Positions 1 through 64,000 of a stretch of DNA of 64,000 nt are shown piece by piece. The notes beneath the pieces are model-generated. The model saw only the letters and a list, made by a program, of their open reading frames with translations. It ran no database searches and was not told the origin of the DNA. The position numbers were made by a program, and so were the translations under genes. The DNA lies in the NCBI GenBank assembly GCA_019233975.1, contig JAFALY010000029.1:1-64000 (forward strand). The letters run 5' to 3'. The first letter of the stretch is position 1. Each line of letters begins with the position of its first letter. Source of the DNA: Alphaproteobacteria bacterium. GTDB lineage: Bacteria; Pseudomonadota; Alphaproteobacteria; UBA9219.

Positions 1-39
1 CCAAATGCAAATCGCCCGAACAAAATACCCAGAAAGTCA

Positions 40-61
40 GGCCGCAACAGCGGCCTTTTTT
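40..61 (+). terminator. Rho-independent terminator
   Basis: A perfect 6-bp GGCCGC/GCGGCC stem with an AACA loop is followed by a T run. It separates whatever lies upstream of the window from the toxin-like gene at 88. The sequence after the stem, TTTTTTATTGCC, recurs after two other terminators in this cluster (near 8010 and 9940). Confidence 0.85.
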
Positions 62-87
62 ATTGCCCTTTTTCGAGGGTTAACCCA

Positions 88-762
88 ATGACAATCGAAC
101 AGGAACTACACGCTTTACATAATAAAGCGTGGTGGGTGGGTTTTGCCCATTACCTGCGTAAAGGCTGTGTACTGCCGGTGGTGGCAGAGGTGATGGTGGC
201 GACAAAATCACTGGAAGCTTTCAAACAGCATGTGATGGCGGGTGCCAAATATAGCCCCGATCAGCCGCGCGTCCCGGCTGGCAATCCAGACGGTGGCCAG
301 TGGACGAATGGTGGCGGGGAGGGAATTGATGATCTGCCGATAGTGCCTGTATATCCGTTGGAGACGGCGCTTAGTTTCCTGTTCGGCGGGCAGGCGCTTG
401 TCAATGCTGGTCGTGTGCTGGGTGCAGGCTTAGCGGCGACTGCCGATGCGGCAGAAACGGTGGCACTTGAAAATCGCTGGCAAAGACTGTTGTTCGAAGA
501 TGGTGACCTGATCGGCGAGGCGGGATCGAGGAGCTCCATTCGTGAATTATCGGGTGGGCAGGAAGCGGCCGAAGATCTGTTCCAGCAGCTGACAAAAGGT
601 GGTGCAGATGTGACGCCACCCGATTATAAAGGCACATCATATTCGATGGGGGATGGCAGTCGGATTGGTTATAGACCTGTCAGTGAAAGCGGAGAACCAA
701 CCATTGATATCAATATACCATCAATAGGCAATATCTTGAAGAAACTCAAATTTCTGGAGTGA
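88..762 (+). CDS. Standalone polymorphic-toxin-like protein with PRVPAGNPDGGQWT linker
   Basis: A 224-residue protein in three parts. Residues 1-50 form an N-terminal segment of unknown role. Residues 54-73 carry the linker KYSPDQPRVPAGNPDGGQWT, followed by a Gly stretch and an IDDLPIVPVYPLET segment. Residues about 155-224 form a compact C-terminal domain with the pattern DLF-QLTKGG, YKGT, DG-RIGYRP-SESG and PTIDINIP, ending KKLKF. From memory, this last pattern resembles C-terminal toxin domains of Rhs/CDI-type polymorphic toxins; no search was run. The same linker plus VYP-ET segment occurs in the C-terminal extension of the portal protein (3242), so the two proteins share a delivery or pre-toxin module. 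The gene sits just before an immunity-like gene (3-nt gap) and ahead of the terminase. Activity is not predicted. Confidence 0.7.
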   Translation: MTIEQELHALHNKAWWVGFAHYLRKGCVLPVVAEVMVATKSLEAFKQHVMAGAKYSPDQPRVPAGNPDGGQWTNGGGEGIDDLPIVPVYPLETALSFLFGGQALVNAGRVLGAGLAATADAAETVALENRWQRLLFEDGDLIGEAGSRSSIRELSGGQEAAEDLFQQLTKGGADVTPPDYKGTSYSMGDGSRIGYRPVSESGEPTIDINIPSIGNILKKLKFLE

Positions 763-765
763 GCG

Positions 766-1146
766 ATGAAAAAACCAGATGACCAGTTTCCTGGAATCTT
801 GCACGCCTTTTATTTGGAAGGTGCGAGTGATGATATTTATTTAGCAGAGATTCTGTGGGACATAAGCGATGCCATGGGATTTGATCGACAGAAAATAGCT
901 TCTAATCAGACCAAAGAACTGTGGGAAGCAGTCGAACGCTTTATGCCGCTGATGCTGTCGCAATTTTGGGCGGTTGATCTCTCAGTAGAGAATAAAAAAC
1001 TGTTCGCGACCCCTTGGCCGAACCAAACGCCAGAAGCTGTTCTGGCACGCATCAAGGAAAAATGGATAGCCTATAATGGAAAAGAGCCCGACGTGTGGTA
1101 TCTCGTCTGGTTTCGACGTAAGGACAAAGTCATTAAGACGCAGTAG
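766..1146 (+). CDS. Probable immunity protein for the upstream toxin
   Basis: A 126-residue soluble, Trp-rich protein with no signal peptide or membrane segment. I do not recognise its family. It starts 3 nt after the toxin-like gene's stop and so is probably translationally coupled to it. Size, position and lack of phage-structural character fit the cognate immunity protein of a toxin/immunity pair. Its stop is immediately followed by the small pre-terminase gene. The immunity assignment is an inference from context only. Confidence 0.55.
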   Translation: MKKPDDQFPGILHAFYLEGASDDIYLAEILWDISDAMGFDRQKIASNQTKELWEAVERFMPLMLSQFWAVDLSVENKKLFATPWPNQTPEAVLARIKEKWIAYNGKEPDVWYLVWFRRKDKVIKTQ

Positions 1147-1184
1147 TGCAATCAAATATCGTAGAATTTGAATTCTGGAACTCC

Positions 1185-1487
1185 ATGACCCTTTTGCCCG
1201 ATGCCGAAGAAGTGCTGGCGACGTTGCTGGCGCTGATGCAGGACAGCGAAAGCGACAGCGTACGCATTGCAGCGGCCAAAGTTTTGCTGGAGCGTCTGTC
1301 GCCGAAAGAAGATGATGAAATCCGACAACGCGAAGCCGAAGAAAGGCAGGCGGCGATTGGTGAAGCCCGCTGTCTGCTGGCCGAACTTGCCGTTGCCCGA
1401 ACTCATGAGCTTTACAGCGCGCCTGCGATGGATGGCGACGGCGCGGCCGGAGCAATTGACGCCGCCGCACGGGGCGCGGGGGATTGA
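1185..1487 (+). CDS. Small pre-terminase protein, possible terminase small-subunit analogue
   Basis: A roughly 100-residue protein with a helical centre (pattern DSVRIAAAKVLLERL) and a charged Glu/Arg segment. It lies directly before, and overlaps by about 80 nt, the start of the large terminase. GTA-like clusters often have a short helical gene at this place, which acts as terminase small subunit or is of unknown role. The ATG at 1185 is preferred; an in-frame GTG at 1146 would add 13 residues. The C-terminal Ala/Gly-rich end lies in the overlap with terL and may be under little constraint. Confidence 0.5.
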   Translation: MTLLPDAEEVLATLLALMQDSESDSVRIAAAKVLLERLSPKEDDEIRQREAEERQAAIGEARCLLAELAVARTHELYSAPAMDGDGAAGAIDAAARGAGD

Positions 1488-2646
1488 CTGGCGCGTCTGG
1501 CTGATTTTGGCCGGACGTGGTTGGGGAAAAACCCGTACAGGCGCGGAAGATATGGCGCACTACGCCCTGTGGCATCCCGGCGCGCGGCTGGGCGTTATCG
1601 CCCCCACTTATGCGGATGCCCGCGATATTTGCGTGGAGGGGGAAAGCGGTTTGCTGCGCGCCTTGCCCCGACAGGCGGTACGCAAATGGAACCGCAGCAT
1701 GGGCGAGCTGGTTTTGGTGAATGACACGCGCATCAAGCTTTTTTCGGCGGACCAGCCCGAACGTTTGCGCGGGCCGCAACATCATCGTGTCTGGTGTGAT
1801 GAGTTGGGGGCCTGGTCATCGCGCGACGCGTTCGACCAACTGTGGTTTGGCTTGCGGTTGGGGACCGACCCGCGCGTAATTGTAACGACGACGCCAAGGA
1901 ATACGGATGTGATACAGGAACTTTTCCGCCGCCAAAGCCGTGATGTTCTGCTGACGCGTGGCCGCACAACAGACAATGCCGCGCATTTATCGCCACGCGT
2001 CCTGGAACAGTTACAGGACCGCTATGCCGGCACGCGCCTTGGCCGCCAGGAACTGGATGCCGAATTGCTGCAGGATACAGAGGGCGCGCTCTGGACCCGC
2101 GCGCTGTTGGACGGCTGCCGCGTCATGGAACCGTTCGATCTTGCACGGATGAAACGGATTGTGGTTGCCATCGATCCCGCATTGTCCAGCGGGCAAAGCG
2201 CGGACGAAACGGGCATTGTCGCCGCTGCACGCGGGCATGATGGTTTGTTTTATGTGCTGGCTGACCATTCGGGTCGCTATACGCCCGATGGCTGGGCGCG
2301 CCGTGCCATCGACCTGCTGCGTGACTTGCATGCGCACCAAATTGTGGCCGAAGTTAACGCAGGCGGTGATTTGGTTGAACGTGTGTTGCGACAGGCAGCA
2401 CCCACACTACCCTTCAAACCGGTTCGTGCCCTGCGCGGCAAAACCGAACGCGCGATGCCTGTTGCGGCGCTGTATGAACAAGGGCGCGTGCGTCACGCAG
2501 GTGTCTTTGCGCTTCTGGAAGACCAGATGTGCCGCTTTACGGAGGCAGGCATGCCATCATCGCCGGACCGTGTCGATGCGCTTGTTTGGGCGCTGACGGA
2601 ACTTGATGAACGTCAGAGCGGCGAGCCGCGGATTCATTTGTTGTGA
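1405..2646 (+). CDS. Phage/GTA large terminase (TerL)
   Basis: DNA-packaging motor ATPase and nuclease, about 413 residues, equivalent to g2 of RcGTA. It shows the Walker A motif GRGWGKT after the WLILAGRG strand, a Walker B-like VWCDELG, the coupling segment TTTPRN, and nuclease acidic motifs (VAIDPALS, then ETGIV; DRVDALVWAL near the C-terminus). The frame is open upstream to 1267, but that part reads as the shadow of the preceding gene; family members begin shortly before the R-x-x-Q-x-P segment, which favours the ATG at 1405 (or 1432). It is followed by degenerate DNA before the portal gene instead of by the portal gene directly. Confidence 0.93.
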   Translation: MSFTARLRWMATARPEQLTPPHGARGIDWRVWLILAGRGWGKTRTGAEDMAHYALWHPGARLGVIAPTYADARDICVEGESGLLRALPRQAVRKWNRSMGELVLVNDTRIKLFSADQPERLRGPQHHRVWCDELGAWSSRDAFDQLWFGLRLGTDPRVIVTTTPRNTDVIQELFRRQSRDVLLTRGRTTDNAAHLSPRVLEQLQDRYAGTRLGRQELDAELLQDTEGALWTRALLDGCRVMEPFDLARMKRIVVAIDPALSSGQSADETGIVAAARGHDGLFYVLADHSGRYTPDGWARRAIDLLRDLHAHQIVAEVNAGGDLVERVLRQAAPTLPFKPVRALRGKTERAMPVAALYEQGRVRHAGVFALLEDQMCRFTEAGMPSSPDRVDALVWALTELDERQSGEPRIHLL

Positions 2647-2704
2647 GGAAGGCCGTTTTATGCTGTAGGTGGTGGTGACGCTGGAAGAGGATTGGGAATT
2701 TATC

Positions 2705-3123
2705 TTGATTTTTACGGTCGAAAATAAAAGGTATCTACGGAAATGTGCCGTTGCTATCGTGCTGTTCCACTTACTCTCTGGTCGTGCCCATGCAGAAGAA
2801 GCTGGTGGCACTTGTACGCATGACAGTCGCGTCGTTGAGCCTTGCTACGATGTTCATGGTCATTTAGGTTTATCGCGGATATGCATGCTTACATAGGCGC
2901 ACCTAAAACTAAGCGCATACTCAATATTGCTTTTATATCAGATTCCAATACACATTATTTTTGGCCGCCGTCTGTTGAAAAGATGCTGACAGAAGATAAT
3001 GACATATGGGGCGATTATCGGGTCTGCCCGTTTACGCCGCAGAAACCGAAAGTTATGCAGACGGTTTGTATTGACTCTGTCTCGCGCATGCATGTTGTGC
3101 AAAAAAAGAATGTGCAACAATGA
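2705..3123 (+). pseudogene. Frameshifted gene for a small secreted Cys-containing protein
   Basis: Two overlapping frames together read as one exported protein of about 139 residues. The first has a short basic N-terminus, a hydrophobic stretch ending SGRAHAEEA (signal peptide) and CTHDSRVVEPCYDVHG. After about base 2875 the sense continues in another frame: ADMHAYIGAPKTKRIL, WPPSVEKML, IWGDYRVCPFTP, MQTVCIDS. One missing base in TATCGCGGAT explains the switch. The start is uncertain: TTG at 2705 or GTG at 2669. The family was not identified. It is AT-richer than the phage genes and sits between terL and the portal gene as accessory cargo. Confidence 0.6.
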
Positions 3124-3147
3124 TCTGCTGAAACGGCAGTAAAAAAC

Positions 3148-3189
3148 ATGACAATCGAACCAGAAATGCGCGCCCTGTATCATCAGTGA
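3148..3189 (+). pseudogene. Remnant of the N-terminus of a second standalone toxin gene
   Basis: Thirteen codons (MTIEPEMRALYHQ, then stop) closely match the start of the gene at 88 (MTIEQELHALHNK). This is the only part of that gene remaining here, about 50 bp before the portal start. I read it as the scar of a deleted toxin cassette. Confidence 0.55.
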
Positions 3190-3241
3190 TCTTGGGCATC
3201 TAATAACCCTTAGCCTTTTCCACAACCCAAGGAGTATAAGC

Positions 3242-4960
3242 ATGAGATGGAGCAATCTCGTGGCGCCTTTGCGTCGCCGCGCACAAAGCAACGTGGCCAC
3301 GACACCGGCACCACAGCAGGTGAAAACCAGCGCTGCCGGTCCGGTGATCGCGTGGAGCGGGGTTGGGCAACCACGCTGGACGCCGCGGCGTTATGACACG
3401 CTTGCTGACGAAGGGTTCAAGAAAAACGTCATCGCCTATCGCTGTGTCATGCAGATTGCCAATGCTTCGGCGGCGGTGCCGTGGTTGCTGTACGACGAAG
3501 GCGGGCAGGAACTGGACCAACATCCTTTGCTCAATCTCCTACAGCATCCAAACCCCTTGCAGGACGGCGTCAGCTTTATGGAAAGCGTGTATGCCAATCT
3601 GCAAATTTCCGGCAACGCGTATATCGAAGCCGTAATGCCACGCGACGATGAACGGCCTGTTGAATTGTATGTTCTGCGACCTGATCGCATGAAGGTTGTG
3701 CCGGGGCCGACAGGCTTGCCACAGGGGTATCAGTATAATGTAAATGGCAAGCTGACCAGTTGGCGCGCCGACCCTATTACGGGCGCCAGCCCCATTTTGC
3801 ACTTAAAAACATTTCATCCGCTGGATGACTGGTATGGTCTTGCGCCAATGGAGGCGGCCTTGTTGTCTATCGACCAGCATAACGCGGCAGGGTCTTGGAA
3901 CCAGGCGCTGCTTAATCAGGGCGCGCGCCCCTCCGGCGCCTTGGTCTATGCGCCGAAGGATGGCAGCCCGACGCTGACTGACGAGCAACTGCTGCGCCTG
4001 CGCGAAGAAATGGGACAGCTATATCAGGGTGACCGCAATGCCGGACGTCCCTTAATCCTCGAAGGTGGTCTGGAATGGCGGGAGATGAGCCTGTCGCCCA
4101 AGGATATGGACTGGTTGTCCGGGCGCAACAACGCGGCGCGTGACATCGCGCTGGCTTTCGGCATACCGGCGCAGATGGTCGGCATCGCCGACAGCCAGAC
4201 TTACGCCAACATGGCGGAGGCGCGCATGGCTTTTTACGAAGAAACGATTATCCCGCTTGTGACGCGCGTCATCGCCGGGTTCGACCATTGGCTGACGCCC
4301 ATGTATGGACGCAACCTGCAACTTGATTTCGATATGGATGACATCAGTGCGCTCACGCCACGTCGCGATGCGCTGTGGAACAAGGCGCAGGCCGCAGGTT
4401 TCCTGACACGCAACGAAAAACGCGCCGTCGCCGGTTACGGCCCCGTGCCTGGCGGCGATGCCGAAGATGAAGGCAGCGACAGCGATGACCCCGACCCGGC
4501 CATTGTTGATGCGGATGATGATACGCTCACATTCTCGCCGGATTTTCTGAAATGCGGCGCGCCGAAATACAGCCCGGACCAGCCGCGTGTGCCGGCGGGT
4601 AACTCAGACGGTGGTCAGTGGACGAGTGGTGGCGGGGATGGTGGGCAAGACAGCGCAGTAACAGAAAAACCGGCACAGGCTACAGGTGACAACCCAGCTG
4701 CTTCGCCGGATCATTCGGACAGCGGACAGGAAGTCAATACAGGTCATGGGAATACCATCGACGATCCGCCGATAGAGCCTGTGTATCCGATAGAAACCAT
4801 TCTCTCGGCTTTAACAGCTGGTTCGGCACTAAAGGCAGCTATTAGTGTTGTGAGAGGACTGGTTTGTCAGGAGACTGGAGACTGGAGACGCAATTTCAAA
4901 GGCCGCCAAGGCCATAGAAGATTATCTGGGAGGACGACCAGATCGTGCTTTCTTCAATAA
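3242..4960 (+). CDS. HK97-type portal protein with C-terminal toxin-linker extension, frame broken near the end
   Basis: Residues 1 to about 400 are a HK97/GTA g3-type portal: NVIAYRCVMQIA, HPLLNLLQHPNP, SGNAYIE, PDRMKV, HLKTFHPLDDWYGL, LEGGLEW, GIPAQMVGI and DSQTYANMAEARMAFYEETI. A normal portal would end soon after the VAGYG-VPGGD segment. Here an acidic linker leads to KYSPDQPRVPAGNSDGGQWT (residues 442-461), a Gly/Asp-rich stretch, and IDDPPIEPVYPIET, as in the gene at 88. A 7-bp tandem duplication at 4871-4889 then throws the frame off, and the last residues (from about WRRNFKGRQG on) are frameshift product. Without it the protein would be 624 residues, ending in the toxin-like domain at 4893-5123. 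Portal C-termini of this fold face the capsid interior, so a fused toxin could be packaged; that is inference. Confidence 0.9.
   Translation: MRWSNLVAPLRRRAQSNVATTPAPQQVKTSAAGPVIAWSGVGQPRWTPRRYDTLADEGFKKNVIAYRCVMQIANASAAVPWLLYDEGGQELDQHPLLNLLQHPNPLQDGVSFMESVYANLQISGNAYIEAVMPRDDERPVELYVLRPDRMKVVPGPTGLPQGYQYNVNGKLTSWRADPITGASPILHLKTFHPLDDWYGLAPMEAALLSIDQHNAAGSWNQALLNQGARPSGALVYAPKDGSPTLTDEQLLRLREEMGQLYQGDRNAGRPLILEGGLEWREMSLSPKDMDWLSGRNNAARDIALAFGIPAQMVGIADSQTYANMAEARMAFYEETIIPLVTRVIAGFDHWLTPMYGRNLQLDFDMDDISALTPRRDALWNKAQAAGFLTRNEKRAVAGYGPVPGGDAEDEGSDSDDPDPAIVDADDDTLTFSPDFLKCGAPKYSPDQPRVPAGNSDGGQWTSGGGDGGQDSAVTEKPAQATGDNPAASPDHSDSGQEVNTGHGNTIDDPPIEPVYPIETILSALTAGSALKAAISVVRGLVCQETGDWRRNFKGRQGHRRLSGRTTRSCFLQ
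4871..4889 (+). repeat. 7-bp tandem repeat GAGACTG (2.7 units) causing the frameshift
   Basis: GAGACTG GAGACTG GAGAC. Removing one 7-bp unit joins the portal frame (residues QETGD) to the downstream toxin-like frame (AISKAAKAIED) with no other change. This is the hallmark of a slippage duplication. It may be a fixed inactivation or a reversible on/off switch. Confidence 0.85.
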
Positions 4961-5123
4961 TTCAGATGATCTTATACTTATGAAGGATGATAAAAAGATA
5001 CGATTTGATATAAACAACTATACGCCACACGATGCCCCACATTTTCACATTGAACAACTGAATGCAGATGGAGAATGGGACGATGCAGGCGATCAACACT
5101 GGTATCCGTTTAATGAGGAGTGA
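4893..5123 (+). pseudogene. Out-of-frame C-terminal toxin-like domain of the portal fusion
   Basis: The frame starting ISKAAKAIEDYLGG runs open to a TGA at 5121-5123 and encodes about 76 residues. It includes FFNNSDDLILMKDDKK, RFDINNYTPHDAPHFHIE and a Trp-containing end. The pattern of an RFD-NN segment followed by PH-x-x-PH-x-H is, from memory, typical of a C-terminal domain found on Rhs/CDI-type toxins; no search was run. It has no start codon of its own near the beginning and is separated from the portal frame only by the 7-bp duplication, so it is a fusion domain that is currently silent unless frameshifting or slippage restores it. The ATG of the following immunity-like gene lies 5 nt after its stop. 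Confidence 0.75.
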
Positions 5124-5127
5124 AGCC

Positions 5128-5337
5128 ATGAAGTGGACAGCCGATATAAACCAACCAGAAAAACTACATTGCGAGATAGAATACGACAATCAGGCCGGGT
5201 ATTACCTATACGTGTGGAAAGATGGGCGGGGTGCTTACGATTATCTCCAAAACACGTTTGATCTTGCCAAGCAATTTGCGCTGACAAAATTTGGCATACC
5301 GCTTGATCTTTGGCGTCAGGAGTTTGATAAAAACTAA
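5128..5337 (+). CDS. Probable immunity protein for the portal-linked toxin
   Basis: A 69-residue protein starting MKWTADINQPEKL, with GYYLYVW, DYLQNTFDLAKQFA, FGIPLDLWR. The arrangement of a YYLYV strand, an AK--A helix and a final FGIP--W resembles small immunity proteins paired with polymorphic toxins; this is from memory, without a search. The start at 5128 is favoured by the GAGGAG ribosome-binding site made by the last codons of the toxin frame; an earlier in-frame ATG at 5062 lies inside the toxin domain. It is still intact although the toxin domain is out of frame. Confidence 0.65.
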   Translation: MKWTADINQPEKLHCEIEYDNQAGYYLYVWKDGRGAYDYLQNTFDLAKQFALTKFGIPLDLWRQEFDKN

Positions 5338-5379
5338 AATAATCCGGAGTCTATGGCCAACATAGACCTGTCAGCAGCA

Positions 5380-5428
5380 GAAATGGGACAGCTATATCAG
5401 GGTGACCGCAATGCCGGATGCCCCTTAA
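5380..5428 (+). repeat. Displaced duplicate of an internal portal segment
   Basis: This stretch repeats portal positions 4007-4055: the first 39 bases are identical and the rest differ by 3 bases. It is in frame within a 44-codon open frame (5354-5488) reading EMGQLYQGDRNAG as in the portal. No function is likely. The near-identity shows a recent local duplication or recombination between portal copies, between the two immunity-like genes. Confidence 0.85.
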
Positions 5429-5461
5429 ACCATCTCATTTGTTTCCAAAGGAGATTACGTG

Positions 5462-5788
5462 ATGAAAGACAGAAAGTTGGAGGTTGAAGATATCACCGTT
5501 ACGGGATTTAATTTTTCGAATACACAACTTATTGTAGATTATTCGCGATACGAAGAAGACATAGATACGGATCATGTCGGGCACATTGTTTTCACAGGTG
5601 TGAAAGATTTTACCATCGATGATTCGCCTGCCAACAAAGCCGATATGTTTTATAATGACGGCGAGATTATTCACTTTGAATTGGATGACGACAAGGCACT
5701 TGTCATCATTCAATGGAATGATTTCCCCAAACCTGCGCGCAAAATGTTGGCCTACACATTTGAGTTTCTGACGATGCAAGCCAGTTAG
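5462..5788 (+). CDS. Second, orphan immunity-like protein
   Basis: A 108-residue acidic soluble protein with beta-strand-like patterns (VEDITVTGFNF, HIVFTGVKDF, FELDDDKALVIIQWNDF). I do not recognise the family. ATG at 5462 follows AAAGGAG with good spacing; an adjacent GTG at 5459 is less likely. It lies downstream of a duplicated portal fragment and upstream of another. This is the position expected for the immunity gene of an older, displaced toxin cassette, as seen in arrays of orphan cassettes behind Rhs or cdiA genes. No toxin partner is visible next to it. Confidence 0.5.
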   Translation: MKDRKLEVEDITVTGFNFSNTQLIVDYSRYEEDIDTDHVGHIVFTGVKDFTIDDSPANKADMFYNDGEIIHFELDDDKALVIIQWNDFPKPARKMLAYTFEFLTMQAS

Positions 5789-5918
5789 TAAAGGAGAGGA
5801 CCACCTCACACCTCACCCGAAGATAGGCATCTACACGAGGTTATCTGATGTCCAAGAGATACTGAAATTTAGTCCTGAATATTCGCTGCGATGAGAATTT
5901 GAGCTTTAATTGGTAGGT

Positions 5919-6029
5919 GCGGATGATGATACGCCCACATTCCCGCCGGATTTTCTGAAATACGGCGCGCCGAAATACAGCCCCGACCAACAACACGTTC
6001 CGGCTGGGAACCCACCTGATGGTCGGTAA
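5919..6029 (+). repeat. Degenerate displaced copy of the portal C-terminal linker
   Basis: The stretch encodes ADDDTPTFPPDFLKYGAPKY followed by a corrupted linker (SPDQQHVPAGNPPDGR, stop), matching portal codons from 4511 onward (ADDDTLTFSPDFLKCGAPKY and SPDQPRVPAGN). It has an in-frame stop upstream and one at 6027-6029. It marks the former end of a portal gene or an earlier cassette boundary. The rest of the 340-bp gap 5789-6128 holds no other gene I can support, only the leader of the protease gene with a weak GCCCC/GGGGC hairpin at 6086-6105. Confidence 0.85.
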
Positions 6030-6128
6030 CACCCCCCACATCGTATATCGCTACGGCATTGACTTAGCCGAGCTGTAACGCTTACGCCCCGGCGAAACAA
6101 GGGGCATTTCTGTAAAAGAAAGGACAAC

Positions 6129-6695
6129 ATGGATATCAAGCACTTTGCCTGCGCGATGCAGGTCAAGGCGCTGGATGGCGACGGCGTTTTTGCCGGCTAT
6201 GCCAGCGTCTTCGGCGAACTGGACAAACAAAACGAAATTGTCGCCCCAGGCGCGTTTACGCGAACGCTCCGTCAATGGCGGCAACAGGGACGCGCGCCCG
6301 CCATGTTGTGGATGCACGACCCGACGCAGCCCATCGGGCTTTGGTTGTCGCTGAACGAAGATAATAACGGTCTGGCGGTGCAGGGACGGCTGGCGCTGCG
6401 CACGCAAAAAGGTGGTGATGCGTACGAACTGTTAAAGCTCGGCGCGCTCACGGGCCTGTCGATCGGTTACCGCGTGATTACCAGCCGTGTCGATGCGGAA
6501 CGTAAGGCGCGCGTTTTAACGGACGTCGACTTGTTCGAAATCTCGCTTGTTACCTTTCCGGCGAACGAGGCTGCGCGTGTCGGCACTGTCAAATCACCGG
6601 AGCCGAAGCACCGGCGCAGCGTAACCGAAGACAGGCAACAACTGCGCGAAGCGGCCCAGCGGTTGAAACGTGCCGCCCGTAAACTGGTCGAATAA
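6129..6695 (+). CDS. HK97-family prohead protease
   Basis: A 188-residue serine protease of the S78 (HK97/GTA g4) family that cleaves the capsid protein N-terminal domain during head maturation. Features: FAGYASVFGELDKQNEIVAPGAF near the N-terminus in parts, the His motif MLWMHDPTQPIG, the Ser motif GLSIGYRV, and VDLFEISLVTFPAN. The C-terminal tail is basic and probably helical. It has the usual length and lies directly before the capsid gene, though the toxin-cassette debris separates it from the portal gene. Confidence 0.93.
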   Translation: MDIKHFACAMQVKALDGDGVFAGYASVFGELDKQNEIVAPGAFTRTLRQWRQQGRAPAMLWMHDPTQPIGLWLSLNEDNNGLAVQGRLALRTQKGGDAYELLKLGALTGLSIGYRVITSRVDAERKARVLTDVDLFEISLVTFPANEAARVGTVKSPEPKHRRSVTEDRQQLREAAQRLKRAARKLVE

Positions 6696-6736
6696 ACAAA
6701 ACAACAACAATCATTCAATACAACAAGGAGAAAAGC

Positions 6737-7966
6737 ATGATCGAAGTCAGTGAAGTACGCTCCGCCTCGGAAACGTTGGCGCGGGCCTTTGAAGAATATA
6801 AATCCGTCAATGACCGTCGTTTGGAAGAAATCGAACGACGCGGCTCAGCCGACGTGCTGCTGTCGGAAAAATTGTCGCGCATGGACAACAGCATCAACAA
6901 TATGCAGGACGACATTACAAACGTAAAGGCCGCCATGCGTCGCCCCGGTAAAGCCTTGCTGGGTGAGATGAGGGGCGAAGGTAACAGCGCGTACAAGCAA
7001 GCTTTTTTGAACTACATCGCCAAGGGCAATGAGGTTGACCTGTCATCGCTGCAGACCAAAGCGCTGGAAGTCATCAATAACGGCGAGGGCGGGTTTATGG
7101 TGCCGCCCGAGATGTCCGACCGTATCGTGACGCGTCAGTTTGACACCACACCCATGCGCCAGTTGGCAACCGTCATGACCATTTCATCGGATGCGGTTGA
7201 AATGCTCCGTGACACCAATGAGCCTTCGGCCAGCTGGATATCGGAGCTTGGCGTGCCGTCCGATACGAATGACGGCGGGATCGGCCGCATCCGCATCCCG
7301 GTGCATGAATTGTATGCGCAGCCGAAGGCAACGCAGAAACTGCTGGATGATGCTGTGTTGAATGTCGAGGAATGGCTGATCAACAAGGTTGCAGCAAAAT
7401 TCTCGCGTGCGGAGAACAACGCCTTTGTGGTGGGTGACGGGATCGGCATGCCGCGTGGGTTCACCAGCTATACGGCGCAGGCGGTCAGCGATAGCACCCG
7501 TTCATGGGGCGTGTTGCAATATGTGCCGACCGGCGTCAACGGTGCCTTTGCGACCAGTAGCCCGGCGGATGTCTTGTTTGATCTGGTCTACCAATTGCGT
7601 GTCGGCTACCATCCAAAGGCGTCGTTTATCATGCCGCGTGCGGTTTCCGATATGATCCGCAAATTCAAGGAAAACACGACGCAGGCCTATATCTGGCAGC
7701 CGGGCTTGCAGCAAGGGCAACCGTCCACGCTGCTGGGCTTCCCGGTTTATCTGGGCGAAGACATGCCCCCGGTTGCGACTGGCAGCTATTCACTCGCCTT
7801 CGGCAACTTTGAAGAAGGCTACACGATTGTTGACCGCACCGGCATGCAGATCTTGCGTGACCCCTATACCGGCGCGCCGTTCATCAAGTTCCGCTGCACC
7901 AAGCGCACCGGCGGCGATGTCGTGAATTTCGAAGCGATTAAGCTTTTGAAATTCTCGGCTTCCTAA
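6737..7966 (+). CDS. HK97-fold major capsid protein
   Basis: A 409-residue capsid protein (GTA g5 type). Residues 1 to about 85 form a charged coiled coil, the delta-like scaffold domain normally removed by the prohead protease; the mature shell domain begins around the NYIAKGNEVDLSSLQTKAL segment. Conserved capsid features follow: GGFMVPPEM, TPMRQLATV, IRIPVHELYAQPKATQKLLDD, FVVGDGIGMPRGF, and at the C-terminus DPYTGAPFIKFRCTKRTGGDVV. An AAGGAG ribosome-binding site precedes the ATG. A strong terminator follows 17 nt downstream of the stop. Confidence 0.95.
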   Translation: MIEVSEVRSASETLARAFEEYKSVNDRRLEEIERRGSADVLLSEKLSRMDNSINNMQDDITNVKAAMRRPGKALLGEMRGEGNSAYKQAFLNYIAKGNEVDLSSLQTKALEVINNGEGGFMVPPEMSDRIVTRQFDTTPMRQLATVMTISSDAVEMLRDTNEPSASWISELGVPSDTNDGGIGRIRIPVHELYAQPKATQKLLDDAVLNVEEWLINKVAAKFSRAENNAFVVGDGIGMPRGFTSYTAQAVSDSTRSWGVLQYVPTGVNGAFATSSPADVLFDLVYQLRVGYHPKASFIMPRAVSDMIRKFKENTTQAYIWQPGLQQGQPSTLLGFPVYLGEDMPPVATGSYSLAFGNFEEGYTIVDRTGMQILRDPYTGAPFIKFRCTKRTGGDVVNFEAIKLLKFSAS

Positions 7967-7982
7967 ACGTTCTTTCACCCGC

Positions 7983-8014
7983 AACGGCGCCTGATCATCA
8001 GGCGCCGTTTTTTA
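7983..8014 (+). terminator. Strong terminator after the capsid gene
   Basis: A 12-bp stem AACGGCGCCTGA/TCAGGCGCCGTT with a 3-nt loop is followed by six T. It ends with the same TTTTTTATTGCC tail as the terminators at 40 and 9921. Confidence 0.9.
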
Positions 8015-8041
8015 TTGCCCATTTTCTGACAGGAGTACTCC

Positions 8042-8440
8042 ATGACAACCCGCGACTTGCTTCGCATTACCTATATTACAAACAGCCTGCCGCCCGCAAA
8101 CCGCGTCAACGGCACGGTAACCGGCAACGCCGTAGATCTTTTGGGCTATGACGGCGCCGTTATCGTCGTGACCACCGGCGCTTACACCGACGGCACGCAT
8201 GTTCCGTCCGTTCTGCAATCCATGGACGGCGTTACCTATACCGCCTGTGCCGTGACGGATCTGGACGGCACCTTCGCCACTATCGCCAGCAGTGCAAGCG
8301 CCAACACAGTGCAGCAGGTCGGTTATATCGGTACGCAACGTTATTTACAGGTCGTCATGACGACGACGGGTGCAACCAGTGGTGCCACAACATCGGCCCA
8401 TATCGTTGCCGGCTATCCACGCAACGCGCCGACACAATAA
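8042..8440 (+). CDS. Capsid-adjacent phage structural protein, possible head decoration
   Basis: A 132-residue protein, Thr/Gly/Val-rich and all-beta by pattern: VDLLGYDGAVIVVTTGAYTD, VGYIGTQRYLQVV. Proteins with a GYDGA - TDGTH - GYIGTQRY layout occur between the capsid and head-tail connector genes of alphaproteobacterial prophages; no function is established that I can name. It lies between two strong terminators, so it is either transcribed by read-through or has its own promoter. A decoration or fibre role is a guess from composition and place. Confidence 0.65.
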   Translation: MTTRDLLRITYITNSLPPANRVNGTVTGNAVDLLGYDGAVIVVTTGAYTDGTHVPSVLQSMDGVTYTACAVTDLDGTFATIASSASANTVQQVGYIGTQRYLQVVMTTTGATSGATTSAHIVAGYPRNAPTQ

Positions 8441-8453
8441 GCAGCCACCTGCC

Positions 8454-8484
8454 AGATGCGGCCCGTTGTGGCCGCATCTTTTTC
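8454..8484 (+). terminator. Terminator between structural genes
   Basis: A perfect 10-bp stem AGATGCGGCC/GGCCGCATCT with a 6-nt loop is followed by TTTTTCTTC. It lies just before the head-tail adaptor gene. Confidence 0.88.
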
Positions 8485-8511
8485 TTCAAAATGTTTTGCA
8501 AAGGGTCGTTT

Positions 8512-9186
8512 ATGACAGCCTTTAATCTGGTCACACCGCCCGCGGTTGAGCCCGTCTTGCTGATGGATGCCAAGCAACAAGCGCGCATTGACACAACTGC
8601 CGATGACGCGCTTGTGACGTCGCTTATCACCGCTGCGCGGCAATGGGTTGAAAACTATATAGGCCGCGCGCTCATCACGCAGACATGGCAGATGACGTTC
8701 GACACCTGGCCGGTTGCTTCGCTGCCCTTCTGGGATGGCGAACGTGAAGGGCCCGTGACGGCGTTTCAAAATCCGGGCTATGTGCTGTTGCCCCGCCCGC
8801 CGTTGCTTGCAGTCAACAGCATCACTTATTATGACAACAGCGATAACGCGACTGTTTGGGACCCCAGTAATTATTTTGTGGATACCGTGCATGCGCCGGG
8901 ACGCGTTTGTTTGCGCCTAGGTGCTGTCTGGCCGGTGCCAATGCGCCTGACTAATGGTATTGTCATACAATATACCGCAGGTTACGGCTCGGACGGCACC
9001 TATGTGCCAGAGGCGATCAAGGCCGCCATTCGCCAGATTGTCACGCACTGGTACGAACATCGCGGCGAAGCGGCAACAAACACATCACGCGGCAGCATGG
9101 CGCCGGGCTCGGCGGGCGGGTTTAATGTGCCACTCATCATCTATGGGTTATTGATGCCGTACCGCGTTGCCTCATTGGGTGCCTGA
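8512..9186 (+). CDS. Head-tail connector / adaptor protein
   Basis: A 224-residue protein of the phage phiE125 gp8-like head-tail connector group (GTA g6 adaptor). The N-terminus (LVTPPAVEPVLLMDAKQQARID, in two parts) leads to the helical DDALVTSLITAARQWVENYIGRAL motif, then a TWQMTFDTWP strand, and a C-terminal beta part. The ATG at 8512 is chosen: the frame is open to 8491, but MTAFNLVTPP is the family start. It binds the portal and forms the upper neck ring. Its stop is followed after one base by the stopper gene. Confidence 0.85.
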   Translation: MTAFNLVTPPAVEPVLLMDAKQQARIDTTADDALVTSLITAARQWVENYIGRALITQTWQMTFDTWPVASLPFWDGEREGPVTAFQNPGYVLLPRPPLLAVNSITYYDNSDNATVWDPSNYFVDTVHAPGRVCLRLGAVWPVPMRLTNGIVIQYTAGYGSDGTYVPEAIKAAIRQIVTHWYEHRGEAATNTSRGSMAPGSAGGFNVPLIIYGLLMPYRVASLGA

Positions 9187-9187
9187 T

Positions 9188-9511
9188 ATGTCAATCGGTA
9201 CACTCCGTAAACGGGTCAGTTTTCAATCCGAACAAATGACTGCCGATGGCGCGGGCGGCTATGTCCTGTCATGGGTAACGGTCATGACCGTGTGGGCAGA
9301 GATTGAGCCCCTGCAGGGCAGCAAGCGTTACGTCGATGGCCATCTGGAGGCTGAGGCGACGCATAAAATAACCGCGCGCTATCAATCCGGTCTGACGACC
9401 GATATGCGTATCACCTATAGCGGCCGTACATTTAAAATCCTATCGCTTCTAAACAAAGGCGAACGAAATCAGTGGCTTGATGTAATGGTGAGGGAAGGTG
9501 GGGCAGCGTAA
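9188..9511 (+). CDS. Head-closure (stopper) protein
   Basis: A 107-residue SPP1 gp16/GTA g7-type head-tail joining protein: MSIGTLRKRVSFQSEQ, GGYVLSWVTVMTVWAEIEPL, THKITARYQ, MRITYSGRTFKILSL and a final WLDVMVREG. The layout of an LR-RV-F start, W-AEI-P and YGRTFKI is characteristic of the family. The ATG at 9188 lies directly after the adaptor stop (TGATATG), so the two are probably co-translated. Confidence 0.88.
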   Translation: MSIGTLRKRVSFQSEQMTADGAGGYVLSWVTVMTVWAEIEPLQGSKRYVDGHLEAEATHKITARYQSGLTTDMRITYSGRTFKILSLLNKGERNQWLDVMVREGGAA

Positions 9512-9596
9512 ACAAGATGTAATTAATTGATTTTCAATCTAATAAATCCAAACTGACACCAAGCATATTGCATACCCTATAACACAAGGAGAAAAA

Positions 9597-9902
9597 ATGC
9601 CCCTTCCTCCAAAACAAGATCCCAACGTTGTCGATGGCTGGCACATAGAAAAAGCAAAACAGCGTCCAGGTGGTGGGGGGGCCACATACATTGAACTTAA
9701 AGCTACCAAGCATACATCACATGGTGATGTAACTGTTCAAGAAACACTTGATGATTTCGGCAATGAGCTGGGCAAGGATAAATGGGGTATGTTTGATGAT
9801 CAGGTGACCAACGCGCAGGGTAAGGTTATTATAGATCCTAAGGCAGAGAAGGAAGCAGGCAATGCGGTATTAAAAAAACTTGGACGCAAACCGACTCTAT
9901 AA
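9597..9902 (+). CDS. Unknown AT-richer accessory (moron-like) protein
   Basis: A 101-residue soluble, Lys/Gly-rich protein (DGWHIEKAKQRPGGGGATYI; LKATKHTSHGDVTVQETL). I do not recognise it. It interrupts the normally tight stopper to tail-terminator order. It is preceded by about 85 bp of AT-rich DNA with a good AAGGAG ribosome-binding site and followed by a strong terminator, the usual shape of a phage moron. Its codon use is more AT-rich than that of its neighbours, suggesting late acquisition. It carries no linker motif of the toxin genes. Confidence 0.6.
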   Translation: MPLPPKQDPNVVDGWHIEKAKQRPGGGGATYIELKATKHTSHGDVTVQETLDDFGNELGKDKWGMFDDQVTNAQGKVIIDPKAEKEAGNAVLKKLGRKPTL

Positions 9903-9920
9903 AAACCATAGCCACCTTAC

Positions 9921-9946
9921 AACCCCGCTTCGGCGGGGTTTTTTAT
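9921..9946 (+). terminator. UUCG-loop terminator after the moron-like gene
   Basis: AACCCCGC/GCGGGGTT stem closed by a stable TTCG tetraloop, then TTTTTT. It shares the TTTTTTATTGCC tail with the terminators at 40 and 7983. Confidence 0.92.
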
Positions 9947-9967
9947 TGCCTAAAATCAGGAAGAGAC

Positions 9968-10378
9968 ATGACCGATATTTTTTTCACATTACAGCAAAGT
10001 TTGTATAACGCGCTGGCAGCAAGTGCGGAGATAACGGCAATGCTCGGCAGCCCACCGCGCCTTTACGACCATGTGCCGCCGGGTGCCGTGTTCCCTTACG
10101 CCGTGTTTGGGGCGACGCATATAACGCCCTACGACAATCGTACCGATACGGGTTTTGATCATCTGCTGACTATTGATATCTGGTCCCGTTATCGGGGCAG
10201 CAAGGAAGCAAAAGATATAGTAACGGCGCTTTACGACACACTGCACCGCGCCAGTTTACCTCTGGCAGGACAGACGGCGTTGCTGTGCGAATGTCACAGC
10301 GCAGAAGTGGCCTTGGAAAATGACGGGTTTACAACGCATGCCGCCGTTCGGTTCAACATTCTGACGCAGGATGATTAG
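9968..10378 (+). CDS. DUF3168 tail terminator protein
   Basis: A 136-residue protein of the DUF3168 family (GTA g8, tail terminator). Features: LQQSLYNALAASAEITAMLG, PPRLYDHVPPGAVFPYAVFG, the TDTGFDHLLTIDIWSRYRGS core and a C-terminal HAAVRFNILTQ strand. It normally caps the tail tube at the neck. Here it is followed by a short unknown gene and then distal-tail genes, without the tube and tape-measure genes that should lie between. Confidence 0.88.
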   Translation: MTDIFFTLQQSLYNALAASAEITAMLGSPPRLYDHVPPGAVFPYAVFGATHITPYDNRTDTGFDHLLTIDIWSRYRGSKEAKDIVTALYDTLHRASLPLAGQTALLCECHSAEVALENDGFTTHAAVRFNILTQDD

Positions 10379-10380
10379 TC

Positions 10381-10728
10381 ATGGCCTACAAAACACTTCA
10401 CGCAAAAAGAAAATCGCCGCTTGCGGCGCTGCAGGATGCACGCATGGCAACGCAACTGATACGCGACCGTGCCGCTTTGGCTGAACAGATCACCGGCTTA
10501 CGGCAACATCTGGCCGCCCATGCGCCGCGCGGCAGCACGCGTTATATCAAAACGGCGCGCAGTAACCCCTCGCTTTTCGTAAAGGCTGGTGAGGGTGCCG
10601 TGGGCCGGTTTATCGGTCGCGGATTGTTAGGCGAGGCGGGTCTGACATCCGGTGGATTTTACGCCAGCACATCCATGATCGCGCAAAATTTTTCGGCGTT
10701 GCTGGGCCTCGCCGCTCGCGACAACTAA
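10381..10728 (+). CDS. Unknown small protein at the tail-tube/tape-measure position
   Basis: A 115-residue basic protein: helical N-terminal half (ALQDARMATQLIRDRAALAEQI) and a Gly/Ala/Phe-rich C-terminal half (GRFIGRGLLGEAGLTSGGFY). I do not recognise the family. It occupies the place of tail tube, g10 and tape-measure genes and is far too short for a normal tape measure (RcGTA g11 is around 200 residues). It might be a reduced tape-measure relic or a tail chaperone. The start lies 2 nt after the DUF3168 stop, so it is part of the same operon. Confidence 0.6.
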   Translation: MAYKTLHAKRKSPLAALQDARMATQLIRDRAALAEQITGLRQHLAAHAPRGSTRYIKTARSNPSLFVKAGEGAVGRFIGRGLLGEAGLTSGGFYASTSMIAQNFSALLGLAARDN

Positions 10729-10741
10729 CAGGAAATACAAC

Positions 10742-11368
10742 ATGTCATTTGACGAAGTGGTTTTGCCGTTGCGTGTCGGTTATGGCACGTCCGGTGGCCC
10801 GTCCTTTTCGACCGAGATTGTCACCATCGACAACGGCTATGAAAGGCGTAACCAGAACTGGACGCAGGCGCGGCGCGTTTTTGACGCCAGTACGGGCGTG
10901 CGATCATCCGTGGATGCGGCGGCCTTGCTGGCCTTCTTTCATGCGCGCGCCGGACGTGCGCGCGGCTTCCGGCTGCATGACTGGAGCGATGGCACCAGTG
11001 CCGCCGATGGTGTTTCAGTGCCGACAGCAGGCGATCAGACCATTGGTGCGGGCGACGGCGCCACCACGCAATTTCAACTGGTGAAAATTTACGGCAGCGG
11101 TGGCGTTGTCCATACGCGCACAATTAGTAAACCTGTTGCCGGCTCTGTTGTCGTGGCGTTGAACGGCGTGACGCAAACCAGCGGTTGGAGCGTTAATACG
11201 ACGACCGGCCTCATCACCTTTGCGACACCACCCGGCGGCGGCGTTGTGATAACGGCGGGCTACAGTTTTGATGTGCCCGTACGCTTTGACGCTGACCAAC
11301 TGACGCTCACCGTCGAAAATTACAGCCAATATAAAGCTGACATATCCATCATCGAAATACGCATCTAA
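10742..11368 (+). CDS. DUF2460 distal tail protein
   Basis: A 208-residue protein of the DUF2460/TIGR02217 family (GTA g12, distal tail protein). Diagnostic parts: the N-terminal FDEVVLPLRVGYGTSGGPSF, then RNQNWTQARRVFDASTGVRS, FFHARAGRARGFRLHDWSD and the C-terminal VPVRFDADQLTLTVENYSQY. Family length is normal. It begins the baseplate block g12-g13-g14-g15, which is complete and in canonical order. Confidence 0.95.
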   Translation: MSFDEVVLPLRVGYGTSGGPSFSTEIVTIDNGYERRNQNWTQARRVFDASTGVRSSVDAAALLAFFHARAGRARGFRLHDWSDGTSAADGVSVPTAGDQTIGAGDGATTQFQLVKIYGSGGVVHTRTISKPVAGSVVVALNGVTQTSGWSVNTTTGLITFATPPGGGVVITAGYSFDVPVRFDADQLTLTVENYSQYKADISIIEIRI

Positions 11369-11378
11369 GAAATCACCC

Positions 11379-12221
11379 ATGAAAAACATAACCCCGACGT
11401 TGGCCGCGCATCTGACCAGCGAATGCACAACCCTGGCCTGGCTTATCAAATTGACGCGGCGCGACGGCACCGTTATCGGTTTCACAACATGTGATAAACC
11501 GTTGACGGTTGCGGGCGTCACCTATCAGGCCGATGGCGCCATAACAGCCAGCGCGATGACTAGCAGCGACAAACTTGCGACCGACAATCTTGAAATTAAC
11601 GGCATCCTGTCTGATGCGGGGCTGGATGATGCGGATATCGAAGCCGGTCTTTATGACCATGCGCGTGTCGATGTTTATGTCTGCAACTGGGCTGATCTGA
11701 CGCAGGGTGTCGTGCAGATGCGGCGCGGCTGGCTGGGGCAAATCGTGCGGTCCGGCGTTCAATATGTGGCCGAATTGCGCGGCCTGCATGACAATCTGCA
11801 ACGCGTCATCGGTGATTACTACACGGCTGAGTGCCGGCATGATTTGGGTGACAGCGGCTGCGGCGTCGTCCTTGCCACGCAAACCGTGACGGGCAGCGTA
11901 ACATTGGTCGCCGACAACGCAACCTTTGGCGATACAACACGGACCGAGGGGGAGGGCGTTTTCAACTATGGCAAACTGATATTCACCAGTGGTGCCAATC
12001 AGGGGTTGAGTATGGAGGTTAAGGGCTGGACGGCCCTAACCCAGACTTTCGTTTTGTGGCTGCCCATGCCCAACCCCATACAGGTTGGCGATACTTACAG
12101 CGTTTATTCGGGCTGCGATAAAAGGCTCAGCACCTGCCGCGACAAATTTTCGAATGTGGTGAATTTTAGCGGTTTTCCCTACCTGCCCGGCGTGGGTAAC
12201 ATTTTAAAATACCCGACATAA
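11379..12221 (+). CDS. DUF2163 tail hub protein
   Basis: A 280-residue DUF2163/TIGR02218 protein (GTA g13, baseplate hub; phage BR0599 family). Visible marks are LTSECTTLAWLIKLTRRDGT, the VTYQADGAITASAM segment, the Cys-containing CRHDLGDSGCGV motif, and the C-terminal GCDKRLSTCRDKFSNVVNF-GFPYLPG. The paired cysteines of the family are kept. It lies 10 nt after the distal tail gene and 4 nt before the peptidase gene. Confidence 0.95.
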   Translation: MKNITPTLAAHLTSECTTLAWLIKLTRRDGTVIGFTTCDKPLTVAGVTYQADGAITASAMTSSDKLATDNLEINGILSDAGLDDADIEAGLYDHARVDVYVCNWADLTQGVVQMRRGWLGQIVRSGVQYVAELRGLHDNLQRVIGDYYTAECRHDLGDSGCGVVLATQTVTGSVTLVADNATFGDTTRTEGEGVFNYGKLIFTSGANQGLSMEVKGWTALTQTFVLWLPMPNPIQVGDTYSVYSGCDKRLSTCRDKFSNVVNFSGFPYLPGVGNILKYPT

Positions 12222-12225
12222 AAAT

Positions 12226-12645
12226 ATGGCACACAAAACGGACATTATGATCGCGGCCGCACGCGGATGCATCGGCACGCCTTTTCATCATCAGGGGCGA
12301 CAGGCGCAGGTGGGGCTGGATTGTATCGGCCTTGTCGTCGTCGCGTTGCGCGCTGCAGGCATTGCCGTTCAGGACAGGCAGGATTATGGCCGCAGGCCGG
12401 ACGGGCAAGCGCTGGAACGGGCATTACTGCAACATGGCGCAGTACGTGTGGATACTATTACAGCAGGTTGCGTTTTGTTGTTTCGCTATGACCGGCAACC
12501 GCAACATGTGGCGCTGGCGACCAGCGACGCGACTATGATCCACAGCTTTGCGCCTGCAAGCGAAGTGGTTGAAACCTGCATCGGTCCCTATTGGCAACGC
12601 AGGCTACTTGGAATCTACGCTTTCCCCCCATTGAACAGGGAATAA
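12226..12645 (+). CDS. NlpC/P60 tail-associated peptidase
   Basis: A 139-residue GTA g14-type NlpC/P60 cysteine peptidase, thought to open the peptidoglycan of the recipient from the tail tip. The catalytic Cys lies in GLDCIGLVVVALRAAGI and the His in PQHVALATSDATMIHSF. The N-terminus RGCIGTPFHHQGRQAQ is the family's usual substrate-side loop. It sits between the hub and the megatron-like gene. Confidence 0.93.
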   Translation: MAHKTDIMIAAARGCIGTPFHHQGRQAQVGLDCIGLVVVALRAAGIAVQDRQDYGRRPDGQALERALLQHGAVRVDTITAGCVLLFRYDRQPQHVALATSDATMIHSFAPASEVVETCIGPYWQRRLLGIYAFPPLNRE

Positions 12646-12646
12646 A

Positions 12647-15600
12647 ATGGCCTCCATCGTTTTACAGACAGTTGGCGCCGGTGTCGGCAATGCGTTGGTG
12701 CCTGGCCTTGGCTCGACATTTTTCGGCGCGCTTGGCCGCGCGGCGGGCGGGTTGATTGATAACGGCCTTGGGATCGGGACACAGGTAACGGGGCCACGTC
12801 TTGCCAGCCTGACGGTTCAGGACTCGCGCTATGGCGCAGGCATTCCCCGTGTGTATGGGCAGGCGCGTGTTGCGGGCAATGTCATCTGGGCCAGTGACCT
12901 GATGCAGGCTACGCATCAAAGCGGCCTCAGCGGCGGCAAGGGCGGCCTCAGCGGCAGCGGAGCCAGCGCAACCATTTATACCTATAGCGTACATTGCGCG
13001 GTTGGCATTGCGGCGGGACCGATTGGCGGCATTACAACCATCTGGGCCGACAGTACGGTTATCTATCAAAACGGTGTCTGGACATCCGGCCTGATAGACA
13101 GCGCCACTCTTTACACGGGCACGACAACGCAAGCGCCAGACAGTTTTATGCAATCCATGCTGGGCAGTGCCAATGTTCCCGCTTATCGCGGCATGGCCTA
13201 TATCGTTCTTGAAAACCTGCAGTTGGCGAATTTCGGCAATCGTTTGCCGAACCTGACCTTTGAAATTGCCGCGCCGCAGAGCAGTACAACAAATCTGTCA
13301 CTTCTTGGCAGCAGCTTTGTGCCTTTCGGCCAACCCGTGCAAACCACCAACTATGCCGGTATGCAACCCATCGCGTTGGCGGGCAGTGCCCGTGCCGTCA
13401 GCACGGTTTTGGTTGGCGGGTATAATCCTATGCCGCCCAGCACCAATATCGAATTGATCGTCAGCGCCTATGACGTGACGGGTGATGCACCGGCGCTTCT
13501 GGAAACGCATCAGTGCGTTATCCCTACAACGCAGCCTTACGATGGTGATTGGGCCTTGTCCCCTGACGGACGCATGGTTGCCATTATGATGATGGACAGC
13601 CTGTCCACCAACGCCACCGTCACGCTGTATGACACCGAAGCGCGGCAGTTTGGCGCGACATTGTTCTTTCCTGCGTTGACCAGTCTGGCGGTCCGGCAAA
13701 TAGCGTGGCTTGATAACACGCATCTGGTGTTGCCGGATGTCAGCGGCGGTGTTTGGGGTGTTCATGTTTTGCAACGTGCGGGACTGGGGCTTATTCATCT
13801 GGGTTTTAACGGCGTATGGGGTGCCGGCTCCGCCACAACGCGCGCGCCCCTGTGCCGCGCGCAATTCACGCGCTTTGCGGGCGGGCTTTTGGCGTGCATG
13901 TCGGATTATGTGGGGCCTGGCGGTTTCACGGCCCTTTATGGCGTGACGCTGATGTGGCAGTACGGCGCACTGGTTGTTGGTACGCCCTATACAATTACAT
14001 CGGGCCTCAGCGGCATTACGGCAGGGGCCACGGCCTATCTGCTCAACACCGCCGCGGATGAATATACAATTTGCTACGGCAACATTTCCGGCTTTGGGCT
14101 TCTGTCCTTTGTACCGACGACAACCGGCGCCAGCTTGACGCGTCCCTGGCAGTGGATTGTGCCAGGCTTTGGCAACGCGGCAACGCAACTGCCCCTGTTT
14201 TATGGCGATCGCATCGTCATGGCGCAGGGCGACATGTCAGGCCTTTCATGTCATCTGACCGATGTCATGCTGACATCCGGCAGCTTCGCAATTGGCAGCT
14301 ATAACCTTGTGACAACAACCGGCACGAACGGCGTTTCAACGCAGGGCATTGCGTTGGATTACGGACGGTTCTTGCTGGCCCCCGTTCAAGCCACGGCCTC
14401 TGTGCCCAACATGTACATCTTGCCGCGCCAGGTGCTGGGGCAGGGGTTGGACGGCATTGTGGGCGATATATTGACGCGGGCGGGCTATGTCAGCGGTGAC
14501 TTTGACGTGACCGCTTTGTCCGGTTCGGATGTACAGGGTTATATCGTGGCAGAGCCTATGTCGGCCCGTGCCGCGATCGAACCGCTGCAGCTTTACGCAC
14601 CGTTCGACCTTGTGGAGACCAGCGGCCTTTTACGCGCCATTTTACGGCATGATACGGCAGATGTAGCCATTCCATCGGGTGAATGGCGTGCGACGGCAGA
14701 AAACAAACCGGCGCCGCCTGCGTTGCAGACCGTGCGCGCGCAGGAAAGCGAATTACCGCGCGTCATCAATCTGGATTACATCGACGCGTCACGCGACTAT
14801 GAAATTAACAGCCAGTCAGCGCGCCGCATTGTAACGCAATCACTGGCCGTGCAAAAAATCAATCTGCCTGTTGTGACGAACTCCGCCACGGCCAAACGTG
14901 TGGCGGAGGCACGGCTGTTTGCCTTGTGGGCAGAGCGCGATCTTGTGCGTCTCTCCATCAGTGGCGCATGGATGGCGTTGGATGTCGGCGATGTAGTCGA
15001 TTTGGGTAATGGCGCTTTGCTGCGCGTCTCGCGCATTCAACAGGCCGGGCATTTGCTAAGCATCGAAGGGTTTTACGTTTATGTTGATGCCTATGAAAGT
15101 GCGGCCGTTGCCGATACAGGTCTTGTGGCGCAAAGCCCTCCGTCGCTGGCCAATAGCGGCTGCAGCCTGACGATACTGGATATACCACTTTTGCGCGGCG
15201 CGGACAATCAGCCCGGTTATTACATTGCCGTATCGGCGCTCGATGGCTGGCGCGGCGGGCAGTTATGGCGCGCGGCTGATGGCGTGAATTACAGCGCGGT
15301 TGCAGATCTACCGCTGGCCGCCACGGCAGGTTTTGCGGTGACGGCCCTTGCAAACGGTTCATCCTATTATATGGACAATGTGAACAGCGTGACCGTGCAA
15401 GCGGCGTCAGGCAGCCTGTCCAGTTGCAGCCTGACGGATTTACTCAACGGCGCGAATGCCGCCCTTTTGGGACAAGAGATTATACAGTTCCAGACAGCCA
15501 CACTGACAGGGCCGGGGCTTTATGTGCTCGGCAACCTGTTGCGCGGCAGGCGCGGTACGGAGTTTGCCACGACTGTACATGTCGTTGGTGAAAATTTCAC

Positions 15601-16078
15601 GCTTCTGACAACCAGCAGTATCGAATTTATCCCTGCGCTTCTGACCAACCGCAACGCGACTTATCAATTCCGCGCGCTCGGCAACGGGCAGAGCCTGGGC
15701 GACGTTCAGGATGTCAACGCGACCCTATCGCTTGCCACGCTGCGCCCCTTTGCCCCGGTTGCAGTCAAGGGCCAGCGGGCCAGCGGGGCAGGCACCGACC
15801 TGACCCTGTCATGGGTGCGCCGCGCGCGCATCAATGCGGAATGGGTCGATTATATCGATGTGCCGCTGGATGAAATGCAGGAACAGTATGACGTGGAAGT
15901 CGTCAATGGCGGCACAGTCATACGAACATTCAGTTCCATTACGACCAGCAGCGTCATTTACACCGCCGCCGAGCAAAGCAGTGATTGGGGTGCTTCTATC
16001 CCCGCCAGCTTTACACTCAATATCTATCAGCTCGGCACCTGCTATGGCCGCGGCGCGGCGGCAACCGTCACAGTTTAA
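12647..16078 (+). CDS. Megatron-like tail tip protein (GTA g15 equivalent)
   Basis: A 1143-residue tail protein equivalent to GTA g15. The N-terminus is a hydrophobic Gly/Ala-rich helix (residues about 5-45), followed by a GPRLASLTVQDSRYGAGIPRVYG in parts, YTYSVHCAVGIAAGPI, and further on the phage-tail-3-like half: GYIVAEPMSARAAIEPLQ, PRVINLDYIDASRDYE, the TAKRVAEARLFALWAERD helix, and NLLRGRRGTEFAT. The middle, about residues 270-600, does not show the TIM-barrel glycosidase motifs of RcGTA g15. Instead it has propeller-like strands (DWALSPDGRMVAIMMM, QIAWLDNTHLVLPDVSG). It is somewhat shorter than RcGTA g15. It binds or penetrates the cell envelope. Confidence 0.85.
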   Translation: MASIVLQTVGAGVGNALVPGLGSTFFGALGRAAGGLIDNGLGIGTQVTGPRLASLTVQDSRYGAGIPRVYGQARVAGNVIWASDLMQATHQSGLSGGKGGLSGSGASATIYTYSVHCAVGIAAGPIGGITTIWADSTVIYQNGVWTSGLIDSATLYTGTTTQAPDSFMQSMLGSANVPAYRGMAYIVLENLQLANFGNRLPNLTFEIAAPQSSTTNLSLLGSSFVPFGQPVQTTNYAGMQPIALAGSARAVSTVLVGGYNPMPPSTNIELIVSAYDVTGDAPALLETHQCVIPTTQPYDGDWALSPDGRMVAIMMMDSLSTNATVTLYDTEARQFGATLFFPALTSLAVRQIAWLDNTHLVLPDVSGGVWGVHVLQRAGLGLIHLGFNGVWGAGSATTRAPLCRAQFTRFAGGLLACMSDYVGPGGFTALYGVTLMWQYGALVVGTPYTITSGLSGITAGATAYLLNTAADEYTICYGNISGFGLLSFVPTTTGASLTRPWQWIVPGFGNAATQLPLFYGDRIVMAQGDMSGLSCHLTDVMLTSGSFAIGSYNLVTTTGTNGVSTQGIALDYGRFLLAPVQATASVPNMYILPRQVLGQGLDGIVGDILTRAGYVSGDFDVTALSGSDVQGYIVAEPMSARAAIEPLQLYAPFDLVETSGLLRAILRHDTADVAIPSGEWRATAENKPAPPALQTVRAQESELPRVINLDYIDASRDYEINSQSARRIVTQSLAVQKINLPVVTNSATAKRVAEARLFALWAERDLVRLSISGAWMALDVGDVVDLGNGALLRVSRIQQAGHLLSIEGFYVYVDAYESAAVADTGLVAQSPPSLANSGCSLTILDIPLLRGADNQPGYYIAVSALDGWRGGQLWRAADGVNYSAVADLPLAATAGFAVTALANGSSYYMDNVNSVTVQAASGSLSSCSLTDLLNGANAALLGQEIIQFQTATLTGPGLYVLGNLLRGRRGTEFATTVHVVGENFTLLTTSSIEFIPALLTNRNATYQFRALGNGQSLGDVQDVNATLSLATLRPFAPVAVKGQRASGAGTDLTLSWVRRARINAEWVDYIDVPLDEMQEQYDVEVVNGGTVIRTFSSITTSSVIYTAAEQSSDWGASIPASFTLNIYQLGTCYGRGAAATVTV

Positions 16079-16087
16079 GGAGAGTTT

Positions 16088-16681
16088 ATGACCACAACAC
16101 CCAATCTGGCGTTGACGTATATCGCCACATCACAGGCGCAAAAAGAAATGACGCATAACGCGGCGCTGAACGACCTGGATTTCGTCGCGAACATATCCGT
16201 CATCGACCATACTTTATCAACGCCGCCCGCTTCGCCCAACACGGGCGACAGTTATATTGTTGCCGCCTCACCAACCGGCGTGTGGACGGGCTATGCCAAT
16301 GCGGTCGCCGGTTATTATGGGGGCTGGGTGTTTAAAACGCCCTTGGCCGGGTGGACGGCATGGGCACGCAACGACAGCCGCCTTTTATACTACAACGGCA
16401 CGACCTGGTCATTACTGGCAACGCCCGCCTATGACGCGACATTCAGCTGGACGCCCGGCACCATCACGACCGCTTCCGGCCTGACGTCATCCGCCGTGAC
16501 GCTGACAAACGCGGCTTTGGGTGACTTTGTTCTTGTGACGGCCCCGTATGATTTACAGGGACTTTCCGCCACGGCCTATGTCAATGCTGCCGGTAACGTC
16601 AAAGTCAGGCTGAACAATTTGACAGGCGCATCTGTCACACTGGCGGCAGGCACATGGCGCGTGCGCGTGCTTAAGGCTTAG
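16088..16681 (+). CDS. DUF2793 phage tail-associated protein
   Basis: A 197-residue DUF2793 protein. The conserved start TPNLALTYIATSQAQKEMTH with NAALNDLDF is diagnostic, followed by GDSYIVAASPTGVWTGYANA, and GGWVFKTPLAGWTAW-RND. The C-terminal 60 residues form a separate beta domain (VLVTAPYDLQGLSATAYVNA). Such proteins follow the megatron gene in alphaproteobacterial prophages and are regarded as tail-fibre or receptor-binding parts; the exact role is unknown. Confidence 0.9.
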   Translation: MTTTPNLALTYIATSQAQKEMTHNAALNDLDFVANISVIDHTLSTPPASPNTGDSYIVAASPTGVWTGYANAVAGYYGGWVFKTPLAGWTAWARNDSRLLYYNGTTWSLLATPAYDATFSWTPGTITTASGLTSSAVTLTNAALGDFVLVTAPYDLQGLSATAYVNAAGNVKVRLNNLTGASVTLAAGTWRVRVLKA

Positions 16682-16684
16682 AAC

Positions 16685-16960
16685 ATGACAATTGATGACC
16701 TACTGGATCGCCGCGCACCGCTGGCGGTCATGGCGGCCGTGTGCCTGCAAATTGCGACCATCGTGTGGTGGGCCGCCACGCGCGACAGCGATACGCGTTT
16801 TCTGCAAACCCGCATTGAGCAACTGGAGCAGCACACGGGGGAGCATCAGCAGGTCGAGATGCAGATGATCGAGCGTCTGGCCCGCATCGAGGAAAAGCTG
16901 AACGCGCAGGCGACGCTTCTGGATCATATCGACAAACAACAAACAGGGATGAGGCGTTAA
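16685..16960 (+). CDS. Small membrane protein with coiled coil, lysis-module accessory
   Basis: A 91-residue protein with one N-terminal membrane segment (APLAVMAAVCLQIATIVWWA) and a cytoplasmic or periplasmic coiled coil (RIEQLEQHTGEH; IERLARIEEKLNAQATLLDHI). It lies between the DUF2793 gene and the endolysin, overlapping the latter by one base (TAATG). It could be a holin or antiholin accessory; the sequence alone cannot tell. Confidence 0.6.
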   Translation: MTIDDLLDRRAPLAVMAAVCLQIATIVWWAATRDSDTRFLQTRIEQLEQHTGEHQQVEMQMIERLARIEEKLNAQATLLDHIDKQQTGMRR

Positions 16961-17496
16961 TGCCAAACGACATACGAACCAACTGGTCTGGTGCAGCCGA
17001 CAATCTGTTCGTTCGCCGGACGAACGATGCAGGTATCGGACTTATCAAGGACTATGAAGGGTTGCATCTGAAGCCCTATCTTTGCCCGGCGCGGGTTTGG
17101 AGTATTGGCTATGGACACACACGCGGCGTTTATACGGGCATGATCGTAACGCCTGCCGAAGCGGATGCGTTGCTGCAACAGGATTTGCGTCTGGTGGAAC
17201 CTGCCGTGCAACGGCTTGTTCGGGTGCCGCTGAATGAAAACCAGTTTGCGGCGCTGGTCAGTTTTACCTTCAATGTGGGTATTGCCAATCTGGAACAATC
17301 AACCCTGCTGCGCCTGCTTAATCGTGGCTGGTATGAACAGGTGCCTGCGCAATTAATGCGATGGAACCGCGCACGGGGTGAGGTTTTGGGCGGGCTCAGT
17401 CGCCGCCGCGCTGCCGAAGCACGATTGTGGAATGTTCGACCCGAAAAATTTCTGCCTGACGCTCCCGCCAATCAACGCCAACGTGAGGAGGCCTGA
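16960..17496 (+). CDS. Phage endolysin, GH24 muramidase
   Basis: A 178-residue lysozyme of glycoside hydrolase family 24, cleaving the glycan strand of peptidoglycan. Catalytic region: E33 in DYEGLHLKPY, C42 in LCPA, then S48 in WSIGYGHT, i.e. an E-x8-C-x5-S layout where Thr is usual at the third place. Further family parts are NENQFAALVSFTFNVG, NRGWYEQVPAQLMRWN and GLSRRRAAEARLW. There is no signal peptide or SAR-type N-terminal anchor, so it needs a holin for export; small membrane proteins flank it on both sides. Confidence 0.93.
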   Translation: MPNDIRTNWSGAADNLFVRRTNDAGIGLIKDYEGLHLKPYLCPARVWSIGYGHTRGVYTGMIVTPAEADALLQQDLRLVEPAVQRLVRVPLNENQFAALVSFTFNVGIANLEQSTLLRLLNRGWYEQVPAQLMRWNRARGEVLGGLSRRRAAEARLWNVRPEKFLPDAPANQRQREEA

Positions 17497-17497
17497 C

Positions 17498-17776
17498 ATG
17501 CCAAATTTTTTACGCATGCTTTTGACCGGCCGTGATAATTTTTCATGGGATATCGCGCGGGTTCTTATGTTTTTGGGCGGCCTTGTTTTTCTGGGCTGCA
17601 CGCTGGTGTCTGTTCTAAAAACCCTGCAATTCGATATGGATAAATTCGGCTATGGGTTCGGCGCGTTGCTGGGCGGCGGCGGCGCAGGCATCGGCGCCAA
17701 GGCGCATGCGGAACCGGATGCCGCCCCCTCACCCTATATAACCCCGCCGGATGACGGCGAAGGCGGCAAGCCATGA
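17498..17776 (+). CDS. Holin-like small membrane protein
   Basis: A 92-residue protein with a hydrophobic segment (RVLMFLGGLVFLGCTLVSVL), a Gly-rich second hydrophobic stretch (FGALLGGGGAGIGAKAHA) and a charged Pro-rich C-terminus. Size, layout and position directly after the endolysin fit a holin or the pocket protein often found with GH24 lysins. The ATG at 17498 follows GTGAGGAG; the frame is open further upstream only as endolysin shadow. It overlaps the next gene by 4 nt. Confidence 0.65.
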   Translation: MPNFLRMLLTGRDNFSWDIARVLMFLGGLVFLGCTLVSVLKTLQFDMDKFGYGFGALLGGGGAGIGAKAHAEPDAAPSPYITPPDDGEGGKP

Positions 17777-18162
17777 CACTCAACGGCATTCTGGGCATCA
17801 TTGCCGCTGCCGTGATGCTGATATTGGTGACCAGCATCATATGGCTTTTGCTGGCAAACGCGCATCTGCGGGCGCAGATCGCAACCCTGCAGGGGCATAT
17901 TTCGGCCTGTACCATCGCCAATCAGGATATGCGCGATAAAGTGTCGCAACAAAATGCGGCGATTCAGTCATGGCGACATGCGGAGACAGAGCGTGCCGCC
18001 CGTGCAGCGCAAAATCTGCGGCAGGCGCAAAAACGCGCGGCTGTGTGGATGCGGCAGGCGGATGCCTGGCTGAAAATCCAGGTAACGGGCGATGATTGCA
18101 TAGCGGCACAAAAACTTGTGGGTGATTTTGCTGCGCAGAATGCAGCAGAGAATATGCCATGA
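17773..18162 (+). CDS. Rz-like inner-membrane spanin
   Basis: A 129-residue protein with one N-terminal membrane anchor (GIIAAAVMLILVTSIIWLLLA) followed by a long periplasmic coiled coil (AQIATLQGHIS; RHAETERAARAAQNLRQAQK). This is the i-spanin layout. Together with the overlapping lipoprotein gene it forms the pair that fuses inner and outer membranes in the last step of phage lysis of Gram-negative hosts. ATGA overlaps at both ends show tight coupling. Spanins are too diverse for assignment by sequence; the call rests on topology and the lipobox gene next to it. Confidence 0.75.
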   Translation: MTLNGILGIIAAAVMLILVTSIIWLLLANAHLRAQIATLQGHISACTIANQDMRDKVSQQNAAIQSWRHAETERAARAAQNLRQAQKRAAVWMRQADAWLKIQVTGDDCIAAQKLVGDFAAQNAAENMP

Positions 18163-18419
18163 AGTGGTTTTGTCTTGCATCGTTATGGCTCACCGCCTGT
18201 GGCGTGCAACAGCCGGCGGTTCTTTATCATCCGGTGGTGGCCGATATACCGCTACGCGTCGCATGCATCACGCCCGCCATTATACCGCCCGATTGGCCAA
18301 CCGCACATCTGAAACCGGACACGCCTTTGCGGCAGTCTATCGGTGTGTTGCTGGCCGATATCGACCGCCGCAAAGCCTATGAAGCGCAATTGACGGCAGC
18401 GCTCGCGGCCTGTCGCTAA
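18159..18419 (+). CDS. Rz1-like outer-membrane spanin lipoprotein
   Basis: An 86-residue lipoprotein: signal peptide MKWFCLASLWLTAC with lipobox LTAC and the lipid-carrying Cys14, then a Pro-containing periplasmic stretch (PAIIPPDWPT) and a C-terminal helix. It overlaps the Rz-like gene by 4 nt (ATGA). Short Pro-containing lipoprotein plus coiled-coil anchor is the classic two-component spanin arrangement. A complete lysis set shows that release by lysis is encoded here. Confidence 0.78.
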   Translation: MKWFCLASLWLTACGVQQPAVLYHPVVADIPLRVACITPAIIPPDWPTAHLKPDTPLRQSIGVLLADIDRRKAYEAQLTAALAACR

Positions 18420-18463
18420 GACCCATTTCCAAACTTTCTCTAACCAAAGGAGCAATCTGAACA

Positions 18464-19567
18464 ATGACCGATACATCCTATAACCCCGGCTTTGCGCCTT
18501 ATGCGCGTTGGTCGGTTGAGCAGGCCCCCGTGCCTGCAACCACGCATAATCTGCCTACAAGCATTGCCGCCAGTGGCACCGTGCAAACCAGCCTGATCGT
18601 CACCGAAGGGTTTACGCTTATCTCGGCAGGTCTGACATCAACACAGGCGGGCACACTGTCGATCCAGCGCTATCTGGATGCGGGCGGTGCGGTGCCTCAA
18701 GGAGCGGCTGTCAGTGTCGCGCTTACAGCGAATAGTGCCGCGAACCTTGATGTTCTGGATGGCAAACCTTTTGCGTCCTTCATTCTGACTGTGACGAACA
18801 GCAACGGCTCAAGTGCGGCGACGTTAAATAACTTTGCCTTGCTGTTGCAGACCAGCGCTTCAAACAGCCCGAACACAGGTGTCGCGAATAACACGGTATC
18901 CGTGTCTGGACAGGCAAAAATTATCGTGACGGATCCCACGACTGGTAATGGCGCGCTTGTTACCGCCTTTCATAATGCAGACAATCAATCGCTTGGCACC
19001 GTCTATGGCATCATGACTGGCGGCGTTGACCAGTTGCTGAACGGCAGCGGTAATCTGGACCGCAAACGCGGCGTTGCGGGCGATGGCATGGCAGGCACAG
19101 GTCTGGCTGCCGAAGTACCTATGCTCTGGAACGGCACGAGCTATGACCGCGCACCCGGCTCTGCCGCAAATGGTATGAAGGTGCAGGTCGGCAACTCTGT
19201 CGCAGTCACAGGTACATTCTGGCAGGCCACGCAGCCCGTCAGCGGTACGTTTTGGCAAACAACGCAACCGGTGTCGCTTACGGGCAATGCCGCGACGGAT
19301 GGCTCTACAACGCTGACGACCGGTGGCACGGCGCAAAACCTGTTTGGCGGAACGGTGCCCACCAATGGCTATGCCATTTGTAACCCCGATCCCAGTAATG
19401 ATCTGTGGGTGTCCGACAGCACAACCGCTGCCGCTAATGGCGTGGGCAGCATCCGTGTTGCCGCCAATGGCGGTTATTACGCGACCGAAGCAGGTCAGCG
19501 CCCCCTGGGTGCCGTCAGTGTCTATGGCGCGACAACCGGTCAGAAAATTACAGCGAGGAGATGGTAA
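18464..19567 (+). CDS. Phage structural protein, probable tail fibre or adhesin
   Basis: A 367-residue Thr/Ser/Ala/Gly-rich beta protein. Parts: LPTSIAASGTVQTSLIVTEG, GTLSIQRYLDAGGAVPQGAA, then a FWQATQPVSGTFWQTTQPVS repeat of the VTGTFWQ-TQPV type, common in phage tail and baseplate-appendage proteins. No enzymatic motif is visible. It follows the spanin genes and precedes the Gly-rich protein by one base, suggesting they act together at the receptor-binding tip. Confidence 0.65.
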   Translation: MTDTSYNPGFAPYARWSVEQAPVPATTHNLPTSIAASGTVQTSLIVTEGFTLISAGLTSTQAGTLSIQRYLDAGGAVPQGAAVSVALTANSAANLDVLDGKPFASFILTVTNSNGSSAATLNNFALLLQTSASNSPNTGVANNTVSVSGQAKIIVTDPTTGNGALVTAFHNADNQSLGTVYGIMTGGVDQLLNGSGNLDRKRGVAGDGMAGTGLAAEVPMLWNGTSYDRAPGSAANGMKVQVGNSVAVTGTFWQATQPVSGTFWQTTQPVSLTGNAATDGSTTLTTGGTAQNLFGGTVPTNGYAICNPDPSNDLWVSDSTTAAANGVGSIRVAANGGYYATEAGQRPLGAVSVYGATTGQKITARRW

Positions 19568-19568
19568 G

Positions 19569-20483
19569 ATGACGTTATTTAATCCTCCTTCCAATTCGCG
19601 TTTTACGCGCTTTACATCCAGCGGCACCTACACGCCCCTTTCCTCCAGCAAATGTTTTCTGGTTGAGGTTTTGGGCGCAGGCGGTGGCGGCGGCGGTGGC
19701 GGCGCCTATAATTCTGGCACAGCTTCATCCGGCGGCGCCGGAGGGGCAGGCGGTGCCCGTGCTATGGCACAATTCTCGACAACCGACATAACCGGTGCCG
19801 TAACCGTCACGATTGGTGCAGGCGGCACATCTGGCGCAGGCGCTGTCAGCGCGGGCAATGCCGGTGTTGCTGGTGGCAGTGGTGGCACCTCCAGCTTTGG
19901 TGCATTGCTTATGGCCTATGGCGGCGGCGGCGGTTCCGGTGGCTCGTCCGCAGGTTCTTCGGCGGGCGGCGGGGGTGCTGGTGTTGCGGGCGGCGGCGGT
20001 AATGGCAGCGTTGGCTCCAGCGGCAGCGGTGGCAATGGCGGCGGCCAGGGTGGCGGCAATGGTTCTGCTTCCAGTGACACATCCGGCTGGATGCCGTCCG
20101 CAGGCGGCGGTACCGCTGTTGGCGCTGCCGGAAACAAAGCCGGGTGCGCACCCTATTCCCCGACCGGCGGCGGCGCGGGTGCCGGTGTAGCGTCCACGCC
20201 TGCTGCTTTATCTGGCGGCTCAGGTGGAACTAACGTTACCAACACGTCTGCAACCGGTGGTTCGGGTGGTGCGTCTGGCACATCCGGCACGGCTGGTGCC
20301 AGTGTTACCTATGGCTCCGGCGGCGGTGGTGCTGGTGGTGGTAACGGCACCTCAACCACAGGTGGCGCAGGCGGCGCTGGTGGTAATGCTGGCGGCGGTG
20401 GTGGGGGCGGTGGTTCCGGCCTGACTGGCGGCGGTAATGGCGGTGCGGGAGGCCGTGGCGAAATCAGGGTATGGGAGTGGTAA
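19569..20483 (+). CDS. Glycine-rich tail adhesin-like protein
   Basis: A 304-residue protein with a 45-residue N-terminal beta part (TRFTSSGTYTPLSSSKCFLV) and then some 240 residues of Gly-rich repeats, with runs of up to eight Gly, ending GGRGEIRVWEW. The start (FTSSGTYTP followed by VEVLGAGGGGGG) and the aromatic C-terminus match the glycine-rich domain family of phage and bacterial surface proteins. Polyglycine-II bundles of this kind form the receptor-binding tip in phage S16 gp38. The ATG at 19569 lies 1 nt after the preceding stop. Confidence 0.75.
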   Translation: MTLFNPPSNSRFTRFTSSGTYTPLSSSKCFLVEVLGAGGGGGGGGAYNSGTASSGGAGGAGGARAMAQFSTTDITGAVTVTIGAGGTSGAGAVSAGNAGVAGGSGGTSSFGALLMAYGGGGGSGGSSAGSSAGGGGAGVAGGGGNGSVGSSGSGGNGGGQGGGNGSASSDTSGWMPSAGGGTAVGAAGNKAGCAPYSPTGGGAGAGVASTPAALSGGSGGTNVTNTSATGGSGGASGTSGTAGASVTYGSGGGGAGGGNGTSTTGGAGGAGGNAGGGGGGGGSGLTGGGNGGAGGRGEIRVWEW

Positions 20484-20484
20484 T

Positions 20485-20652
20485 ATGCGTTATGCCGTCA
20501 TTACACAAACCGAACAGGCCCTGAACGGCCAAATGGTCCCGGTGGGTACAGTCGTCAACGTCATTCTGCTGGATGACATAACGGCCTACGCAACACTTAC
20601 CGGCACACAGTTAGAGCCGTCAAATACCCTGAATATCGGGGATATGACCTAA
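20485..20652 (+). CDS. Small terminal protein of the phage operon
   Basis: A 55-residue protein (MRYAVITQTEQALNGQMVPV and a C-terminal NTLNIGDMT). It starts one base after the glycine-rich gene stop and ends just before a terminator, so it is the last gene of the phage transcript. No family is recognised. It could be a tail-fibre cap or chaperone; that is a guess. Confidence 0.65.
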   Translation: MRYAVITQTEQALNGQMVPVGTVVNVILLDDITAYATLTGTQLEPSNTLNIGDMT

Positions 20653-20668
20653 ATCAAACACCATTATT

Positions 20669-20690
20669 AAACACCAGGGGGGTGTTTTGC
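20669..20690 (+). terminator. Terminator closing the phage operon
   Basis: AAACACC/GGTGTTT, a 7-bp stem with a 5-nt loop followed by a short T run. It marks the right edge of the phage transcript; core genes start 90 bp further. No attachment-site repeat was seen. Confidence 0.75.
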
Positions 20691-20778
20691 TTGTTCCGGG
20701 ACCTGTTTTAATCCCCTCGACATCAGGCAGAGATGGGATTATTTTCCCGCATCATATGACAAGCTAGGGAACACCCCC

Positions 20779-21324
20779 ATGAATGGTTTTGAATTCAATA
20801 AAATTATGGCTGCCGTCATCGCGGCGCTGCTGATCGGTAACCTCGCGAACTTCATCGCGCACAAAGTCGTGTCGCCCACCATGCTTGAAAAGAATGTCTA
20901 TGTGGTCGAAGGCGTTGGTGCCGTCGGCACGGCTCAGGCGGCCACAGCGGCTCCTGCCGGTCCGGCCCCGATTGAACCGTTGTTGGCCAAGGCCGATATT
21001 GCAGCGGGGCAGAAAACTGCCCGTGTTTGCGGTACCTGCCACAGCTTTAACAAGGGCGAAGCCGCCAAGATCGGCCCGAACCTTTATGGTGTGATCGGCG
21101 GGCCGCACGCGCATCAGGAAGGTTACAGCTATTCCGATGGCATGACCGCGCTGAAGGGCAAGGTCTGGGATTTCGCCGCGCTGAATGAATTCCTGTTCGC
21201 GCCGCGTAATACCGTCTCTGGCACGAAGATGAGCTTTGCCGGTCTGAAGAATGATCAAGACCGCGCAAACGTCATCGCGTGGCTGAACACGCAGTCCGAC
21301 AAACCGTTGGCGTTGCCGAAGTAA
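20779..21324 (+). CDS. Membrane-anchored class I cytochrome c
   Basis: A 181-residue cytochrome of the c552/CycM type, carrying electrons between the bc1 complex and terminal oxidases. An uncleaved N-terminal anchor (IMAAVIAALLIGNLANFIA) is followed by an Ala/Pro linker (residues 50-65). The haem-binding site is CGTCH (C84, C87, H88), followed by GPNLYGVIG, and the second axial ligand is probably the Met in GTKMSFAG. Family length is normal for the tethered form. It is preceded by AGGGAACACCCCC and has only 7 nt to the next gene, so they may be co-transcribed. Confidence 0.92.
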   Translation: MNGFEFNKIMAAVIAALLIGNLANFIAHKVVSPTMLEKNVYVVEGVGAVGTAQAATAAPAGPAPIEPLLAKADIAAGQKTARVCGTCHSFNKGEAAKIGPNLYGVIGGPHAHQEGYSYSDGMTALKGKVWDFAALNEFLFAPRNTVSGTKMSFAGLKNDQDRANVIAWLNTQSDKPLALPK

Positions 21325-21331
21325 AGCGCCC

Positions 21332-22336
21332 ATGCTGCGCTGGGCCGCCTTTTTCGGCCTTCTCGGTCTTTTTGTCGCAACCGGCCTTATTGTCTGGAGC
21401 GGGTATGACGCCCTTGTCGCCGCGCTCCAGACGGCTGGTTGGGGCATTTTATGGACCAGCCTTTTCCATCTCGTCTCCATGCTTGCCTGCGTTATCGGCT
21501 GGCGCGCGCTTATGCCCGGACGCAAACGCATCAGCATTCCCTTCCTATATTACGTGCTGTGGCTCAGGGCCGCCGTCAACAACTTGATGCCCGTCGCCCG
21601 CATTGGCGGCGAGATTGTCGCCGTACGTGTGATGGTCAAGCACCGTTTCCGCCGTTCCATCGCTGTCGCTTCCACCGTTGTGGAGCTGACATCTTCCGTC
21701 ATCGCGGTTTTCATCTTCGATATTCTGGGCATCGGCCTTTTCGCGCTGCATGTAACCAATCACGATCTCGGCCTGAAACTGCTGGCCGGATTACTGATTT
21801 CCGTTCCGCCGATCGCCGCCATGGTTTACGTGCAGAAGCTCGGCTTTTTCGGTGTTCTTGATAAAATTTTTACCGTCATGTTGCGCGACACCTGGAAGGA
21901 TATCGTCAACAACCGCTTTGCAGGTAGTGTGGCGATGCTCGACCGCGCGGTGCACAGCCTTTATCGCCGTTACGGCAATGTGGTTTTTTGCACTGTGTGG
22001 CAATTTATCGCCTGGGCGCTGGGTGCGGTTGAGATCGGGCTCGGTCTGCATTATCTCGGCCATCCGCTCGACTGGACAGAATGTGTGATGGTTGAGGCGC
22101 TCATTCAGGCCTCCGCCAGCATCGCATTTGCTGTACCCGGGGCGATCGGTGTGCAGGAGGCGGGCTTTGTCTTTTTTGGCGGTATGCTGGGTCTGCCGCG
22201 CGAAACTGCGCTGGCGCTTGCGGTTATCCGTCGCTGCCGCGACCTGATTATCTATGTGCCGGGGCTTTTGGTGTGGCAGGCGCAGGAAGGCCGCTGGCTC
22301 TTCTCCCGTTCCGCGCCGCAACAGATTGATGGATAA
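21332..22336 (+). CDS. HpnL-like / lysylphosphatidylglycerol synthase-type membrane protein
   Basis: A 334-residue integral membrane protein of the lysylphosphatidylglycerol synthetase transmembrane family (UPF0104; TIGR03476 HpnL group in bacteria with hopanoids). About eight membrane segments; family marks are LRAAVNNLMPVARIGGEIVA, then STVVELTSSVI near the third segment and AVPGAIGVQEAGFVFFGGML near the end. It lacks the soluble synthetase half, so it is more likely a lipid flippase or transporter. The start at 21332 lies 7 nt after the cytochrome gene. Confidence 0.85.
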   Translation: MLRWAAFFGLLGLFVATGLIVWSGYDALVAALQTAGWGILWTSLFHLVSMLACVIGWRALMPGRKRISIPFLYYVLWLRAAVNNLMPVARIGGEIVAVRVMVKHRFRRSIAVASTVVELTSSVIAVFIFDILGIGLFALHVTNHDLGLKLLAGLLISVPPIAAMVYVQKLGFFGVLDKIFTVMLRDTWKDIVNNRFAGSVAMLDRAVHSLYRRYGNVVFCTVWQFIAWALGAVEIGLGLHYLGHPLDWTECVMVEALIQASASIAFAVPGAIGVQEAGFVFFGGMLGLPRETALALAVIRRCRDLIIYVPGLLVWQAQEGRWLFSRSAPQQIDG

Positions 22337-22399
22337 AGCCTTTCCATCCCCCTGTTCCCCGCGTTGATTTGCCATTATAGTCGCCCGGAAGGAAGGCTC

Positions 22400-23041
22400 A
22401 TGGTCGATATACCGCCGTTGACGATACTTGAAGAATTTGTGCTGCTGGCGCTGGATGAAGCGACGGGCGCGTTCCACATCGTGCCGCGCAGCCGTCTTGA
22501 CCTCGCCACCGCTGGCGCTGTCCTGATGGATCTGATGCGCTGGCGCCGACTGGATTACGACCTGCGCAATATCTATGTTACGGACGTTCTGCCCATTGGC
22601 GACGATATACTCGACCCCATTTTGCAAATGCTGGCGATCGCACCGCAATTGACACAACATCCCATCGCCGAATGGATCGACCTGTTGACGCCCGAAGCCA
22701 TGACACTGCGCGTGCGCGCGCTGCGGCGTTTGGATCAACGCGGCATTATCCACCGCGAAAATGACAAGATTTTATGGACCTATGGCGAAAGACGCTATCC
22801 GGTTCTGGCGGATCGGGAAGTGCGCGAAGTGAAGGCGCGCCTGCTGGCGCTATGCGTGGATGGCGCTTTGCCTCTGCCTGCGGATGCGGCGCTGATGGCC
22901 TTGGCGGACTCGGTCGGTTTGATGCGGCTGTTTATGGGGGATGCTGTCTATGAAAAGGCGCGCGCCCGTATTCGGGAGGTTGCCAAAACAGACCTGATTG
23001 GCCAGGCGCTGGCGGGGCTGGCGGCGGCCCGCGCTTATTGA
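22400..23041 (+). CDS. GPP34 (GOLPH3-like) family protein
   Basis: A 213-residue soluble protein of the GPP34/Golgi phosphoprotein 3 family, in eukaryotes a phosphoinositide-binding adaptor; the bacterial role is unknown. The start MVDIPPLTILEEFVLLALDE, then RLDLATAGAVLMDLM, RRLDQRGIIH and FPD-like YPVLADREV fit the family's helical layout. The ATG at 22400 follows GGAAGG; upstream codons read as non-coding. It lies between a lipid-family membrane protein and a membrane-anchored protein, so a membrane-lipid adaptor role is possible but unproven. Confidence 0.8.
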   Translation: MVDIPPLTILEEFVLLALDEATGAFHIVPRSRLDLATAGAVLMDLMRWRRLDYDLRNIYVTDVLPIGDDILDPILQMLAIAPQLTQHPIAEWIDLLTPEAMTLRVRALRRLDQRGIIHRENDKILWTYGERRYPVLADREVREVKARLLALCVDGALPLPADAALMALADSVGLMRLFMGDAVYEKARARIREVAKTDLIGQALAGLAAARAY

Positions 23042-23078
23042 TAGAACGGTGTTCGCGGCAATGATGGGGAACAAACCA

Positions 23079-24725
23079 ATGGCAAAAAACGGCTACAGAC
23101 TGACCGGGGGTGCGCTGGGACTGCTGACGGTATTTTTGTCCCTGCCGGTTACAGCCCAACAACTGGCGCCCGTGCCGCAACGCGCCCCCCATGTGCCCGT
23201 GAACCAGCAGGCCATGCCGGACCACCGTGCCGCCCTGATGCAAACGCGCGATGTCGAAGGGCAGGCACAGATTGTGGACGGCGACCGGCTGCGTATCGGT
23301 GACGCTGATTTGCGTTTGTTCGGCGTTGTGCCGCCGCAGCTTTCTGCCAGTTTCGGGCCGCAGGCGCGCGCCCTTCTTGACAATCTTGTCGCCGGACAGA
23401 CGACCAGTTGCCATGTGCGCGACCGTGACCGCGACGGACGCTTGCTGGCTTCGTGCCGTGTGGGGTCGACCGATCTGGGGCTGGAACTGCTGCGCCACGG
23501 GCTGGCGGTAACGGCGCGCGGATCGCTGACCAACACGGACATCGCCGACGCTTATCTGGCGGCCGAGCAGGCGGCGGAAATCCAGCATGCGGGTTTATGG
23601 TCGGTGGCGTTGACGCCACCCGCGGCGCAATTGGTTGGCGATGCTGCCAAAACCGAAGCCACAGCACCAACCAAGGCCGAGGCGGCCAAAGCGGAACCGG
23701 TTGTGCCTAAGGCCGAAATTCCCATCAAGGAGCCGGCTGTTATCAAAGAAACGCATGAAAACGAAAGTCGCCAGATCCCCGTTCATGTCGGCTCGCCCGG
23801 CCTTCTGTATACGACCGATCTGGCCAATAGCCGCGATGATGATGCCGGTTTCTTCCAGCATTATCAGGTGCTGATCGCAGGTGGGCTGATGTTCATCACG
23901 ACCTTTGGCACGGTTCTGACGCTGGTCCTGCAACGCCGTTATGAAAAACGCGAAGAAATGAAAGCCATCGCCGCCGCGTTGCGCGGTGAATTAATGGCCG
24001 CGCGCGCTGTTTGCATGACGCGCTTGAAAACCATTCATACTGATGATGATGACCGTGCCGCGACGTGGCCGCGCCTGCGCTCGACCTTGTATCAGGCTTA
24101 CGTCGGCAAGCTCGGCTGGCTCGGTGCGCAATTATCGCGGCAGATCGCCTCTATCTATGGGCAGGCCAGCGACTACGCCGCCTATTACAACAGCATCGAA
24201 GACGCAACGCAGGCGCCAAAACGCCGCGCCCTGCAAACGCTTTCCGGTTATATCGATGAAGTGTTGCCACGCCTTGAGTGGGTTGAGGTAACGGGCCGCC
24301 GCCCGGCACCCGGCCCCGCTTCGCTGTCGCACCACGTTGAACCCGTGGCGCATGAAACAATTTTACCCGAATCCGTGACGGTGGAGCATGCGCCCGCTTT
24401 GGCCTTGCCGCAACCCGCCTGGGCGTCGGTTGCCAATCTACCGTCCGGCCTGTGGCAGGCCGTGCGCCAATTCGTGCATCAACATTTGCCGACACAACAG
24501 GCCGCCAATGCCGGTTCTGAAGGGCAGGATTACGACATGATGCTGGAGCATTCGCTGCAGCCCGTCACGTTTCATGAAAGTGCTGAACCAGAGGTGGTAG
24601 AGCCAGCAACATCAACAACCCCGTCAGCCCCGGCACCCGTTACAACGCCGGAAAAACCTGCAAATGACACAGCCGCAGCGGCAGAATCCGTAACGGCTGC
24701 GGTTGTCAAAACGCACACGGCCTGA
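23079..24725 (+). CDS. Exported SNase-like protein with central membrane anchor
   Basis: About 548 residues. The signal peptide (RLTGGALGLLTVFLSLPVTA) leads to a staphylococcal-nuclease-like domain (residues about 55-180: QIVDGDRLRIG, LRLFGVVPPQ, DRDGRLLASC, ELLRHGLAV). Next is an Ala/Lys/Glu/Pro linker, a membrane segment (IAGGLMFITTFGTVLTLVLQ) and a helical cytoplasmic region with a Pro-rich tail. In the GVVPPQ motif the Asp and catalytic Glu of the usual GIDAPE are Val and Gln, so the domain is probably not a nuclease. The ATG at 23079 follows GGGGA; 23061 is an alternative. Function unknown; a structural or signalling role across the inner membrane is plausible. Confidence 0.7.
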   Translation: MAKNGYRLTGGALGLLTVFLSLPVTAQQLAPVPQRAPHVPVNQQAMPDHRAALMQTRDVEGQAQIVDGDRLRIGDADLRLFGVVPPQLSASFGPQARALLDNLVAGQTTSCHVRDRDRDGRLLASCRVGSTDLGLELLRHGLAVTARGSLTNTDIADAYLAAEQAAEIQHAGLWSVALTPPAAQLVGDAAKTEATAPTKAEAAKAEPVVPKAEIPIKEPAVIKETHENESRQIPVHVGSPGLLYTTDLANSRDDDAGFFQHYQVLIAGGLMFITTFGTVLTLVLQRRYEKREEMKAIAAALRGELMAARAVCMTRLKTIHTDDDDRAATWPRLRSTLYQAYVGKLGWLGAQLSRQIASIYGQASDYAAYYNSIEDATQAPKRRALQTLSGYIDEVLPRLEWVEVTGRRPAPGPASLSHHVEPVAHETILPESVTVEHAPALALPQPAWASVANLPSGLWQAVRQFVHQHLPTQQAANAGSEGQDYDMMLEHSLQPVTFHESAEPEVVEPATSTTPSAPAPVTTPEKPANDTAAAAESVTAAVVKTHTA

Positions 24726-24755
24726 CCCCATCACTGGGCCGTTCGTACGCGGGCG

Positions 24756-25082
24756 TCAGATCTGTTCTTTAATCCAGGTTTGCAACGCGCCCTTGGGCAA
24801 AGCGCCGACCTTGGTCGCTGTTAACTCACCGCCCTTGAAAACCATCAGGGTCGGGATGCTGCGGATACCGTACTTGGTCGGGGTCATCGGATTTTCATCC
24901 AGATTCATTTTGGCGATTGTCACCTGGCCCTGCATTTCCGTGGCCAGCTCTTCCAGAATGGGGCCGATCATTTTGCAGGGACCGCACCATTCGGCCCAGA
25001 AATCCACCACGACAGGACCGTTGGCCTTTAAAACGTCGGCTTCGAAGCTGGCATCCGTGACGGCTTTGGTGGCGTTACCCAT
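24756..25082 (-). CDS. trxA: Thioredoxin
   Basis: A 108-residue thioredoxin with active site WCGPC inside [20 protein letters not shown], the cis-Pro region [12 protein letters not shown] and a normal full length. It reduces cytoplasmic disulfides. The ATG at 25082 is chosen over longer in-frame options since GGGGAG lies just upstream and family members start near this point. It follows addA in the same direction after 240 bp, the usual alphaproteobacterial order addB-addA-trxA. Confidence 0.96.
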
Positions 25083-25321
25083 GGTGATTCTCCCCTGATC
25101 AAAAGACACTCTTCTTATGTAATCCGCCCCATGGCGCAGATCAAGATGCAGGATCACGGCGCCAAATTTAATTATAACGGGTGGAAAATGACCCTGAAAC
25201 AACGCTTAAGGCAGATATGCGGCGCGTCCAGTGCGCTTAACTTCAGTTACCACCATGTAAGGGGGAATGTTATTGCCTGTAAACCACCTATAGGCCAGAC
25301 GAAACCCATCATTCACATCTT

Positions 25322-28300
25322 TTATTGGATAGCCGCGCTATCGACAGGATCGCACCCAATTTCCATCAGTTGTGCGGTATAGGTCCACAGCAGGAAACAC
25401 CTGACGGGTTTGCCGGGGTAAATCTGGCGCATCAGGGAGGCATAGGCCGCCATTTGCGCGCGATAGACGTGTGGAACGCCTGCGGCAGTCGCGGGTGGCG
25501 GGCGGTTGGTTTTATAATCAATAATCAGGACCGCATCATTGGTGACGCACAGACGGTCAATCTGGCCACTGACCGGCTGGTCGCCTATCCATCCTGCAAC
25601 AGGGACTTCAGCGCGGCTGCCGGTCCCAAACAGGGCGGCGGTTGCGGGGTCGTCGAACAGGCGCAAAATCTCGGTGGCAATTTCCTGCTGCGCGGCTGGT
25701 GATAAATTATGCCGTGCCTCTGCCAGATAATGTGCGGCAGCAGTGGCGCGCGCCGTCGTCGGCAAATCAGGCAGATATTGCAACAACCGGTGAATAATGC
25801 GCCCGCGGGCATAAGCGCTGTCGGGGCTGGCAGATGCTTCACCCGGCACCTCAGACGGACGCAGCGTCGCAGGCATGGTTTCCGGCGGCAAAGGCACGCG
25901 CGCCCATGTGGGCAAGGCCATTGCTTCAGAAGACGCAGTCGTTGCCTTGGTAAGGCTATGCTGTGTAGGACCGTCCGTATGAAACAAGGGACGGGTTTCA
26001 TCCGTTTGGTCAGGCGACAAATGACGCAGGGCGCTTTGTGACAGCGCGTACCAATGGTCGCGGTTGTTTTTTGTCTTGCTGTTTTCCCATCCGCATACAA
26101 TCGCGCAATGTGACGCGCGCGTCAGCGCGACATACAACAAGCGCCGGTATTCTTCCATCTGTTTCGCAAACATGCCCTGCCAATACAGCATCGGCTGGCC
26201 GCCGATCGGCTTGTGTGGGATGTAGCATGGCACGTCATCGTCCGACCAATAAAGCTTGGGCATGCGCTGTGTATCCGGCAAACCTGTCGTGTGCGGCAGG
26301 AAAACAATCGGCGCCTCCAACCCCTTGGCCGCGTGAACGGTCATAATGCGGACTTGTCCGCCACCCTGATCCAGTTCACGTTTGATTTCGCTATCGCTCG
26401 CTGTCAACCATTCTACAAAGCCCTGCAGATTGGGGGCGTCATGACGCGTGTAATGCTGGGCTGCGTTCAGCAATTCATCCAACGGGTCCAGCGCATCAAC
26501 GCCCAACCGTTGCCACAGAGCGTGACGACCGCTGATGGAACTGCCGGGGCAGGGCAGGTTCAAAATTTCGGTCAGGAGCGCCAGCGGCTTCATATAATCG
26601 CCGCGTGACAGCCAGTTGGACAGATACCCATAAACCGCAGACCATGCGGGCTGGTCGCGCACGCGCTGCAACGCTTGCCACAGGCTTTGTCGTTCCGGCA
26701 GGGCCAGTTGCATCAACGCATCTTCGCTGACGCCCAACAGGGGGCTGCGCAACAGACAGGCCAACGTCAAATCATCCTCAGGCAACAGAATAAACTGAAC
26801 CAGCGCCAGCACATCCATCACCGGTAATTGTTTAATCAGGTGCATACGGTCAACACCTGTTACAGGAACACCGTGTTTTTTTAGCGCGCGCACCATAAGA
26901 TCGGCAAAACTGCCGCGCTGACGCAACAAGATCATTATATCATCGGGTCTGACGTGACGGCCCAATTCTTCGTGGGTATGGCTATCATCCAGCCAGCCCT
27001 TTATCTTCACGGCAATTTGCTGCGCCAGTGCTGCCTGCGCATCTTCGACATCTTCGTTATGTGTGGCGACGGCCCATAAATCGGGTTGGTCCTCTTCCGC
27101 CTTTTCAATTTTTTGCAGGGGCCAACATTCAACACGCCCCATTTTGGCGGCTTCGCCTGCCCGCGGCAGGGCGGCCTGGTGCGTAATGGGGGTACGTGAC
27201 ACACCCTTTTGCACTTCAGGGGGCTCAAACACGGCATCGACCATGCGTAAAACGGCGGGTGCCGACCGGAATGAAACATTCAGATCAACCGCATGCAATG
27301 TTTGTCCGACCTCGCGCAGTTTGCGGTCGAAATAGACATACATGCTGTCGAACGCACCAGGGTCGGCATTCTGGAAGCTGTAGATCGACTGCTTCTCATC
27401 ACCGACAACAAACAGGGTGCGTGTTTGACCGTGCTTCCCTGCGCCCGTAAAAAATTCTTCGGTTATAAGGCGCACAATGTCCCATTGCGCCTGACTGGTA
27501 TCCTGCGCCTCATCGACCAGAATATGATCGATGCCGCCATCCAGTTTAAACATGACCCAGCCGCCAATTTTCTCACGCTGCAGCAGCGCCAGTGTGTGGG
27601 TGATCAGGTCATCATAGTCAACCACGCCACGCGCCTTTTTGGCGGCGTCATAGGCGTCCTGAATGGCGCTATGCAATGTTGCCAATTCGCGCGTGATATC
27701 GGCGATTTGTAATGCTTCCAGTCGCGCATCAATACGCTGAAGGCGCACTGCCTCACCCTGCATGATGGTTTGTATATCCGGATGCTTATCCAGAACCGCC
27801 TTGCTGGCAAATTTGCTGTAGGGCTCATTTTCCCCTGTCAGAAAAACGCGGCGGTATTCATCATACGCATCGCACCGCGCCTCAAGGTCACAAGACAACC
27901 AACGCGCTAGACCCTCGCCGCGTTTGCTGAAGCTGCTGCTACTTTCCAGAATGTGTGGCAAAACGCGCCGTAGATCCTCAACCGGCACAGCGACATCAGA
28001 CAGTGCGTCGCGCAAAATCCTCTCTTCCGTGTCATCGGGCTTTATATCCAGATGGTGACGCAGGGTTGCCGACAGGCGATCCATGCCGCCATGTTTGGCG
28101 ATAGCATATTGCACTTTGCGCGCATCTTTGCGCATGGCTGAAAGGGCGGTTTCCAGATTTTTCTCGCCCAGCTCATCCAGCAGGAAGCCAAGCACTTGCT
28201 TAAGCGTTGCGTGGTGTTCGCTACCTAGCAGACGGTTCATTTCCTGCTGGCGCAGCGCGTCCGCCTCATCGGGCTCGATGGTGGCGACATGCGGCGTGAC

Positions 28301-28765
28301 GCCTGCCTCCACCGGAAAGCGGCCTAGAATTTCCGTGCAAAAAGCATGAATGGTGCGTATGCGCATGCCGCCGGGGCAGGCCAGCATTTCGGCAAACAAC
28401 CGCCGCGCCTTGTCACGCACAGCGCGTGTTGGCGCTTTGTTTTCAAGTTCGTATAATTGTGTGTCCAACGTCGCTTCGTCGCAGGTAGCCCAAAGACTGA
28501 GTTGTTGCGCCACGCGTAACGACATTTCCGCCGCCGCCGCGCGGGTGAAGGTCAGACACAGAATCTTATGCGCCGCCACGCCTGACAATAGAAGGCGCGT
28601 CACGCGTTTGGTTAGAACGGTGGTTTTACCAGACCCCGCTGATGCATTCACCCAGACAGAGTGTTCGGGGTTGGAGGCAATGCGTTGCGCCTCATCGGGT
28701 GACAGACGTTGCCGTGGCGTGTTTATAATGATGCCGTCCGTTTGGGGCAGGGAGAGTGTCGTCAT
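25322..28765 (-). CDS. addA: Double-strand break repair helicase-nuclease AddA
   Basis: A 1147-residue AddA, the UvrD-type 3'-5' helicase and nuclease of the AddAB complex that processes DNA ends for RecA. It has Walker A (VNASAGSGKTTVLTKRV), LCLTFTRAAAAEM, the DExx box LVDEAQDTSQAQW, FVVGDEKQSIYSFQNA, VRIMTVHAAKGLEAPIVF and YVALTRA. The C-terminal RecB-like nuclease keeps IIDYKTN. It overlaps addB by 4 nt (ATGA), so the two subunits are translated together. The 5' neighbour relationships are as in many alphaproteobacteria. Confidence 0.97.
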   Translation of the reverse strand: MTTLSLPQTDGIIINTPRQRLSPDEAQRIASNPEHSVWVNASAGSGKTTVLTKRVTRLLLSGVAAHKILCLTFTRAAAAEMSLRVAQQLSLWATCDEATLDTQLYELENKAPTRAVRDKARRLFAEMLACPGGMRIRTIHAFCTEILGRFPVEAGVTPHVATIEPDEADALRQQEMNRLLGSEHHATLKQVLGFLLDELGEKNLETALSAMRKDARKVQYAIAKHGGMDRLSATLRHHLDIKPDDTEERILRDALSDVAVPVEDLRRVLPHILESSSSFSKRGEGLARWLSCDLEARCDAYDEYRRVFLTGENEPYSKFASKAVLDKHPDIQTIMQGEAVRLQRIDARLEALQIADITRELATLHSAIQDAYDAAKKARGVVDYDDLITHTLALLQREKIGGWVMFKLDGGIDHILVDEAQDTSQAQWDIVRLITEEFFTGAGKHGQTRTLFVVGDEKQSIYSFQNADPGAFDSMYVYFDRKLREVGQTLHAVDLNVSFRSAPAVLRMVDAVFEPPEVQKGVSRTPITHQAALPRAGEAAKMGRVECWPLQKIEKAEEDQPDLWAVATHNEDVEDAQAALAQQIAVKIKGWLDDSHTHEELGRHVRPDDIMILLRQRGSFADLMVRALKKHGVPVTGVDRMHLIKQLPVMDVLALVQFILLPEDDLTLACLLRSPLLGVSEDALMQLALPERQSLWQALQRVRDQPAWSAVYGYLSNWLSRGDYMKPLALLTEILNLPCPGSSISGRHALWQRLGVDALDPLDELLNAAQHYTRHDAPNLQGFVEWLTASDSEIKRELDQGGGQVRIMTVHAAKGLEAPIVFLPHTTGLPDTQRMPKLYWSDDDVPCYIPHKPIGGQPMLYWQGMFAKQMEEYRRLLYVALTRASHCAIVCGWENSKTKNNRDHWYALSQSALRHLSPDQTDETRPLFHTDGPTQHSLTKATTASSEAMALPTWARVPLPPETMPATLRPSEVPGEASASPDSAYARGRIIHRLLQYLPDLPTTARATAAAHYLAEARHNLSPAAQQEIATEILRLFDDPATAALFGTGSRAEVPVAGWIGDQPVSGQIDRLCVTNDAVLIIDYKTNRPPPATAAGVPHVYRAQMAAYASLMRQIYPGKPVRCFLLWTYTAQLMEIGCDPVDSAAIQ

Positions 28766-31713
28766 ACATCATCCCCCTTGTCACCACGTCCCCATTCCGC
28801 AAGGCGTGACAAATGCGCATAGTCATTATAACGCGCGGCATAGTCTGGGCGAGGCACGGCCAGATAAGGCGTGTTGGCGTCAGCATAGGCGTCGATTAAG
28901 GATGACAGTCCCGCCAGTGTTTCATGCAGTAATGCGTCCAAAGGTTTTTTCTTTGGAAACACACGCGGCTCTTTCTCAGACCGCGCGCCCGTCACTGGCC
29001 AATAGGCCAGTTTGTCGGCATCGCCCGTGCCCAAATCCTGAAACCCGCCGCGCGCGAGTATGAGCGCGAGCAGCGTAAGCTGCGGCTCCAGCCCGCTTTC
29101 GACATCTTTGGCCGCAGGTACCGTGCCTGTTTTATAGTCGATAATCGCAAAGTGCCCGTTTGCGTTTTTGTCGATCCTGTCCGGTTTGCCATGCAGGGTC
29201 AGGCGATGGCCTGCATCGGTTGTGACGACAATCTGCCCTTCTTTTTCAATCAGGGCCGGGCGGTAACCTTCGGCGCGATGTTCGACTTCCTGCCGAATAA
29301 ACCAGCGCGCCATGCTTTCAAAACGTGGCCACCAGAACAGGCGCACATCATCCGGCAATCCTTCGGCATTAAAAACGGCGGCAGCGATGGCGTGCAGGCG
29401 TTCATGAGCGTCTGTGGGCCATGTGCCTGTATAGGTGGCAACAAATTGCTCCAATATCGTGTGGAACAAGGTGCCACGATCGGCGGCTTCCCATTCTTTT
29501 TGCAAGGCGCCCAATTTTTTCAGGCGTAAAATCTTTTCGGCATACAGGCCGTAGGGGTTGCGTATCCAGGTTGTAATGCGTGTGACGGACAAGCTTTGCG
29601 GTCGTGCCGTCAAGGGTGGACGTGGGGCCGGTGGGTCGATGGGTATCGGTGATCCGGCCGGGGCGTCTAATGCCTCTGCCCATGCCTGCCATGGTTCTGC
29701 GGTTGGCAGGGGCTCGGTTTTTGCAACGTCCGGATAACCCGCCGCCTGTAACACGGCATCCATTTGCAACCAGAACCGCGAGGGCACGGCAGGTGCACTG
29801 CCCACACGCTTGGCGCGGGTCAGTAAAACCTGCCCTTGCGACGCCAATTGAACAAAATCATGTGCCGACAGGCCAACGCGTAATTCGGGCGACAGTAAAC
29901 CGAATTGCTGCTTCATGGGTCGCGACATCCATGGATCAACGGACGGCGCGGGCGGCCACACACCCTCATTGAGACCACCAAGGATCATCAGGTCCGCATG
30001 GGCCAGACGCGCTTCCAATGGCCCAAGGATAGCCAGGCGCGGATGCTGTCCAAAGCGCGCGCGGCACGATGTTTCACGCAAAAAACGCTCACAAAGGCTG
30101 CGGTAGGCCTGCAACGTCATGGGTGGATATCCCGTCGCGGCTTCGGTTGCAGTGGCAAACCAATCGGCTGCCGTCAGACCATCATCCCCTTGCCACAAAC
30201 GTTCGGCCCCGCTTATATCCGGCGTGTCGGCCAATTGCTCTGCCGTCCGTCTGTGCAAAGTCAGCCATTCCACCAGCGTGCGCGGCCTGTCCGATAAGAG
30301 TGCGCACAGTTTCTCGGTCACAAAGCCTATTTGTTGTGCCGACGGCATTTTTTCTTCGCGCCATGTCTGGCGTTCTATTTGCCGCGCCAACAGGCGGCAA
30401 GCGGCGGGTTCCATGCCACAGGCGGTCAAGGGGTGTTTCAGGAGGGATAACAACGCCACGGCTTCGGTCGTACAGTCCCCCAGCGCCAGCGCGGCATCCA
30501 GCGCCAACAGCAGATAGACGCCAACCGGCATGGTCACAAGCGCTTGCCCTGCCGAGTCATCCGCAATAATCGACCAACGCGCAAGGAGGGCGGATACGCG
30601 GTCTGCCAAATCACGGTCTGCGGTCACAAACAAAGCGGTCTTATTTGGCGTATCCAGATGCGCGCGCAGGCGCAGGGCAATCGCCCCGGCTTCTTCCTGT
30701 GTGTGGGTCAGGGTCAACCGCTCTATGACATTCAGGGCGGCGCGCGGTAATTGCCCCGGCTTCAAATCGCGCCACGCATCGGTGACGGCGGCGGGGCGCA
30801 TGACTTCACGCAGCAATAAGTCACGTGGCGTATCGGGCAACGGCGCGTTCTGCCATAACTGAACCGCCGTGCGTGATGTGCCGCATTTTTCCAGAAACTG
30901 CTTCATCGCATATTGGGGGTGCTGAACATCAATGGCATCCCACGCGGCGTCATCCATCATCAAATCAAGGCCGGGCAATATCACGCTGCCTTGCGGTAAA
31001 TTGGCAATTGCCTGTAACAGGGCCGCGGTTGCGGGAACACTGGCGGTTGAACCGGCCGCGATAATCGGCGTTGTTGGCGGCTTTTCACGCCAGAACGCAA
31101 CCAGTTCGGCAATGACACGGTTACGCCTGTCGGCGGGGTCTATGCACCCTTCGGCCTGTAAAATGGCAGGCCAATGATCAGTGACAATATTCAGAAACGC
31201 CAGTGTTTCCTGCCAGTGCCGCGCCAGATCATCATCATTGATCAAGGTACGCATCGCGCTGGAATCGCGCCCGGCAATTTGCACCTCGTCCATCAGGGTT
31301 GCGAGCGCGCCTGCAAGCCCATAGGCCTGATCGCTGCCCAATGTCGGGTCACGCCGCATGACCTGTTGCGCCAACAACAGACGGCGACGCATCGGTGAAA
31401 TGGCGGGTGGTATCGCGGATAATCGTGCCGCGAGTATAGGGTCGGCTAGCACGCTGGCGCCGTCGTCGCTTTCTTCGCCGATATCACCAAGCGGTTGCAT
31501 CTGCGGTAGCAAGACAGCCTTTAATCCTGTGACGGGTATAAAGGTATCACGCAACAGACGGCACGCGCGGCGGGTGGGCAGATAAATCCGCATGGCCGAC
31601 AGGGCAATGGGGTCCCGCTCCGCCTTATCCCACAATCCCGCCGCCAATGCGGGCAAAAAGGGCGTGCTGGCCGGCAGCGTGTAGAGTGTGCCTGTGCCGC
31701 GTTGCCCCGTCAC
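28762..31713 (-). CDS. addB: Double-strand break repair protein AddB
   Basis: About 983 residues, the AddB partner of AddA, with a degenerate helicase half and C-terminal nuclease. Family marks: LPTRRACRLLRDTF, MVDPWMSRPMK-like VDPWMSRPMKQQFGL, VTRITTWIRNPYGLYA, and the nuclease motif FAIIDYKTGT. GTG at 31713 is preferred as start: it lies 11 nt after the murU stop, behind GGGGGCG. Longer versions (to 31803) would overlap murU deeply. The Fe-S cysteines typical of Bacillus AddB are not evident in the C-terminal part, as usual in alphaproteobacterial AddB. Confidence 0.92.
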   Translation of the reverse strand: MTGQRGTGTLYTLPASTPFLPALAAGLWDKAERDPIALSAMRIYLPTRRACRLLRDTFIPVTGLKAVLLPQMQPLGDIGEESDDGASVLADPILAARLSAIPPAISPMRRRLLLAQQVMRRDPTLGSDQAYGLAGALATLMDEVQIAGRDSSAMRTLINDDDLARHWQETLAFLNIVTDHWPAILQAEGCIDPADRRNRVIAELVAFWREKPPTTPIIAAGSTASVPATAALLQAIANLPQGSVILPGLDLMMDDAAWDAIDVQHPQYAMKQFLEKCGTSRTAVQLWQNAPLPDTPRDLLLREVMRPAAVTDAWRDLKPGQLPRAALNVIERLTLTHTQEEAGAIALRLRAHLDTPNKTALFVTADRDLADRVSALLARWSIIADDSAGQALVTMPVGVYLLLALDAALALGDCTTEAVALLSLLKHPLTACGMEPAACRLLARQIERQTWREEKMPSAQQIGFVTEKLCALLSDRPRTLVEWLTLHRRTAEQLADTPDISGAERLWQGDDGLTAADWFATATEAATGYPPMTLQAYRSLCERFLRETSCRARFGQHPRLAILGPLEARLAHADLMILGGLNEGVWPPAPSVDPWMSRPMKQQFGLLSPELRVGLSAHDFVQLASQGQVLLTRAKRVGSAPAVPSRFWLQMDAVLQAAGYPDVAKTEPLPTAEPWQAWAEALDAPAGSPIPIDPPAPRPPLTARPQSLSVTRITTWIRNPYGLYAEKILRLKKLGALQKEWEAADRGTLFHTILEQFVATYTGTWPTDAHERLHAIAAAVFNAEGLPDDVRLFWWPRFESMARWFIRQEVEHRAEGYRPALIEKEGQIVVTTDAGHRLTLHGKPDRIDKNANGHFAIIDYKTGTVPAAKDVESGLEPQLTLLALILARGGFQDLGTGDADKLAYWPVTGARSEKEPRVFPKKKPLDALLHETLAGLSSLIDAYADANTPYLAVPRPDYAARYNDYAHLSRLAEWGRGDKGDDV

Positions 31714-31724
31714 ATGCGCCCCCG

Positions 31725-32513
31725 CTAAAGGGTCCAACCGCGGCCATCCATCAGCCGCGCGTTCGCGTCTTCCCATTTCTCCGGCGTGTCGACATGATAG
31801 CAAGTGCCGTCATGCTCCAACCCGTACAGGCGGCCATGCTGTTCGGCAATATCCCATACACGGTTGTTTGAAAAAACACGGTCCGTGATGGGGTCGTAAT
31901 TTTCCGGCTTCAAAATTTGTGCCGAAATCCAGACATGCGAATAAGGCGGCGTACTGTCGTGACGCGATAAACGTCCGTCTGGCGCCAGATTAAAATCACC
32001 CTTTGCGCCAAAGCCGCAGGCCTTGACGGTAGGCATCATCAAAAGGGCTGCATCCATATGTGCCGGATCCCAGAAATCCGCCAGCCGTGCGAGCGTGGGT
32101 GCTGGCCCTTCAATCCAGGGCAGGTCGGCGTTCAGGCTGAAGAAAGGCAGGCCGCCGAAATGAGGCAGGGCGTTGCGCACACCGCCGCCGGTATCCAGCA
32201 ATTCGGTTTCATGCAGCGTGATAATCTCCACATCCCGGCGGGTGGCCATATGTGCTTCGATCTGTTCGCCCAGGTAAAAGCAATTGACGACGACACGCTG
32301 AATGCCAAATGCCACCAGATGATCGATGGCGAGATCCAGCATCGTGCGGCCATTGATGGTCAGCAACGGCTTGGGTTTTTGTAATGTCAGGGGGCGCATC
32401 CGCATGCCCATACCCGCCGCCAGAACCATGGCGGTCGTCGACAGGGGCGCGCGTTCTTGTGCGTTCATCGTGTTTTCGGGGGGCATGGTGGCCAGAGCAT
32501 GTGATAAAATCAT
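31725..32513 (-). CDS. murU: MurNAc-1-phosphate uridylyltransferase-like nucleotidyltransferase
   Basis: A 262-residue sugar-nucleotide transferase. The N-terminal signature VLAAGMGMRMRPLT with KPLLTINGRTMLD, the ETELLDTGGGVRNAL segment and the metal-site FFSLNADLPWI are those of the MurU/mannose-1-P guanylyltransferase family. Its location directly after amgK indicates the AmgK-MurU cell-wall recycling route, making UDP-MurNAc from MurNAc-1-P without de novo synthesis (known to bypass fosfomycin). Start 32513 is the first ATG; 32468 is an alternative since the family core begins at about residue 29. Confidence 0.88.
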   Translation of the reverse strand: MILSHALATMPPENTMNAQERAPLSTTAMVLAAGMGMRMRPLTLQKPKPLLTINGRTMLDLAIDHLVAFGIQRVVVNCFYLGEQIEAHMATRRDVEIITLHETELLDTGGGVRNALPHFGGLPFFSLNADLPWIEGPAPTLARLADFWDPAHMDAALLMMPTVKACGFGAKGDFNLAPDGRLSRHDSTPPYSHVWISAQILKPENYDPITDRVFSNNRVWDIAEQHGRLYGLEHDGTCYHVDTPEKWEDANARLMDGRGWTL

Positions 32514-32540
32514 GCTTTAAGACCTAACACAGACCGGCCC

Positions 32541-33530
32541 TTATAAACAGGGGACTTTTTCCAACCACTTGGTTATGGCAGCCAATGCCGGATCGCGCAG
32601 CCAGACTTGCATTTGCGCGCGGATACGGGGCAGATAGGCCTGTTTTTCCGGCCGGCCATTTTGCGCCAGACGGGTGATGATGCCAATGATCCGCATATGC
32701 CGCTGCGCCGACAAAATGACGCAGGCGCGGCGTAGATCTTCTGCTTCATAATCGGGCTTAACCAATGAGATATAATGCGCCTGCATCTGCGGCAACAATT
32801 GGTCACCACCTGCGCGGCGTACAATTTCGCACAATGACGCGATGTCATAGGCAACCGGCCCAACGCCCGCGTCCTGAAAATCGACCAGTCCGATGGATGT
32901 CACTGCTTCGGAAGGCAGGCGGTCCGACAAATCCATGACGTTATCCGGCATAAAATCACGCAACATCAGGTTTTGCGGCAATTGGGAAATGGGGCGCAGG
33001 GCGCTGTGCCACGCGGCATCAAACGCGGCTTTTTCATCCGGCGTTATATCGCGGTTCAAGATGGACGGCGCGTAATAATCAATAAACAACCCTGCCTGTT
33101 CGGCAAAAAGCGTGGTTGTATAGCGCGGCAGGGGTCCGGCTTCGTGTGGTGCTGGCGCAACCCAGTTCTGATGCAAATGCGCTAAGACAGTAATGCAGCG
33201 TTTCAGATAAGGCGCTGCTGCTTCGCCCTGATCCAGCAGGTGGCCAATATTGCGCGCACCCAAATCCTCCATCAGGACCAGGCCCTGTAATGGTGCGGCG
33301 GCGTAAATTTCCGGCGCATGTAAGCCGATGCGCGTCAGTAAACGCGCGATCATCACATATTCCGGAGTTTTTTGCTCTGGCGGCGCGTCCATCAAAATGG
33401 CTATTCGACCATCAGGGTGATTCAGACGCGCATAATGGCGTGATGCCCAATCGGCGGGCAGGGATGTCGGTACGGCATCCTCCCATCCATGTTCACCTAA
33501 AAAGTCGGCAATTTCCAAAGCGCGATTCAC
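32541..33530 (-). CDS. amgK: Anomeric MurNAc/GlcNAc kinase AmgK-like phosphotransferase
   Basis: A 329-residue aminoglycoside-phosphotransferase-fold sugar kinase. It shows LVLMEDLGARNIG, the Brenner-type catalytic motif LMLRDFMPDNVMDL and the metal motif GLVDFQDAGVGPVAYDIASL. AmgK phosphorylates MurNAc at C1, feeding MurU. GTG at 33530 is chosen: it overlaps the tsaE stop by 4 nt (GTGA), and the residue count then fits the family; the longer frame to 33662 lies within tsaE. Confidence 0.9.
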   Translation of the reverse strand: MNRALEIADFLGEHGWEDAVPTSLPADWASRHYARLNHPDGRIAILMDAPPEQKTPEYVMIARLLTRIGLHAPEIYAAAPLQGLVLMEDLGARNIGHLLDQGEAAAPYLKRCITVLAHLHQNWVAPAPHEAGPLPRYTTTLFAEQAGLFIDYYAPSILNRDITPDEKAAFDAAWHSALRPISQLPQNLMLRDFMPDNVMDLSDRLPSEAVTSIGLVDFQDAGVGPVAYDIASLCEIVRRAGGDQLLPQMQAHYISLVKPDYEAEDLRRACVILSAQRHMRIIGIITRLAQNGRPEKQAYLPRIRAQMQVWLRDPALAAITKWLEKVPCL

Positions 33531-33982
33531 GAAACCCAATCCTTCAAACGTTCTGACCAAACTCCTTGACCGGCTATGGTGCATCGGCGCGTATCGCCTG
33601 TCACTGCCAAAGTGACGGTTAAAGGCTGCGCGGGCAAATGCGCGCCTGCGTGGTCCGGCCATTCAACCAGTGCCAAGCCCTGTTGCAACGCGTCTTCCCA
33701 CCCCAGTTCAAAAACATCATCGGGCTGCTTCAGGCGATACAGGTCGAAATGCGCGACGGGTAGTGTTGGCGTGTCGTAATGCTGCACAAGGGTAAAAGTG
33801 GGGCTGGGTACATCGCCCCTTACACCCAACGCCCGCAACAGGCCGCGCGCAAAGCATGTCTTGCCGGCACCCAGATCGCCCGTCAAAGCCACGCAATCGC
33901 CTGCGCGCAGATAGGGCGCCAGCGATGCCGCAGCGGCCTCGGTGGCCACGCTGTCAGGCAGGTCAAGAAAGCGTATGGCCAT
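33527..33982 (-). CDS. tsaE: tRNA threonylcarbamoyladenosine biosynthesis ATPase TsaE
   Basis: A 151-residue TsaE, which drives the TsaBDE complex that makes t6A37 in ANN-decoding tRNAs. It has Walker A GDLGAGKTCFARGLLRALG, SPTFTLVQHYD, HFDLYRL and LVEWPDHAGAHLP. The start at 33982 (MAIRFLDLPDS) overlaps the end of divL by 20 nt and gives family length. It is located between divL and amgK as in Caulobacter-type genomes. Confidence 0.94.
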   Translation of the reverse strand: MAIRFLDLPDSVATEAAAASLAPYLRAGDCVALTGDLGAGKTCFARGLLRALGVRGDVPSPTFTLVQHYDTPTLPVAHFDLYRLKQPDDVFELGWEDALQQGLALVEWPDHAGAHLPAQPLTVTLAVTGDTRRCTIAGQGVWSERLKDWVS

Positions 33983-36419
33983 TGTCAGGCGGATTGTTGG
34001 GGATGAAGCAGGTAATGCTGGTCCCCTTGTTGATTTCAGAAACAAGCTCGACGCGACCGCCATGCAACTCGATGAAATTTTTCACAAGGCTGAGGCCAAG
34101 CCCGACGCCCGCCTGTCTTGCGCTGGCATTTGAACGTTCGAACTTGCCGAATATACGTTGGCGGTCGGCTTCCGGAATGCCGATGCCCGTGTCGGCGACG
34201 GTCAGGGTAACCCAATCCTCATCACGGGCGGCGGTCAGGGTGATCTGCCCGCCCTTCGGCGTGTATTTAATGGCGTTGCCAACCAGATTGAACAAAACCT
34301 GCTTCATGCGGTTTTCATCAACGTCAAAATAACCGATGTCGCCGGGGCAGTTGATGGTTACATCCAGTTCCTGCTGACGCGCCCATTCCGCCGTCATGGT
34401 GCGCGCGGACGCCAACAGGCGTGTAACATCTACCGACCGGCGGTTCAGGGTCATGCGGCCCGCTTCGATGGTCGCCAGATCCAGCACGTCATTGATCAGC
34501 AGCAACAATTTGTGACTGGCGTCTGAAATGGTGCGGGTATATTCCAGCTGGCGCTCGTTTAACGTGCCGAAATACTGGTTGGTCAGAATATCGGCAAAGC
34601 CGCTGATGGTGCTGAGCGGCGTGCGTAATTGATATGAAACGTTGGCGACGAATTCAGACTTTAGTCTGTCCGCCGTTGCCAGGGCTGCGTTGCTGGCGCG
34701 TAGTGCCTGCTCAACCTTCAACGAGTCCGTGATATCCAGATAGCTATTCAGCACGGCGCCATCGGGCAGCGGCACCGTGTTGTATTCGATGATGGAAGTA
34801 TCAGCGCGTTCAATACGGCCGCGACGCGGATTGCGGTCCAGAATATAGGCAACCATCTCGCTTTTAAACACAGCCCAGTTGCTGCCGAAATTGAACAGCG
34901 GCTTCATGTTTTCCAAAAGATCGGACACATGCGGCGCGGTTTCAAGGAAAACGGGAGACAAGCGCCAGATGCGCGCAAAAGCCGGGTTGTGTAATTGCAG
35001 TTTGCCGTCTGAGCCGAACACGGCGATGCCCTCGGCCAGATTGTCCAGCGTCTCACGCTGCACCGCGATTAGTGTGTTATAGGATGACTCCATTGCCAGC
35101 TTGTCCGTCACGTCCTCATGGACGAAAATCAGCCCGCCCATCGGATGCGGCGCCGATACAACGCGCAGGGTTGTGCCGTCCGGCAAATGGTCCAGATCTT
35201 CCTGTGGTTCAGTCTGTGACGTAAAGACCGCCAGCTTTTCTTTTTTAAAGCGTTGAAAGTCAGGCTGCTCGGCAATGCGGCGGCGCTCGCGCAGATCCTC
35301 CAATATTTCACCCATGGTGGGCTTACCGTCCAAAAACGGCTCTGAAAATTCCCACAACCGCAGATAAGCCTGATTATAAAATTCCAGCCGCATATTGGCG
35401 CCGAAAATGGCGATGGCGCTGCCCATATTTTCCAGAACTTCATGCTGGGCCGACAGATGCCGCTGTAACTCACCGTCTTTTTCTTCTTCGGTGGTTACAT
35501 CAATCGCAAAGCCAAATGTTGTGACCGTCTGCCCCATGAACACCAAGTCGGTTGGCGCCGGAATTTCTGTAATTTCCAAAAGACGGCGCTTACCGCTGAC
35601 AATCACATGGCGGCGCTCCTGTTGTGCGCCCGCTGCCGCTATCGCATTGCCCGCCAGAACCTTGCCACTACCACCACCCGTTGCGGCGGATGCCAGTTCA
35701 ACCTGATGTTCAACCAGCAGGGCCGGTGTGGTGTCCACCGCCTGACAATAACCCTTGTTACCATGGATCAAATCCAGACCATGGCCGCGCAGCCAGACCG
35801 GCACAGGGAGCATGTCCAGATAGTCCGCAGGGCCCGCCTGCGGTTCATGTTTATCCACCACAGGGACGGCGGGTATTTCCACAAACCACATAATGTCCAG
35901 CAACGGCCCCTCACGACCTATGCGTATGCGTCGACCTTGTACCTGCAGACAGCGCGGCTGCTGCTCGGCGTTCGACGTGATATCGACTCTTTGGCTGAAG
36001 GACGTACCGGTCATTTGCAGATGCCGGAAGGCGGCCAGAAAATCAGCAGGATCTTTCAGGACGCCAACAATGTCTTCGATATGCGAAACTTTTTCCAATC
36101 CCAAAAGGGGGGCCATGCGTACCGCTTCGCGCAACAGGCCTTGCGGCGTGAAAAGACAGTAACCGCCCGGTGTCGATGCGACCATGGTTTGCCAACGTTC
36201 GGCGGCAAAACGTGCCTGCCGTCCATCCTTGTCGCGCAACACCAGACGCTTGTTCAAAAGGATCACCATGCCGGATAGCAAAAGGGTGATCATTCCGAAT
36301 CCAAGAATGACCATCGTTGGCATGCCCAGCCCGAACTGATAACCGACAGCCAGAAACAGTCCGCCCAATATCGCCAGGACGGCTATGTAAGGAGCATTGG
36401 TCAGAAGTAGTTGCGACAT
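33963..36419 (-). CDS. divL: DivL-type PAS histidine pseudokinase (Tyr at the phospho-acceptor site)
   Basis: An 818-residue membrane sensor. Two N-terminal membrane segments (APYIAVLAILGGLFLAVGY; MVILGFGMITLLLSGMVILL) are followed by several PAS-like domains (for example HEVLENMGSAIAIFGANMRL and LDNLAEGIAVFGSDGKLQLH), a dimerisation helix pair and a HATPase domain with N-box (MKQVLFNLVGNAIKYTPKGG) and G-boxes (ADTGIGIPE; GVGLGLSLVKNF). In the H-box the usual SHELRTPL reads SYQLRTPL: Tyr596 replaces the phosphorylated His. In Caulobacter DivL this substitution turns the protein into a regulator of the CckA-CtrA phosphorelay, bound by DivK. The ATP site looks intact. Confidence 0.9.
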   Translation of the reverse strand: MSQLLLTNAPYIAVLAILGGLFLAVGYQFGLGMPTMVILGFGMITLLLSGMVILLNKRLVLRDKDGRQARFAAERWQTMVASTPGGYCLFTPQGLLREAVRMAPLLGLEKVSHIEDIVGVLKDPADFLAAFRHLQMTGTSFSQRVDITSNAEQQPRCLQVQGRRIRIGREGPLLDIMWFVEIPAVPVVDKHEPQAGPADYLDMLPVPVWLRGHGLDLIHGNKGYCQAVDTTPALLVEHQVELASAATGGGSGKVLAGNAIAAAGAQQERRHVIVSGKRRLLEITEIPAPTDLVFMGQTVTTFGFAIDVTTEEEKDGELQRHLSAQHEVLENMGSAIAIFGANMRLEFYNQAYLRLWEFSEPFLDGKPTMGEILEDLRERRRIAEQPDFQRFKKEKLAVFTSQTEPQEDLDHLPDGTTLRVVSAPHPMGGLIFVHEDVTDKLAMESSYNTLIAVQRETLDNLAEGIAVFGSDGKLQLHNPAFARIWRLSPVFLETAPHVSDLLENMKPLFNFGSNWAVFKSEMVAYILDRNPRRGRIERADTSIIEYNTVPLPDGAVLNSYLDITDSLKVEQALRASNAALATADRLKSEFVANVSYQLRTPLSTISGFADILTNQYFGTLNERQLEYTRTISDASHKLLLLINDVLDLATIEAGRMTLNRRSVDVTRLLASARTMTAEWARQQELDVTINCPGDIGYFDVDENRMKQVLFNLVGNAIKYTPKGGQITLTAARDEDWVTLTVADTGIGIPEADRQRIFGKFERSNASARQAGVGLGLSLVKNFIELHGGRVELVSEINKGTSITCFIPNNPPDNGHTLS

Positions 36420-36515
36420 GGCAGTATCATGAAAAAATAACCAGTACCCTGATTACGCGAACTTGCCACGGAAGAAAAGGGCCGCCCACTTTCAACCACA
36501 GAAATGGAAATATGG

Positions 36516-38074
36516 TTAACGCGTTGTTTGATCAGTATTTGATGCGTTTTGCGGTGGCACAATGGCCCACCCCATAACAACTTCTGGCAGATTGGCGCCC
36601 GAATGACGTTCCAGCAGCAGCGGCTGCTGAATCTCCACGTTCGGCATGCTCTGTACATAATCGGGGGTCCGGCCCTGGTTATTGCCGGATGCACAATACC
36701 GAATGCACCAAACGGCTACGCCGCCCTTGTTATGGAAGTCGTTGATATCGATCCAGGGGCTGATCGTTGGGTCATGATTAATGAAAACGTGAGGTCTGTC
36801 CGGTGTGTAGAAAGCCAGATTACCCGCAGGCCACGTATCCCCGATGGCATAAGACAGTTTGGTGTGGAAACGATGGTGCCAATAAGGTGTGATATTTTCT
36901 GCCAGATGGCGACCGGCAAAATGAATGCGCATGCCGCGGCCTGTGACATAGGGATACAGGACTGAAACGCCGCCATAGATGACTGGTGTAGCGATGGTGA
37001 CAATCAACCAAAAATAGGCAAAGCGGCGCAAGGCACCGGGCGACAGGGATGGTTTGAAGACATAAAGAATCCAAAGACCAATAAAATCCCAGAAAGGTGC
37101 GCCCCACATATCGTGAACTTTGAAGCCAATGGCCAAAGCCATGACCCCTGTCAGCGCAAACGGGCCGAAAGTGACTGTGTGTAAAAACCACCGGTCGAAA
37201 ACATCCGATGTACGCTGGCGTGAACTGTTTTGCTCACCGATAAACACCATGGCCAACAGGGTGATCGGTAACAGGGCAACCAGTTGGCCAAAGATCAGAA
37301 TAAACGGTGCACGCAGATAATCCTGCGCCAGATGCTCGGCGTCCATGTTCATGCGATCTTGCATATAGACGATAGGTTGAAAGTCGTGTTTCACCAGCCA
37401 ATGCAGATGCGGCATGAACAGCCCAAGCATAATAAGCGCCGCCAGGTAGGGTCCGGGGGATAGCAGACGCGGCCGTGTTTCACGATGCGCCACCGTTAAA
37501 ATGGCGAGACAGATAACAAGCAGCGCCGTGCTGTATTTGGTGTAAAGGCCACCCGCCGCCCACAAGCCCAGCAAGGCCCAGTCGATCAAGCGGTTTTCCT
37601 TGACCGCCTTGTGATAGGACCAGCCGATCAGGGCCCAGAAAGGAAGCTGCAGCACATTCGGGTTAAATTCGGTGCTGGTGTAGGTGAAGTAGATCACACC
37701 TTCCAGCATCATGACGCCGATCAGGGCACCCTCTTCATTCAAAATACGTCGGCCCGTTTTCCAAACTGCCCAGAATGCTGTGACAATCGCCAACTGGCTC
37801 GCGATATAGGATGCCCAGACCGCACGGTTTGTGATTTGCGCAAAAATTTCCAGTATCCAGGCCTGAAGCGGCGGATGCTTATAGGTGCCCATGGGCCATT
37901 CATGACCCCAGGCGTAACCCTCGATGACATCCAGTTGAACATTCGGGCCGGTTGCGGCCGGAATAATGACCCACAACAAGAAATGGAACAGCGCAAACAG
38001 CCAGAAAATCTGGTGCGGACGCAAGCCAAAGGGCAAAGCCAGCGCGGAGTCAGAACGGAAACTGGACAGGGACA

Positions 38075-38075
<1 letters not shown>
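36516..38075 (-). CDS. Glycosyltransferase family 39 membrane protein
   Basis: A 519-residue polytopic protein of the ArnT/PMT-like GT39 family, transferring a sugar from a polyprenyl-phosphate carrier on the periplasmic side. The first membrane segment is followed by LDVIEGYAWGHEWPMGTYKH, with the catalytic-loop acidic residue and the HPP motif (KHPPLQAWILE). About ten further membrane segments and a periplasmic C-terminal domain follow. The acceptor cannot be deduced. The ATG at 38075 overlaps the ahcY stop (TGATG), so they are coupled; it lies just ahead of divL after a 97-bp gap. Confidence 0.85.
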
Positions 38076-39493
<1,418 letters not shown>

Positions 39494-39519
39494 TTAACTT
39501 TGTATCCCGGGGGATGCCC

Positions 39520-39834
39520 ATGACCATTGCGACAGCGACAGCACAGGAATTGAAACAGTGGCTTGATACCGGGCAAGCGGTTCTGATTGATGTACGTGAG
39601 CCGTCTGAGTATGCCGAGGCTGCTATTGAGGGTGCCATCCTCATGCCGCTGGGTGGCATACATGCCGCCGACCTGCCGCCGCTTGGTGACAAGAAATTGG
39701 TTATTCAATGCAAGGCGGGCGGGCGCAGCCTGCAAGCTTGCCAGAAATTGGTGATGGAGAACCCCGACCTTAAACCCATTAACCTGACTGGCGGCATTTT
39801 GGCATGGGCGGCGGCAAATCTTCCTATAAAGTAA
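39520..39834 (+). CDS. Rhodanese-like domain protein
   Basis: A 104-residue single rhodanese domain. Marks: AVLIDVREPSEYAEAAIEGA at the N-terminal strand-helix, the six-residue active-site loop CKAGGR in LVIQCKAGGRSLQACQKL, and the C-terminal INLTGGILAWAAANLP. Such proteins bind sulfur as a persulfide on the loop Cys. The ATG at 39520 follows GGGGGA at good spacing; ATG 39514 is too close to it. It runs divergently from ahcY, an arrangement that could link both to sulfur metabolism. Confidence 0.9.
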   Translation: MTIATATAQELKQWLDTGQAVLIDVREPSEYAEAAIEGAILMPLGGIHAADLPPLGDKKLVIQCKAGGRSLQACQKLVMENPDLKPINLTGGILAWAAANLPIK

Positions 39835-39947
39835 TCCATGTAACAAAGTAAATAATTGTTATTATTATAGAAAATAATACTATACTTAATAGTTGCAATA
39901 TAAAATGGTACAATCCGCCGCATTTTTAGGGCGGGATTTTTTGAAGT

Positions 39948-41243
39948 ATGGAAGAAGAGCCGGTTCAAAAGCGTCATTACTCAAGTCAGGGCCGTGAGAC
40001 AATCGCCACCGTGGGGGCTATGGCCGGCGCTACGCTCGGCGGTGCCATGGCTATTTGTGGTGAGTTGATAGATGCCGATAAATATGAAACGGCCATCTTT
40101 CATATGCTCTCTGTATTTCCAGACATGCACGGCCTTGCGCAGGTCGACACGCATCAGGACATGGCCGTAAGATTTGTGGCTGCCAGCGTCACCATATTGG
40201 TGCCCGTGTTGACACTGGCCAAGGCTGGGCTGGCGGCGGGTCTTGGCGCCTATCAGGTTTATGGTGACAAAGCCACCGCGGTGGTGATTACGGCGTGTGA
40301 CAAATTCCTGAAAACCGAGCCTGGGGCCTTGTTGATGCGTGCCAATGCCGTGCTGGCGGATGTGGCTGTGACCATTGTGGCACCTAAAGATGGTATATTG
40401 GGTTCTATCCGGCATGCGCAATCCATGCGTGAAACAAATTACCGTGATGCGAGTGGTGTGGAATTTCGTGGCAAGACAACCACAGCCTTCCGTCAGGCGA
40501 TGTGTGAAGCCTATACCGCCATACCGGAGCCTATTCGCAATTATATGTTTGAAGAAGAGTGGTTGAGCACGGTTGGCAGCAGCACAGCTTTTGAAGCGCA
40601 CAGGGGTTTTACCGATTGCGAAATGACACAGCGCCTGACCAATGAAGGCTGGCACTGCAATGTTTCCGGTTGGTACACGCATGGGCGTCGGCAAATTATC
40701 GTCAACGAGCATTACCTGCGGTCCGTGCGACCGGGTGCGATGAATCATGCCGTCGACACCATGGGCATTCTGACGCATTTATGGGAAGCGCAGTCACCAC
40801 ATTTTGTGAAGCAGGTCCTGTGGCACGAATACGGCCATGCGATCGATGGCATTTTTGAATTTTCGCGATCGCCCTCCTTCAGGCGGCAGTTTGAAAGCGA
40901 TCTGGCCGCGATGGGTGGCGTCGATGGTGGCGTTGTGAAAGGCTATGGTTATTATATGAACCAACCTGAAGCCTATCGCTCGCACGAAGAAACCTTCGCG
41001 GAACTTTTCGCCCACATTATGTATGAACGCGCGACCGTACAGGGCACGCCGATGTTGAATGATTTTCCGGCGACATCGCAGTGGATCCGCTATTATGTGG
41101 GAGAGCTGGAACGCTGCTGCGCTATTGGCCCGCAGGCGGTTGAGGAATTAAAGGCAGGCTTCGCAGCACCTCATCCAGTCACCGTCCGTGGCGATGATCC
41201 GATCACCGAGCCATCCACACGCATTGCCCTTAATGCTGGCTGA
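39948..41243 (+). CDS. Membrane-associated zincin metalloprotease-like protein
   Basis: A 431-residue protein with two hydrophobic segments in the N-terminal third (TVGAMAGATLGGAMAICGEL; AASVTILVPVLTLAKAGLAA). The C-terminal half has the zinc motif HEYGH (H293, H297) within VLWHEYGHAIDGI, and a downstream glutamate helix HEETFAELFAHI (E348/E352), which supplies a third ligand in gluzincins. The spacing and E-F-AE-F pattern resemble the catalytic domain of anthrax lethal-factor-like (ATLF) peptidases. No signal peptide is obvious. The AT-rich region before it (39835-39947) and lack of operon partners suggest an independent or acquired gene. Substrate unknown. It ends exactly where the convergent comM ends. 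Confidence 0.65.
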   Translation: MEEEPVQKRHYSSQGRETIATVGAMAGATLGGAMAICGELIDADKYETAIFHMLSVFPDMHGLAQVDTHQDMAVRFVAASVTILVPVLTLAKAGLAAGLGAYQVYGDKATAVVITACDKFLKTEPGALLMRANAVLADVAVTIVAPKDGILGSIRHAQSMRETNYRDASGVEFRGKTTTAFRQAMCEAYTAIPEPIRNYMFEEEWLSTVGSSTAFEAHRGFTDCEMTQRLTNEGWHCNVSGWYTHGRRQIIVNEHYLRSVRPGAMNHAVDTMGILTHLWEAQSPHFVKQVLWHEYGHAIDGIFEFSRSPSFRRQFESDLAAMGGVDGGVVKGYGYYMNQPEAYRSHEETFAELFAHIMYERATVQGTPMLNDFPATSQWIRYYVGELERCCAIGPQAVEELKAGFAAPHPVTVRGDDPITEPSTRIALNAG

Positions 41244-42779
41244 TTATTTACCGAGGACGATCCGCCTGTATCCCAACGCCTCAGCGACATGGCTTTTAAC
41301 AACGGCATCAGAACCAGCCATGTCGGCCAGCGTGCGCGCGACACGCAGAACACGATGGTACCCGCGTGCGGAAAGTTTCAGTTGCTCTGCCGCCTGTGTC
41401 AACAGGGCGCGTCCGGCGGCATCAGGTGCGGCCACACGCTCCAGCAACTCACCATCCGCTTCGGCATTGGTACGCGGCTGTTGGGCTTTACTACTTTCTT
41501 CTGCAATTCTCTGATAACGCTCGGTTTGGATGGCGCGGGTTTCCGCTACACGCGCGGCAACGGTTGCGCTGTCTTCGCGCGGTGGCGGCAGGCTAAGATC
41601 CGCCGCGCTGACGGCGGGTACATCAATATGCAAATCAATGCGGTCGAACAGGGGGCCTGATATGCGCGACTGGTAATCCATCGCGCATTTGGGCGCACGG
41701 CCACAGGTGCGTTCGGGATCATCCAGATGTCCGCATCGGCAGGGGTTCATGGCGGCCACCAATTGCACACGCGCGGGATAGGTCACATGATGATTGGCGC
41801 GCGACACAACCGCGCGACCTGTTTCCATCGGTTGCCGCAGGGCCTCCAACGTGGCGCGTTGAAATTCCGGCAATTCATCCAGAAACAAAACGCCGTGGTG
41901 CGCCAATGATATTTCACCCGGCTTGGCGCGCAACCCGCCGCCGACCAGTGCGGGCAACGACGCCGAATGATGCGGGTCACGAAACGGCCTGCGACGCAGC
42001 AGGCGGCCCTCATCCAGTAAACCCGCCAGCGAATGGATCATGGAAACATCCAACGCCTCATCCGCTGCCAGCGGTGGCAGGATGCCGGGCAGGCGGGACG
42101 CCAGCATGCTCTTGCCCGAACCGGGCGGGCCGATCATCAACAGATTATGCCCGCCGGACGCCGCGACTTCCAACGCGCGCTTGGCGGTTTCCTGTCCTTT
42201 GATATCACGCAGGTCGGGCGTGACCTCATCGCCTATGTCTTGCACCTGTGCCGTGGGGCGGCCCAGTACTTGCGTGCCCTTGAAGTGATTGATGATGGCC
42301 AGCAGCGACGGTGCCGCCAGCACTTCAATCTCACCTGCCCAAACGGCTTCGCCGCCATTTCTTTCCGGACAGATAAGGCCGCGGTTACGCGTGGCCGCCG
42401 TGACGGCGGCAGGCAGGACGCCCGCGACGGGTGACAGGACGCCGTCCAGCGCCAGTTCACCCAGCGCCGTGTAGCGCTGCATTTCTTCCAGCGGTAACAC
42501 ACCCATGCCGGCCAGCAAGGCCAGCGCGATGGGCAGGTCGAAATGTGATCCTTCTTTCAGGACGTCGGCCGGCGCCAGATTAACGGTGATGCGTTTGGCT
42601 GGCAGGGACAGGCCAAGGGAAAACAGGGCCGCGCGTACGCGCTCGCGACTTTCGGCCACGGCCTTGTCCGGCAGGCCGACAAGGTTAAAACTGACTACGC
42701 CCGCCGACATCTGCACCTGAACATCAATATCCAGTACCTGCGTGCCTTCAAAAGCGACTGTGGCGATACGTGCGACCAT
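41244..42779 (-). CDS. comM: YifB/ComM Mg-chelatase-like AAA+ helicase
   Basis: A 511-residue ComM, a hexameric AAA+ protein that helps branch migration when incoming DNA is integrated during transformation. The N-terminal Lon-like fold (QVQMSAGVVSFNLVGLPDKA; RITVNLAPADVLKEGSHFDL) is followed by Walker A (MIGPPGSGKSMLASRLPGIL), Walker B (HHGVLFLDELPEF), the zinc-binding cysteines in CRCGHLDDPERTC and the C-terminal SARGYHRVLRVARTLADM. Length is normal. Its stop abuts the convergent zincin gene with no gap. Confidence 0.96.
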   Translation of the reverse strand: MVARIATVAFEGTQVLDIDVQVQMSAGVVSFNLVGLPDKAVAESRERVRAALFSLGLSLPAKRITVNLAPADVLKEGSHFDLPIALALLAGMGVLPLEEMQRYTALGELALDGVLSPVAGVLPAAVTAATRNRGLICPERNGGEAVWAGEIEVLAAPSLLAIINHFKGTQVLGRPTAQVQDIGDEVTPDLRDIKGQETAKRALEVAASGGHNLLMIGPPGSGKSMLASRLPGILPPLAADEALDVSMIHSLAGLLDEGRLLRRRPFRDPHHSASLPALVGGGLRAKPGEISLAHHGVLFLDELPEFQRATLEALRQPMETGRAVVSRANHHVTYPARVQLVAAMNPCRCGHLDDPERTCGRAPKCAMDYQSRISGPLFDRIDLHIDVPAVSAADLSLPPPREDSATVAARVAETRAIQTERYQRIAEESSKAQQPRTNAEADGELLERVAAPDAAGRALLTQAAEQLKLSARGYHRVLRVARTLADMAGSDAVVKSHVAEALGYRRIVLGK

Positions 42780-42948
42780 AAGGGGATCAAACCAATAAAT
42801 TACAATGGGTTAGGTAGCATACCCCCGCACCCACGTCGAGGGGGAGATAATCTGTCTTCGTGCCATGCATTATTTTCAAAAACATGTGTTATCATCTTAT
42901 TGTTTATAAAGGATTTTTTATTTAGCACTTTTTATATTTGGTGTTCAT

Positions 42949-43119
42949 ATGGATGATGGCGAAGATTTTATTGAACAATTGGGGCGTGATAGTTGGCGGG
43001 CCGCTGCCGATTTTCTGAAAAACGTTTTTGGTGGCAACAGTGAGCCTTATCCTATGACCCCCAATCAAGTTGCCAGCGCCTATAATGAAAGCGTTGAAGA
43101 TTATCAGGGGCCGTATTGA
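42949..43119 (+). CDS. Possible small acidic protein
   Basis: An open frame of 56 residues from ATG at 42949 (MDDGEDFIEQLGRDSWRAAA, then DFLKNVFGGN and a Tyr/Pro/Asn-rich end). Composition looks protein-like: an amphipathic helix followed by a polar tail. No ribosome-binding site is clear upstream, and the preceding 170 bp are AT-rich. The gap 42780-42948 holds nothing else I can support besides the comM promoter side. Confidence 0.35.
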   Translation: MDDGEDFIEQLGRDSWRAAADFLKNVFGGNSEPYPMTPNQVASAYNESVEDYQGPY

Positions 43120-43495
43120 CCCTGTGGGTTAACAAAGTAATCGCCGTCTAAAAATATCTCGACTCTTGCGCCCTTTTTCCCTTATAAGCGGCCTCTGACG
43201 ATTGTGTGTGGGAGGTTTTCTGCCAAATAAGCCCGGCAGAGCCGCACCACGCCACCATTTCCCAAGACCTGATGGTTTCGGGGAAGCAGGTTCAAAGGGG
43301 CGTTCTTCCTTTTCGTCTTAAGATATTGGTCGTGCAGTGACGGGGGCCATGCAGGTCATGAGCGGTTGCGTGAAGCGCAGAGCGAGTGAACCCAAGCATC
43401 GTGTCAACATTCACTGATCGCCCGGTATCAATGGTTGCAGAAACCGCTCTGTTATACGGGGTGGGTTTTGCGTGTTTTTAACTTAGGAGTTCACT
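43120..43495 (+). other. Long untranslated leader before rplK
   Basis: About 375 bp without a credible reading frame between the small frame and rplK. It presumably contains the promoter and 5' leader of the rplKA transcript. The last part has TTTAACTTAGGAG directly before the rplK ATG. tRNA, secE and nusG, which usually precede rplK, are not here. No tRNA cloverleaf could be drawn. Confidence 0.5.
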
Positions 43496-43927
43496 ATGGC
43501 AAAAGAAATTGTCGGCCTTATCAAGCTGCAAGTTCCGGCGGGCGCCGCCAATCCGTCGCCGCCCATCGGCCCGGCGCTTGGTCAACGCGGCCTCAACATC
43601 ATGGATTTCTGTAAGCAGTTCAATGCCAAGACCCAAGGCATGGAAAAGGGCACGCCCATCCCGGTCGTGATCACCGCTTACAGCGACCGTACCTTTACCT
43701 TCATCACCAAACAGCCGCCCAACAGCTTCTTCATCATGAAGGCTGCGAAGATCGAAAAGGGTGCGCAGACGACCGGTACGCAATCGGTTGGCACCATCAC
43801 GATGGCGCAGGTGCGTGAAATCGCGAAACAGAAGATGGTCGACCTGAACGCCAACGATATCGACGCGGCGTGCAGCATGATCATCGGCTCCGCCCGTTCA
43901 ATGGGCGTCAAGGTTGTGGAGGGCTAA
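43496..43927 (+). CDS. rplK: 50S ribosomal protein L11
   Basis: A 143-residue L11, binding the GTPase-associated centre of 23S rRNA. It is collinear with the family: [40 protein letters not shown], the central [14 protein letters not shown] and the C-terminal [15 protein letters not shown]. It starts after AGGAG with good spacing and is 3 nt ahead of rplA. Confidence 0.98.
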
Positions 43928-43930
43928 GCA

Positions 43931-44638
43931 ATGGCAACACATGGTAAGAAACTGCGTGCAGTCGCAAAGAACGTGATCCGCACGAAAACCTACAGCCTTG
44001 ATGAAGCGATCAAGCTTGTGAAGTCGAACGCGACCACTGCGGCGCGCAAGTTCGACGAAACGATCGAAATCGCCATGAACCTTGGCATCGACGTCAAGCA
44101 GTCCGACCAGGCCGTCCGCGGCGTGGTGCAACTGCCGAACGGCACCGGTAAGACGCTGCGCGTCGCCGTGTTCGCCAAGGGTGAAAACGCCGATAAGGCA
44201 AAGGCCGCGGGTGCTGACATTGTCGGCGCCGACGACCTGGCCGAAAAAATGACCGGCGGATTCATGGATTTTGACCGCGTTATCGCCACCCCCGACATGA
44301 TGGGCGTGGTCGGCAAGCTGGGTAAGGTTCTGGGTCCGCGCGGCCTGATGCCGAACCCGAAGCTGGGCACCGTGACGGCGAACGTCGCCGAAGCCGTGAA
44401 GGCTGCCAAGGCGGGCTCGATCGAATTCCGTGCTGAAAAGGCCGGTATCGTTCAGGCTGGCATCGGCAAGGTGAGCTTTACCGAAAAGGCGATCCTTGAA
44501 AATGCACGCGCTTTCATCGGCGCGATTGCCAAGGCTCGTCCGTCGGGCGCCAAGGGCACCTATATCAACCGCGTTACGGTTTCATCGTCGATGGGCCCGG
44601 GCGTGAAGGTGGACCTCAGCACCCTCGCAGGCGAATAA
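43931..44638 (+). CDS. rplA: 50S ribosomal protein L1
   Basis: A 235-residue L1 of the ribosomal L1 stalk. Diagnostic parts: [52 protein letters not shown] with [13 protein letters not shown], and [20 protein letters not shown]. In many bacteria L1 also represses its own operon by binding the mRNA. A strong terminator follows 24 nt downstream, so rplJ-rplL are not in this transcript. Confidence 0.98.
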
Positions 44639-44662
44639 GGCGGGTACAAAGCTGAAATAAAG

Positions 44663-44694
44663 AACGCGCTGTCTTCAGGGACAGCGCGTTTTCT
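44663..44694 (+). terminator. Terminator after rplA
   Basis: A perfect 11-bp stem AACGCGCTGTC/GACAGCGCGTT with a 6-nt loop and following TTTTC ends the rplKA transcript. Confidence 0.9.
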
Positions 44695-44722
44695 ATGCGG
44701 TTTTTTATGATGCAAGGCGGTT

Positions 44723-45265
44723 TTAGTACACCAGCTTGCCGCCTTCGAAGATGATCACTTGCTTGTTGGCTGTAACTTCCATGGCGTCACGTACGGGGAT
44801 GGTATAACCCACAGCGTCCTCCCGGATAATATACGCGCCACTGCCTGAAAGGTTTGTGGTTTCGCACAGTGCTTTCGATGCCGCGATAATGTCATGCGCG
44901 CGCTTTTCTAAATCAGTAATATCGTCAGCTTTCGGATCGATTGCGCCGGGCAATGCATAAACCTTCGCATCCTCCGCCTTATGCCTGATGGCATAAATCT
45001 GTGGGCGGCCATCGGGTCCATGAACCATGACCATGGTCATATCGCCTGCGCTGACGACGTTGATGTTCACGGGGCCGTTCGGGCCATCCGTAATGGATAT
45101 GGTCATTACCTTGCCACCGTTCTGTTCGGGGCAATCGATCAGTGCGTCGCCCATGGCGCCAATTTGCCTGTGGTCGCGCTCGTGCGATGTGCAGGCGGAT
45201 GTTAAAAGACAGGCACCCACGGCAATTGTGCGTACGGTGACCGATGATCTGATAATGTTATACAT
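44723..45265 (-). CDS. Lipoprotein of unknown function
   Basis: A 180-residue exported lipoprotein: signal peptide with VRTIAVGACLLTSAC, lipobox LTSAC and Cys25 as lipid attachment. The mature part has a beta pattern (VMTISITDGPNGPVNINVVS; MTMVMVHGPDGRPQIYAIR), a central helix (DLEKRAHDIIAASKALCE) and a C-terminal strand. I recognise no family. It lies on the opposite strand between rplA and rplJ, splitting the usual ribosomal-protein operon. Confidence 0.75.
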   Translation of the reverse strand: MYNIIRSSVTVRTIAVGACLLTSACTSHERDHRQIGAMGDALIDCPEQNGGKVMTISITDGPNGPVNINVVSAGDMTMVMVHGPDGRPQIYAIRHKAEDAKVYALPGAIDPKADDITDLEKRAHDIIAASKALCETTNLSGSGAYIIREDAVGYTIPVRDAMEVTANKQVIIFEGGKLVY

Positions 45266-45722
45266 ATCCCTATAATCCGTTTAAGTAGGCGTGGCCCGAT
45301 TATACAGAGGGGCCAATGGTTAAAACAGGTTAATAAATAGTTTCTCACCGTCAATTAGGCCTATTTTGTGCATTTTCCTCTTGCTTTAAGAGGGTCATTT
45401 CGGTTATGAAAACGCCGTTCGGGACGCAATCCCGGACATCCTGTCAAAGACTGCGGGTACTTGATAAGGGTATAACCCTTTGAAAAGTTTAAATAAGCCA
45501 GCATAGATGGGGATCGTAGCGAACCGCCTCAATGGATCAACATCCTTGGGGCCAGCACCAAGGGTGCTTTCCGGCTTCGCCTCTTTCCTTCATTCAGCTT
45601 TGACAGTTTTGCGCCGACAGGTGCTTGGGACTTTTTGCCCTCAGAATTTCGCCGTGCCCCGTGGGGTTCGGCATGACGTGCTTGAAGTGATTGTAACGAG
45701 TGAAAAGCGAAAGAGGTCGAAC
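45266..45722 (+). other. L10 leader region before rplJ
   Basis: 457 bp without a credible gene. The downstream half (about 45500-45720) is GC-rich with several inverted repeats, for example GCCGTGCCCC/GGGGTTCGGC at 45650-45672. This is the place where L10-(L7/L12)4 binds its own mRNA leader in many bacteria. The frame is open from 45507 into rplJ, but it lacks protein-like composition. I cannot draw the full leader fold from sequence alone. Confidence 0.5.
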
Positions 45723-46250
45723 ATGACAACAGTGAGCGCCAACCGCGCCAATAAGGAAAAGCTGGTCGAAGCCTTCGGCAGCGAAGTGCAGGATGCCAGC
45801 ATCATCGTCGTCACCCAGCAAGTGGGTCTGAATGCCGACCAGACGCGCGATCTGCGCGTGGCTTTCCGCAAGGAAGAAGTCGGTTTCAAGGTCGGCAAGA
45901 ACACGCTGATCAAGCTGGCTTTGAAGGACTCACCCTTCGCCGCCATCGGCAAGTATCTGCAGGGCCCGACCGCCCTTGCCTTCTCCAAGGATCCGGTTGC
46001 CGCCGCGCGCGTCGCCGTCGAATTCGCAAAGAAGAACGACAAGTTGAAAATCGTGGGCGCCGCTATGGGCGACCAGTTGCTTGACGAAGCCCAGACAAAG
46101 GCGTTGGCCAGCCTGCCATCGCTCGATCAGCTTCGCGGCAAGATTATCGGTCTTCTGCTGGCTCCGGCCACCAAGGTCGCGGGCGTTCTTCAGGCGCCCG
46201 CCGGTCAACTGGCACGCGTGCTTTCAGCACGTTCCAAGCAGGAGGCCTAA
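45723..46250 (+). CDS. rplJ: 50S ribosomal protein L10
   Basis: A 175-residue L10, the base of the L7/L12 stalk. Marks: NKEKLVEAFGSEVQDASIIV, QTRDLRVAFRKEEVGFKVGK, NTLIKLALKDSPF, and the C-terminal helix ASLPSLDQLRGKIIGLLLAP, which binds L12 dimers. The ATG at 45723 follows AAAGAGG. rplL follows after 88 bp. Confidence 0.97.
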   Translation: MTTVSANRANKEKLVEAFGSEVQDASIIVVTQQVGLNADQTRDLRVAFRKEEVGFKVGKNTLIKLALKDSPFAAIGKYLQGPTALAFSKDPVAAARVAVEFAKKNDKLKIVGAAMGDQLLDEAQTKALASLPSLDQLRGKIIGLLLAPATKVAGVLQAPAGQLARVLSARSKQEA

Positions 46251-46338
46251 TCGGGCTGGGGCTTAGTGCCGTCGCTCAATACGAAGAAGTAAGTACGAAC
46301 AACCCAAGACAAAGAAACAGTCAACAAAGGAGAGTAAC

Positions 46339-46719
46339 ATGTCGAAGTTGGAAAAGTTGGTTGAAGATCTTTCGGCCCTCAGCGTCCTCGAAGCCGCTGA
46401 ATTGTCGAAGCTCCTCGAAGATAAGTGGGGCGTCAGCGCCGCGGCGCCTGTCGCCGTTGCAGCCGTTGCTGGTGGCGCCGCCGCCGGTGCAGCCCCGGCC
46501 GAAGAAAAGACCGAGTTCACCCTCGTTCTTGCCAAGGCAGGCGACAAGAAGATCGAAGTCATTAAGGAAGTCCGCGCCATCACCGGCCTGGGTCTGAAGG
46601 AAGCCAAGGACCTAGTCGAAGGTGCGCCGAAGACCCTGAAGGAAGGCGTTGCCAAGGCTGACGCTGAAAAGTTCAAGAAGCAGCTGGAAGCCGTCGGCGC
46701 CGCCGTCGAACTCAAGTAA
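46339..46719 (+). CDS. rplL: 50S ribosomal protein L7/L12
   Basis: A 126-residue L7/L12: N-terminal dimer domain ([20 protein letters not shown]), Ala-rich hinge (residues about 35-55) and the C-terminal factor-binding domain ([20 protein letters not shown], then [20 protein letters not shown]). It starts after AAAGGAG. A terminator follows 40 bp downstream, and rpoB is not next. Confidence 0.98.
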
Positions 46720-46759
46720 GCTTCGTCGATTTTCAGGCCTTTGGGCTTGATGCGAAACG

Positions 46760-46793
46760 CCTCGCCCTGTCTCGGACAGTGGCGGGGTTTTTT
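46760..46793 (+). terminator. Terminator after rplL (first of a repeated pair)
   Basis: CCTCGCC/GGCGGGG with an inner CTGTC/GACAG extension and a T run. An almost identical hairpin lies at 47091, beyond the small acidic gene. Confidence 0.9.
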
Positions 46794-46901
46794 GTTGTTT
46801 TCTTTCGTTCTTGAAGATGTGCGCGAATTGCAATTGCCTTCCGTTTTGCGGCGTGCTCAACAATACTTCATTGACTAAACTGTTTTTTGATGAGGTGTGT
46901 G

Positions 46902-47072
46902 ATGATAGCAGCACGTGCCGAGATAGTTGCAGAAGAAGAACAAGGCGACCTTTTTCCGGATACCTTACCGGAAAAGGAAGAACAGGGTGACCTGTTTGAA
47001 GAAGAGGCCTGTGCCACAAGAGTAACCAGAATAACTGCCCAACGGTTGATGGTCCTGGGGATTGCGGCCTGA
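46902..47072 (+). CDS. Tiny acidic protein with two QGDLF motifs
   Basis: A 56-residue protein made of two near-repeats: EEEQGDLFPD (residues 11-20) and KEEQGDLFEEE (25-35), followed by a short basic C-terminal helix (RVTRITAQRLMVLGI). QxDLF resembles the pentapeptide by which DNA polymerases and other proteins bind the bacterial sliding clamp (consensus QL[SD]LF). The ATG at 46902 follows GAGGTGTGTG; ATG 46887 is an alternative. The gene lies between two nearly identical terminators, so it forms its own small unit. Function is unknown; clamp binding is inference from the motif only. Confidence 0.55.
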   Translation: MIAARAEIVAEEEQGDLFPDTLPEKEEQGDLFEEEACATRVTRITAQRLMVLGIAA

Positions 47073-47090
47073 GGCAGTAAACCTAACGCC

Positions 47091-47126
47091 ACCCCGCCCT
47101 GTCCCGGACAGTGGCGGGGTTTTTTC
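47091..47126 (+). terminator. Terminator after the small acidic gene (second of a repeated pair)
   Basis: CCCCGCC/GGCGGGG with CTGTC/GACAG and a T run. It matches the hairpin at 46760 in almost every base. Confidence 0.9.
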
Positions 47127-47220
47127 TTGAACTTGGAAAAATTAACAATTAACCTTGAATTACGGTTCTGGCCGTCTGGATTCGGGCCCCCACTGAGTTC
47201 TGCAAAAAGGTTAGTCGTTT

Positions 47221-48660
47221 ATGGCCTTCAAGCTTCAATTAAAGCAGCAAGTCATCCTTGTCTCTGCGGTGTCTGTGCTTATGACGGCGGCGCTTGGCGT
47301 CGGCGGTTTGTATACATCATCCAGACAGGCCGACCTGGCACGCGACATTTATGATAAAGCCTTCATGGGCGTTAATTATGCGCGCAAATCGCAAATTGAC
47401 TGGCAGCATTATGTAACCCTTGCGGCAACGGCGGGCTCCAGCGAAGACGAAAAGAAAGACCTGCTGACCAAGCTGTATACTGAATTGGGCGTGGCGGCTG
47501 AGCGGTCAATTACCGAAAAAGCGAAAACAGCCAGCCTTGATTTGCAGGAAAAAATCAAACCCTTGGCAGAGAATGCCGCCGCGCTTGATGCTGAACAAAT
47601 CGACACCATAACGCGCGCGCTTGATAAAGTGGCGCAACGCTACATGAATGACGGGTCGAACTATCGCGATCAGGTTGACGATATCGTCGCGCACGCCAAA
47701 TGGTTGCTGGGCGTTGTGGATGGTGTCGCGCTTGCTGTTGCTTTCTTTATTGGATGGCTGTTGCGTAAGGGTGCCCGCCAGCAGGAACTGCAGACGCTTG
47801 AAAATCAGCGCTACACCCAGAATATGGAAGCGTTGATCAGCCGATTTGAGGCCTCAACCACCATCCTTGTTTCATCGGCTGAACAGGCGGGTGACGCGCT
47901 GGAACAGTCCGCACATCTGATGGCCGAAGACGCCGCCGACACCGCCATGCAGGCGGCGCATGTCGCGACCAATGCGCGGCAGGCCAACACCAATTTACAC
48001 ATGGTTGCGGCGGCGGCGGAAGAAATGACATCGGCGGGCAATGAAATTCAATCACTCGTAATGCGTGCGCTGGATATCAGCCGCGCCTCAACCCAGTTAA
48101 TGCGTGAAGCGGATGACACAGTCGCTGTTCTGTCTGAGTCCAGCCAGAACGTGGCGGGTGTCGTCGGCGTCATTAATGAACTGGCCGGTCAGACGAACCT
48201 GTTGGCGTTGAACGCGACCATCGAAGCGGCCCGCGCAGGCGATGCCGGCAAGGGCTTTACGGTTGTTGCGGCTGAAGTCAAAAATCTGGCAGATCAGACG
48301 ACAGAGTCGACCGGAAAAATCGATAAGCAGATTCAGGATATGCAAAATTCCGCCGGGCAAACTATCGATGCGCTCCAGCAGGTTAAGCATCAGATTAACG
48401 AGAACCAGGAGATTGCCGAGGCCGTTGCCCGCGCCATTACCGAGCAGGCTGATACCACGGCTGAAATTACGCGCAATGTGCAACAGATCGCGGATGGCAG
48501 CGGACAGGTCACCGAAAGCATCGAGATCGTTAACGAAACAGCGGCTAAATCCGGCAATAACAGCCGGAAAATGCTGGCTGATGTGCAGGATCTGCATGTC
48601 CAACTACGCAAATTACAGGAAAACATAGCGGTTTTCCTGGGTGGCATACGCGAACTCTGA
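47221..48660 (+). CDS. Methyl-accepting chemotaxis protein
   Basis: A 479-residue chemoreceptor. First membrane segment [20 protein letters not shown], a helical periplasmic sensor domain of about 125 residues (four-helix-bundle type), second membrane segment [18 protein letters not shown], and a cytoplasmic signalling domain with the conserved hairpin tip [20 protein letters not shown] followed by [20 protein letters not shown]. No typical HAMP domain separates the membrane from the signalling helices. No CheB/CheR-binding pentapeptide is at the C-terminus. Two TTAAC boxes stand at 47142-47154 upstream. The following gene may be its partner. Confidence 0.93.
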
Positions 48661-48727
48661 AATTATCAATTTACCTTTTGGTATTTTCACCCTAACTCTG
48701 TCTGGCAGCAGCAAAGAAGAGCATTCA

Positions 48728-49216
48728 ATGACAGATGACAACACAACAGACCGCGATGCCCTGTTGGTGCGTATCGAGGGAACGAATATAGACCCGCGGT
48801 CTTTTTTATCGACAGATTATTTTAATCATTTCAACACGGTCATCATGTTGTTCGGCATGGTGCCGGATGATCCTGCTCTCCTGGATGAAATCGACCAATG
48901 GGTCTATATCGACTATGTCCAGCATTTTCAGGAAAGCGGTCTTGATTTCGCGCAATTGGCCATTGAAGCTTATGCGCAGGCATTACCCAAAACGCGCGAC
49001 GCCTTTGAAAAAAAGATAGGGGAGATCCGGACTTTCGTTGAAATGTCGCGTCTGGGGTTGCGTCAGTTGATCGGCGGCGGTGACACGGAAAAACTAAACC
49101 ATATGGCTCTGCGCGTATCGCGTGATTTACAACAACTGGTCGATGATGGCAGCGCCATCGTCCATGGCCGGGATACGGCGTTGGATCAGGGCGCTATTGA
49201 CTCGCTGTTCGACTAA
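48728..49216 (+). CDS. Unknown cytoplasmic protein linked to the chemoreceptor, CheY-binding-peptide-like C-terminus
   Basis: A 162-residue all-helical soluble protein (DEIDQWVYIDYVQHFQESGL; FVEMSRLGLRQLIGGGD). I recognise no family. The last residues, LDQGAIDSLFD, resemble the QDxIDxLF peptide at the N-terminus of FliM and the C-terminus of CheZ, both of which bind CheY. Position 67 bp after the chemoreceptor supports a chemotaxis role; that is inference. The ATG at 48728 follows AAAGAAGAG. Its end overlaps the convergent patatin gene by 4 nt. Confidence 0.6.
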   Translation: MTDDNTTDRDALLVRIEGTNIDPRSFLSTDYFNHFNTVIMLFGMVPDDPALLDEIDQWVYIDYVQHFQESGLDFAQLAIEAYAQALPKTRDAFEKKIGEIRTFVEMSRLGLRQLIGGGDTEKLNHMALRVSRDLQQLVDDGSAIVHGRDTALDQGAIDSLFD

Positions 49217-50199
49217 ATCGGCTCGTTGTCGCCGACGACGCGGTTGCTCTGTGACAGAACCTGCAACGCATCTGCCAGTTCCGGTTGTTTGCGCATGACG
49301 GCGGCTTCACCTTCGTCAATCGTCTCGGCGGCCAGATCAAATTCCAACAATCCCAGATGTCCAAGACGTGGCGCTATGTGTACGTCCGGCGGGTCACCCG
49401 CCAGACGTGAACGCGTAATACGGTCCTGCATGATGTTAAGCGATGATGTCATAACGCCGAACAGGCTTGGCGTGTCAGGGTCGCGGCGAAACACACGCTT
49501 GGCAACGCCGTCCATAATCGACAGCTTGTCGAAATGGCCGCTTTCTTTCAGGAAGGGGATCAGGTCGAACCCGGCGGCGGTCGGGATGATAGTGCCGGGC
49601 CTGCGTGATTTGCCGATGATATCGGCGTTCAAATTGACGGCAATGACCATATCGGAACCCATCGCGCGGCATGTGGCGACCGGCAGCGGGCACACCAGCG
49701 CGCCATCTGCGAGCCAACGGTCCTGGTACCGCACCGGCGGAAATATACCGGGCAAAGAAAACGAGGCACGCATGGCCTCAACCAGATCACCGCTTTGTAT
49801 CCAAACCTCGTGACCGGTCACAAGGTCTGTTGTCACGGCGGCATAGGGTACGGGCAGATCTTCAATTTTGATTTTACCGATCTGGCGGAACATTTCATCA
49901 GCCAGCTTGCCGCCGCCGATCAGGCCACCGCTTTTCAACTTCATGTCCAGATAGCCAACAATCTTGCGCTTGTTCAGCGAACGCGTCCAGGCCTCTAAAA
50001 CATCCAGCTTGCCTGCCAGATAACAACCACCGACCAGTGCACCGATGGAACAGCCTGCTACGACATCGAAAGTGAAGCCTAGTTTTACCAGGGCGTGCAA
50101 AGCGCCAATATGGGCCCAACCGCGCGCCATGCCACTGGACAGCGCCAGACCTATTTTGCGTTTGCCACGCATCGCGGGATATAATGTTTTTGAGGACAT
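49213..50199 (-). CDS. Patatin-like phospholipase (RssA/YlbK type)
   Basis: A 328-residue cytoplasmic patatin-family lipid acyl hydrolase. The oxyanion loop SSGMARGWAHIGAL, the nucleophile elbow GCSIGALVGG and the catalytic Asp of the dyad in WLADGALVCPLPV are all present, with RASFSLPGIFPPV between them. The ATG at 50199 is preferred over 50265 because GGTGG lies just upstream and the family begins near RKIGLALSSG. It is divergent from the MsbA-type gene, with little room for two promoters. Confidence 0.88.
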   Translation of the reverse strand: MSSKTLYPAMRGKRKIGLALSSGMARGWAHIGALHALVKLGFTFDVVAGCSIGALVGGCYLAGKLDVLEAWTRSLNKRKIVGYLDMKLKSGGLIGGGKLADEMFRQIGKIKIEDLPVPYAAVTTDLVTGHEVWIQSGDLVEAMRASFSLPGIFPPVRYQDRWLADGALVCPLPVATCRAMGSDMVIAVNLNADIIGKSRRPGTIIPTAAGFDLIPFLKESGHFDKLSIMDGVAKRVFRRDPDTPSLFGVMTSSLNIMQDRITRSRLAGDPPDVHIAPRLGHLGLLEFDLAAETIDEGEAAVMRKQPELADALQVLSQSNRVVGDNEPI

Positions 50200-50317
50200 A
50201 AGAATACCACCGGGACTGCTAAAACTGCTTTCCAAAAGCAGATCAGGCCCTATGATACGATCCAAACTGTTAATATTTATCGCTCAGGGCATACACTTGG
50301 ATAAAACAAACACGCAG

Positions 50318-52102
50318 ATGATCGACCCGTTGATCCTTTCGCAACGCAGCAAGCCGACAGACACATGGACTTTAATCATGCGCCTGTTTCGCGGCTATCT
50401 GCGGCCGCATGTACCCGGCTTTATTATGGCGAGCCTGTTTATGTCCTTAACGGCCGCCATGACGGGGGCTGCTGCTGCGATTATCAAACCCATCACGGAT
50501 GAATTGGGCAAGCCGCATATGCCGCTTTATATGCTTGGGCTCGGCGCTGGCGTGGTCGTTATCTTCTTCCTGCGCGGCCTTGGAACCTATTTCCATACTG
50601 TGCTGATGAATCGCATTGGCCAACGCATTGTCACTGATGTACAGCAGGAAATGTACCGGCATTTGCTGGGCGCGGACCTTGCGTTCTTTCACGCCAATGC
50701 GTCGGGGCAGTTGATATCCCGCTTGACCAATGATGTGGCCGTTATGCGACAGGCCGTCGGCGAATGCATGACCAGCAGTTTCAAGGGCGGGCTCACGCTT
50801 ATTTTTCTGGTGGGCGTTATGTTTTATCAGAACTGGCATTTGGCCATGGGCGCGTTTTTCATTTTCCCGGTCTCTGCCTGGTTTGTCATCAAGGTCGGCA
50901 AACGCATGCGTAAAATCTCCGCCTCGACACAGGCTGAAATCGGCAATTACGCTTCGCTTTTGAACCAGACCTTTCAGGGCATCCGTCATGTGAAGGCCTA
51001 CGGCATGGAAAAAGCCGAAGATAACCGTGTTCACAACGTGACCGAGAATGTTTTCAAACTGACGGTCAAAGGTTTTCATGCCAGCGCGCTCACGAACCCG
51101 ATGGCGGAAATGCTCAGCGGTCTTGCCATCGCGACGGTCTTTATGTATTGCGACTGGCAGGTCGAACATGGGCTGATTACGACGGGCGGGGTCTATTCCT
51201 TCGTGATGGCGTTTATTCTGGCCTATGACCCGATGAAGCGTACCTCCAAGGTTAATGCGCAGTTTCAGGCTGGCCTTGCTGCCGCCGAACGTGTTTTTGC
51301 CGTCCTTGATATTCAACCGACTATCGTCGACGCGCCGCGTGCAACACCCCTCAATGTGACAGATTACAGTCTGGCGCTGGAAGATGTTGTGTTCAATTAT
51401 CGTGACGGCACGCGCGCCCTCGACCATCTGTCTATTACCGTGCCGCATGGCAAGACGGTGGCGATCGTCGGACCATCGGGGGCAGGCAAATCAACCATCA
51501 TCAACCTGATCCCGCGCTTTTATGATGTGCAGGGCGGGCGTATTCGTGTCGGTGGGTGTGATGTGCGCGATCTGACCCTGTCCAGCCTGCGCGGTTCCAT
51601 CGCGCTTGTCAGTCAGGAAACCGCGTTGTTTGACGACACCGTGCGCGCCAACATCGCCTATGGCCGCCCGAGCGCCAGCGACAGCGAGATTGAAGCCGCC
51701 GCCGTCGCCGCCTTTGCCGACACATTCATCCGCGACCTGCCACAGGGTTATGACACGCTCGTGGGTGAACATGGCGTCAAGCTTTCTGGCGGGCAACGTC
51801 AGCGTATCGCGATTGCGCGCGCCATGTTGCGCAACGCACCTATCTTGCTGCTGGATGAAGCGACATCGGCGCTGGATAATGAATCGGAACGCGCGGTGCA
51901 GGCGGCCTTGAAACGGTTGCAGATCGGGCGCACGACCATTGTTGTCGCCCACCGCCTGTCAACCATTGTGGATGCTGACCAGATTGTCGTTCTGGAGCGC
52001 GGCGCCGTCGTTGAACAGGGCACGCATACGGAACTTTTGGAAAAGCGCGGCGTTTATGCCAGACTTTACGGAATGCAAAGCGAAGCGGGTGCCGATTTCT
52101 AA
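50318..52102 (+). CDS. msbA: MsbA-type lipid ABC exporter
   Basis: A 594-residue half-transporter with six membrane segments fused to an ATPase, moving lipid A-core or similar lipids across the inner membrane. Marks: GQRIVTDVQQEMYRHLLGAD, SGQLISRLTNDVAVMRQAV, Walker A IVGPSGAGKSTIINLIPRFY, Q-loop LVSQETALFDDTVRANIAYG, signature LSGGQRQRIAIARAML, Walker B ILLLDEATSALD and switch VAHRLSTI. ATG 50318 gives family length; 50252 is possible, and no clear ribosome-binding site decides. Divergent from the patatin gene. Confidence 0.92.
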   Translation: MIDPLILSQRSKPTDTWTLIMRLFRGYLRPHVPGFIMASLFMSLTAAMTGAAAAIIKPITDELGKPHMPLYMLGLGAGVVVIFFLRGLGTYFHTVLMNRIGQRIVTDVQQEMYRHLLGADLAFFHANASGQLISRLTNDVAVMRQAVGECMTSSFKGGLTLIFLVGVMFYQNWHLAMGAFFIFPVSAWFVIKVGKRMRKISASTQAEIGNYASLLNQTFQGIRHVKAYGMEKAEDNRVHNVTENVFKLTVKGFHASALTNPMAEMLSGLAIATVFMYCDWQVEHGLITTGGVYSFVMAFILAYDPMKRTSKVNAQFQAGLAAAERVFAVLDIQPTIVDAPRATPLNVTDYSLALEDVVFNYRDGTRALDHLSITVPHGKTVAIVGPSGAGKSTIINLIPRFYDVQGGRIRVGGCDVRDLTLSSLRGSIALVSQETALFDDTVRANIAYGRPSASDSEIEAAAVAAFADTFIRDLPQGYDTLVGEHGVKLSGGQRQRIAIARAMLRNAPILLLDEATSALDNESERAVQAALKRLQIGRTTIVVAHRLSTIVDADQIVVLERGAVVEQGTHTELLEKRGVYARLYGMQSEAGADF

Positions 52103-52133
52103 GGCGACGCTGACAGGGTAGTAGGAGCACATC

Positions 52134-53003
52134 ATGGCCAAAGGGCATCTGGCGCGCCGCGCCTCCGGATGGGTGGTTACCCTGCTGGCCGTCTATGTGG
52201 TTTTTATCGGCGCTTTGTTCTTTATGCAGAAACGCCTGATGTATTTTCCGGATACGGGGCGTTTCGTGCCGTCCGAATGGGCGTTGCCGGAAATGAAGCC
52301 GCTTACCATTCATGAAGATGACGGGCTGACGTTGAACAGCTGGTACAGACCGGTGCAAAAGCCGGGACTTTTTACCATCGTGTTCTGTCAGGGTAACGCC
52401 GGTCATCTGGGGTACAGAAATTACAAATTCCGGCCCTGGCTGGATGCCGGATATGGTTTGCTGCTGGTGGGGTATCGCGGCTTTGGCGGCAATCCCGGCG
52501 CGCCGTCCGAAGAGGGCCTTTATGATGATGCGCGCAGCGCCATCGATGCTATTCGTGCGCTCGGCGTAAAAGACAAAGCGATGGTGATTTACGGCGAGTC
52601 GATGGGGACCGGCGTGGCGACACAAATGGCGACGGAGGTCGGTGCCTCCGCGCTTATTCTGGAATCGCCCTATACATCGGTGCCCGATGTTGGCACAGAC
52701 CGTTACCCCATGGTGCCGGTGCACATACTACTGCGCGACAAATATGACTCGCTGTCCAAAATCAAGGATGTGCATATGCCGTTGTTGCTGATGCATGGTG
52801 AGTTGGATGATGTTGTACCCGTGAAATTCGGTCGCCGTTTGTTTGCAGCGGCGAATGAGCCCAAACAGGTCGAATATGTACCGGAAGCGGGACATAACAA
52901 TGTTTACAACATGCGCACGCAACAATTGATTTTAAACTTCCTGTCGAAACTGCCGAATGACGCGCTTTTGCAGGACCCCGCCATCAACAAGGATGAAGAA
53001 TAG
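52134..53003 (+). CDS. Membrane-anchored alpha/beta hydrolase (BEM46/ABHD13-like)
   Basis: A 289-residue hydrolase with an N-terminal anchor (WVVTLLAVYVVFIGALFFMQ) followed by KRLMYFPD, the usual start of this family. Marks: VFCQGNAGHLGYR, LVGYRGFGGNPGAPSEEGLY, the nucleophile motif YGESMGTGVA, the Asp in HGELDDVVPV and the His in AGHNNVYN. It lies 31 nt after msbA and may share its transcript. Substrate unknown. Confidence 0.9.
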   Translation: MAKGHLARRASGWVVTLLAVYVVFIGALFFMQKRLMYFPDTGRFVPSEWALPEMKPLTIHEDDGLTLNSWYRPVQKPGLFTIVFCQGNAGHLGYRNYKFRPWLDAGYGLLLVGYRGFGGNPGAPSEEGLYDDARSAIDAIRALGVKDKAMVIYGESMGTGVATQMATEVGASALILESPYTSVPDVGTDRYPMVPVHILLRDKYDSLSKIKDVHMPLLLMHGELDDVVPVKFGRRLFAAANEPKQVEYVPEAGHNNVYNMRTQQLILNFLSKLPNDALLQDPAINKDEE

Positions 53004-53015
53004 GGAGACTGGACG

Positions 53016-53306
53016 ATGCTGTTTGTTATCTATGCCAAGGATCAGGCCGAAGATACGAATGCGTTACGCAACGAACATTACGCCGCGCATAAGGAACATC
53101 TGGAAAAATGCGGGGACTACGGTGTTGAGATTGTCACTGCCGGACCGCTGGTCAGTGATGACGCACGGCGTGCGCTGGGCAGCCTGATTATCTGTCAGGC
53201 CGAAGCGCGTCAGGACGTGATCACCTTCAACCGTGAAGACCCGTTTTACAAAGTCGGCGTCTGGCAAAATGTTGACGTCACGGCGTTCGATAAACGCCGC
53301 GGCTGA
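53016..53306 (+). CDS. YciI-like protein
   Basis: A 96-residue YciI/YCII family protein of ferredoxin-like fold: MLFVIYAKDQAEDTNALRNE, HYAAHKEHLEK, VTAGPLVSD, DVITFNREDPFYKVGVW. The conserved His (in AAHKEHLE) and Asp (NREDPF) of the family are present. Enzymatic role is unproven for most members. It lies 12 nt after the hydrolase in the same direction and ends at the convergent exported-protein gene. Confidence 0.9.
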   Translation: MLFVIYAKDQAEDTNALRNEHYAAHKEHLEKCGDYGVEIVTAGPLVSDDARRALGSLIICQAEARQDVITFNREDPFYKVGVWQNVDVTAFDKRRG

Positions 53307-54125
53307 TTACCTGACCGCGCATTCATCGGTGGCGGCAAGCCCATGCGTGATGGTGATTTGTTGCACCTGTCCATTGGCGGGTGTTTTGCACGTTGCGGTG
53401 CTGAGCGGCACGATAAAATAATTGCCCTGTTTTTGCACGACACCGGCACCTTCGGGTAGGGTTCCCACGTCGCACAGTGCGCGCGTGCTGACCATCAGGC
53501 TGCGCACTTTTCCGTCAAAATGCGTCACGGTGCTGGTGCTGCCACGGCTGTCTATAAGGCCCGACATTTTATCCGATAGCACCATGCCCGATAACGAAAT
53601 GCGACAGGCGCTGGCGACCTTGTTCATGGCGATACCCAGCTTCTGATTTATGGCTGTCACATCATTGGCTGACCAGACAGATTGTTGTGACAAAGCGACC
53701 CCTGCGCTAAACGGCAACTCAAGACCCGGTAACTGGCTGTAATCCGGCGTTTCCGGTGTGTCGATGACCATGGTCGGTGTTTTATAGGGTATTTGCGCCC
53801 CTGTTTTTCTGGATGCAGATGGCACAGGCGTGTAAGGCAAATAAGCCTGTGGCGCGGCACTTTGCGGTTCCGTCACCGGAGCTTGTGCTGGCACATTGGC
53901 TTGCGGCTGTGCCTGAGGTTGGGGTTGTTGTGTTTTTACGGGGGCGGGGGCAGGCACTTCGTTTTGCATTGGTACGAGGCCCATATTCGGCCCGCTGCTT
54001 CCGGCGCTATTATTATCATCAGGCAACAGGACATTGCCCGCTTGTGCCTGTGTTGCCCAACCGATGATGGCGGCACAACTACCGGCCAGCATCAAGGAAA
54101 GAAGGGAAAACTTTGAATAACGCAT
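53307..54125 (-). CDS. Exported protein with Pro/Gln-rich linker, unknown function
   Basis: A 272-residue exported protein. Signal peptide (SLLSLMLAGSCAAIIGWATQ, cleavage after AQA), a low-complexity Pro/Gln/Ala linker (residues about 45-100) and a C-terminal domain of about 140 residues with four cysteines (CRISLSGMVL; STRALCDVGTL; STATCKTP; TDECAVR). The start at 54125 (MRYSKFSLL) is preferred to 54140 because it gives the proper signal peptide. No family recognised. Its stop abuts the YciI-like gene. Confidence 0.75.
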   Translation of the reverse strand: MRYSKFSLLSLMLAGSCAAIIGWATQAQAGNVLLPDDNNSAGSSGPNMGLVPMQNEVPAPAPVKTQQPQPQAQPQANVPAQAPVTEPQSAAPQAYLPYTPVPSASRKTGAQIPYKTPTMVIDTPETPDYSQLPGLELPFSAGVALSQQSVWSANDVTAINQKLGIAMNKVASACRISLSGMVLSDKMSGLIDSRGSTSTVTHFDGKVRSLMVSTRALCDVGTLPEGAGVVQKQGNYFIVPLSTATCKTPANGQVQQITITHGLAATDECAVR

Positions 54126-54223
54126 GCGGATCCAATACATACCGGTTGCGAATAACGTTCAACACTACCAGATTTTGCAAAAGGCTGATAAATATAAAAT
54201 GAATAAGTTATGAGAGAACACCC

Positions 54224-54739
54224 ATGCCCCTGTCCCCCGCCCTAAAACGCTATAAATCGCTGCTATGGCTATTGGCACCGCTGGCGGTCGCGGCCATTCT
54301 TTTTGTATGGCCGTGGGCGCAAGGGCTTGCGGACGGTGCCGCACCGGCTCCCGCTTTTCCGCAGGATACGATGGTGATTGAACGCGCTGATGGTAAAACC
54401 CTGCCGTTTAAGATAGAGGTCGCCACAACGCCGGAACAACATGCCTATGGCCTTATGTACCGGCGGCATCTGGACACTGACGCGGGAATGATTTTCTTAT
54501 GGGAAACGCCGCAACAGGTCGCCATGTGGATGAAGAATACTTACATCCCGTTGGATATGCTGTATGTCGCGGCGGATGGGCGTATTCGCAATATCATCGC
54601 GCATGCCGAACCCTTGAACCTGACACCCTTACCCTCCGATGGGCCTGTTAAGGCTGTCATCGAACTTGCAGGCGGTGCGGTTGACGCCTATGGGTTAAAA
54701 ACCGGCGATCGCGTGGTTTACAAAGCCTTTAACCCTTGA
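54224..54739 (+). CDS. DUF192 family exported protein
   Basis: A 171-residue DUF192 protein with an N-terminal signal anchor (LLWLLAPLAVAAILFVWPWA). Family marks: PFKIEVATTPEQHAYGLMYR, the MIFLWETPQQVAMWMKNTYI motif, PLDMLYVAADGRIRNII and VIELAGGAVDAYGLKTGDRV. Function is unknown. It is monocistronic, followed by a tRNA gene. Confidence 0.93.
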   Translation: MPLSPALKRYKSLLWLLAPLAVAAILFVWPWAQGLADGAAPAPAFPQDTMVIERADGKTLPFKIEVATTPEQHAYGLMYRRHLDTDAGMIFLWETPQQVAMWMKNTYIPLDMLYVAADGRIRNIIAHAEPLNLTPLPSDGPVKAVIELAGGAVDAYGLKTGDRVVYKAFNP

Positions 54740-54803
54740 AAAACAGGGGAAAAGACGGCGAAACACTTGCTGTCGGACCGTCTTTCCATTATTGCTGATG
54801 CAA

Positions 54804-54880
54804 CGGGGCGTAGCGCAGTTTGGTAGCGCGCAAGTTTTGGGTACTTGAGGCCCCCGGTTCGAATCCGGGCGCCCCGACCA
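54804..54880 (+). tRNA. tRNA-Pro (UGG)
   Basis: A 77-nt cloverleaf with acceptor CGGGGCG/CGCCCCG (C1-G72, typical of bacterial tRNA-Pro), D arm GCGC/GCGC, anticodon stem CAAGT/ACTTG with loop TTTGGGT giving UGG, T arm CCCGG-TTCGAAT-CCGGG and an encoded CCA. Confidence 0.97.
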
Positions 54881-54896
54881 TTTACAAACATCTTTG

Positions 54897-55718
54897 TTAT
54901 TCGGCGTCGATGGTCAGGCTGTCGTCGGTGACGGCGCGCATGTTTTTGGCTGTGCGCGCCATATTGTAAACCCGTACCGCCTGATGGAACGCGCCCAGAA
55001 TGCGGCGTGAAACCGGGTGGTCTTGCGTGTATTCCGGGTGCCATTGCAGGCCGAGGAAGAACCCGTCATTGCCGGCGGCGGAAATGGCTTCGACCACGCC
55101 GTCTTCGGCGCGTGCTTCCACCCGCAAGCCTTTACCCAATTGTTTGACCGCCTGTTCGTGAATGCTGCACACTTCGTGCGGCAAGTCCTTCAAAAGCGGG
55201 TGCAGGATGCCATCCGGCGCAATCGACACCGTGTGCAGATGTTCGCAGGCAATCGCGCCATCTTTCTTGATGCTGCAGGAATGGTTGACTTCAGCCTTTG
55301 GCAATTGCTGGTGCAACGAACCGCCCAGCGCGACATTCATGGACTGCATGCCGCGGCAAATGCCCAGAACCGGCATGCGGCGCTTCCGTGCTTCGCGGAT
55401 CAGGAAAAAGTCCGTCGCGTCGCGTGCTTCGTCAAAACGTTGGGGATGCCCGTCAGGTTCTTCACCGTAACGGGACGGGTGCATATTGCTGGTGGCGCCC
55501 TGTAACAAAATGCCGTCGATGGTGTCCAGCAGGGGCAAAAGATTTTCCGGGTTTTCTGTCACCGGTATGACCAATGGCACCGCGTCGTACCCGCGAATGA
55601 CATGCACGATTTCTTCCAGACATGTAAACGCGTTGTGCCCTTCCATCAGGTGCGCCTTGTGCGCCGTGCGGACGGCGCGTGGATTAATCTGGGCTGATGT
55701 CAAAATAACCGGGCTCAT
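54897..55718 (-). CDS. Class I glutamine-amidotransferase-like hydrolase (PuuD/peptidase C26 type)
   Basis: A 273-residue protein of the gamma-glutamyl-gamma-aminobutyrate hydrolase group. The nucleophile Cys is in MPVLGICRGMQSMNVALGG, the His-x-Glu in LQWHPEYTQDHPV, and HSCSIKKDGAIACEH with SIHEQAVKQLGKGL are family segments. It may split gamma-glutamyl amides in polyamine breakdown; no other puu genes are nearby. ATG 55718 is preferred to the GTG at 55724. The 3' end lies 17 nt from the tRNA-Pro gene, on the opposite strand. Confidence 0.88.
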   Translation of the reverse strand: MSPVILTSAQINPRAVRTAHKAHLMEGHNAFTCLEEIVHVIRGYDAVPLVIPVTENPENLLPLLDTIDGILLQGATSNMHPSRYGEEPDGHPQRFDEARDATDFFLIREARKRRMPVLGICRGMQSMNVALGGSLHQQLPKAEVNHSCSIKKDGAIACEHLHTVSIAPDGILHPLLKDLPHEVCSIHEQAVKQLGKGLRVEARAEDGVVEAISAAGNDGFFLGLQWHPEYTQDHPVSRRILGAFHQAVRVYNMARTAKNMRAVTDDSLTIDAE

Positions 55719-55885
55719 TTTCACAGGATACGGTTAAATTATGACTCGTTTATGACCAAAACCGGCCTGTTCGCGGTTTTTTAGTACGGTTTTCGGCCTG
55801 TTTTATGCTGCATCGCCAAAAACCGGCTTCTGTTCCGGGGTGTTTTTGCTATAGTTCCCCGCTCCACTTGTTAGCCGAGGTTCCC

Positions 55886-56212
55886 ATGCGCGTCCGCATC
55901 TACCGCCCTTCTAAAACCGCGTCACAGTCCGGCCGTGCCGGTACGCGCCATTGGCTGGTAGAGCCGGAACTGGCCACGCCCCGTACGCCTGAGGCATTGA
56001 TGGGCTGGCAACAAAGCGGCGATACGCTGGGTGAACTCGGCGGCCGCTTAAAGTTTGCGTCGCGCGAAGAAGCGGTACAGTTTGCAACCGCCCGCGGGTG
56101 GGACATGGTGGTGGAAGAACCCGCCGAACGCCATGTGACGCCGCGCAACTACCTCGACAACTTCAAGATTGTCCGTCCGCAGGACGAAGAACGCCAAAGC
56201 CGTTCAGGCTGA
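55886..56212 (+). CDS. NDUFS4-like complex I accessory subunit
   Basis: A 108-residue protein of the ETC complex I subunit family (mitochondrial NDUFS4/AQDQ homologue found in alphaproteobacteria). Marks: MRVRIYRPSKTASQSG, HWLVEPEL, MGWQQSGDTLGELGGRLKFA, REEAVQFATARGWDM and RNYLDNFKI. It stabilises the NADH-binding module of complex I. ATG 55886 follows CCGAGG; the upstream frame is not coding-like. It is followed by tRNA-Arg. Confidence 0.95.
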   Translation: MRVRIYRPSKTASQSGRAGTRHWLVEPELATPRTPEALMGWQQSGDTLGELGGRLKFASREEAVQFATARGWDMVVEEPAERHVTPRNYLDNFKIVRPQDEERQSRSG

Positions 56213-56293
56213 AAAACGGCCCTTTACGTCCCCAAGGACGTAAGGTTTTGTTAGCATCCTTGCGGCAGGATGGCGTAACGTTCCCCTTGGTAT

Positions 56294-56370
56294 GTGCCCG
56301 TAGCTCAGTTGGATAGAGCAAGTGCCTTCTAAGCACTAGGTCGGAGGTTCGACTCCTCTCGGGCACGCCA
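56294..56370 (+). tRNA. tRNA-Arg (UCU)
   Basis: Cloverleaf with acceptor GTGCCCG/CGGGCAC, D arm GCTC/GAGC, anticodon stem AGTGC/GCACT with loop CTTCTAA giving UCU, T arm GGAGG-TTCGACT-CCTCT (one G-U pair), discriminator G and an encoded CCA. It borders a stretch of AT-richer, possibly acquired genes. Confidence 0.97.
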
Positions 56371-56519
56371 TGCTAACCATTCATTAACCACGGTGATCCG
56401 ACAAAAATGCTATAGTCATAGGCAATAAATCTGGTAAAACTTGATGATATTGGCGAGAGACAGCCTGTCCCTGCGCTGCTTGTAAATGCAGAAATAGCAG
56501 TAAGGATATATGCAAGATC

Positions 56520-57812
56520 ATGCCAGAAGGCAAAAGTCAAAAACGTATTTCCTGGGTTTGGGAGCGTCTCAAGGAACACCCCCTAGCACGATTAGGCCCT
56601 GGTCTTATTACTGGCGTGGCTGACGATGACCCGAGTGGTATCGCCACATATTCTCAGGCCGGCGCACAGTTTGGCTTAAATATGCTTTGGACGATGCCGC
56701 TGGCTCTTCCTCTTATGGCCGCCATCCAATCTATGTGCGCACAAATCGGTCGGGTAACTGGAAAGGGATTGGCCGCTAATATCAAGTCCACTTTTTCGCC
56801 AATGGTACTACGATGTGTAGTCTTATTACTGTTGATTGCCAATACACTTAATATTGCCGCTGATATCGCGGCCATGGGGGAATCCGCCGAACTTGTGACG
56901 GGCATAGATCGTCATATCATGACTATAATACTTGTGATCGGAACCCTTCTTCTACAAGTTTTTGTTCCCTATCACCGATACGTCTTCTACCTAAAATGGC
57001 TTACCCTATCTCTTCTGGCCTATGTTGCCGTCTTGTTCACAGTCCATATTCCCTGGAGCGAAGTGCTACTTCGCTCAGTCTTGCCAAAATTTACGCTGAA
57101 TTCCAACGCAGCGACAGTTATTACAGGTGTTTTCGGGACAACAATCAGCCCCTATCTTTTTTTCTGGCAAGCATCAGAAGAAGTTGAGGATATGGAATCC
57201 AGACATAGCTCTGCTCTTGTTAGTGATGTTAACGCGGCAGGTTCCGAGCTTCGTCGTATTCGCTGGGATACATGGAGCGGTATGTTCTACTCTGATCTCA
57301 TAGCCTATTTCATAATTTTGGCAACGGCAGTAACGCTTCATGTGGCGGGCATCACCGATATCCAGACGGCAGCGCAGGCAGCAAGCGCATTGCGGCCTCT
57401 CGCTGGGAATTATGCTTTTATACTTTTTACTCTCGGAATTTTAGGGGTCGGATTGATCGGCGTACCCGTGCTGGCGGGGTCTGCCGCTTATGCCTTGGCG
57501 GAGGCAATGGGATGGAAGGCAGGGCTTGAGCGCAAGGCGACCGACGCAAGAGGCTTTTATGGAATAATCATTGTGAGCGTTTTAGTCGCGCTCGTCATTC
57601 AATACTTACCGATCAATCCTATGAAGGCTTTGTTCTGGAGCGCTGTTATCAACGGCGTAGTGGCCGTGCCACTTATGATAGTGATTATTGCGTTGTGTAC
57701 AAAGAAATCCGTCATGGGTAATTTTACCACGAGTAAACCCATAGTGATATTGGGCTGGATCGCGACAGCAGTTATGGGTGCGGCAGCGGTGGGGATGCTT
57801 ATTCCTGGCTAA
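56520..57812 (+). CDS. Divergent Nramp-family metal transporter
   Basis: A 430-residue membrane protein with about eleven membrane segments. The Nramp metal-site motif in segment 1, normally DPGN, reads DPSG (GLITGVADDDPSGIATYSQA), and the segment 6 motif, normally with MPH, reads GTTISPYLFFWQASEEVEDM, so the metal-binding Met is lacking. These changes are those described for Nramp-related magnesium transporters and other divergent members; Mn2+ import is therefore not assured. The gene is more AT-rich than its neighbours and sits behind tRNA-Arg, which points to acquisition. I saw no metal riboswitch in the 150-bp leader. Confidence 0.85.
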   Translation: MPEGKSQKRISWVWERLKEHPLARLGPGLITGVADDDPSGIATYSQAGAQFGLNMLWTMPLALPLMAAIQSMCAQIGRVTGKGLAANIKSTFSPMVLRCVVLLLLIANTLNIAADIAAMGESAELVTGIDRHIMTIILVIGTLLLQVFVPYHRYVFYLKWLTLSLLAYVAVLFTVHIPWSEVLLRSVLPKFTLNSNAATVITGVFGTTISPYLFFWQASEEVEDMESRHSSALVSDVNAAGSELRRIRWDTWSGMFYSDLIAYFIILATAVTLHVAGITDIQTAAQAASALRPLAGNYAFILFTLGILGVGLIGVPVLAGSAAYALAEAMGWKAGLERKATDARGFYGIIIVSVLVALVIQYLPINPMKALFWSAVINGVVAVPLMIVIIALCTKKSVMGNFTTSKPIVILGWIATAVMGAAAVGMLIPG

Positions 57813-58076
57813 AGTATGCTTGATTTTTGCCGCCTAACCGAGCATTGGGAGCAAAAGCATGTGGAGATTCAACGCCTGATCCCTAAACTGAGTTCGAACT
57901 GTATCTGTTAGGGGACGCCATACTTTTACACTAATCCCTATCATGAGTTGTGGCGCTGGCTTCAGGGGTTGCTGCGCTCAACGTCAACCGCATTTTCATC
58001 CACCTTTGGCTTTTGCCCCGTTTGTGATAGGCCTGTTGGGTGATCTTACAGAGCAACTCCTGCAAGCGAGCGACGC

Positions 58077-58250
58077 ATGACCCCGGATCTCAATCATCGA
58101 CCCTATGGTAAGATCCTCAATCCGACATGGTTGATTGTGACGCTCGGTTTTTTTATCGACTGCTTCGATCTTTTCCTGTTCAACGCCTTGCGTGCGCCAA
58201 GCCTGCGTGATCTGGTGCCGATGAAGTTTTGTGGAAGGGTAACGCCATGA
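58077..58250 (+). pseudogene. Truncated N-terminus of an MFS transporter
   Basis: Fifty-seven codons reading NPTWLIVTLGFFIDCFDLFL and FNALRAPSLRDL, the typical first membrane segment of the sugar or metabolite:H+ symporter group of MFS proteins, then a short unrelated end and TGA. The rest of the transporter is missing. Its stop overlaps the start of the next gene (ATGA). The preceding stretch 57813-58076 contains no gene I can support. Confidence 0.6.
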
Positions 58251-59335
58251 CAAAATCGCACCCTGCCTTGCAACGCGCGCTGCGCTTTTGTGATGCGCAT
58301 CACCTGACATTGCCCGTTCTGTTGGCCCCTATGGCGGGGGTCAGCCCGCCTGATTTATCTGTGGCAGTGATGAAGGCGGGTGGGCTCGGTGCCTGCGGGG
58401 CCGCCGGTATGACGCCGGATGCCATGCGTCAATGGGCGGATAATGTGCGTCTGCGCGGCGGCGATCAGTTCCAGGTCAATTTATGGATGCCCGGCCCACC
58501 ACCGATACGCAGCGCGGCACAGGAACAGGCGATGCGCGATTATCTGGAACAATGGGGGCCGCCTGTGCCGTCAGAGGCCGGTGATTTCACAACCCCGGAT
58601 TTTTTTGCGCAATGCGCGGCGCTTGTGGATATTGCGCCGCCTGTCGTGTCATCAATCATGGGGCTTTATCCGCCGGACATTGCGGCTGCGCTCCGCGCGC
58701 GCGGTATCCGGTGGTTTGCGACGGCGACAACAGTTGCCGAAGCGCGGCAGGCAGAACGCGCGGGCGCGGACGCCATAATTGTGCAGGGTATGGAGGCGGG
58801 CGGTCATCGCGGATCCTTTGACGCGGCGCAGGCCGAAGCGGAAATGGTGGGGTTGTTTGCATTGTTGCCCGCCATAGTGGATGCGACACAGATCCCCGTT
58901 ATTGCTTCCGGTGGCATTGCAGACGGACGCGGCGTGGCGGCGGCCTTGGTGTTGGGGGCTTCCGCTGTGCAGGTTGGCACCGCCTTCTTACGATGTCCGG
59001 AGGCAGGCATATCATCCTCATGGGCGACGGCAATCGGCCAATGCGACCCTGAGGGAACACGTGTGACGCGGGCCTTTTCTGGACGTGCGGCGCGTGGGTT
59101 GGCGACGGATTTCGTGCGCGCTATGGCCCTGCCTGATGCGCCACAACATGCTCCCTATCCCGTTCAGCGTGGTTTGACACAACCCATGCGCACCGCCGCG
59201 GCAAAATCGGATGACGTTCAGCGGCAACAAGCCTGGTCCGGGCAGGCGGGACGTATGGCGCGGGCAGCACCGGCAAAAGAAGTTGTGCAAGATTTGTGGG
59301 GGCAGGCACAGACGCTGCTGTCCACGCAATACTAG
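58247..59335 (+). CDS. Nitronate monooxygenase-like FMN enzyme
   Basis: A 362-residue TIM-barrel flavoprotein of the nitronate monooxygenase (NPD/2-nitropropane dioxygenase) family. Marks: PVLLAPMAGVSPPDLSVAVM, GGLGACGAAGMTPDAM, FQVNLWMP, DAIIVQGMEAGGHRGSFD (the catalytic-region GGHRG), PVIASGGIADGRGVAAALVL and GASAVQVGTAFLRCPEA. It oxidises alkyl nitronates to carbonyl compounds; the natural substrate here is unknown. The ATG at 58247 follows GGAAGGG. Confidence 0.92.
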   Translation: MTKSHPALQRALRFCDAHHLTLPVLLAPMAGVSPPDLSVAVMKAGGLGACGAAGMTPDAMRQWADNVRLRGGDQFQVNLWMPGPPPIRSAAQEQAMRDYLEQWGPPVPSEAGDFTTPDFFAQCAALVDIAPPVVSSIMGLYPPDIAAALRARGIRWFATATTVAEARQAERAGADAIIVQGMEAGGHRGSFDAAQAEAEMVGLFALLPAIVDATQIPVIASGGIADGRGVAAALVLGASAVQVGTAFLRCPEAGISSSWATAIGQCDPEGTRVTRAFSGRAARGLATDFVRAMALPDAPQHAPYPVQRGLTQPMRTAAAKSDDVQRQQAWSGQAGRMARAAPAKEVVQDLWGQAQTLLSTQY

Positions 59336-59506
59336 GCCCCCCCTCGCGCACCCAATAGCAAAACAGGGGAGGAGCAGGATAGAGGGCAGGTCACGCGCAA
59401 GGCCATTCCCAAAAGGGGTATATACTGGCGGGTCTGTCCAAGTATGGGCTTTTATCGCCACGTATCCTCGGATAACATCGCGCCTGTCAGGCAAGGGGAG
59501 TCATTC

Positions 59507-60391
59507 ATGAAATCGACCAATGCGTTCTTTCTTGGGTTGGTGTTTTGCGCCATCATCATCTTTGCGACCACGCAATTTATGAAACCCGCCGCGCCTTCTG
59601 CGCAGGTCACGCCGCAACATCATGAAACGTCTTATGAACGCGTTATACGCACGGGCACGCTGCGTTGCGGTTTTGAATATTGGGATGGCGGCGTGATGCA
59701 AACCCCAGCTTCCAGCCAGATGACGGGTGCCTGGGCTGATATTACAGAAGAAGTGGGCAAGGCCACGGGTCTAAAGATCGAATGGGCGCAACAAGTCGGC
59801 TGGGCCGATGTCGGTGCAGCACTGAAATCTGGTAAGGTGGACGCCATTTGCGCAGGCATGTGGCAAAGCGCCATTAAGGCGAAGGAAATCACGTTCTCCC
59901 TGCCGGTGACGTTCCAAAGCATCGAAGCCTTTGCCGCTGCCGATGACCAACGGTTTGACAATAACCTGCAACGCGTGAACGCGGCCGATGTGACCGCCGC
60001 CGTCATCGATTCGGATAACAGTGATTTTATCGCGCAAATGGACTTTCCTCTGGCGCGGCGCTTTGCGCTCGGCTCACTGTCCGGCACGGATACGGAATTG
60101 CTGATGACGGTTGCGACAGGCAAGGCAAATGTGACCTTTGTTGCCCCAGGTGCTTGGCGACAATTTACCAAGAACAATCCGGGCAAATTGCGCCGCGTCG
60201 CACCGGGTCAGAATTTGCGCGTGTTCGGTCAGTCATTCGCAACGGATAATGATGACCACCGCCTGATGGATATGCTGAATGTCGCGGTACAGGAAATTAT
60301 CAATGCCGGTGCGGTTGACCGCATTCTGAAAAAATATGAAAACGACTATCCCGACATGTATCTGAAGAACGCCAAGCCGTATCAACAATAG
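59507..60391 (+). CDS. Polar amino acid ABC transporter substrate-binding protein
   Basis: A 294-residue periplasmic binding protein of the SBP_bac_3 family with an N-terminal signal/anchor (FFLGLVFCAIIIFATTQFMK, no lipobox). Marks: IRTGTLRCGFEYWDGG, GAWADITEEVGKATGLKIEW, GKVDAICAGMW, KEITFSLPVTFQSIEAFAAA. The ATG at 59507 follows AAGGGGAG. First gene of a three-gene importer operon (6 nt to the permease). The ligand is not predictable from sequence alone. Confidence 0.92.
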   Translation: MKSTNAFFLGLVFCAIIIFATTQFMKPAAPSAQVTPQHHETSYERVIRTGTLRCGFEYWDGGVMQTPASSQMTGAWADITEEVGKATGLKIEWAQQVGWADVGAALKSGKVDAICAGMWQSAIKAKEITFSLPVTFQSIEAFAAADDQRFDNNLQRVNAADVTAAVIDSDNSDFIAQMDFPLARRFALGSLSGTDTELLMTVATGKANVTFVAPGAWRQFTKNNPGKLRRVAPGQNLRVFGQSFATDNDDHRLMDMLNVAVQEIINAGAVDRILKKYENDYPDMYLKNAKPYQQ

Positions 60392-60396
60392 TCCCC

Positions 60397-61062
60397 ATGT
60401 CCGTTTTTGATATTCTACTGACGTATCACATCGCATTTTTGCAGGGGTTGCGCGTAACCCTGATGCTGTGCGCGGTCATATGGACGGCGGGTCTGGTGTT
60501 GGGTACGGCACTGGGTGTCGTTGGCGCCCATTCCCCCAAAAGCTGGGGCCGGTTTACGCGCGGCGCGTCTTTTGCTTTTTCGGCGATCCCGACGCTTGTC
60601 ATACTTTTTTGGCTGCATTATCCGGCACAGGCGGCGCTGGGTATCGTGATCGACCCGTTTTATACGGCGTCGCTGACGCTTTCGCTGGTGAATATTTTTG
60701 CCGTCGGTGAAATGGTGCGTCAGGCGGTTACTGACTTTCCGGCGCAGTATATCATCGCGGGCCGCGTATGCGGCCTGCCCACGCGCGATATTGTTACGCG
60801 CATCCAGTTGCCGATTTTGTTTCGGCAGTTGCTGCCCGGCTTATTGGTGCAACAGGTTGGTATGCTGCATGCGACCTTGTTCGCCAGCCTGATATCAGTC
60901 GAAGAAATATTCCGTGTGGCGCAACGCATCAACAGTACCGTCTACAGGCCGATTGAGATTTACACCGCGCTCGCGGTTTTTTTCCTGATCGTGTGCTTGC
61001 CGGTGACGATGTTCGCGGCCCTTCTTAAAAAGCGCTTCACGCGCGATTTTTCGGAGCGTTAA
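60397..61062 (+). CDS. Polar amino acid ABC transporter permease
   Basis: A 221-residue permease of the HisM/GlnP type with about five membrane segments. Start ILLTYHIAFLQGLRVTLMLC, and the cytoplasmic loop contacting the ATPase, AGRVCGLPTRDIVTRIQLPI followed by LFRQLLPGL, is as in the family. Only one permease gene is present, so it presumably works as a homodimer. It touches the ATPase gene (TAAATG). Confidence 0.93.
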   Translation: MSVFDILLTYHIAFLQGLRVTLMLCAVIWTAGLVLGTALGVVGAHSPKSWGRFTRGASFAFSAIPTLVILFWLHYPAQAALGIVIDPFYTASLTLSLVNIFAVGEMVRQAVTDFPAQYIIAGRVCGLPTRDIVTRIQLPILFRQLLPGLLVQQVGMLHATLFASLISVEEIFRVAQRINSTVYRPIEIYTALAVFFLIVCLPVTMFAALLKKRFTRDFSER

Positions 61063-61788
61063 ATGCTACAGGCCGACAACATCCATTTCGGTTATGGCGA
61101 TCGCAAAATTCTGAATGGCGTCAGCCTGTCGGTGCCTACGGGCGGGGTGACGGTCCTGATCGGGCCCAGCGGTACCGGCAAAACCACACTACTACGCTGC
61201 CTTGCCCTTCTGGAAAAACCGCAAAGCGGCACGCTTACGGTTGATGGCCAGACTTATGCCTATCCTTTATCGGGGCCCATGCCGCCTGCGCCATGGCCAA
61301 AACTGACGGCCGTGTTTCAACAGCTTTTCCTGTGGCCGCATCTGACGTTGTGTGACAATATCCTGATGCCTGCAGAACGCCGCGGCATGGCGGGGTTGGA
61401 GGCAGAGCTGGCGGCCCTTATCGACGCGTTTGATATGGGCGATTTTATACACCGCTATCCAAACGAAGCGTCGCTTGGTCAACGGCAAAGGGCGGCCTTG
61501 GCGCGGGCACTTATTCTCAAACCGTCCTATCTGCTTCTGGATGAAATCACGTCCGCATTGGATGTGGAGCAGATCGCGAAGATCCTCGATTATCTGAAGA
61601 ACCTACGCGGACAATCGATCGGTATTTTTATCATCACGCACTTGCTGGGCTTTGCGCGCCATGCAGCGGATCAGGTGGTTTTTATGGCGAATGGCGAGGT
61701 TGTAGAGAGCGGCACGTCCGACATTCTGCGCAACCCGCAAACCGAACGCTTGTTTCAGTTTTTGTCCGTTATTGCTGCCGCTAGTTAG
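61063..61788 (+). CDS. Polar amino acid ABC transporter ATP-binding protein
   Basis: A 241-residue ATPase: Walker A LIGPSGTGKTTLLRCLALLE, Q-loop AVFQQLFLWPHLTLCDNI, Walker B YLLLDEITSALDVEQ and switch IITHLLGFARHAADQ. The signature, usually LSGGQ, reads EASLGQRQRAALARALI, an unusual form. Its stop overlaps the end of the convergent unknown gene by a few bases. Operon with the two preceding genes. Confidence 0.92.
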   Translation: MLQADNIHFGYGDRKILNGVSLSVPTGGVTVLIGPSGTGKTTLLRCLALLEKPQSGTLTVDGQTYAYPLSGPMPPAPWPKLTAVFQQLFLWPHLTLCDNILMPAERRGMAGLEAELAALIDAFDMGDFIHRYPNEASLGQRQRAALARALILKPSYLLLDEITSALDVEQIAKILDYLKNLRGQSIGIFIITHLLGFARHAADQVVFMANGEVVESGTSDILRNPQTERLFQFLSVIAAAS

Positions 61789-62978
61789 GTGCACGCCGCG
61801 TCATGTGAAAGACGTCTGCGCACGCGCCTGTGTCTATGTGGCCCTGCTGCGCCGCCTTTAATGGGGACAACGATGGGTTTGGTGTAATCGGGTGGTACTT
61901 GCCGTGACACTGTTGGTTGTGTCTTGTGAACCTCATGCTGTTGCTGGCCAACGGCCCATGCAAAATCCAGCATTGTAGCGGCTTTGGGTTTCTGTGGCTC
62001 CGGCGCGCCCAGCGTCACAAGCTTGTCACGCGATACGTCACTGATACCCGGCACGCTGCGTTTTGTTTTTCCATCATCCAACAGGGATGTGCCGCGTTTT
62101 GTGTCCATGCTGGCCGGTAGTTTCAACTTCATCTTCTCGACAATATAACGTATGGCGGTGTTGCCATTCATACTGCCTGAATCATAATTGCGTTCCTGTT
62201 GGTTGATCTGCGCGCCATATTGCAGGGCTTGGTGGTAGGCGCGCATGCCATCTGCCAGATTCATGGTCGCAATAGTGTCATAGCGTGTATTTTCCCCGTG
62301 ATAGCCTTCGGTTATCGTTTCAACCCCTGCCTTGGGATTATCATCTAAAAACATTTTGACGCTGTTTTTCTTCCCAAACAGCTTGCTGTAAATAGTGCCG
62401 CTCATGCTCGCATTTTTGCTGCCGTTCGCTGATGTCTGATACCCATCCAGAATGACGGACTTATCACCGATGCTGAAACGCAGGAAAATGTGGTTTTGAC
62501 CACTATCCAGATCAGGTAAATGAAAATTGGGGTCACGCGAACCAAAATCACGGCCGTCAAATTTAACGGGGCGTGAACCCACTTCAATTTTTACAGGTTG
62601 AAGGATGCCCTCGCGTTTATGGGGTGGTGGTTGGTCACCATATTTCTGCACGAACGCGTCGATAGGCATGGTCGCCATGTCTTTTTCAAAGTCCGGTGGT
62701 GCCTTCTTGCCCGGCTTTAAAATGGTTTGCATCAATTCATGACGTACACGCGGGTCGCTGACATCATCGCCCATAAAGGCGAAGGCGCGCCGTGCTTCCG
62801 CTGGCTGCGGATCCTTTATCAGCCTTTTGTGATCGTAGGCCATTTGCTTGGGGGAAAATAACGAGACTTTCGCCGCGTCCCAGCCATGACGCCACAACCA
62901 CGTACCCACTGAAATGTCTTTTTCCGGCTCCAGAACTTTTTTGTACTGAGACAACCCGGTGAATCCCTTTGATATCAA
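61785..62978 (-). CDS. Unknown protein, possibly frameshifted at its N-terminus
   Basis: A 397-residue soluble, Lys/Asp-rich protein without recognised domains (TWLWRHGWDAAKVSLFSPKQ; HIFLRFSIGDKSVILDGYQT; NGNTAIRYIVEKMKLKLPAS; basic tail RHRRVRRRLSH). In this frame the first start is a TTG at 62978. Another frame starting with ATG at 63075 reads MITKDYKAYTIMGPGSIGSI to KFWFDIKG and would join the long frame (GFTGLSQYKK) if one G were removed from the GGG at 62965-62967. So the true gene may start at 63075 and carry a one-base insertion or sequencing error. It is divergent from the zeta-like kinase gene at 63097. Confidence 0.55.
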   Translation of the reverse strand: MISKGFTGLSQYKKVLEPEKDISVGTWLWRHGWDAAKVSLFSPKQMAYDHKRLIKDPQPAEARRAFAFMGDDVSDPRVRHELMQTILKPGKKAPPDFEKDMATMPIDAFVQKYGDQPPPHKREGILQPVKIEVGSRPVKFDGRDFGSRDPNFHLPDLDSGQNHIFLRFSIGDKSVILDGYQTSANGSKNASMSGTIYSKLFGKKNSVKMFLDDNPKAGVETITEGYHGENTRYDTIATMNLADGMRAYHQALQYGAQINQQERNYDSGSMNGNTAIRYIVEKMKLKLPASMDTKRGTSLLDDGKTKRSVPGISDVSRDKLVTLGAPEPQKPKAATMLDFAWAVGQQQHEVHKTQPTVSRQVPPDYTKPIVVPIKGGAAGPHRHRRVRRRLSHDAACT

Positions 62979-63096
62979 ACCAGAATTTTAGAGCAGGATT
63001 CATTGACGGAGGCTTAATTGAACCAATTGAACCGGGGCCCATTATCGTATAAGCCTTATAGTCCTTTGTAATCATTAGGCTTTCGGTACGCACACA

Positions 63097-63762
63097 ATGT
63101 CTTTGTCCTATCCCGTTATCCTGCCGCCGCGTCAGGCCATGACGCCATCGCTCGTCGCGCAAATTGATGCCATCCGTCAGGCGGCGTGCGCGTCATCTGC
63201 GCCTTTTTTCATTCATACGCTGGGTGGCCCCGGCTGTGGAAAATCCTCATTGATGACCGCGTTGCGTGATTTTTTTGCAGAAAAGAATCCTGTTTTTGTC
63301 GCCATGGACAAATTGATGGAGGGCATGCCCGAATATCAGGCTGGCCTTAAAATAGACCCGGCCAAGGCATTCGTGTCCTGCGAACTGCCTGCCCGCATTG
63401 CCTGCTATGCGCTGCTTAAGGACCTAATCGCGCACCGGGCCAATATTATTTTTGAACATAGCGGCGCGAATGACGCGCATCCGGCTTTGCTGCAATATGC
63501 CAAGCAGGCGGGGTATCGCATCCAGCTGTTGCATCTGCAGGTTTCGGCGGACGTTGCCAAGGCGCGCATTATTGAACGCAATGCGCAGGGCGGACGTTTT
63601 ACGCCGCCGCATTATGTCGATGAACGTAATCTGATTATCGCCGGTTTGTTGCCGCAATATGTGCAGATTGCCGATAATTACCATGTGTTAGAGAACAGTA
63701 CGAACTCCGCCGATCCGGTTGAGGCTCTGCGTATGCAGTTGCGGTCGGGGCTGCGCGTTTAG
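63097..63762 (+). CDS. Zeta-toxin-like P-loop kinase
   Basis: A 221-residue P-loop kinase. Walker A is TLGGPGCGKSSLMTALRDFF; a following Asp (AMDKLMEGMPEYQAG) and a later HLQVSADVAKARIIERNAQG with a lid-like Arg-rich helix resemble zeta-toxin/AAA_33-type kinases. Zeta toxins phosphorylate UDP-GlcNAc; many relatives are not toxins. No epsilon-type antitoxin gene is visible next to it, so a toxin role is not claimed. Start ATG 63097 is 21 bp from the possible start (63075) of the divergent unknown gene. Confidence 0.65.
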   Translation: MSLSYPVILPPRQAMTPSLVAQIDAIRQAACASSAPFFIHTLGGPGCGKSSLMTALRDFFAEKNPVFVAMDKLMEGMPEYQAGLKIDPAKAFVSCELPARIACYALLKDLIAHRANIIFEHSGANDAHPALLQYAKQAGYRIQLLHLQVSADVAKARIIERNAQGGRFTPPHYVDERNLIIAGLLPQYVQIADNYHVLENSTNSADPVEALRMQLRSGLRV

Positions 63763-63815
63763 ATTGTCAGGGAACCAATCCTGTGGTTCGATTGTGATGA
63801 AGGTGGGAACATCCA

Positions 63816-64000
63816 ATGGCAAAAACAGAAACCAAGGGCAGGGCGGCCGCCGCACGTACGGTTGGCAAAGTGGATTATGAAAGCCTGTATGACGCGTTCT
63901 TGCTACTGAAGTCACGCGACGAATGTGCGCGCTTCATGCGCGACCTGTGCACGCCTGCGGAACTGCAGGCCTTCGCCGAACGTTGGCGCGTCGTACAGAT
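63816..64000 (+). CDS. YerC/YecD (TrpR-like) DNA-binding protein, cut by window end
   Basis: The first 61 residues of a YerC/YecD family protein: ESLYDAFLLLKSRDECARFM, RDLCTPAELQAFAERWRVVQ. The TrpR-type helix-turn-helix follows in family members but lies past the window end. Start ATG 63816 follows GGTGGGAAC. The sequence matches the family closely in the part present. Confidence 0.88.
   Translation, partial: MAKTETKGRAAAARTVGKVDYESLYDAFLLLKSRDECARFMRDLCTPAELQAFAERWRVVQ

What the first reader, a model, noticed from the sequence alone, without database searches (positions are those of the whole stretch)
5354..6029. Displaced portal fragments form a cassette graveyard behind the portal
Two pieces of the portal gene (4007-4055 and 4511 onward) reappear at 5380-5428 (39 identical bases, then 3 mismatches) and 5919-6029, in the same order, around an orphan immunity-like gene (5462). 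This is the pattern of repeated C-terminal replacement seen in Rhs and CDI loci, where old tips are pushed downstream. Here it would act on a phage portal gene.
Basis: partly seen in the sequence, partly recalled or inferred. Interest (0 to 1): 0.78.

Follow-up and report, generated by a model that had tools for sequence, protein, structure and literature searches.

The report
Phage portal carrying swappable toxin tips
In this bacterium and in many alphaproteobacterial phages, the gene for the DNA-entry ring of a phage-like particle carries interchangeable toxin tips, and discarded tips with their leftover antidote genes pile up behind it, as in bacterial toxin-injection (Rhs/CDI) loci; this suggests that the particle itself may be a poisoned vehicle.

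Summary
The portal is a complete RcGTA-type portal with an extra C-terminal arm: a conserved junction (KYSPDQPRVPAGNSDGGQWT) plus a toxin-like tip and an immunity-like gene. In the window a 7-bp tandem unit breaks the tip's frame; a 99.8% identical sibling contig (L110) has the fusion intact. Behind it lie a portal fragment, an orphan immunity-like gene and an older junction fragment. In relative G022 the homologue of that orphan gene directly follows a different portal-fused tip, so the window gene is a true orphan. Other relatives carry different tips, immunity arrays, or their own displaced portal 3' ends (265 bp at 96.6%; a native C-terminus 0.9 kb downstream). Capsid, protease and connector genes of the same loci show no such copies. 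In a second portal family of IMG/VR contigs, portals 76-91% identical carry unrelated tips starting at the same motif, and truncated portal 3' ends with further tips form arrays like Rhs orphan arrays. Portal-effector fusions and orphan Rhs modules were known; I found no report of a portal as an Rhs-like carrier with exchange, immunity genes and orphan arrays. Toxicity, virion packaging and delivery are inferred, not tested.

The parts
88..762 (+). Stand-alone toxin-like protein (toxA): short N-terminal carrier domain, junction motif KYSPDQPRVPAGNPDGGQWT, C-terminal tip
   Evidence: Junction DNA 247-323 is 84% identical to portal 4565-4641; the tip is 46% identical to the tip fused to the L113 portal; no Pfam or NCBIfam match
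766..1146 (+). immA, putative immunity gene of toxA
   Evidence: Homologue in L036 10497-10847, E 5e-17, inside its portal-protease array; two similar ORFs directly behind the toxA-portal fusion of L113 (similarity by eye)
1267..2646 (+). Large terminase (ORF; true start may be further in)
   Evidence: Pfam Terminase_6N and Terminase_6C
2669..3123 (+). Decayed, frameshifted gene of a signal-peptide-like protein, probably an old immunity gene
   Evidence: Two overlapping frames; weak homologue in L046 4895-5425, E 0.016, likewise placed just before a stand-alone toxin carrier
3148..3189 (+). Truncated start of a stand-alone toxin carrier (MTIEPEMRALYHQ*)
   Evidence: 81% identical to 88-113 over 26 bp (D10)
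3242..4459 (+). Portal core (406 aa)
   Evidence: Pfam Phage_portal 4.8e-86; aligns over aa 12-403 with residues 7-394 of the 396-residue RcGTA portal Rcc01684, PDB 6tba, E 2e-105
4460..4960 (+). C-terminal arm of the portal ORF: linker and junction motif (4565-4632), then an out-of-frame end
4870..4889 (+). 7-bp tandem repeat whose extra unit shifts the frame of the tip; sibling contig L110 has the fusion open to 624 aa
4887..5123 (+). Tip B (toxB), now out of frame with the portal
   Evidence: Homologues: the in-frame portal fusion of L110, a stand-alone toxin in L067, a remnant behind the L046 portal
5128..5337 (+). immB, putative immunity gene of tip B
   Evidence: Follows tip B in window/L110, L046 and L067
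5379..5431 (+). Displaced internal portal fragment (copy of 4006-4058, 94%)
5459..5788 (+). immC, orphan immunity gene whose own tip is gone
   Evidence: Homologues: L006 3240-3569 (on the reversed locus) directly behind a portal-fused tip C; L036 10159-10500 as an extra gene in an array
5913..6027 (+). Displaced copy of the portal linker/junction, ending in a stop, tip lost
   Evidence: 83% to 4505-4619
6129..6695 (+). Prohead protease; downstream border of the variable region
   Evidence: Pfam Peptidase_S78 3.6e-35
6737..16078 (+). Rest of the RcGTA-like head-tail cluster (capsid, connector, head completion, tail completion, DUF2460, hub protein, NlpC/P60, Rcc01698-like megatron)
   Evidence: Pfam and PHROG matches

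Best explanation
The portal gene of this RcGTA-like (or prophage) head cluster is the carrier of a polymorphic toxin system. Toxin tips are appended to the C-terminus of a complete portal through a conserved junction motif, and each tip is followed by its immunity gene. New tip-immunity cassettes arrive by recombination in the portal 3' end or the junction. The old portal end, tip and immunity gene are pushed downstream and decay into portal fragments and orphan immunity genes, as in Rhs/CDI loci. The same tips also ride on small stand-alone carriers at neighbouring sites and can move between the carriers. Inferred, not shown: the portal C-terminus lies in the crown inside the head, so tips would be packaged with the DNA (up to 12 per particle), possibly released near the junction and delivered to recipients, where cells without the immunity gene are harmed; retained orphan immunity genes would protect against older tips.
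For: Repeats real and present in sibling contigs. Complete portal core versus RcGTA Rcc01684. Intact portal-tip fusion in the 99.8% sibling L110. Cognate context of orphan immC in L006. Different tips on related portals: Colicin_E5 in L054, Ntox37 in L111, toxA in L113, tip C in L006. Same tip on two carriers: toxA (window stand-alone, L113 portal), E5 (L040 stand-alone, L054 portal), toxB (L110 portal, L067 stand-alone). Displaced portal 3' ends behind the immunity gene: L054 native C-terminus AAGYGHHGKGAGTRGDGFTDSVGQG*, L113 265 bp at 96.6% ending in its own stop, L114. Control: self-copies within +-5 kb in 5 of 74 portal genes versus 0/53 capsid, 0/58 protease, 0/46 connector, 1/39 terminase. 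Second portal family: N-parts 76-91% identical with unrelated C-parts starting at the motif; carriers are portals and one tip is the CdiA-CT RNase A domain; truncated portal 3' ends, mostly with further motif and tip, in array around 13 of 16 carriers.
Against: No toxicity, packaging or delivery was tested. The window's own tip is frameshifted and most immunity genes match no named family. Window tips A, B and C have no known fold (the AlphaFold model of tip B gave no confident PDB match). Piece 1 in the window is internal to the portal, so it is not a clean displaced 3' end. Portals are not normally ejected from heads, so delivery needs a release step for which there is no evidence. About two thirds of the closest portals carry no arm. 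One of the five portal self-copy loci (L092) may be an interspersed repeat.
Confidence: 0.85

Rival explanations
1. A single tandem duplication of the portal 3' region, followed by indels and chance insertion of a small gene, made the pattern; no cassette exchange.
For: The two pieces keep their order, and their spacing is similar (499 versus 534 bp between starts); their divergences do not differ significantly.
Against: Homologues of the gene between the pieces follow a portal-fused tip in L006 and sit in an array in L036; relatives hold different tip-immunity sets and independent displaced portal ends.
Confidence: 0.05
2. The tips are not weapons against other cells but effectors for the infected cell or cargo genes: anti-host or anti-defence effectors carried in the head, or toxin-antitoxin and superinfection-exclusion modules that use the portal 3' end as an integration site.
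For: Published portal fusions to PBECR, 2H, InPase and Nudix domains are read as early takeover or counter-defence effectors (PMC5512222, PMC9503650). A HicAB-like pair sits between portal and a displaced portal end in L062.
Against: Many tips are translationally fused to the portal behind one motif, are polymorphic, include known interbacterial toxin domains (Colicin_E5, CdiA-CT RNase A, Ntox37), and have adjacent immunity-like genes plus orphan ones.
Confidence: 0.25
3. The region is decaying phage debris: random accretion of gene pieces in a dead element, without function.
For: The window tip is frameshifted, neighbouring genes are broken (2669-3189), and the cluster has no major-tail or tape-measure gene between tail completion and DUF2460.
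Against: The sibling L110 keeps the tip open; portal, protease and capsid stay about 65-80% identical across family members, which share the same short cluster; tips and neighbouring genes recur as homologous pairs in unrelated contigs.
Confidence: 0.1

Closest known systems
Rhs loci with orphan rhs-CT/rhsI modules (Koskiniemi 2014, PMC3967940)
   Same: Conserved carrier, variable C-terminal tip starting at a fixed motif, adjacent immunity gene, displaced carrier fragments with old tips downstream, orphan immunity genes
   Different: The carrier is a virion portal, not an Rhs shell protein; the fixed motif is QPRVPAGxPDGGQW, not DPxGL; no T6SS or other secretion partner was found at the locus
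MuF polymorphic toxins of temperate phages (Jamet 2017, PMC5576092; Zhang 2012, PMC3482391)
   Same: Polymorphic toxin tips on a phage head protein of the portal/terminase module
   Different: The carrier is the portal itself; the window portal has no MuF domain; orphan arrays are not mentioned in Jamet 2017 (search term absent)
Portal-fused effectors and polyvalent proteins (Iyer 2017, PMC5512222; PMC9503650)
   Same: Effector domains fused to portal proteins, predicted to be packaged and injected
   Different: In the passages read these are host-takeover or counter-defence effectors, without immunity genes, tip exchange or displaced portal ends
RcGTA, the Rhodobacter capsulatus gene transfer agent (PMC7296036)
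   Same: Portal homologous over its full length, same head-tail gene order, Rcc01698-like megatron
   Different: RcGTA's portal ends where the toxin arm begins here; the window cluster lacks major-tail and tape-measure genes at the usual place

Membership tests
Polymorphic toxin system (sensu Zhang 2012) | Conserved N-terminal carrier with interchangeable C-terminal toxin domains | tested here: met
   Related portals with unrelated C-parts; known toxin domains Colicin_E5, Ntox37, CdiA-CT RNase A
Polymorphic toxin system (sensu Zhang 2012) | Immunity gene directly downstream, matching the tip | tested here: met
   immB follows toxB in three loci; immC follows tip C; similar tips are followed by similar small ORFs in L219/L287 and L244/L268/L292 (by eye). 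Neutralisation not tested
Polymorphic toxin system (sensu Zhang 2012) | Toxicity to cells lacking immunity | not testable with these tools
   Needs expression tests
Rhs/CDI-like orphan array | Displaced carrier 3' fragments and orphan toxin/immunity modules downstream of the main gene | tested here: met
   Window, L054, L113, L114 and second-family arrays
Rhs or CDI protein family | Rhs/YD repeats or CdiA filamentous haemagglutinin repeats | tested here: not met
   The carrier matches only Phage_portal above its curated cut-off; it works like Rhs but is not an Rhs protein
MuF toxins | MuF domain (PF04233/PF06152) | tested here: not met
   No MuF match in the window portal
RcGTA-like gene transfer agent | RcGTA-homologous head-tail cluster | tested here: met
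RcGTA-like gene transfer agent | Complete tail genes and packaging of random host DNA | tested here: inconclusive
   No tape-measure or major-tail gene at the usual place in family members; a distant tape-measure query found nothing, without a positive control; packaging is not testable here

The most novel reading that the evidence does not exclude
Gene-transfer-agent-like or phage particles carry up to a dozen toxin tips on their portal ring and deliver them with the DNA, so that only recipients with the matching immunity gene survive the transfer; the portal locus then evolves like an Rhs locus, keeping old immunity genes and switching tips by recombination, and possibly by copy-number change of a 7-bp repeat.
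Probability: 0.3. Interest if true: 0.92.

Novelty: new variant of a known kind. Interest (0 to 1): 0.8.

Why it matters
It adds the portal, a structural part of nearly every tailed phage, to the carriers of polymorphic toxins, with Rhs-like tip exchange, orphan arrays and immunity genes. It makes two open questions testable: whether virions or gene transfer agents themselves discriminate kin from non-kin recipients, and how an essential 12-fold ring tolerates a hypervariable toxin arm. The junction motif gives a simple handle for finding many more such toxins and immunity genes in phage data.

Tried and rejected
Window toxA, toxB and the immA/immB/immC proteins gave no Pfam or NCBIfam family above a curated cut-off. 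The structure of tip B (77 aa, pLDDT 78) gave no confident PDB match. Synteny with addA in relatives was uninformative for GTA versus prophage: the genes are not linked elsewhere. A tape-measure query from a distant relative found nothing in eight genomes and lacked a positive control. immC and toxB scans of viral contigs returned only the window's own siblings. I considered reading the 7-bp repeat as proven phase variation and rejected it: only two allele classes are seen (window/L109 and L110). L092 portal-end copies may be an interspersed repeat; L062 has a HicAB-like pair rather than a portal-fused tip and is counted only as a displaced portal end. The first motif regex was mis-spaced and returned nothing; it was corrected.

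Full report
Observation. 4006-4058 recurs at 5379-5431 (53 bp, 94%) and 4505-4619 at 5913-6027 (115 bp, 83%); BLASTN E-values in the neighbourhood are 2e-18 and 3e-29. A third copy of the junction lies at 247-323 inside the upstream ORF 88-762 (84%). IMG/VR contigs L109 (identical) and L110 (99.8%, other metagenome) hold the same pieces, so this is not an assembly fault.

What the portal is. The core (3242-4459) aligns over almost its whole length with the RcGTA portal Rcc01684 (query 12-403 to residues 7-394 of 396, E 2e-105). Everything after about residue 406 is therefore an added arm. The genes downstream (protease, capsid, connector, head completion, tail completion, DUF2460, hub, NlpC/P60, Rcc01698-like) are the RcGTA-type order, but without major-tail and tape-measure genes between tail completion and DUF2460, here and in other family members. 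The relatives are MAGs labelled Alphaproteobacteria, several of them Micavibrio. GTA or prophage is left open.

What the arm is. It holds a linker, the motif KYSPDQPRVPAGNSDGGQWT and a tip. In the window the tip is out of frame because of an extra 7-bp unit in a short tandem repeat (4870-4889); L110 has a single open fusion of 624 aa. Tip B has relatives in L067 (stand-alone protein) and as a remnant directly behind the L046 portal, each time followed by immB. The motif also precedes toxin-like tips on stand-alone carriers elsewhere in Alphaproteobacteria, so it marks a tip junction, as DPxGL does in Rhs.

The orphan gene. immC (5459-5788) has two relatives among 33 genomes of the order. In G022 (L006) it overlaps the stop of a portal fused to another tip (C), and two similar zinc-ribbon-like genes follow. 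In G013 (L036/L007) it is an extra gene behind the current portal-tip-immunity set, followed by a relative of window immA. In the window it stands behind a portal fragment without its tip.

Displaced portal ends in relatives. L054/L053: portal-Colicin_E5 fusion, immunity-like gene, then a 31-bp exact copy of the portal end running into a short native-looking C-terminus and stop. L113: portal-tip A fusion, two immA-like genes, then 265 bp of the portal 3' end at 96.6% with its own stop. L114: fusion, immunity-like gene, portal aa 345-370. L046: two stand-alone toxins whose N-terminal stretches look nearly identical but whose tips differ, plus fragments read by eye as E5 toxin tails around an orphan E5-type immunity gene. 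L062: a 106-bp portal end behind a HicAB-like pair. Control on the same loci: portal self-copies in 5 of 74 loci, against 0 of 53 capsid, 0 of 58 protease, 0 of 46 connector and 1 of 39 terminase genes.

A second, clearer system. A scan of viral contigs with the junction motif returned 78 loci. At least 20 carriers were taken as portals from their sequence; nine of ten tested match Phage_portal (seven above and two below the curated cut-off), the tenth (L219) being a short open frame in a contig that also holds a longer portal match. Among them N-parts 76-91% identical are followed by C-parts mostly without detectable similarity, starting at the motif. Tips include the CdiA-CT RNase A domain and a lytic transglycosylase domain. 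Small ORFs follow at 5-43 bases in many cases, and similar tips have similar ORFs behind them. In 13 of 16 loci further portal copies lie within 5 kb; they are N-terminally truncated, cover the 3' part and often end in another motif and tip: for example L287 has portal aa 95-598, then 305-595, 290-603 and 285-512. This matches the published description of orphan rhs modules as displaced carrier fragments that lack their own start (PMC3967940). Contigs in this set can be redundant, so counts are approximate.

Mechanism. Shown by sequence: complete portal plus arm, a fixed junction, tip variety, linked immunity-like genes, orphan genes, displaced portal ends, and tip sharing between portal and stand-alone carriers. 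Inferred: recombination in the portal 3' end or junction as the way of exchange; location of the arm in the head (portal C-terminus in the crown, general knowledge of this fold); packaging, release and delivery; harm to recipients lacking immunity. Not tested: any activity.

Limits. In the window alone, two successive displacements and one displaced tail rearranged around immC cannot be separated. No genome close to the window shows another tip; the sibling contigs carry the same tip. The nearest portals often have no arm: of 35 loci at 60% identity or more, 12 have arms of 45 aa or more and 8 have the motif or a looser variant of it (window and L110 counted separately).

Compared with the literature. 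MuF polymorphic toxins (PMC5576092, PMC3482391), portal-fused effectors (PMC5512222, PMC9503650) and orphan Rhs modules (PMC3967940) are known. Searches for toxin-immunity systems in gene transfer agents or on portals found no such report in the library held. I file this as a new variant: a portal-borne polymorphic toxin system with Rhs-like orphan arrays.

Noticed in passing
window 4870-4889: Short 7-bp tandem repeat in the portal arm whose unit number differs between sibling contigs (window and L109 versus L110), switching the tip out of or into frame; could be slippage switching or simple decay.
   Followed up: partly
window 2669-3189: Second small graveyard between terminase and portal: a frameshifted signal-peptide gene and the first 13 codons of a stand-alone toxin carrier.
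   Followed up: partly
window 9968-11368 and family members: The RcGTA-like cluster lacks major-tail and tape-measure genes between tail completion and DUF2460 across family members, although the other genes are well conserved.
   Followed up: partly
L047 6884-8032, L055 9254-10475: In some relatives genes resembling GTA gp10 and a short tape-measure protein sit between portal and protease, so this interval is a general insertion site.
   Followed up: no
L062 3089-3629, L056 2585-3814: HicB-like (and in L062 HicA-like) genes between portal and protease; in L062 in front of a displaced 106-bp portal end.
   Followed up: partly
L036 15103-15696 and L046 2090-2746: Stand-alone carriers with similar CHAP/amidase-like tips inserted at other places of the cluster, including between the connector and head-completion genes.
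   Followed up: partly
L159, L160, L166, L168, L170, L173, L175: More distant portals carry 290-350 aa C-terminal extensions ending in Cys-rich motifs that look like MuF fusions (by eye only).
   Followed up: no
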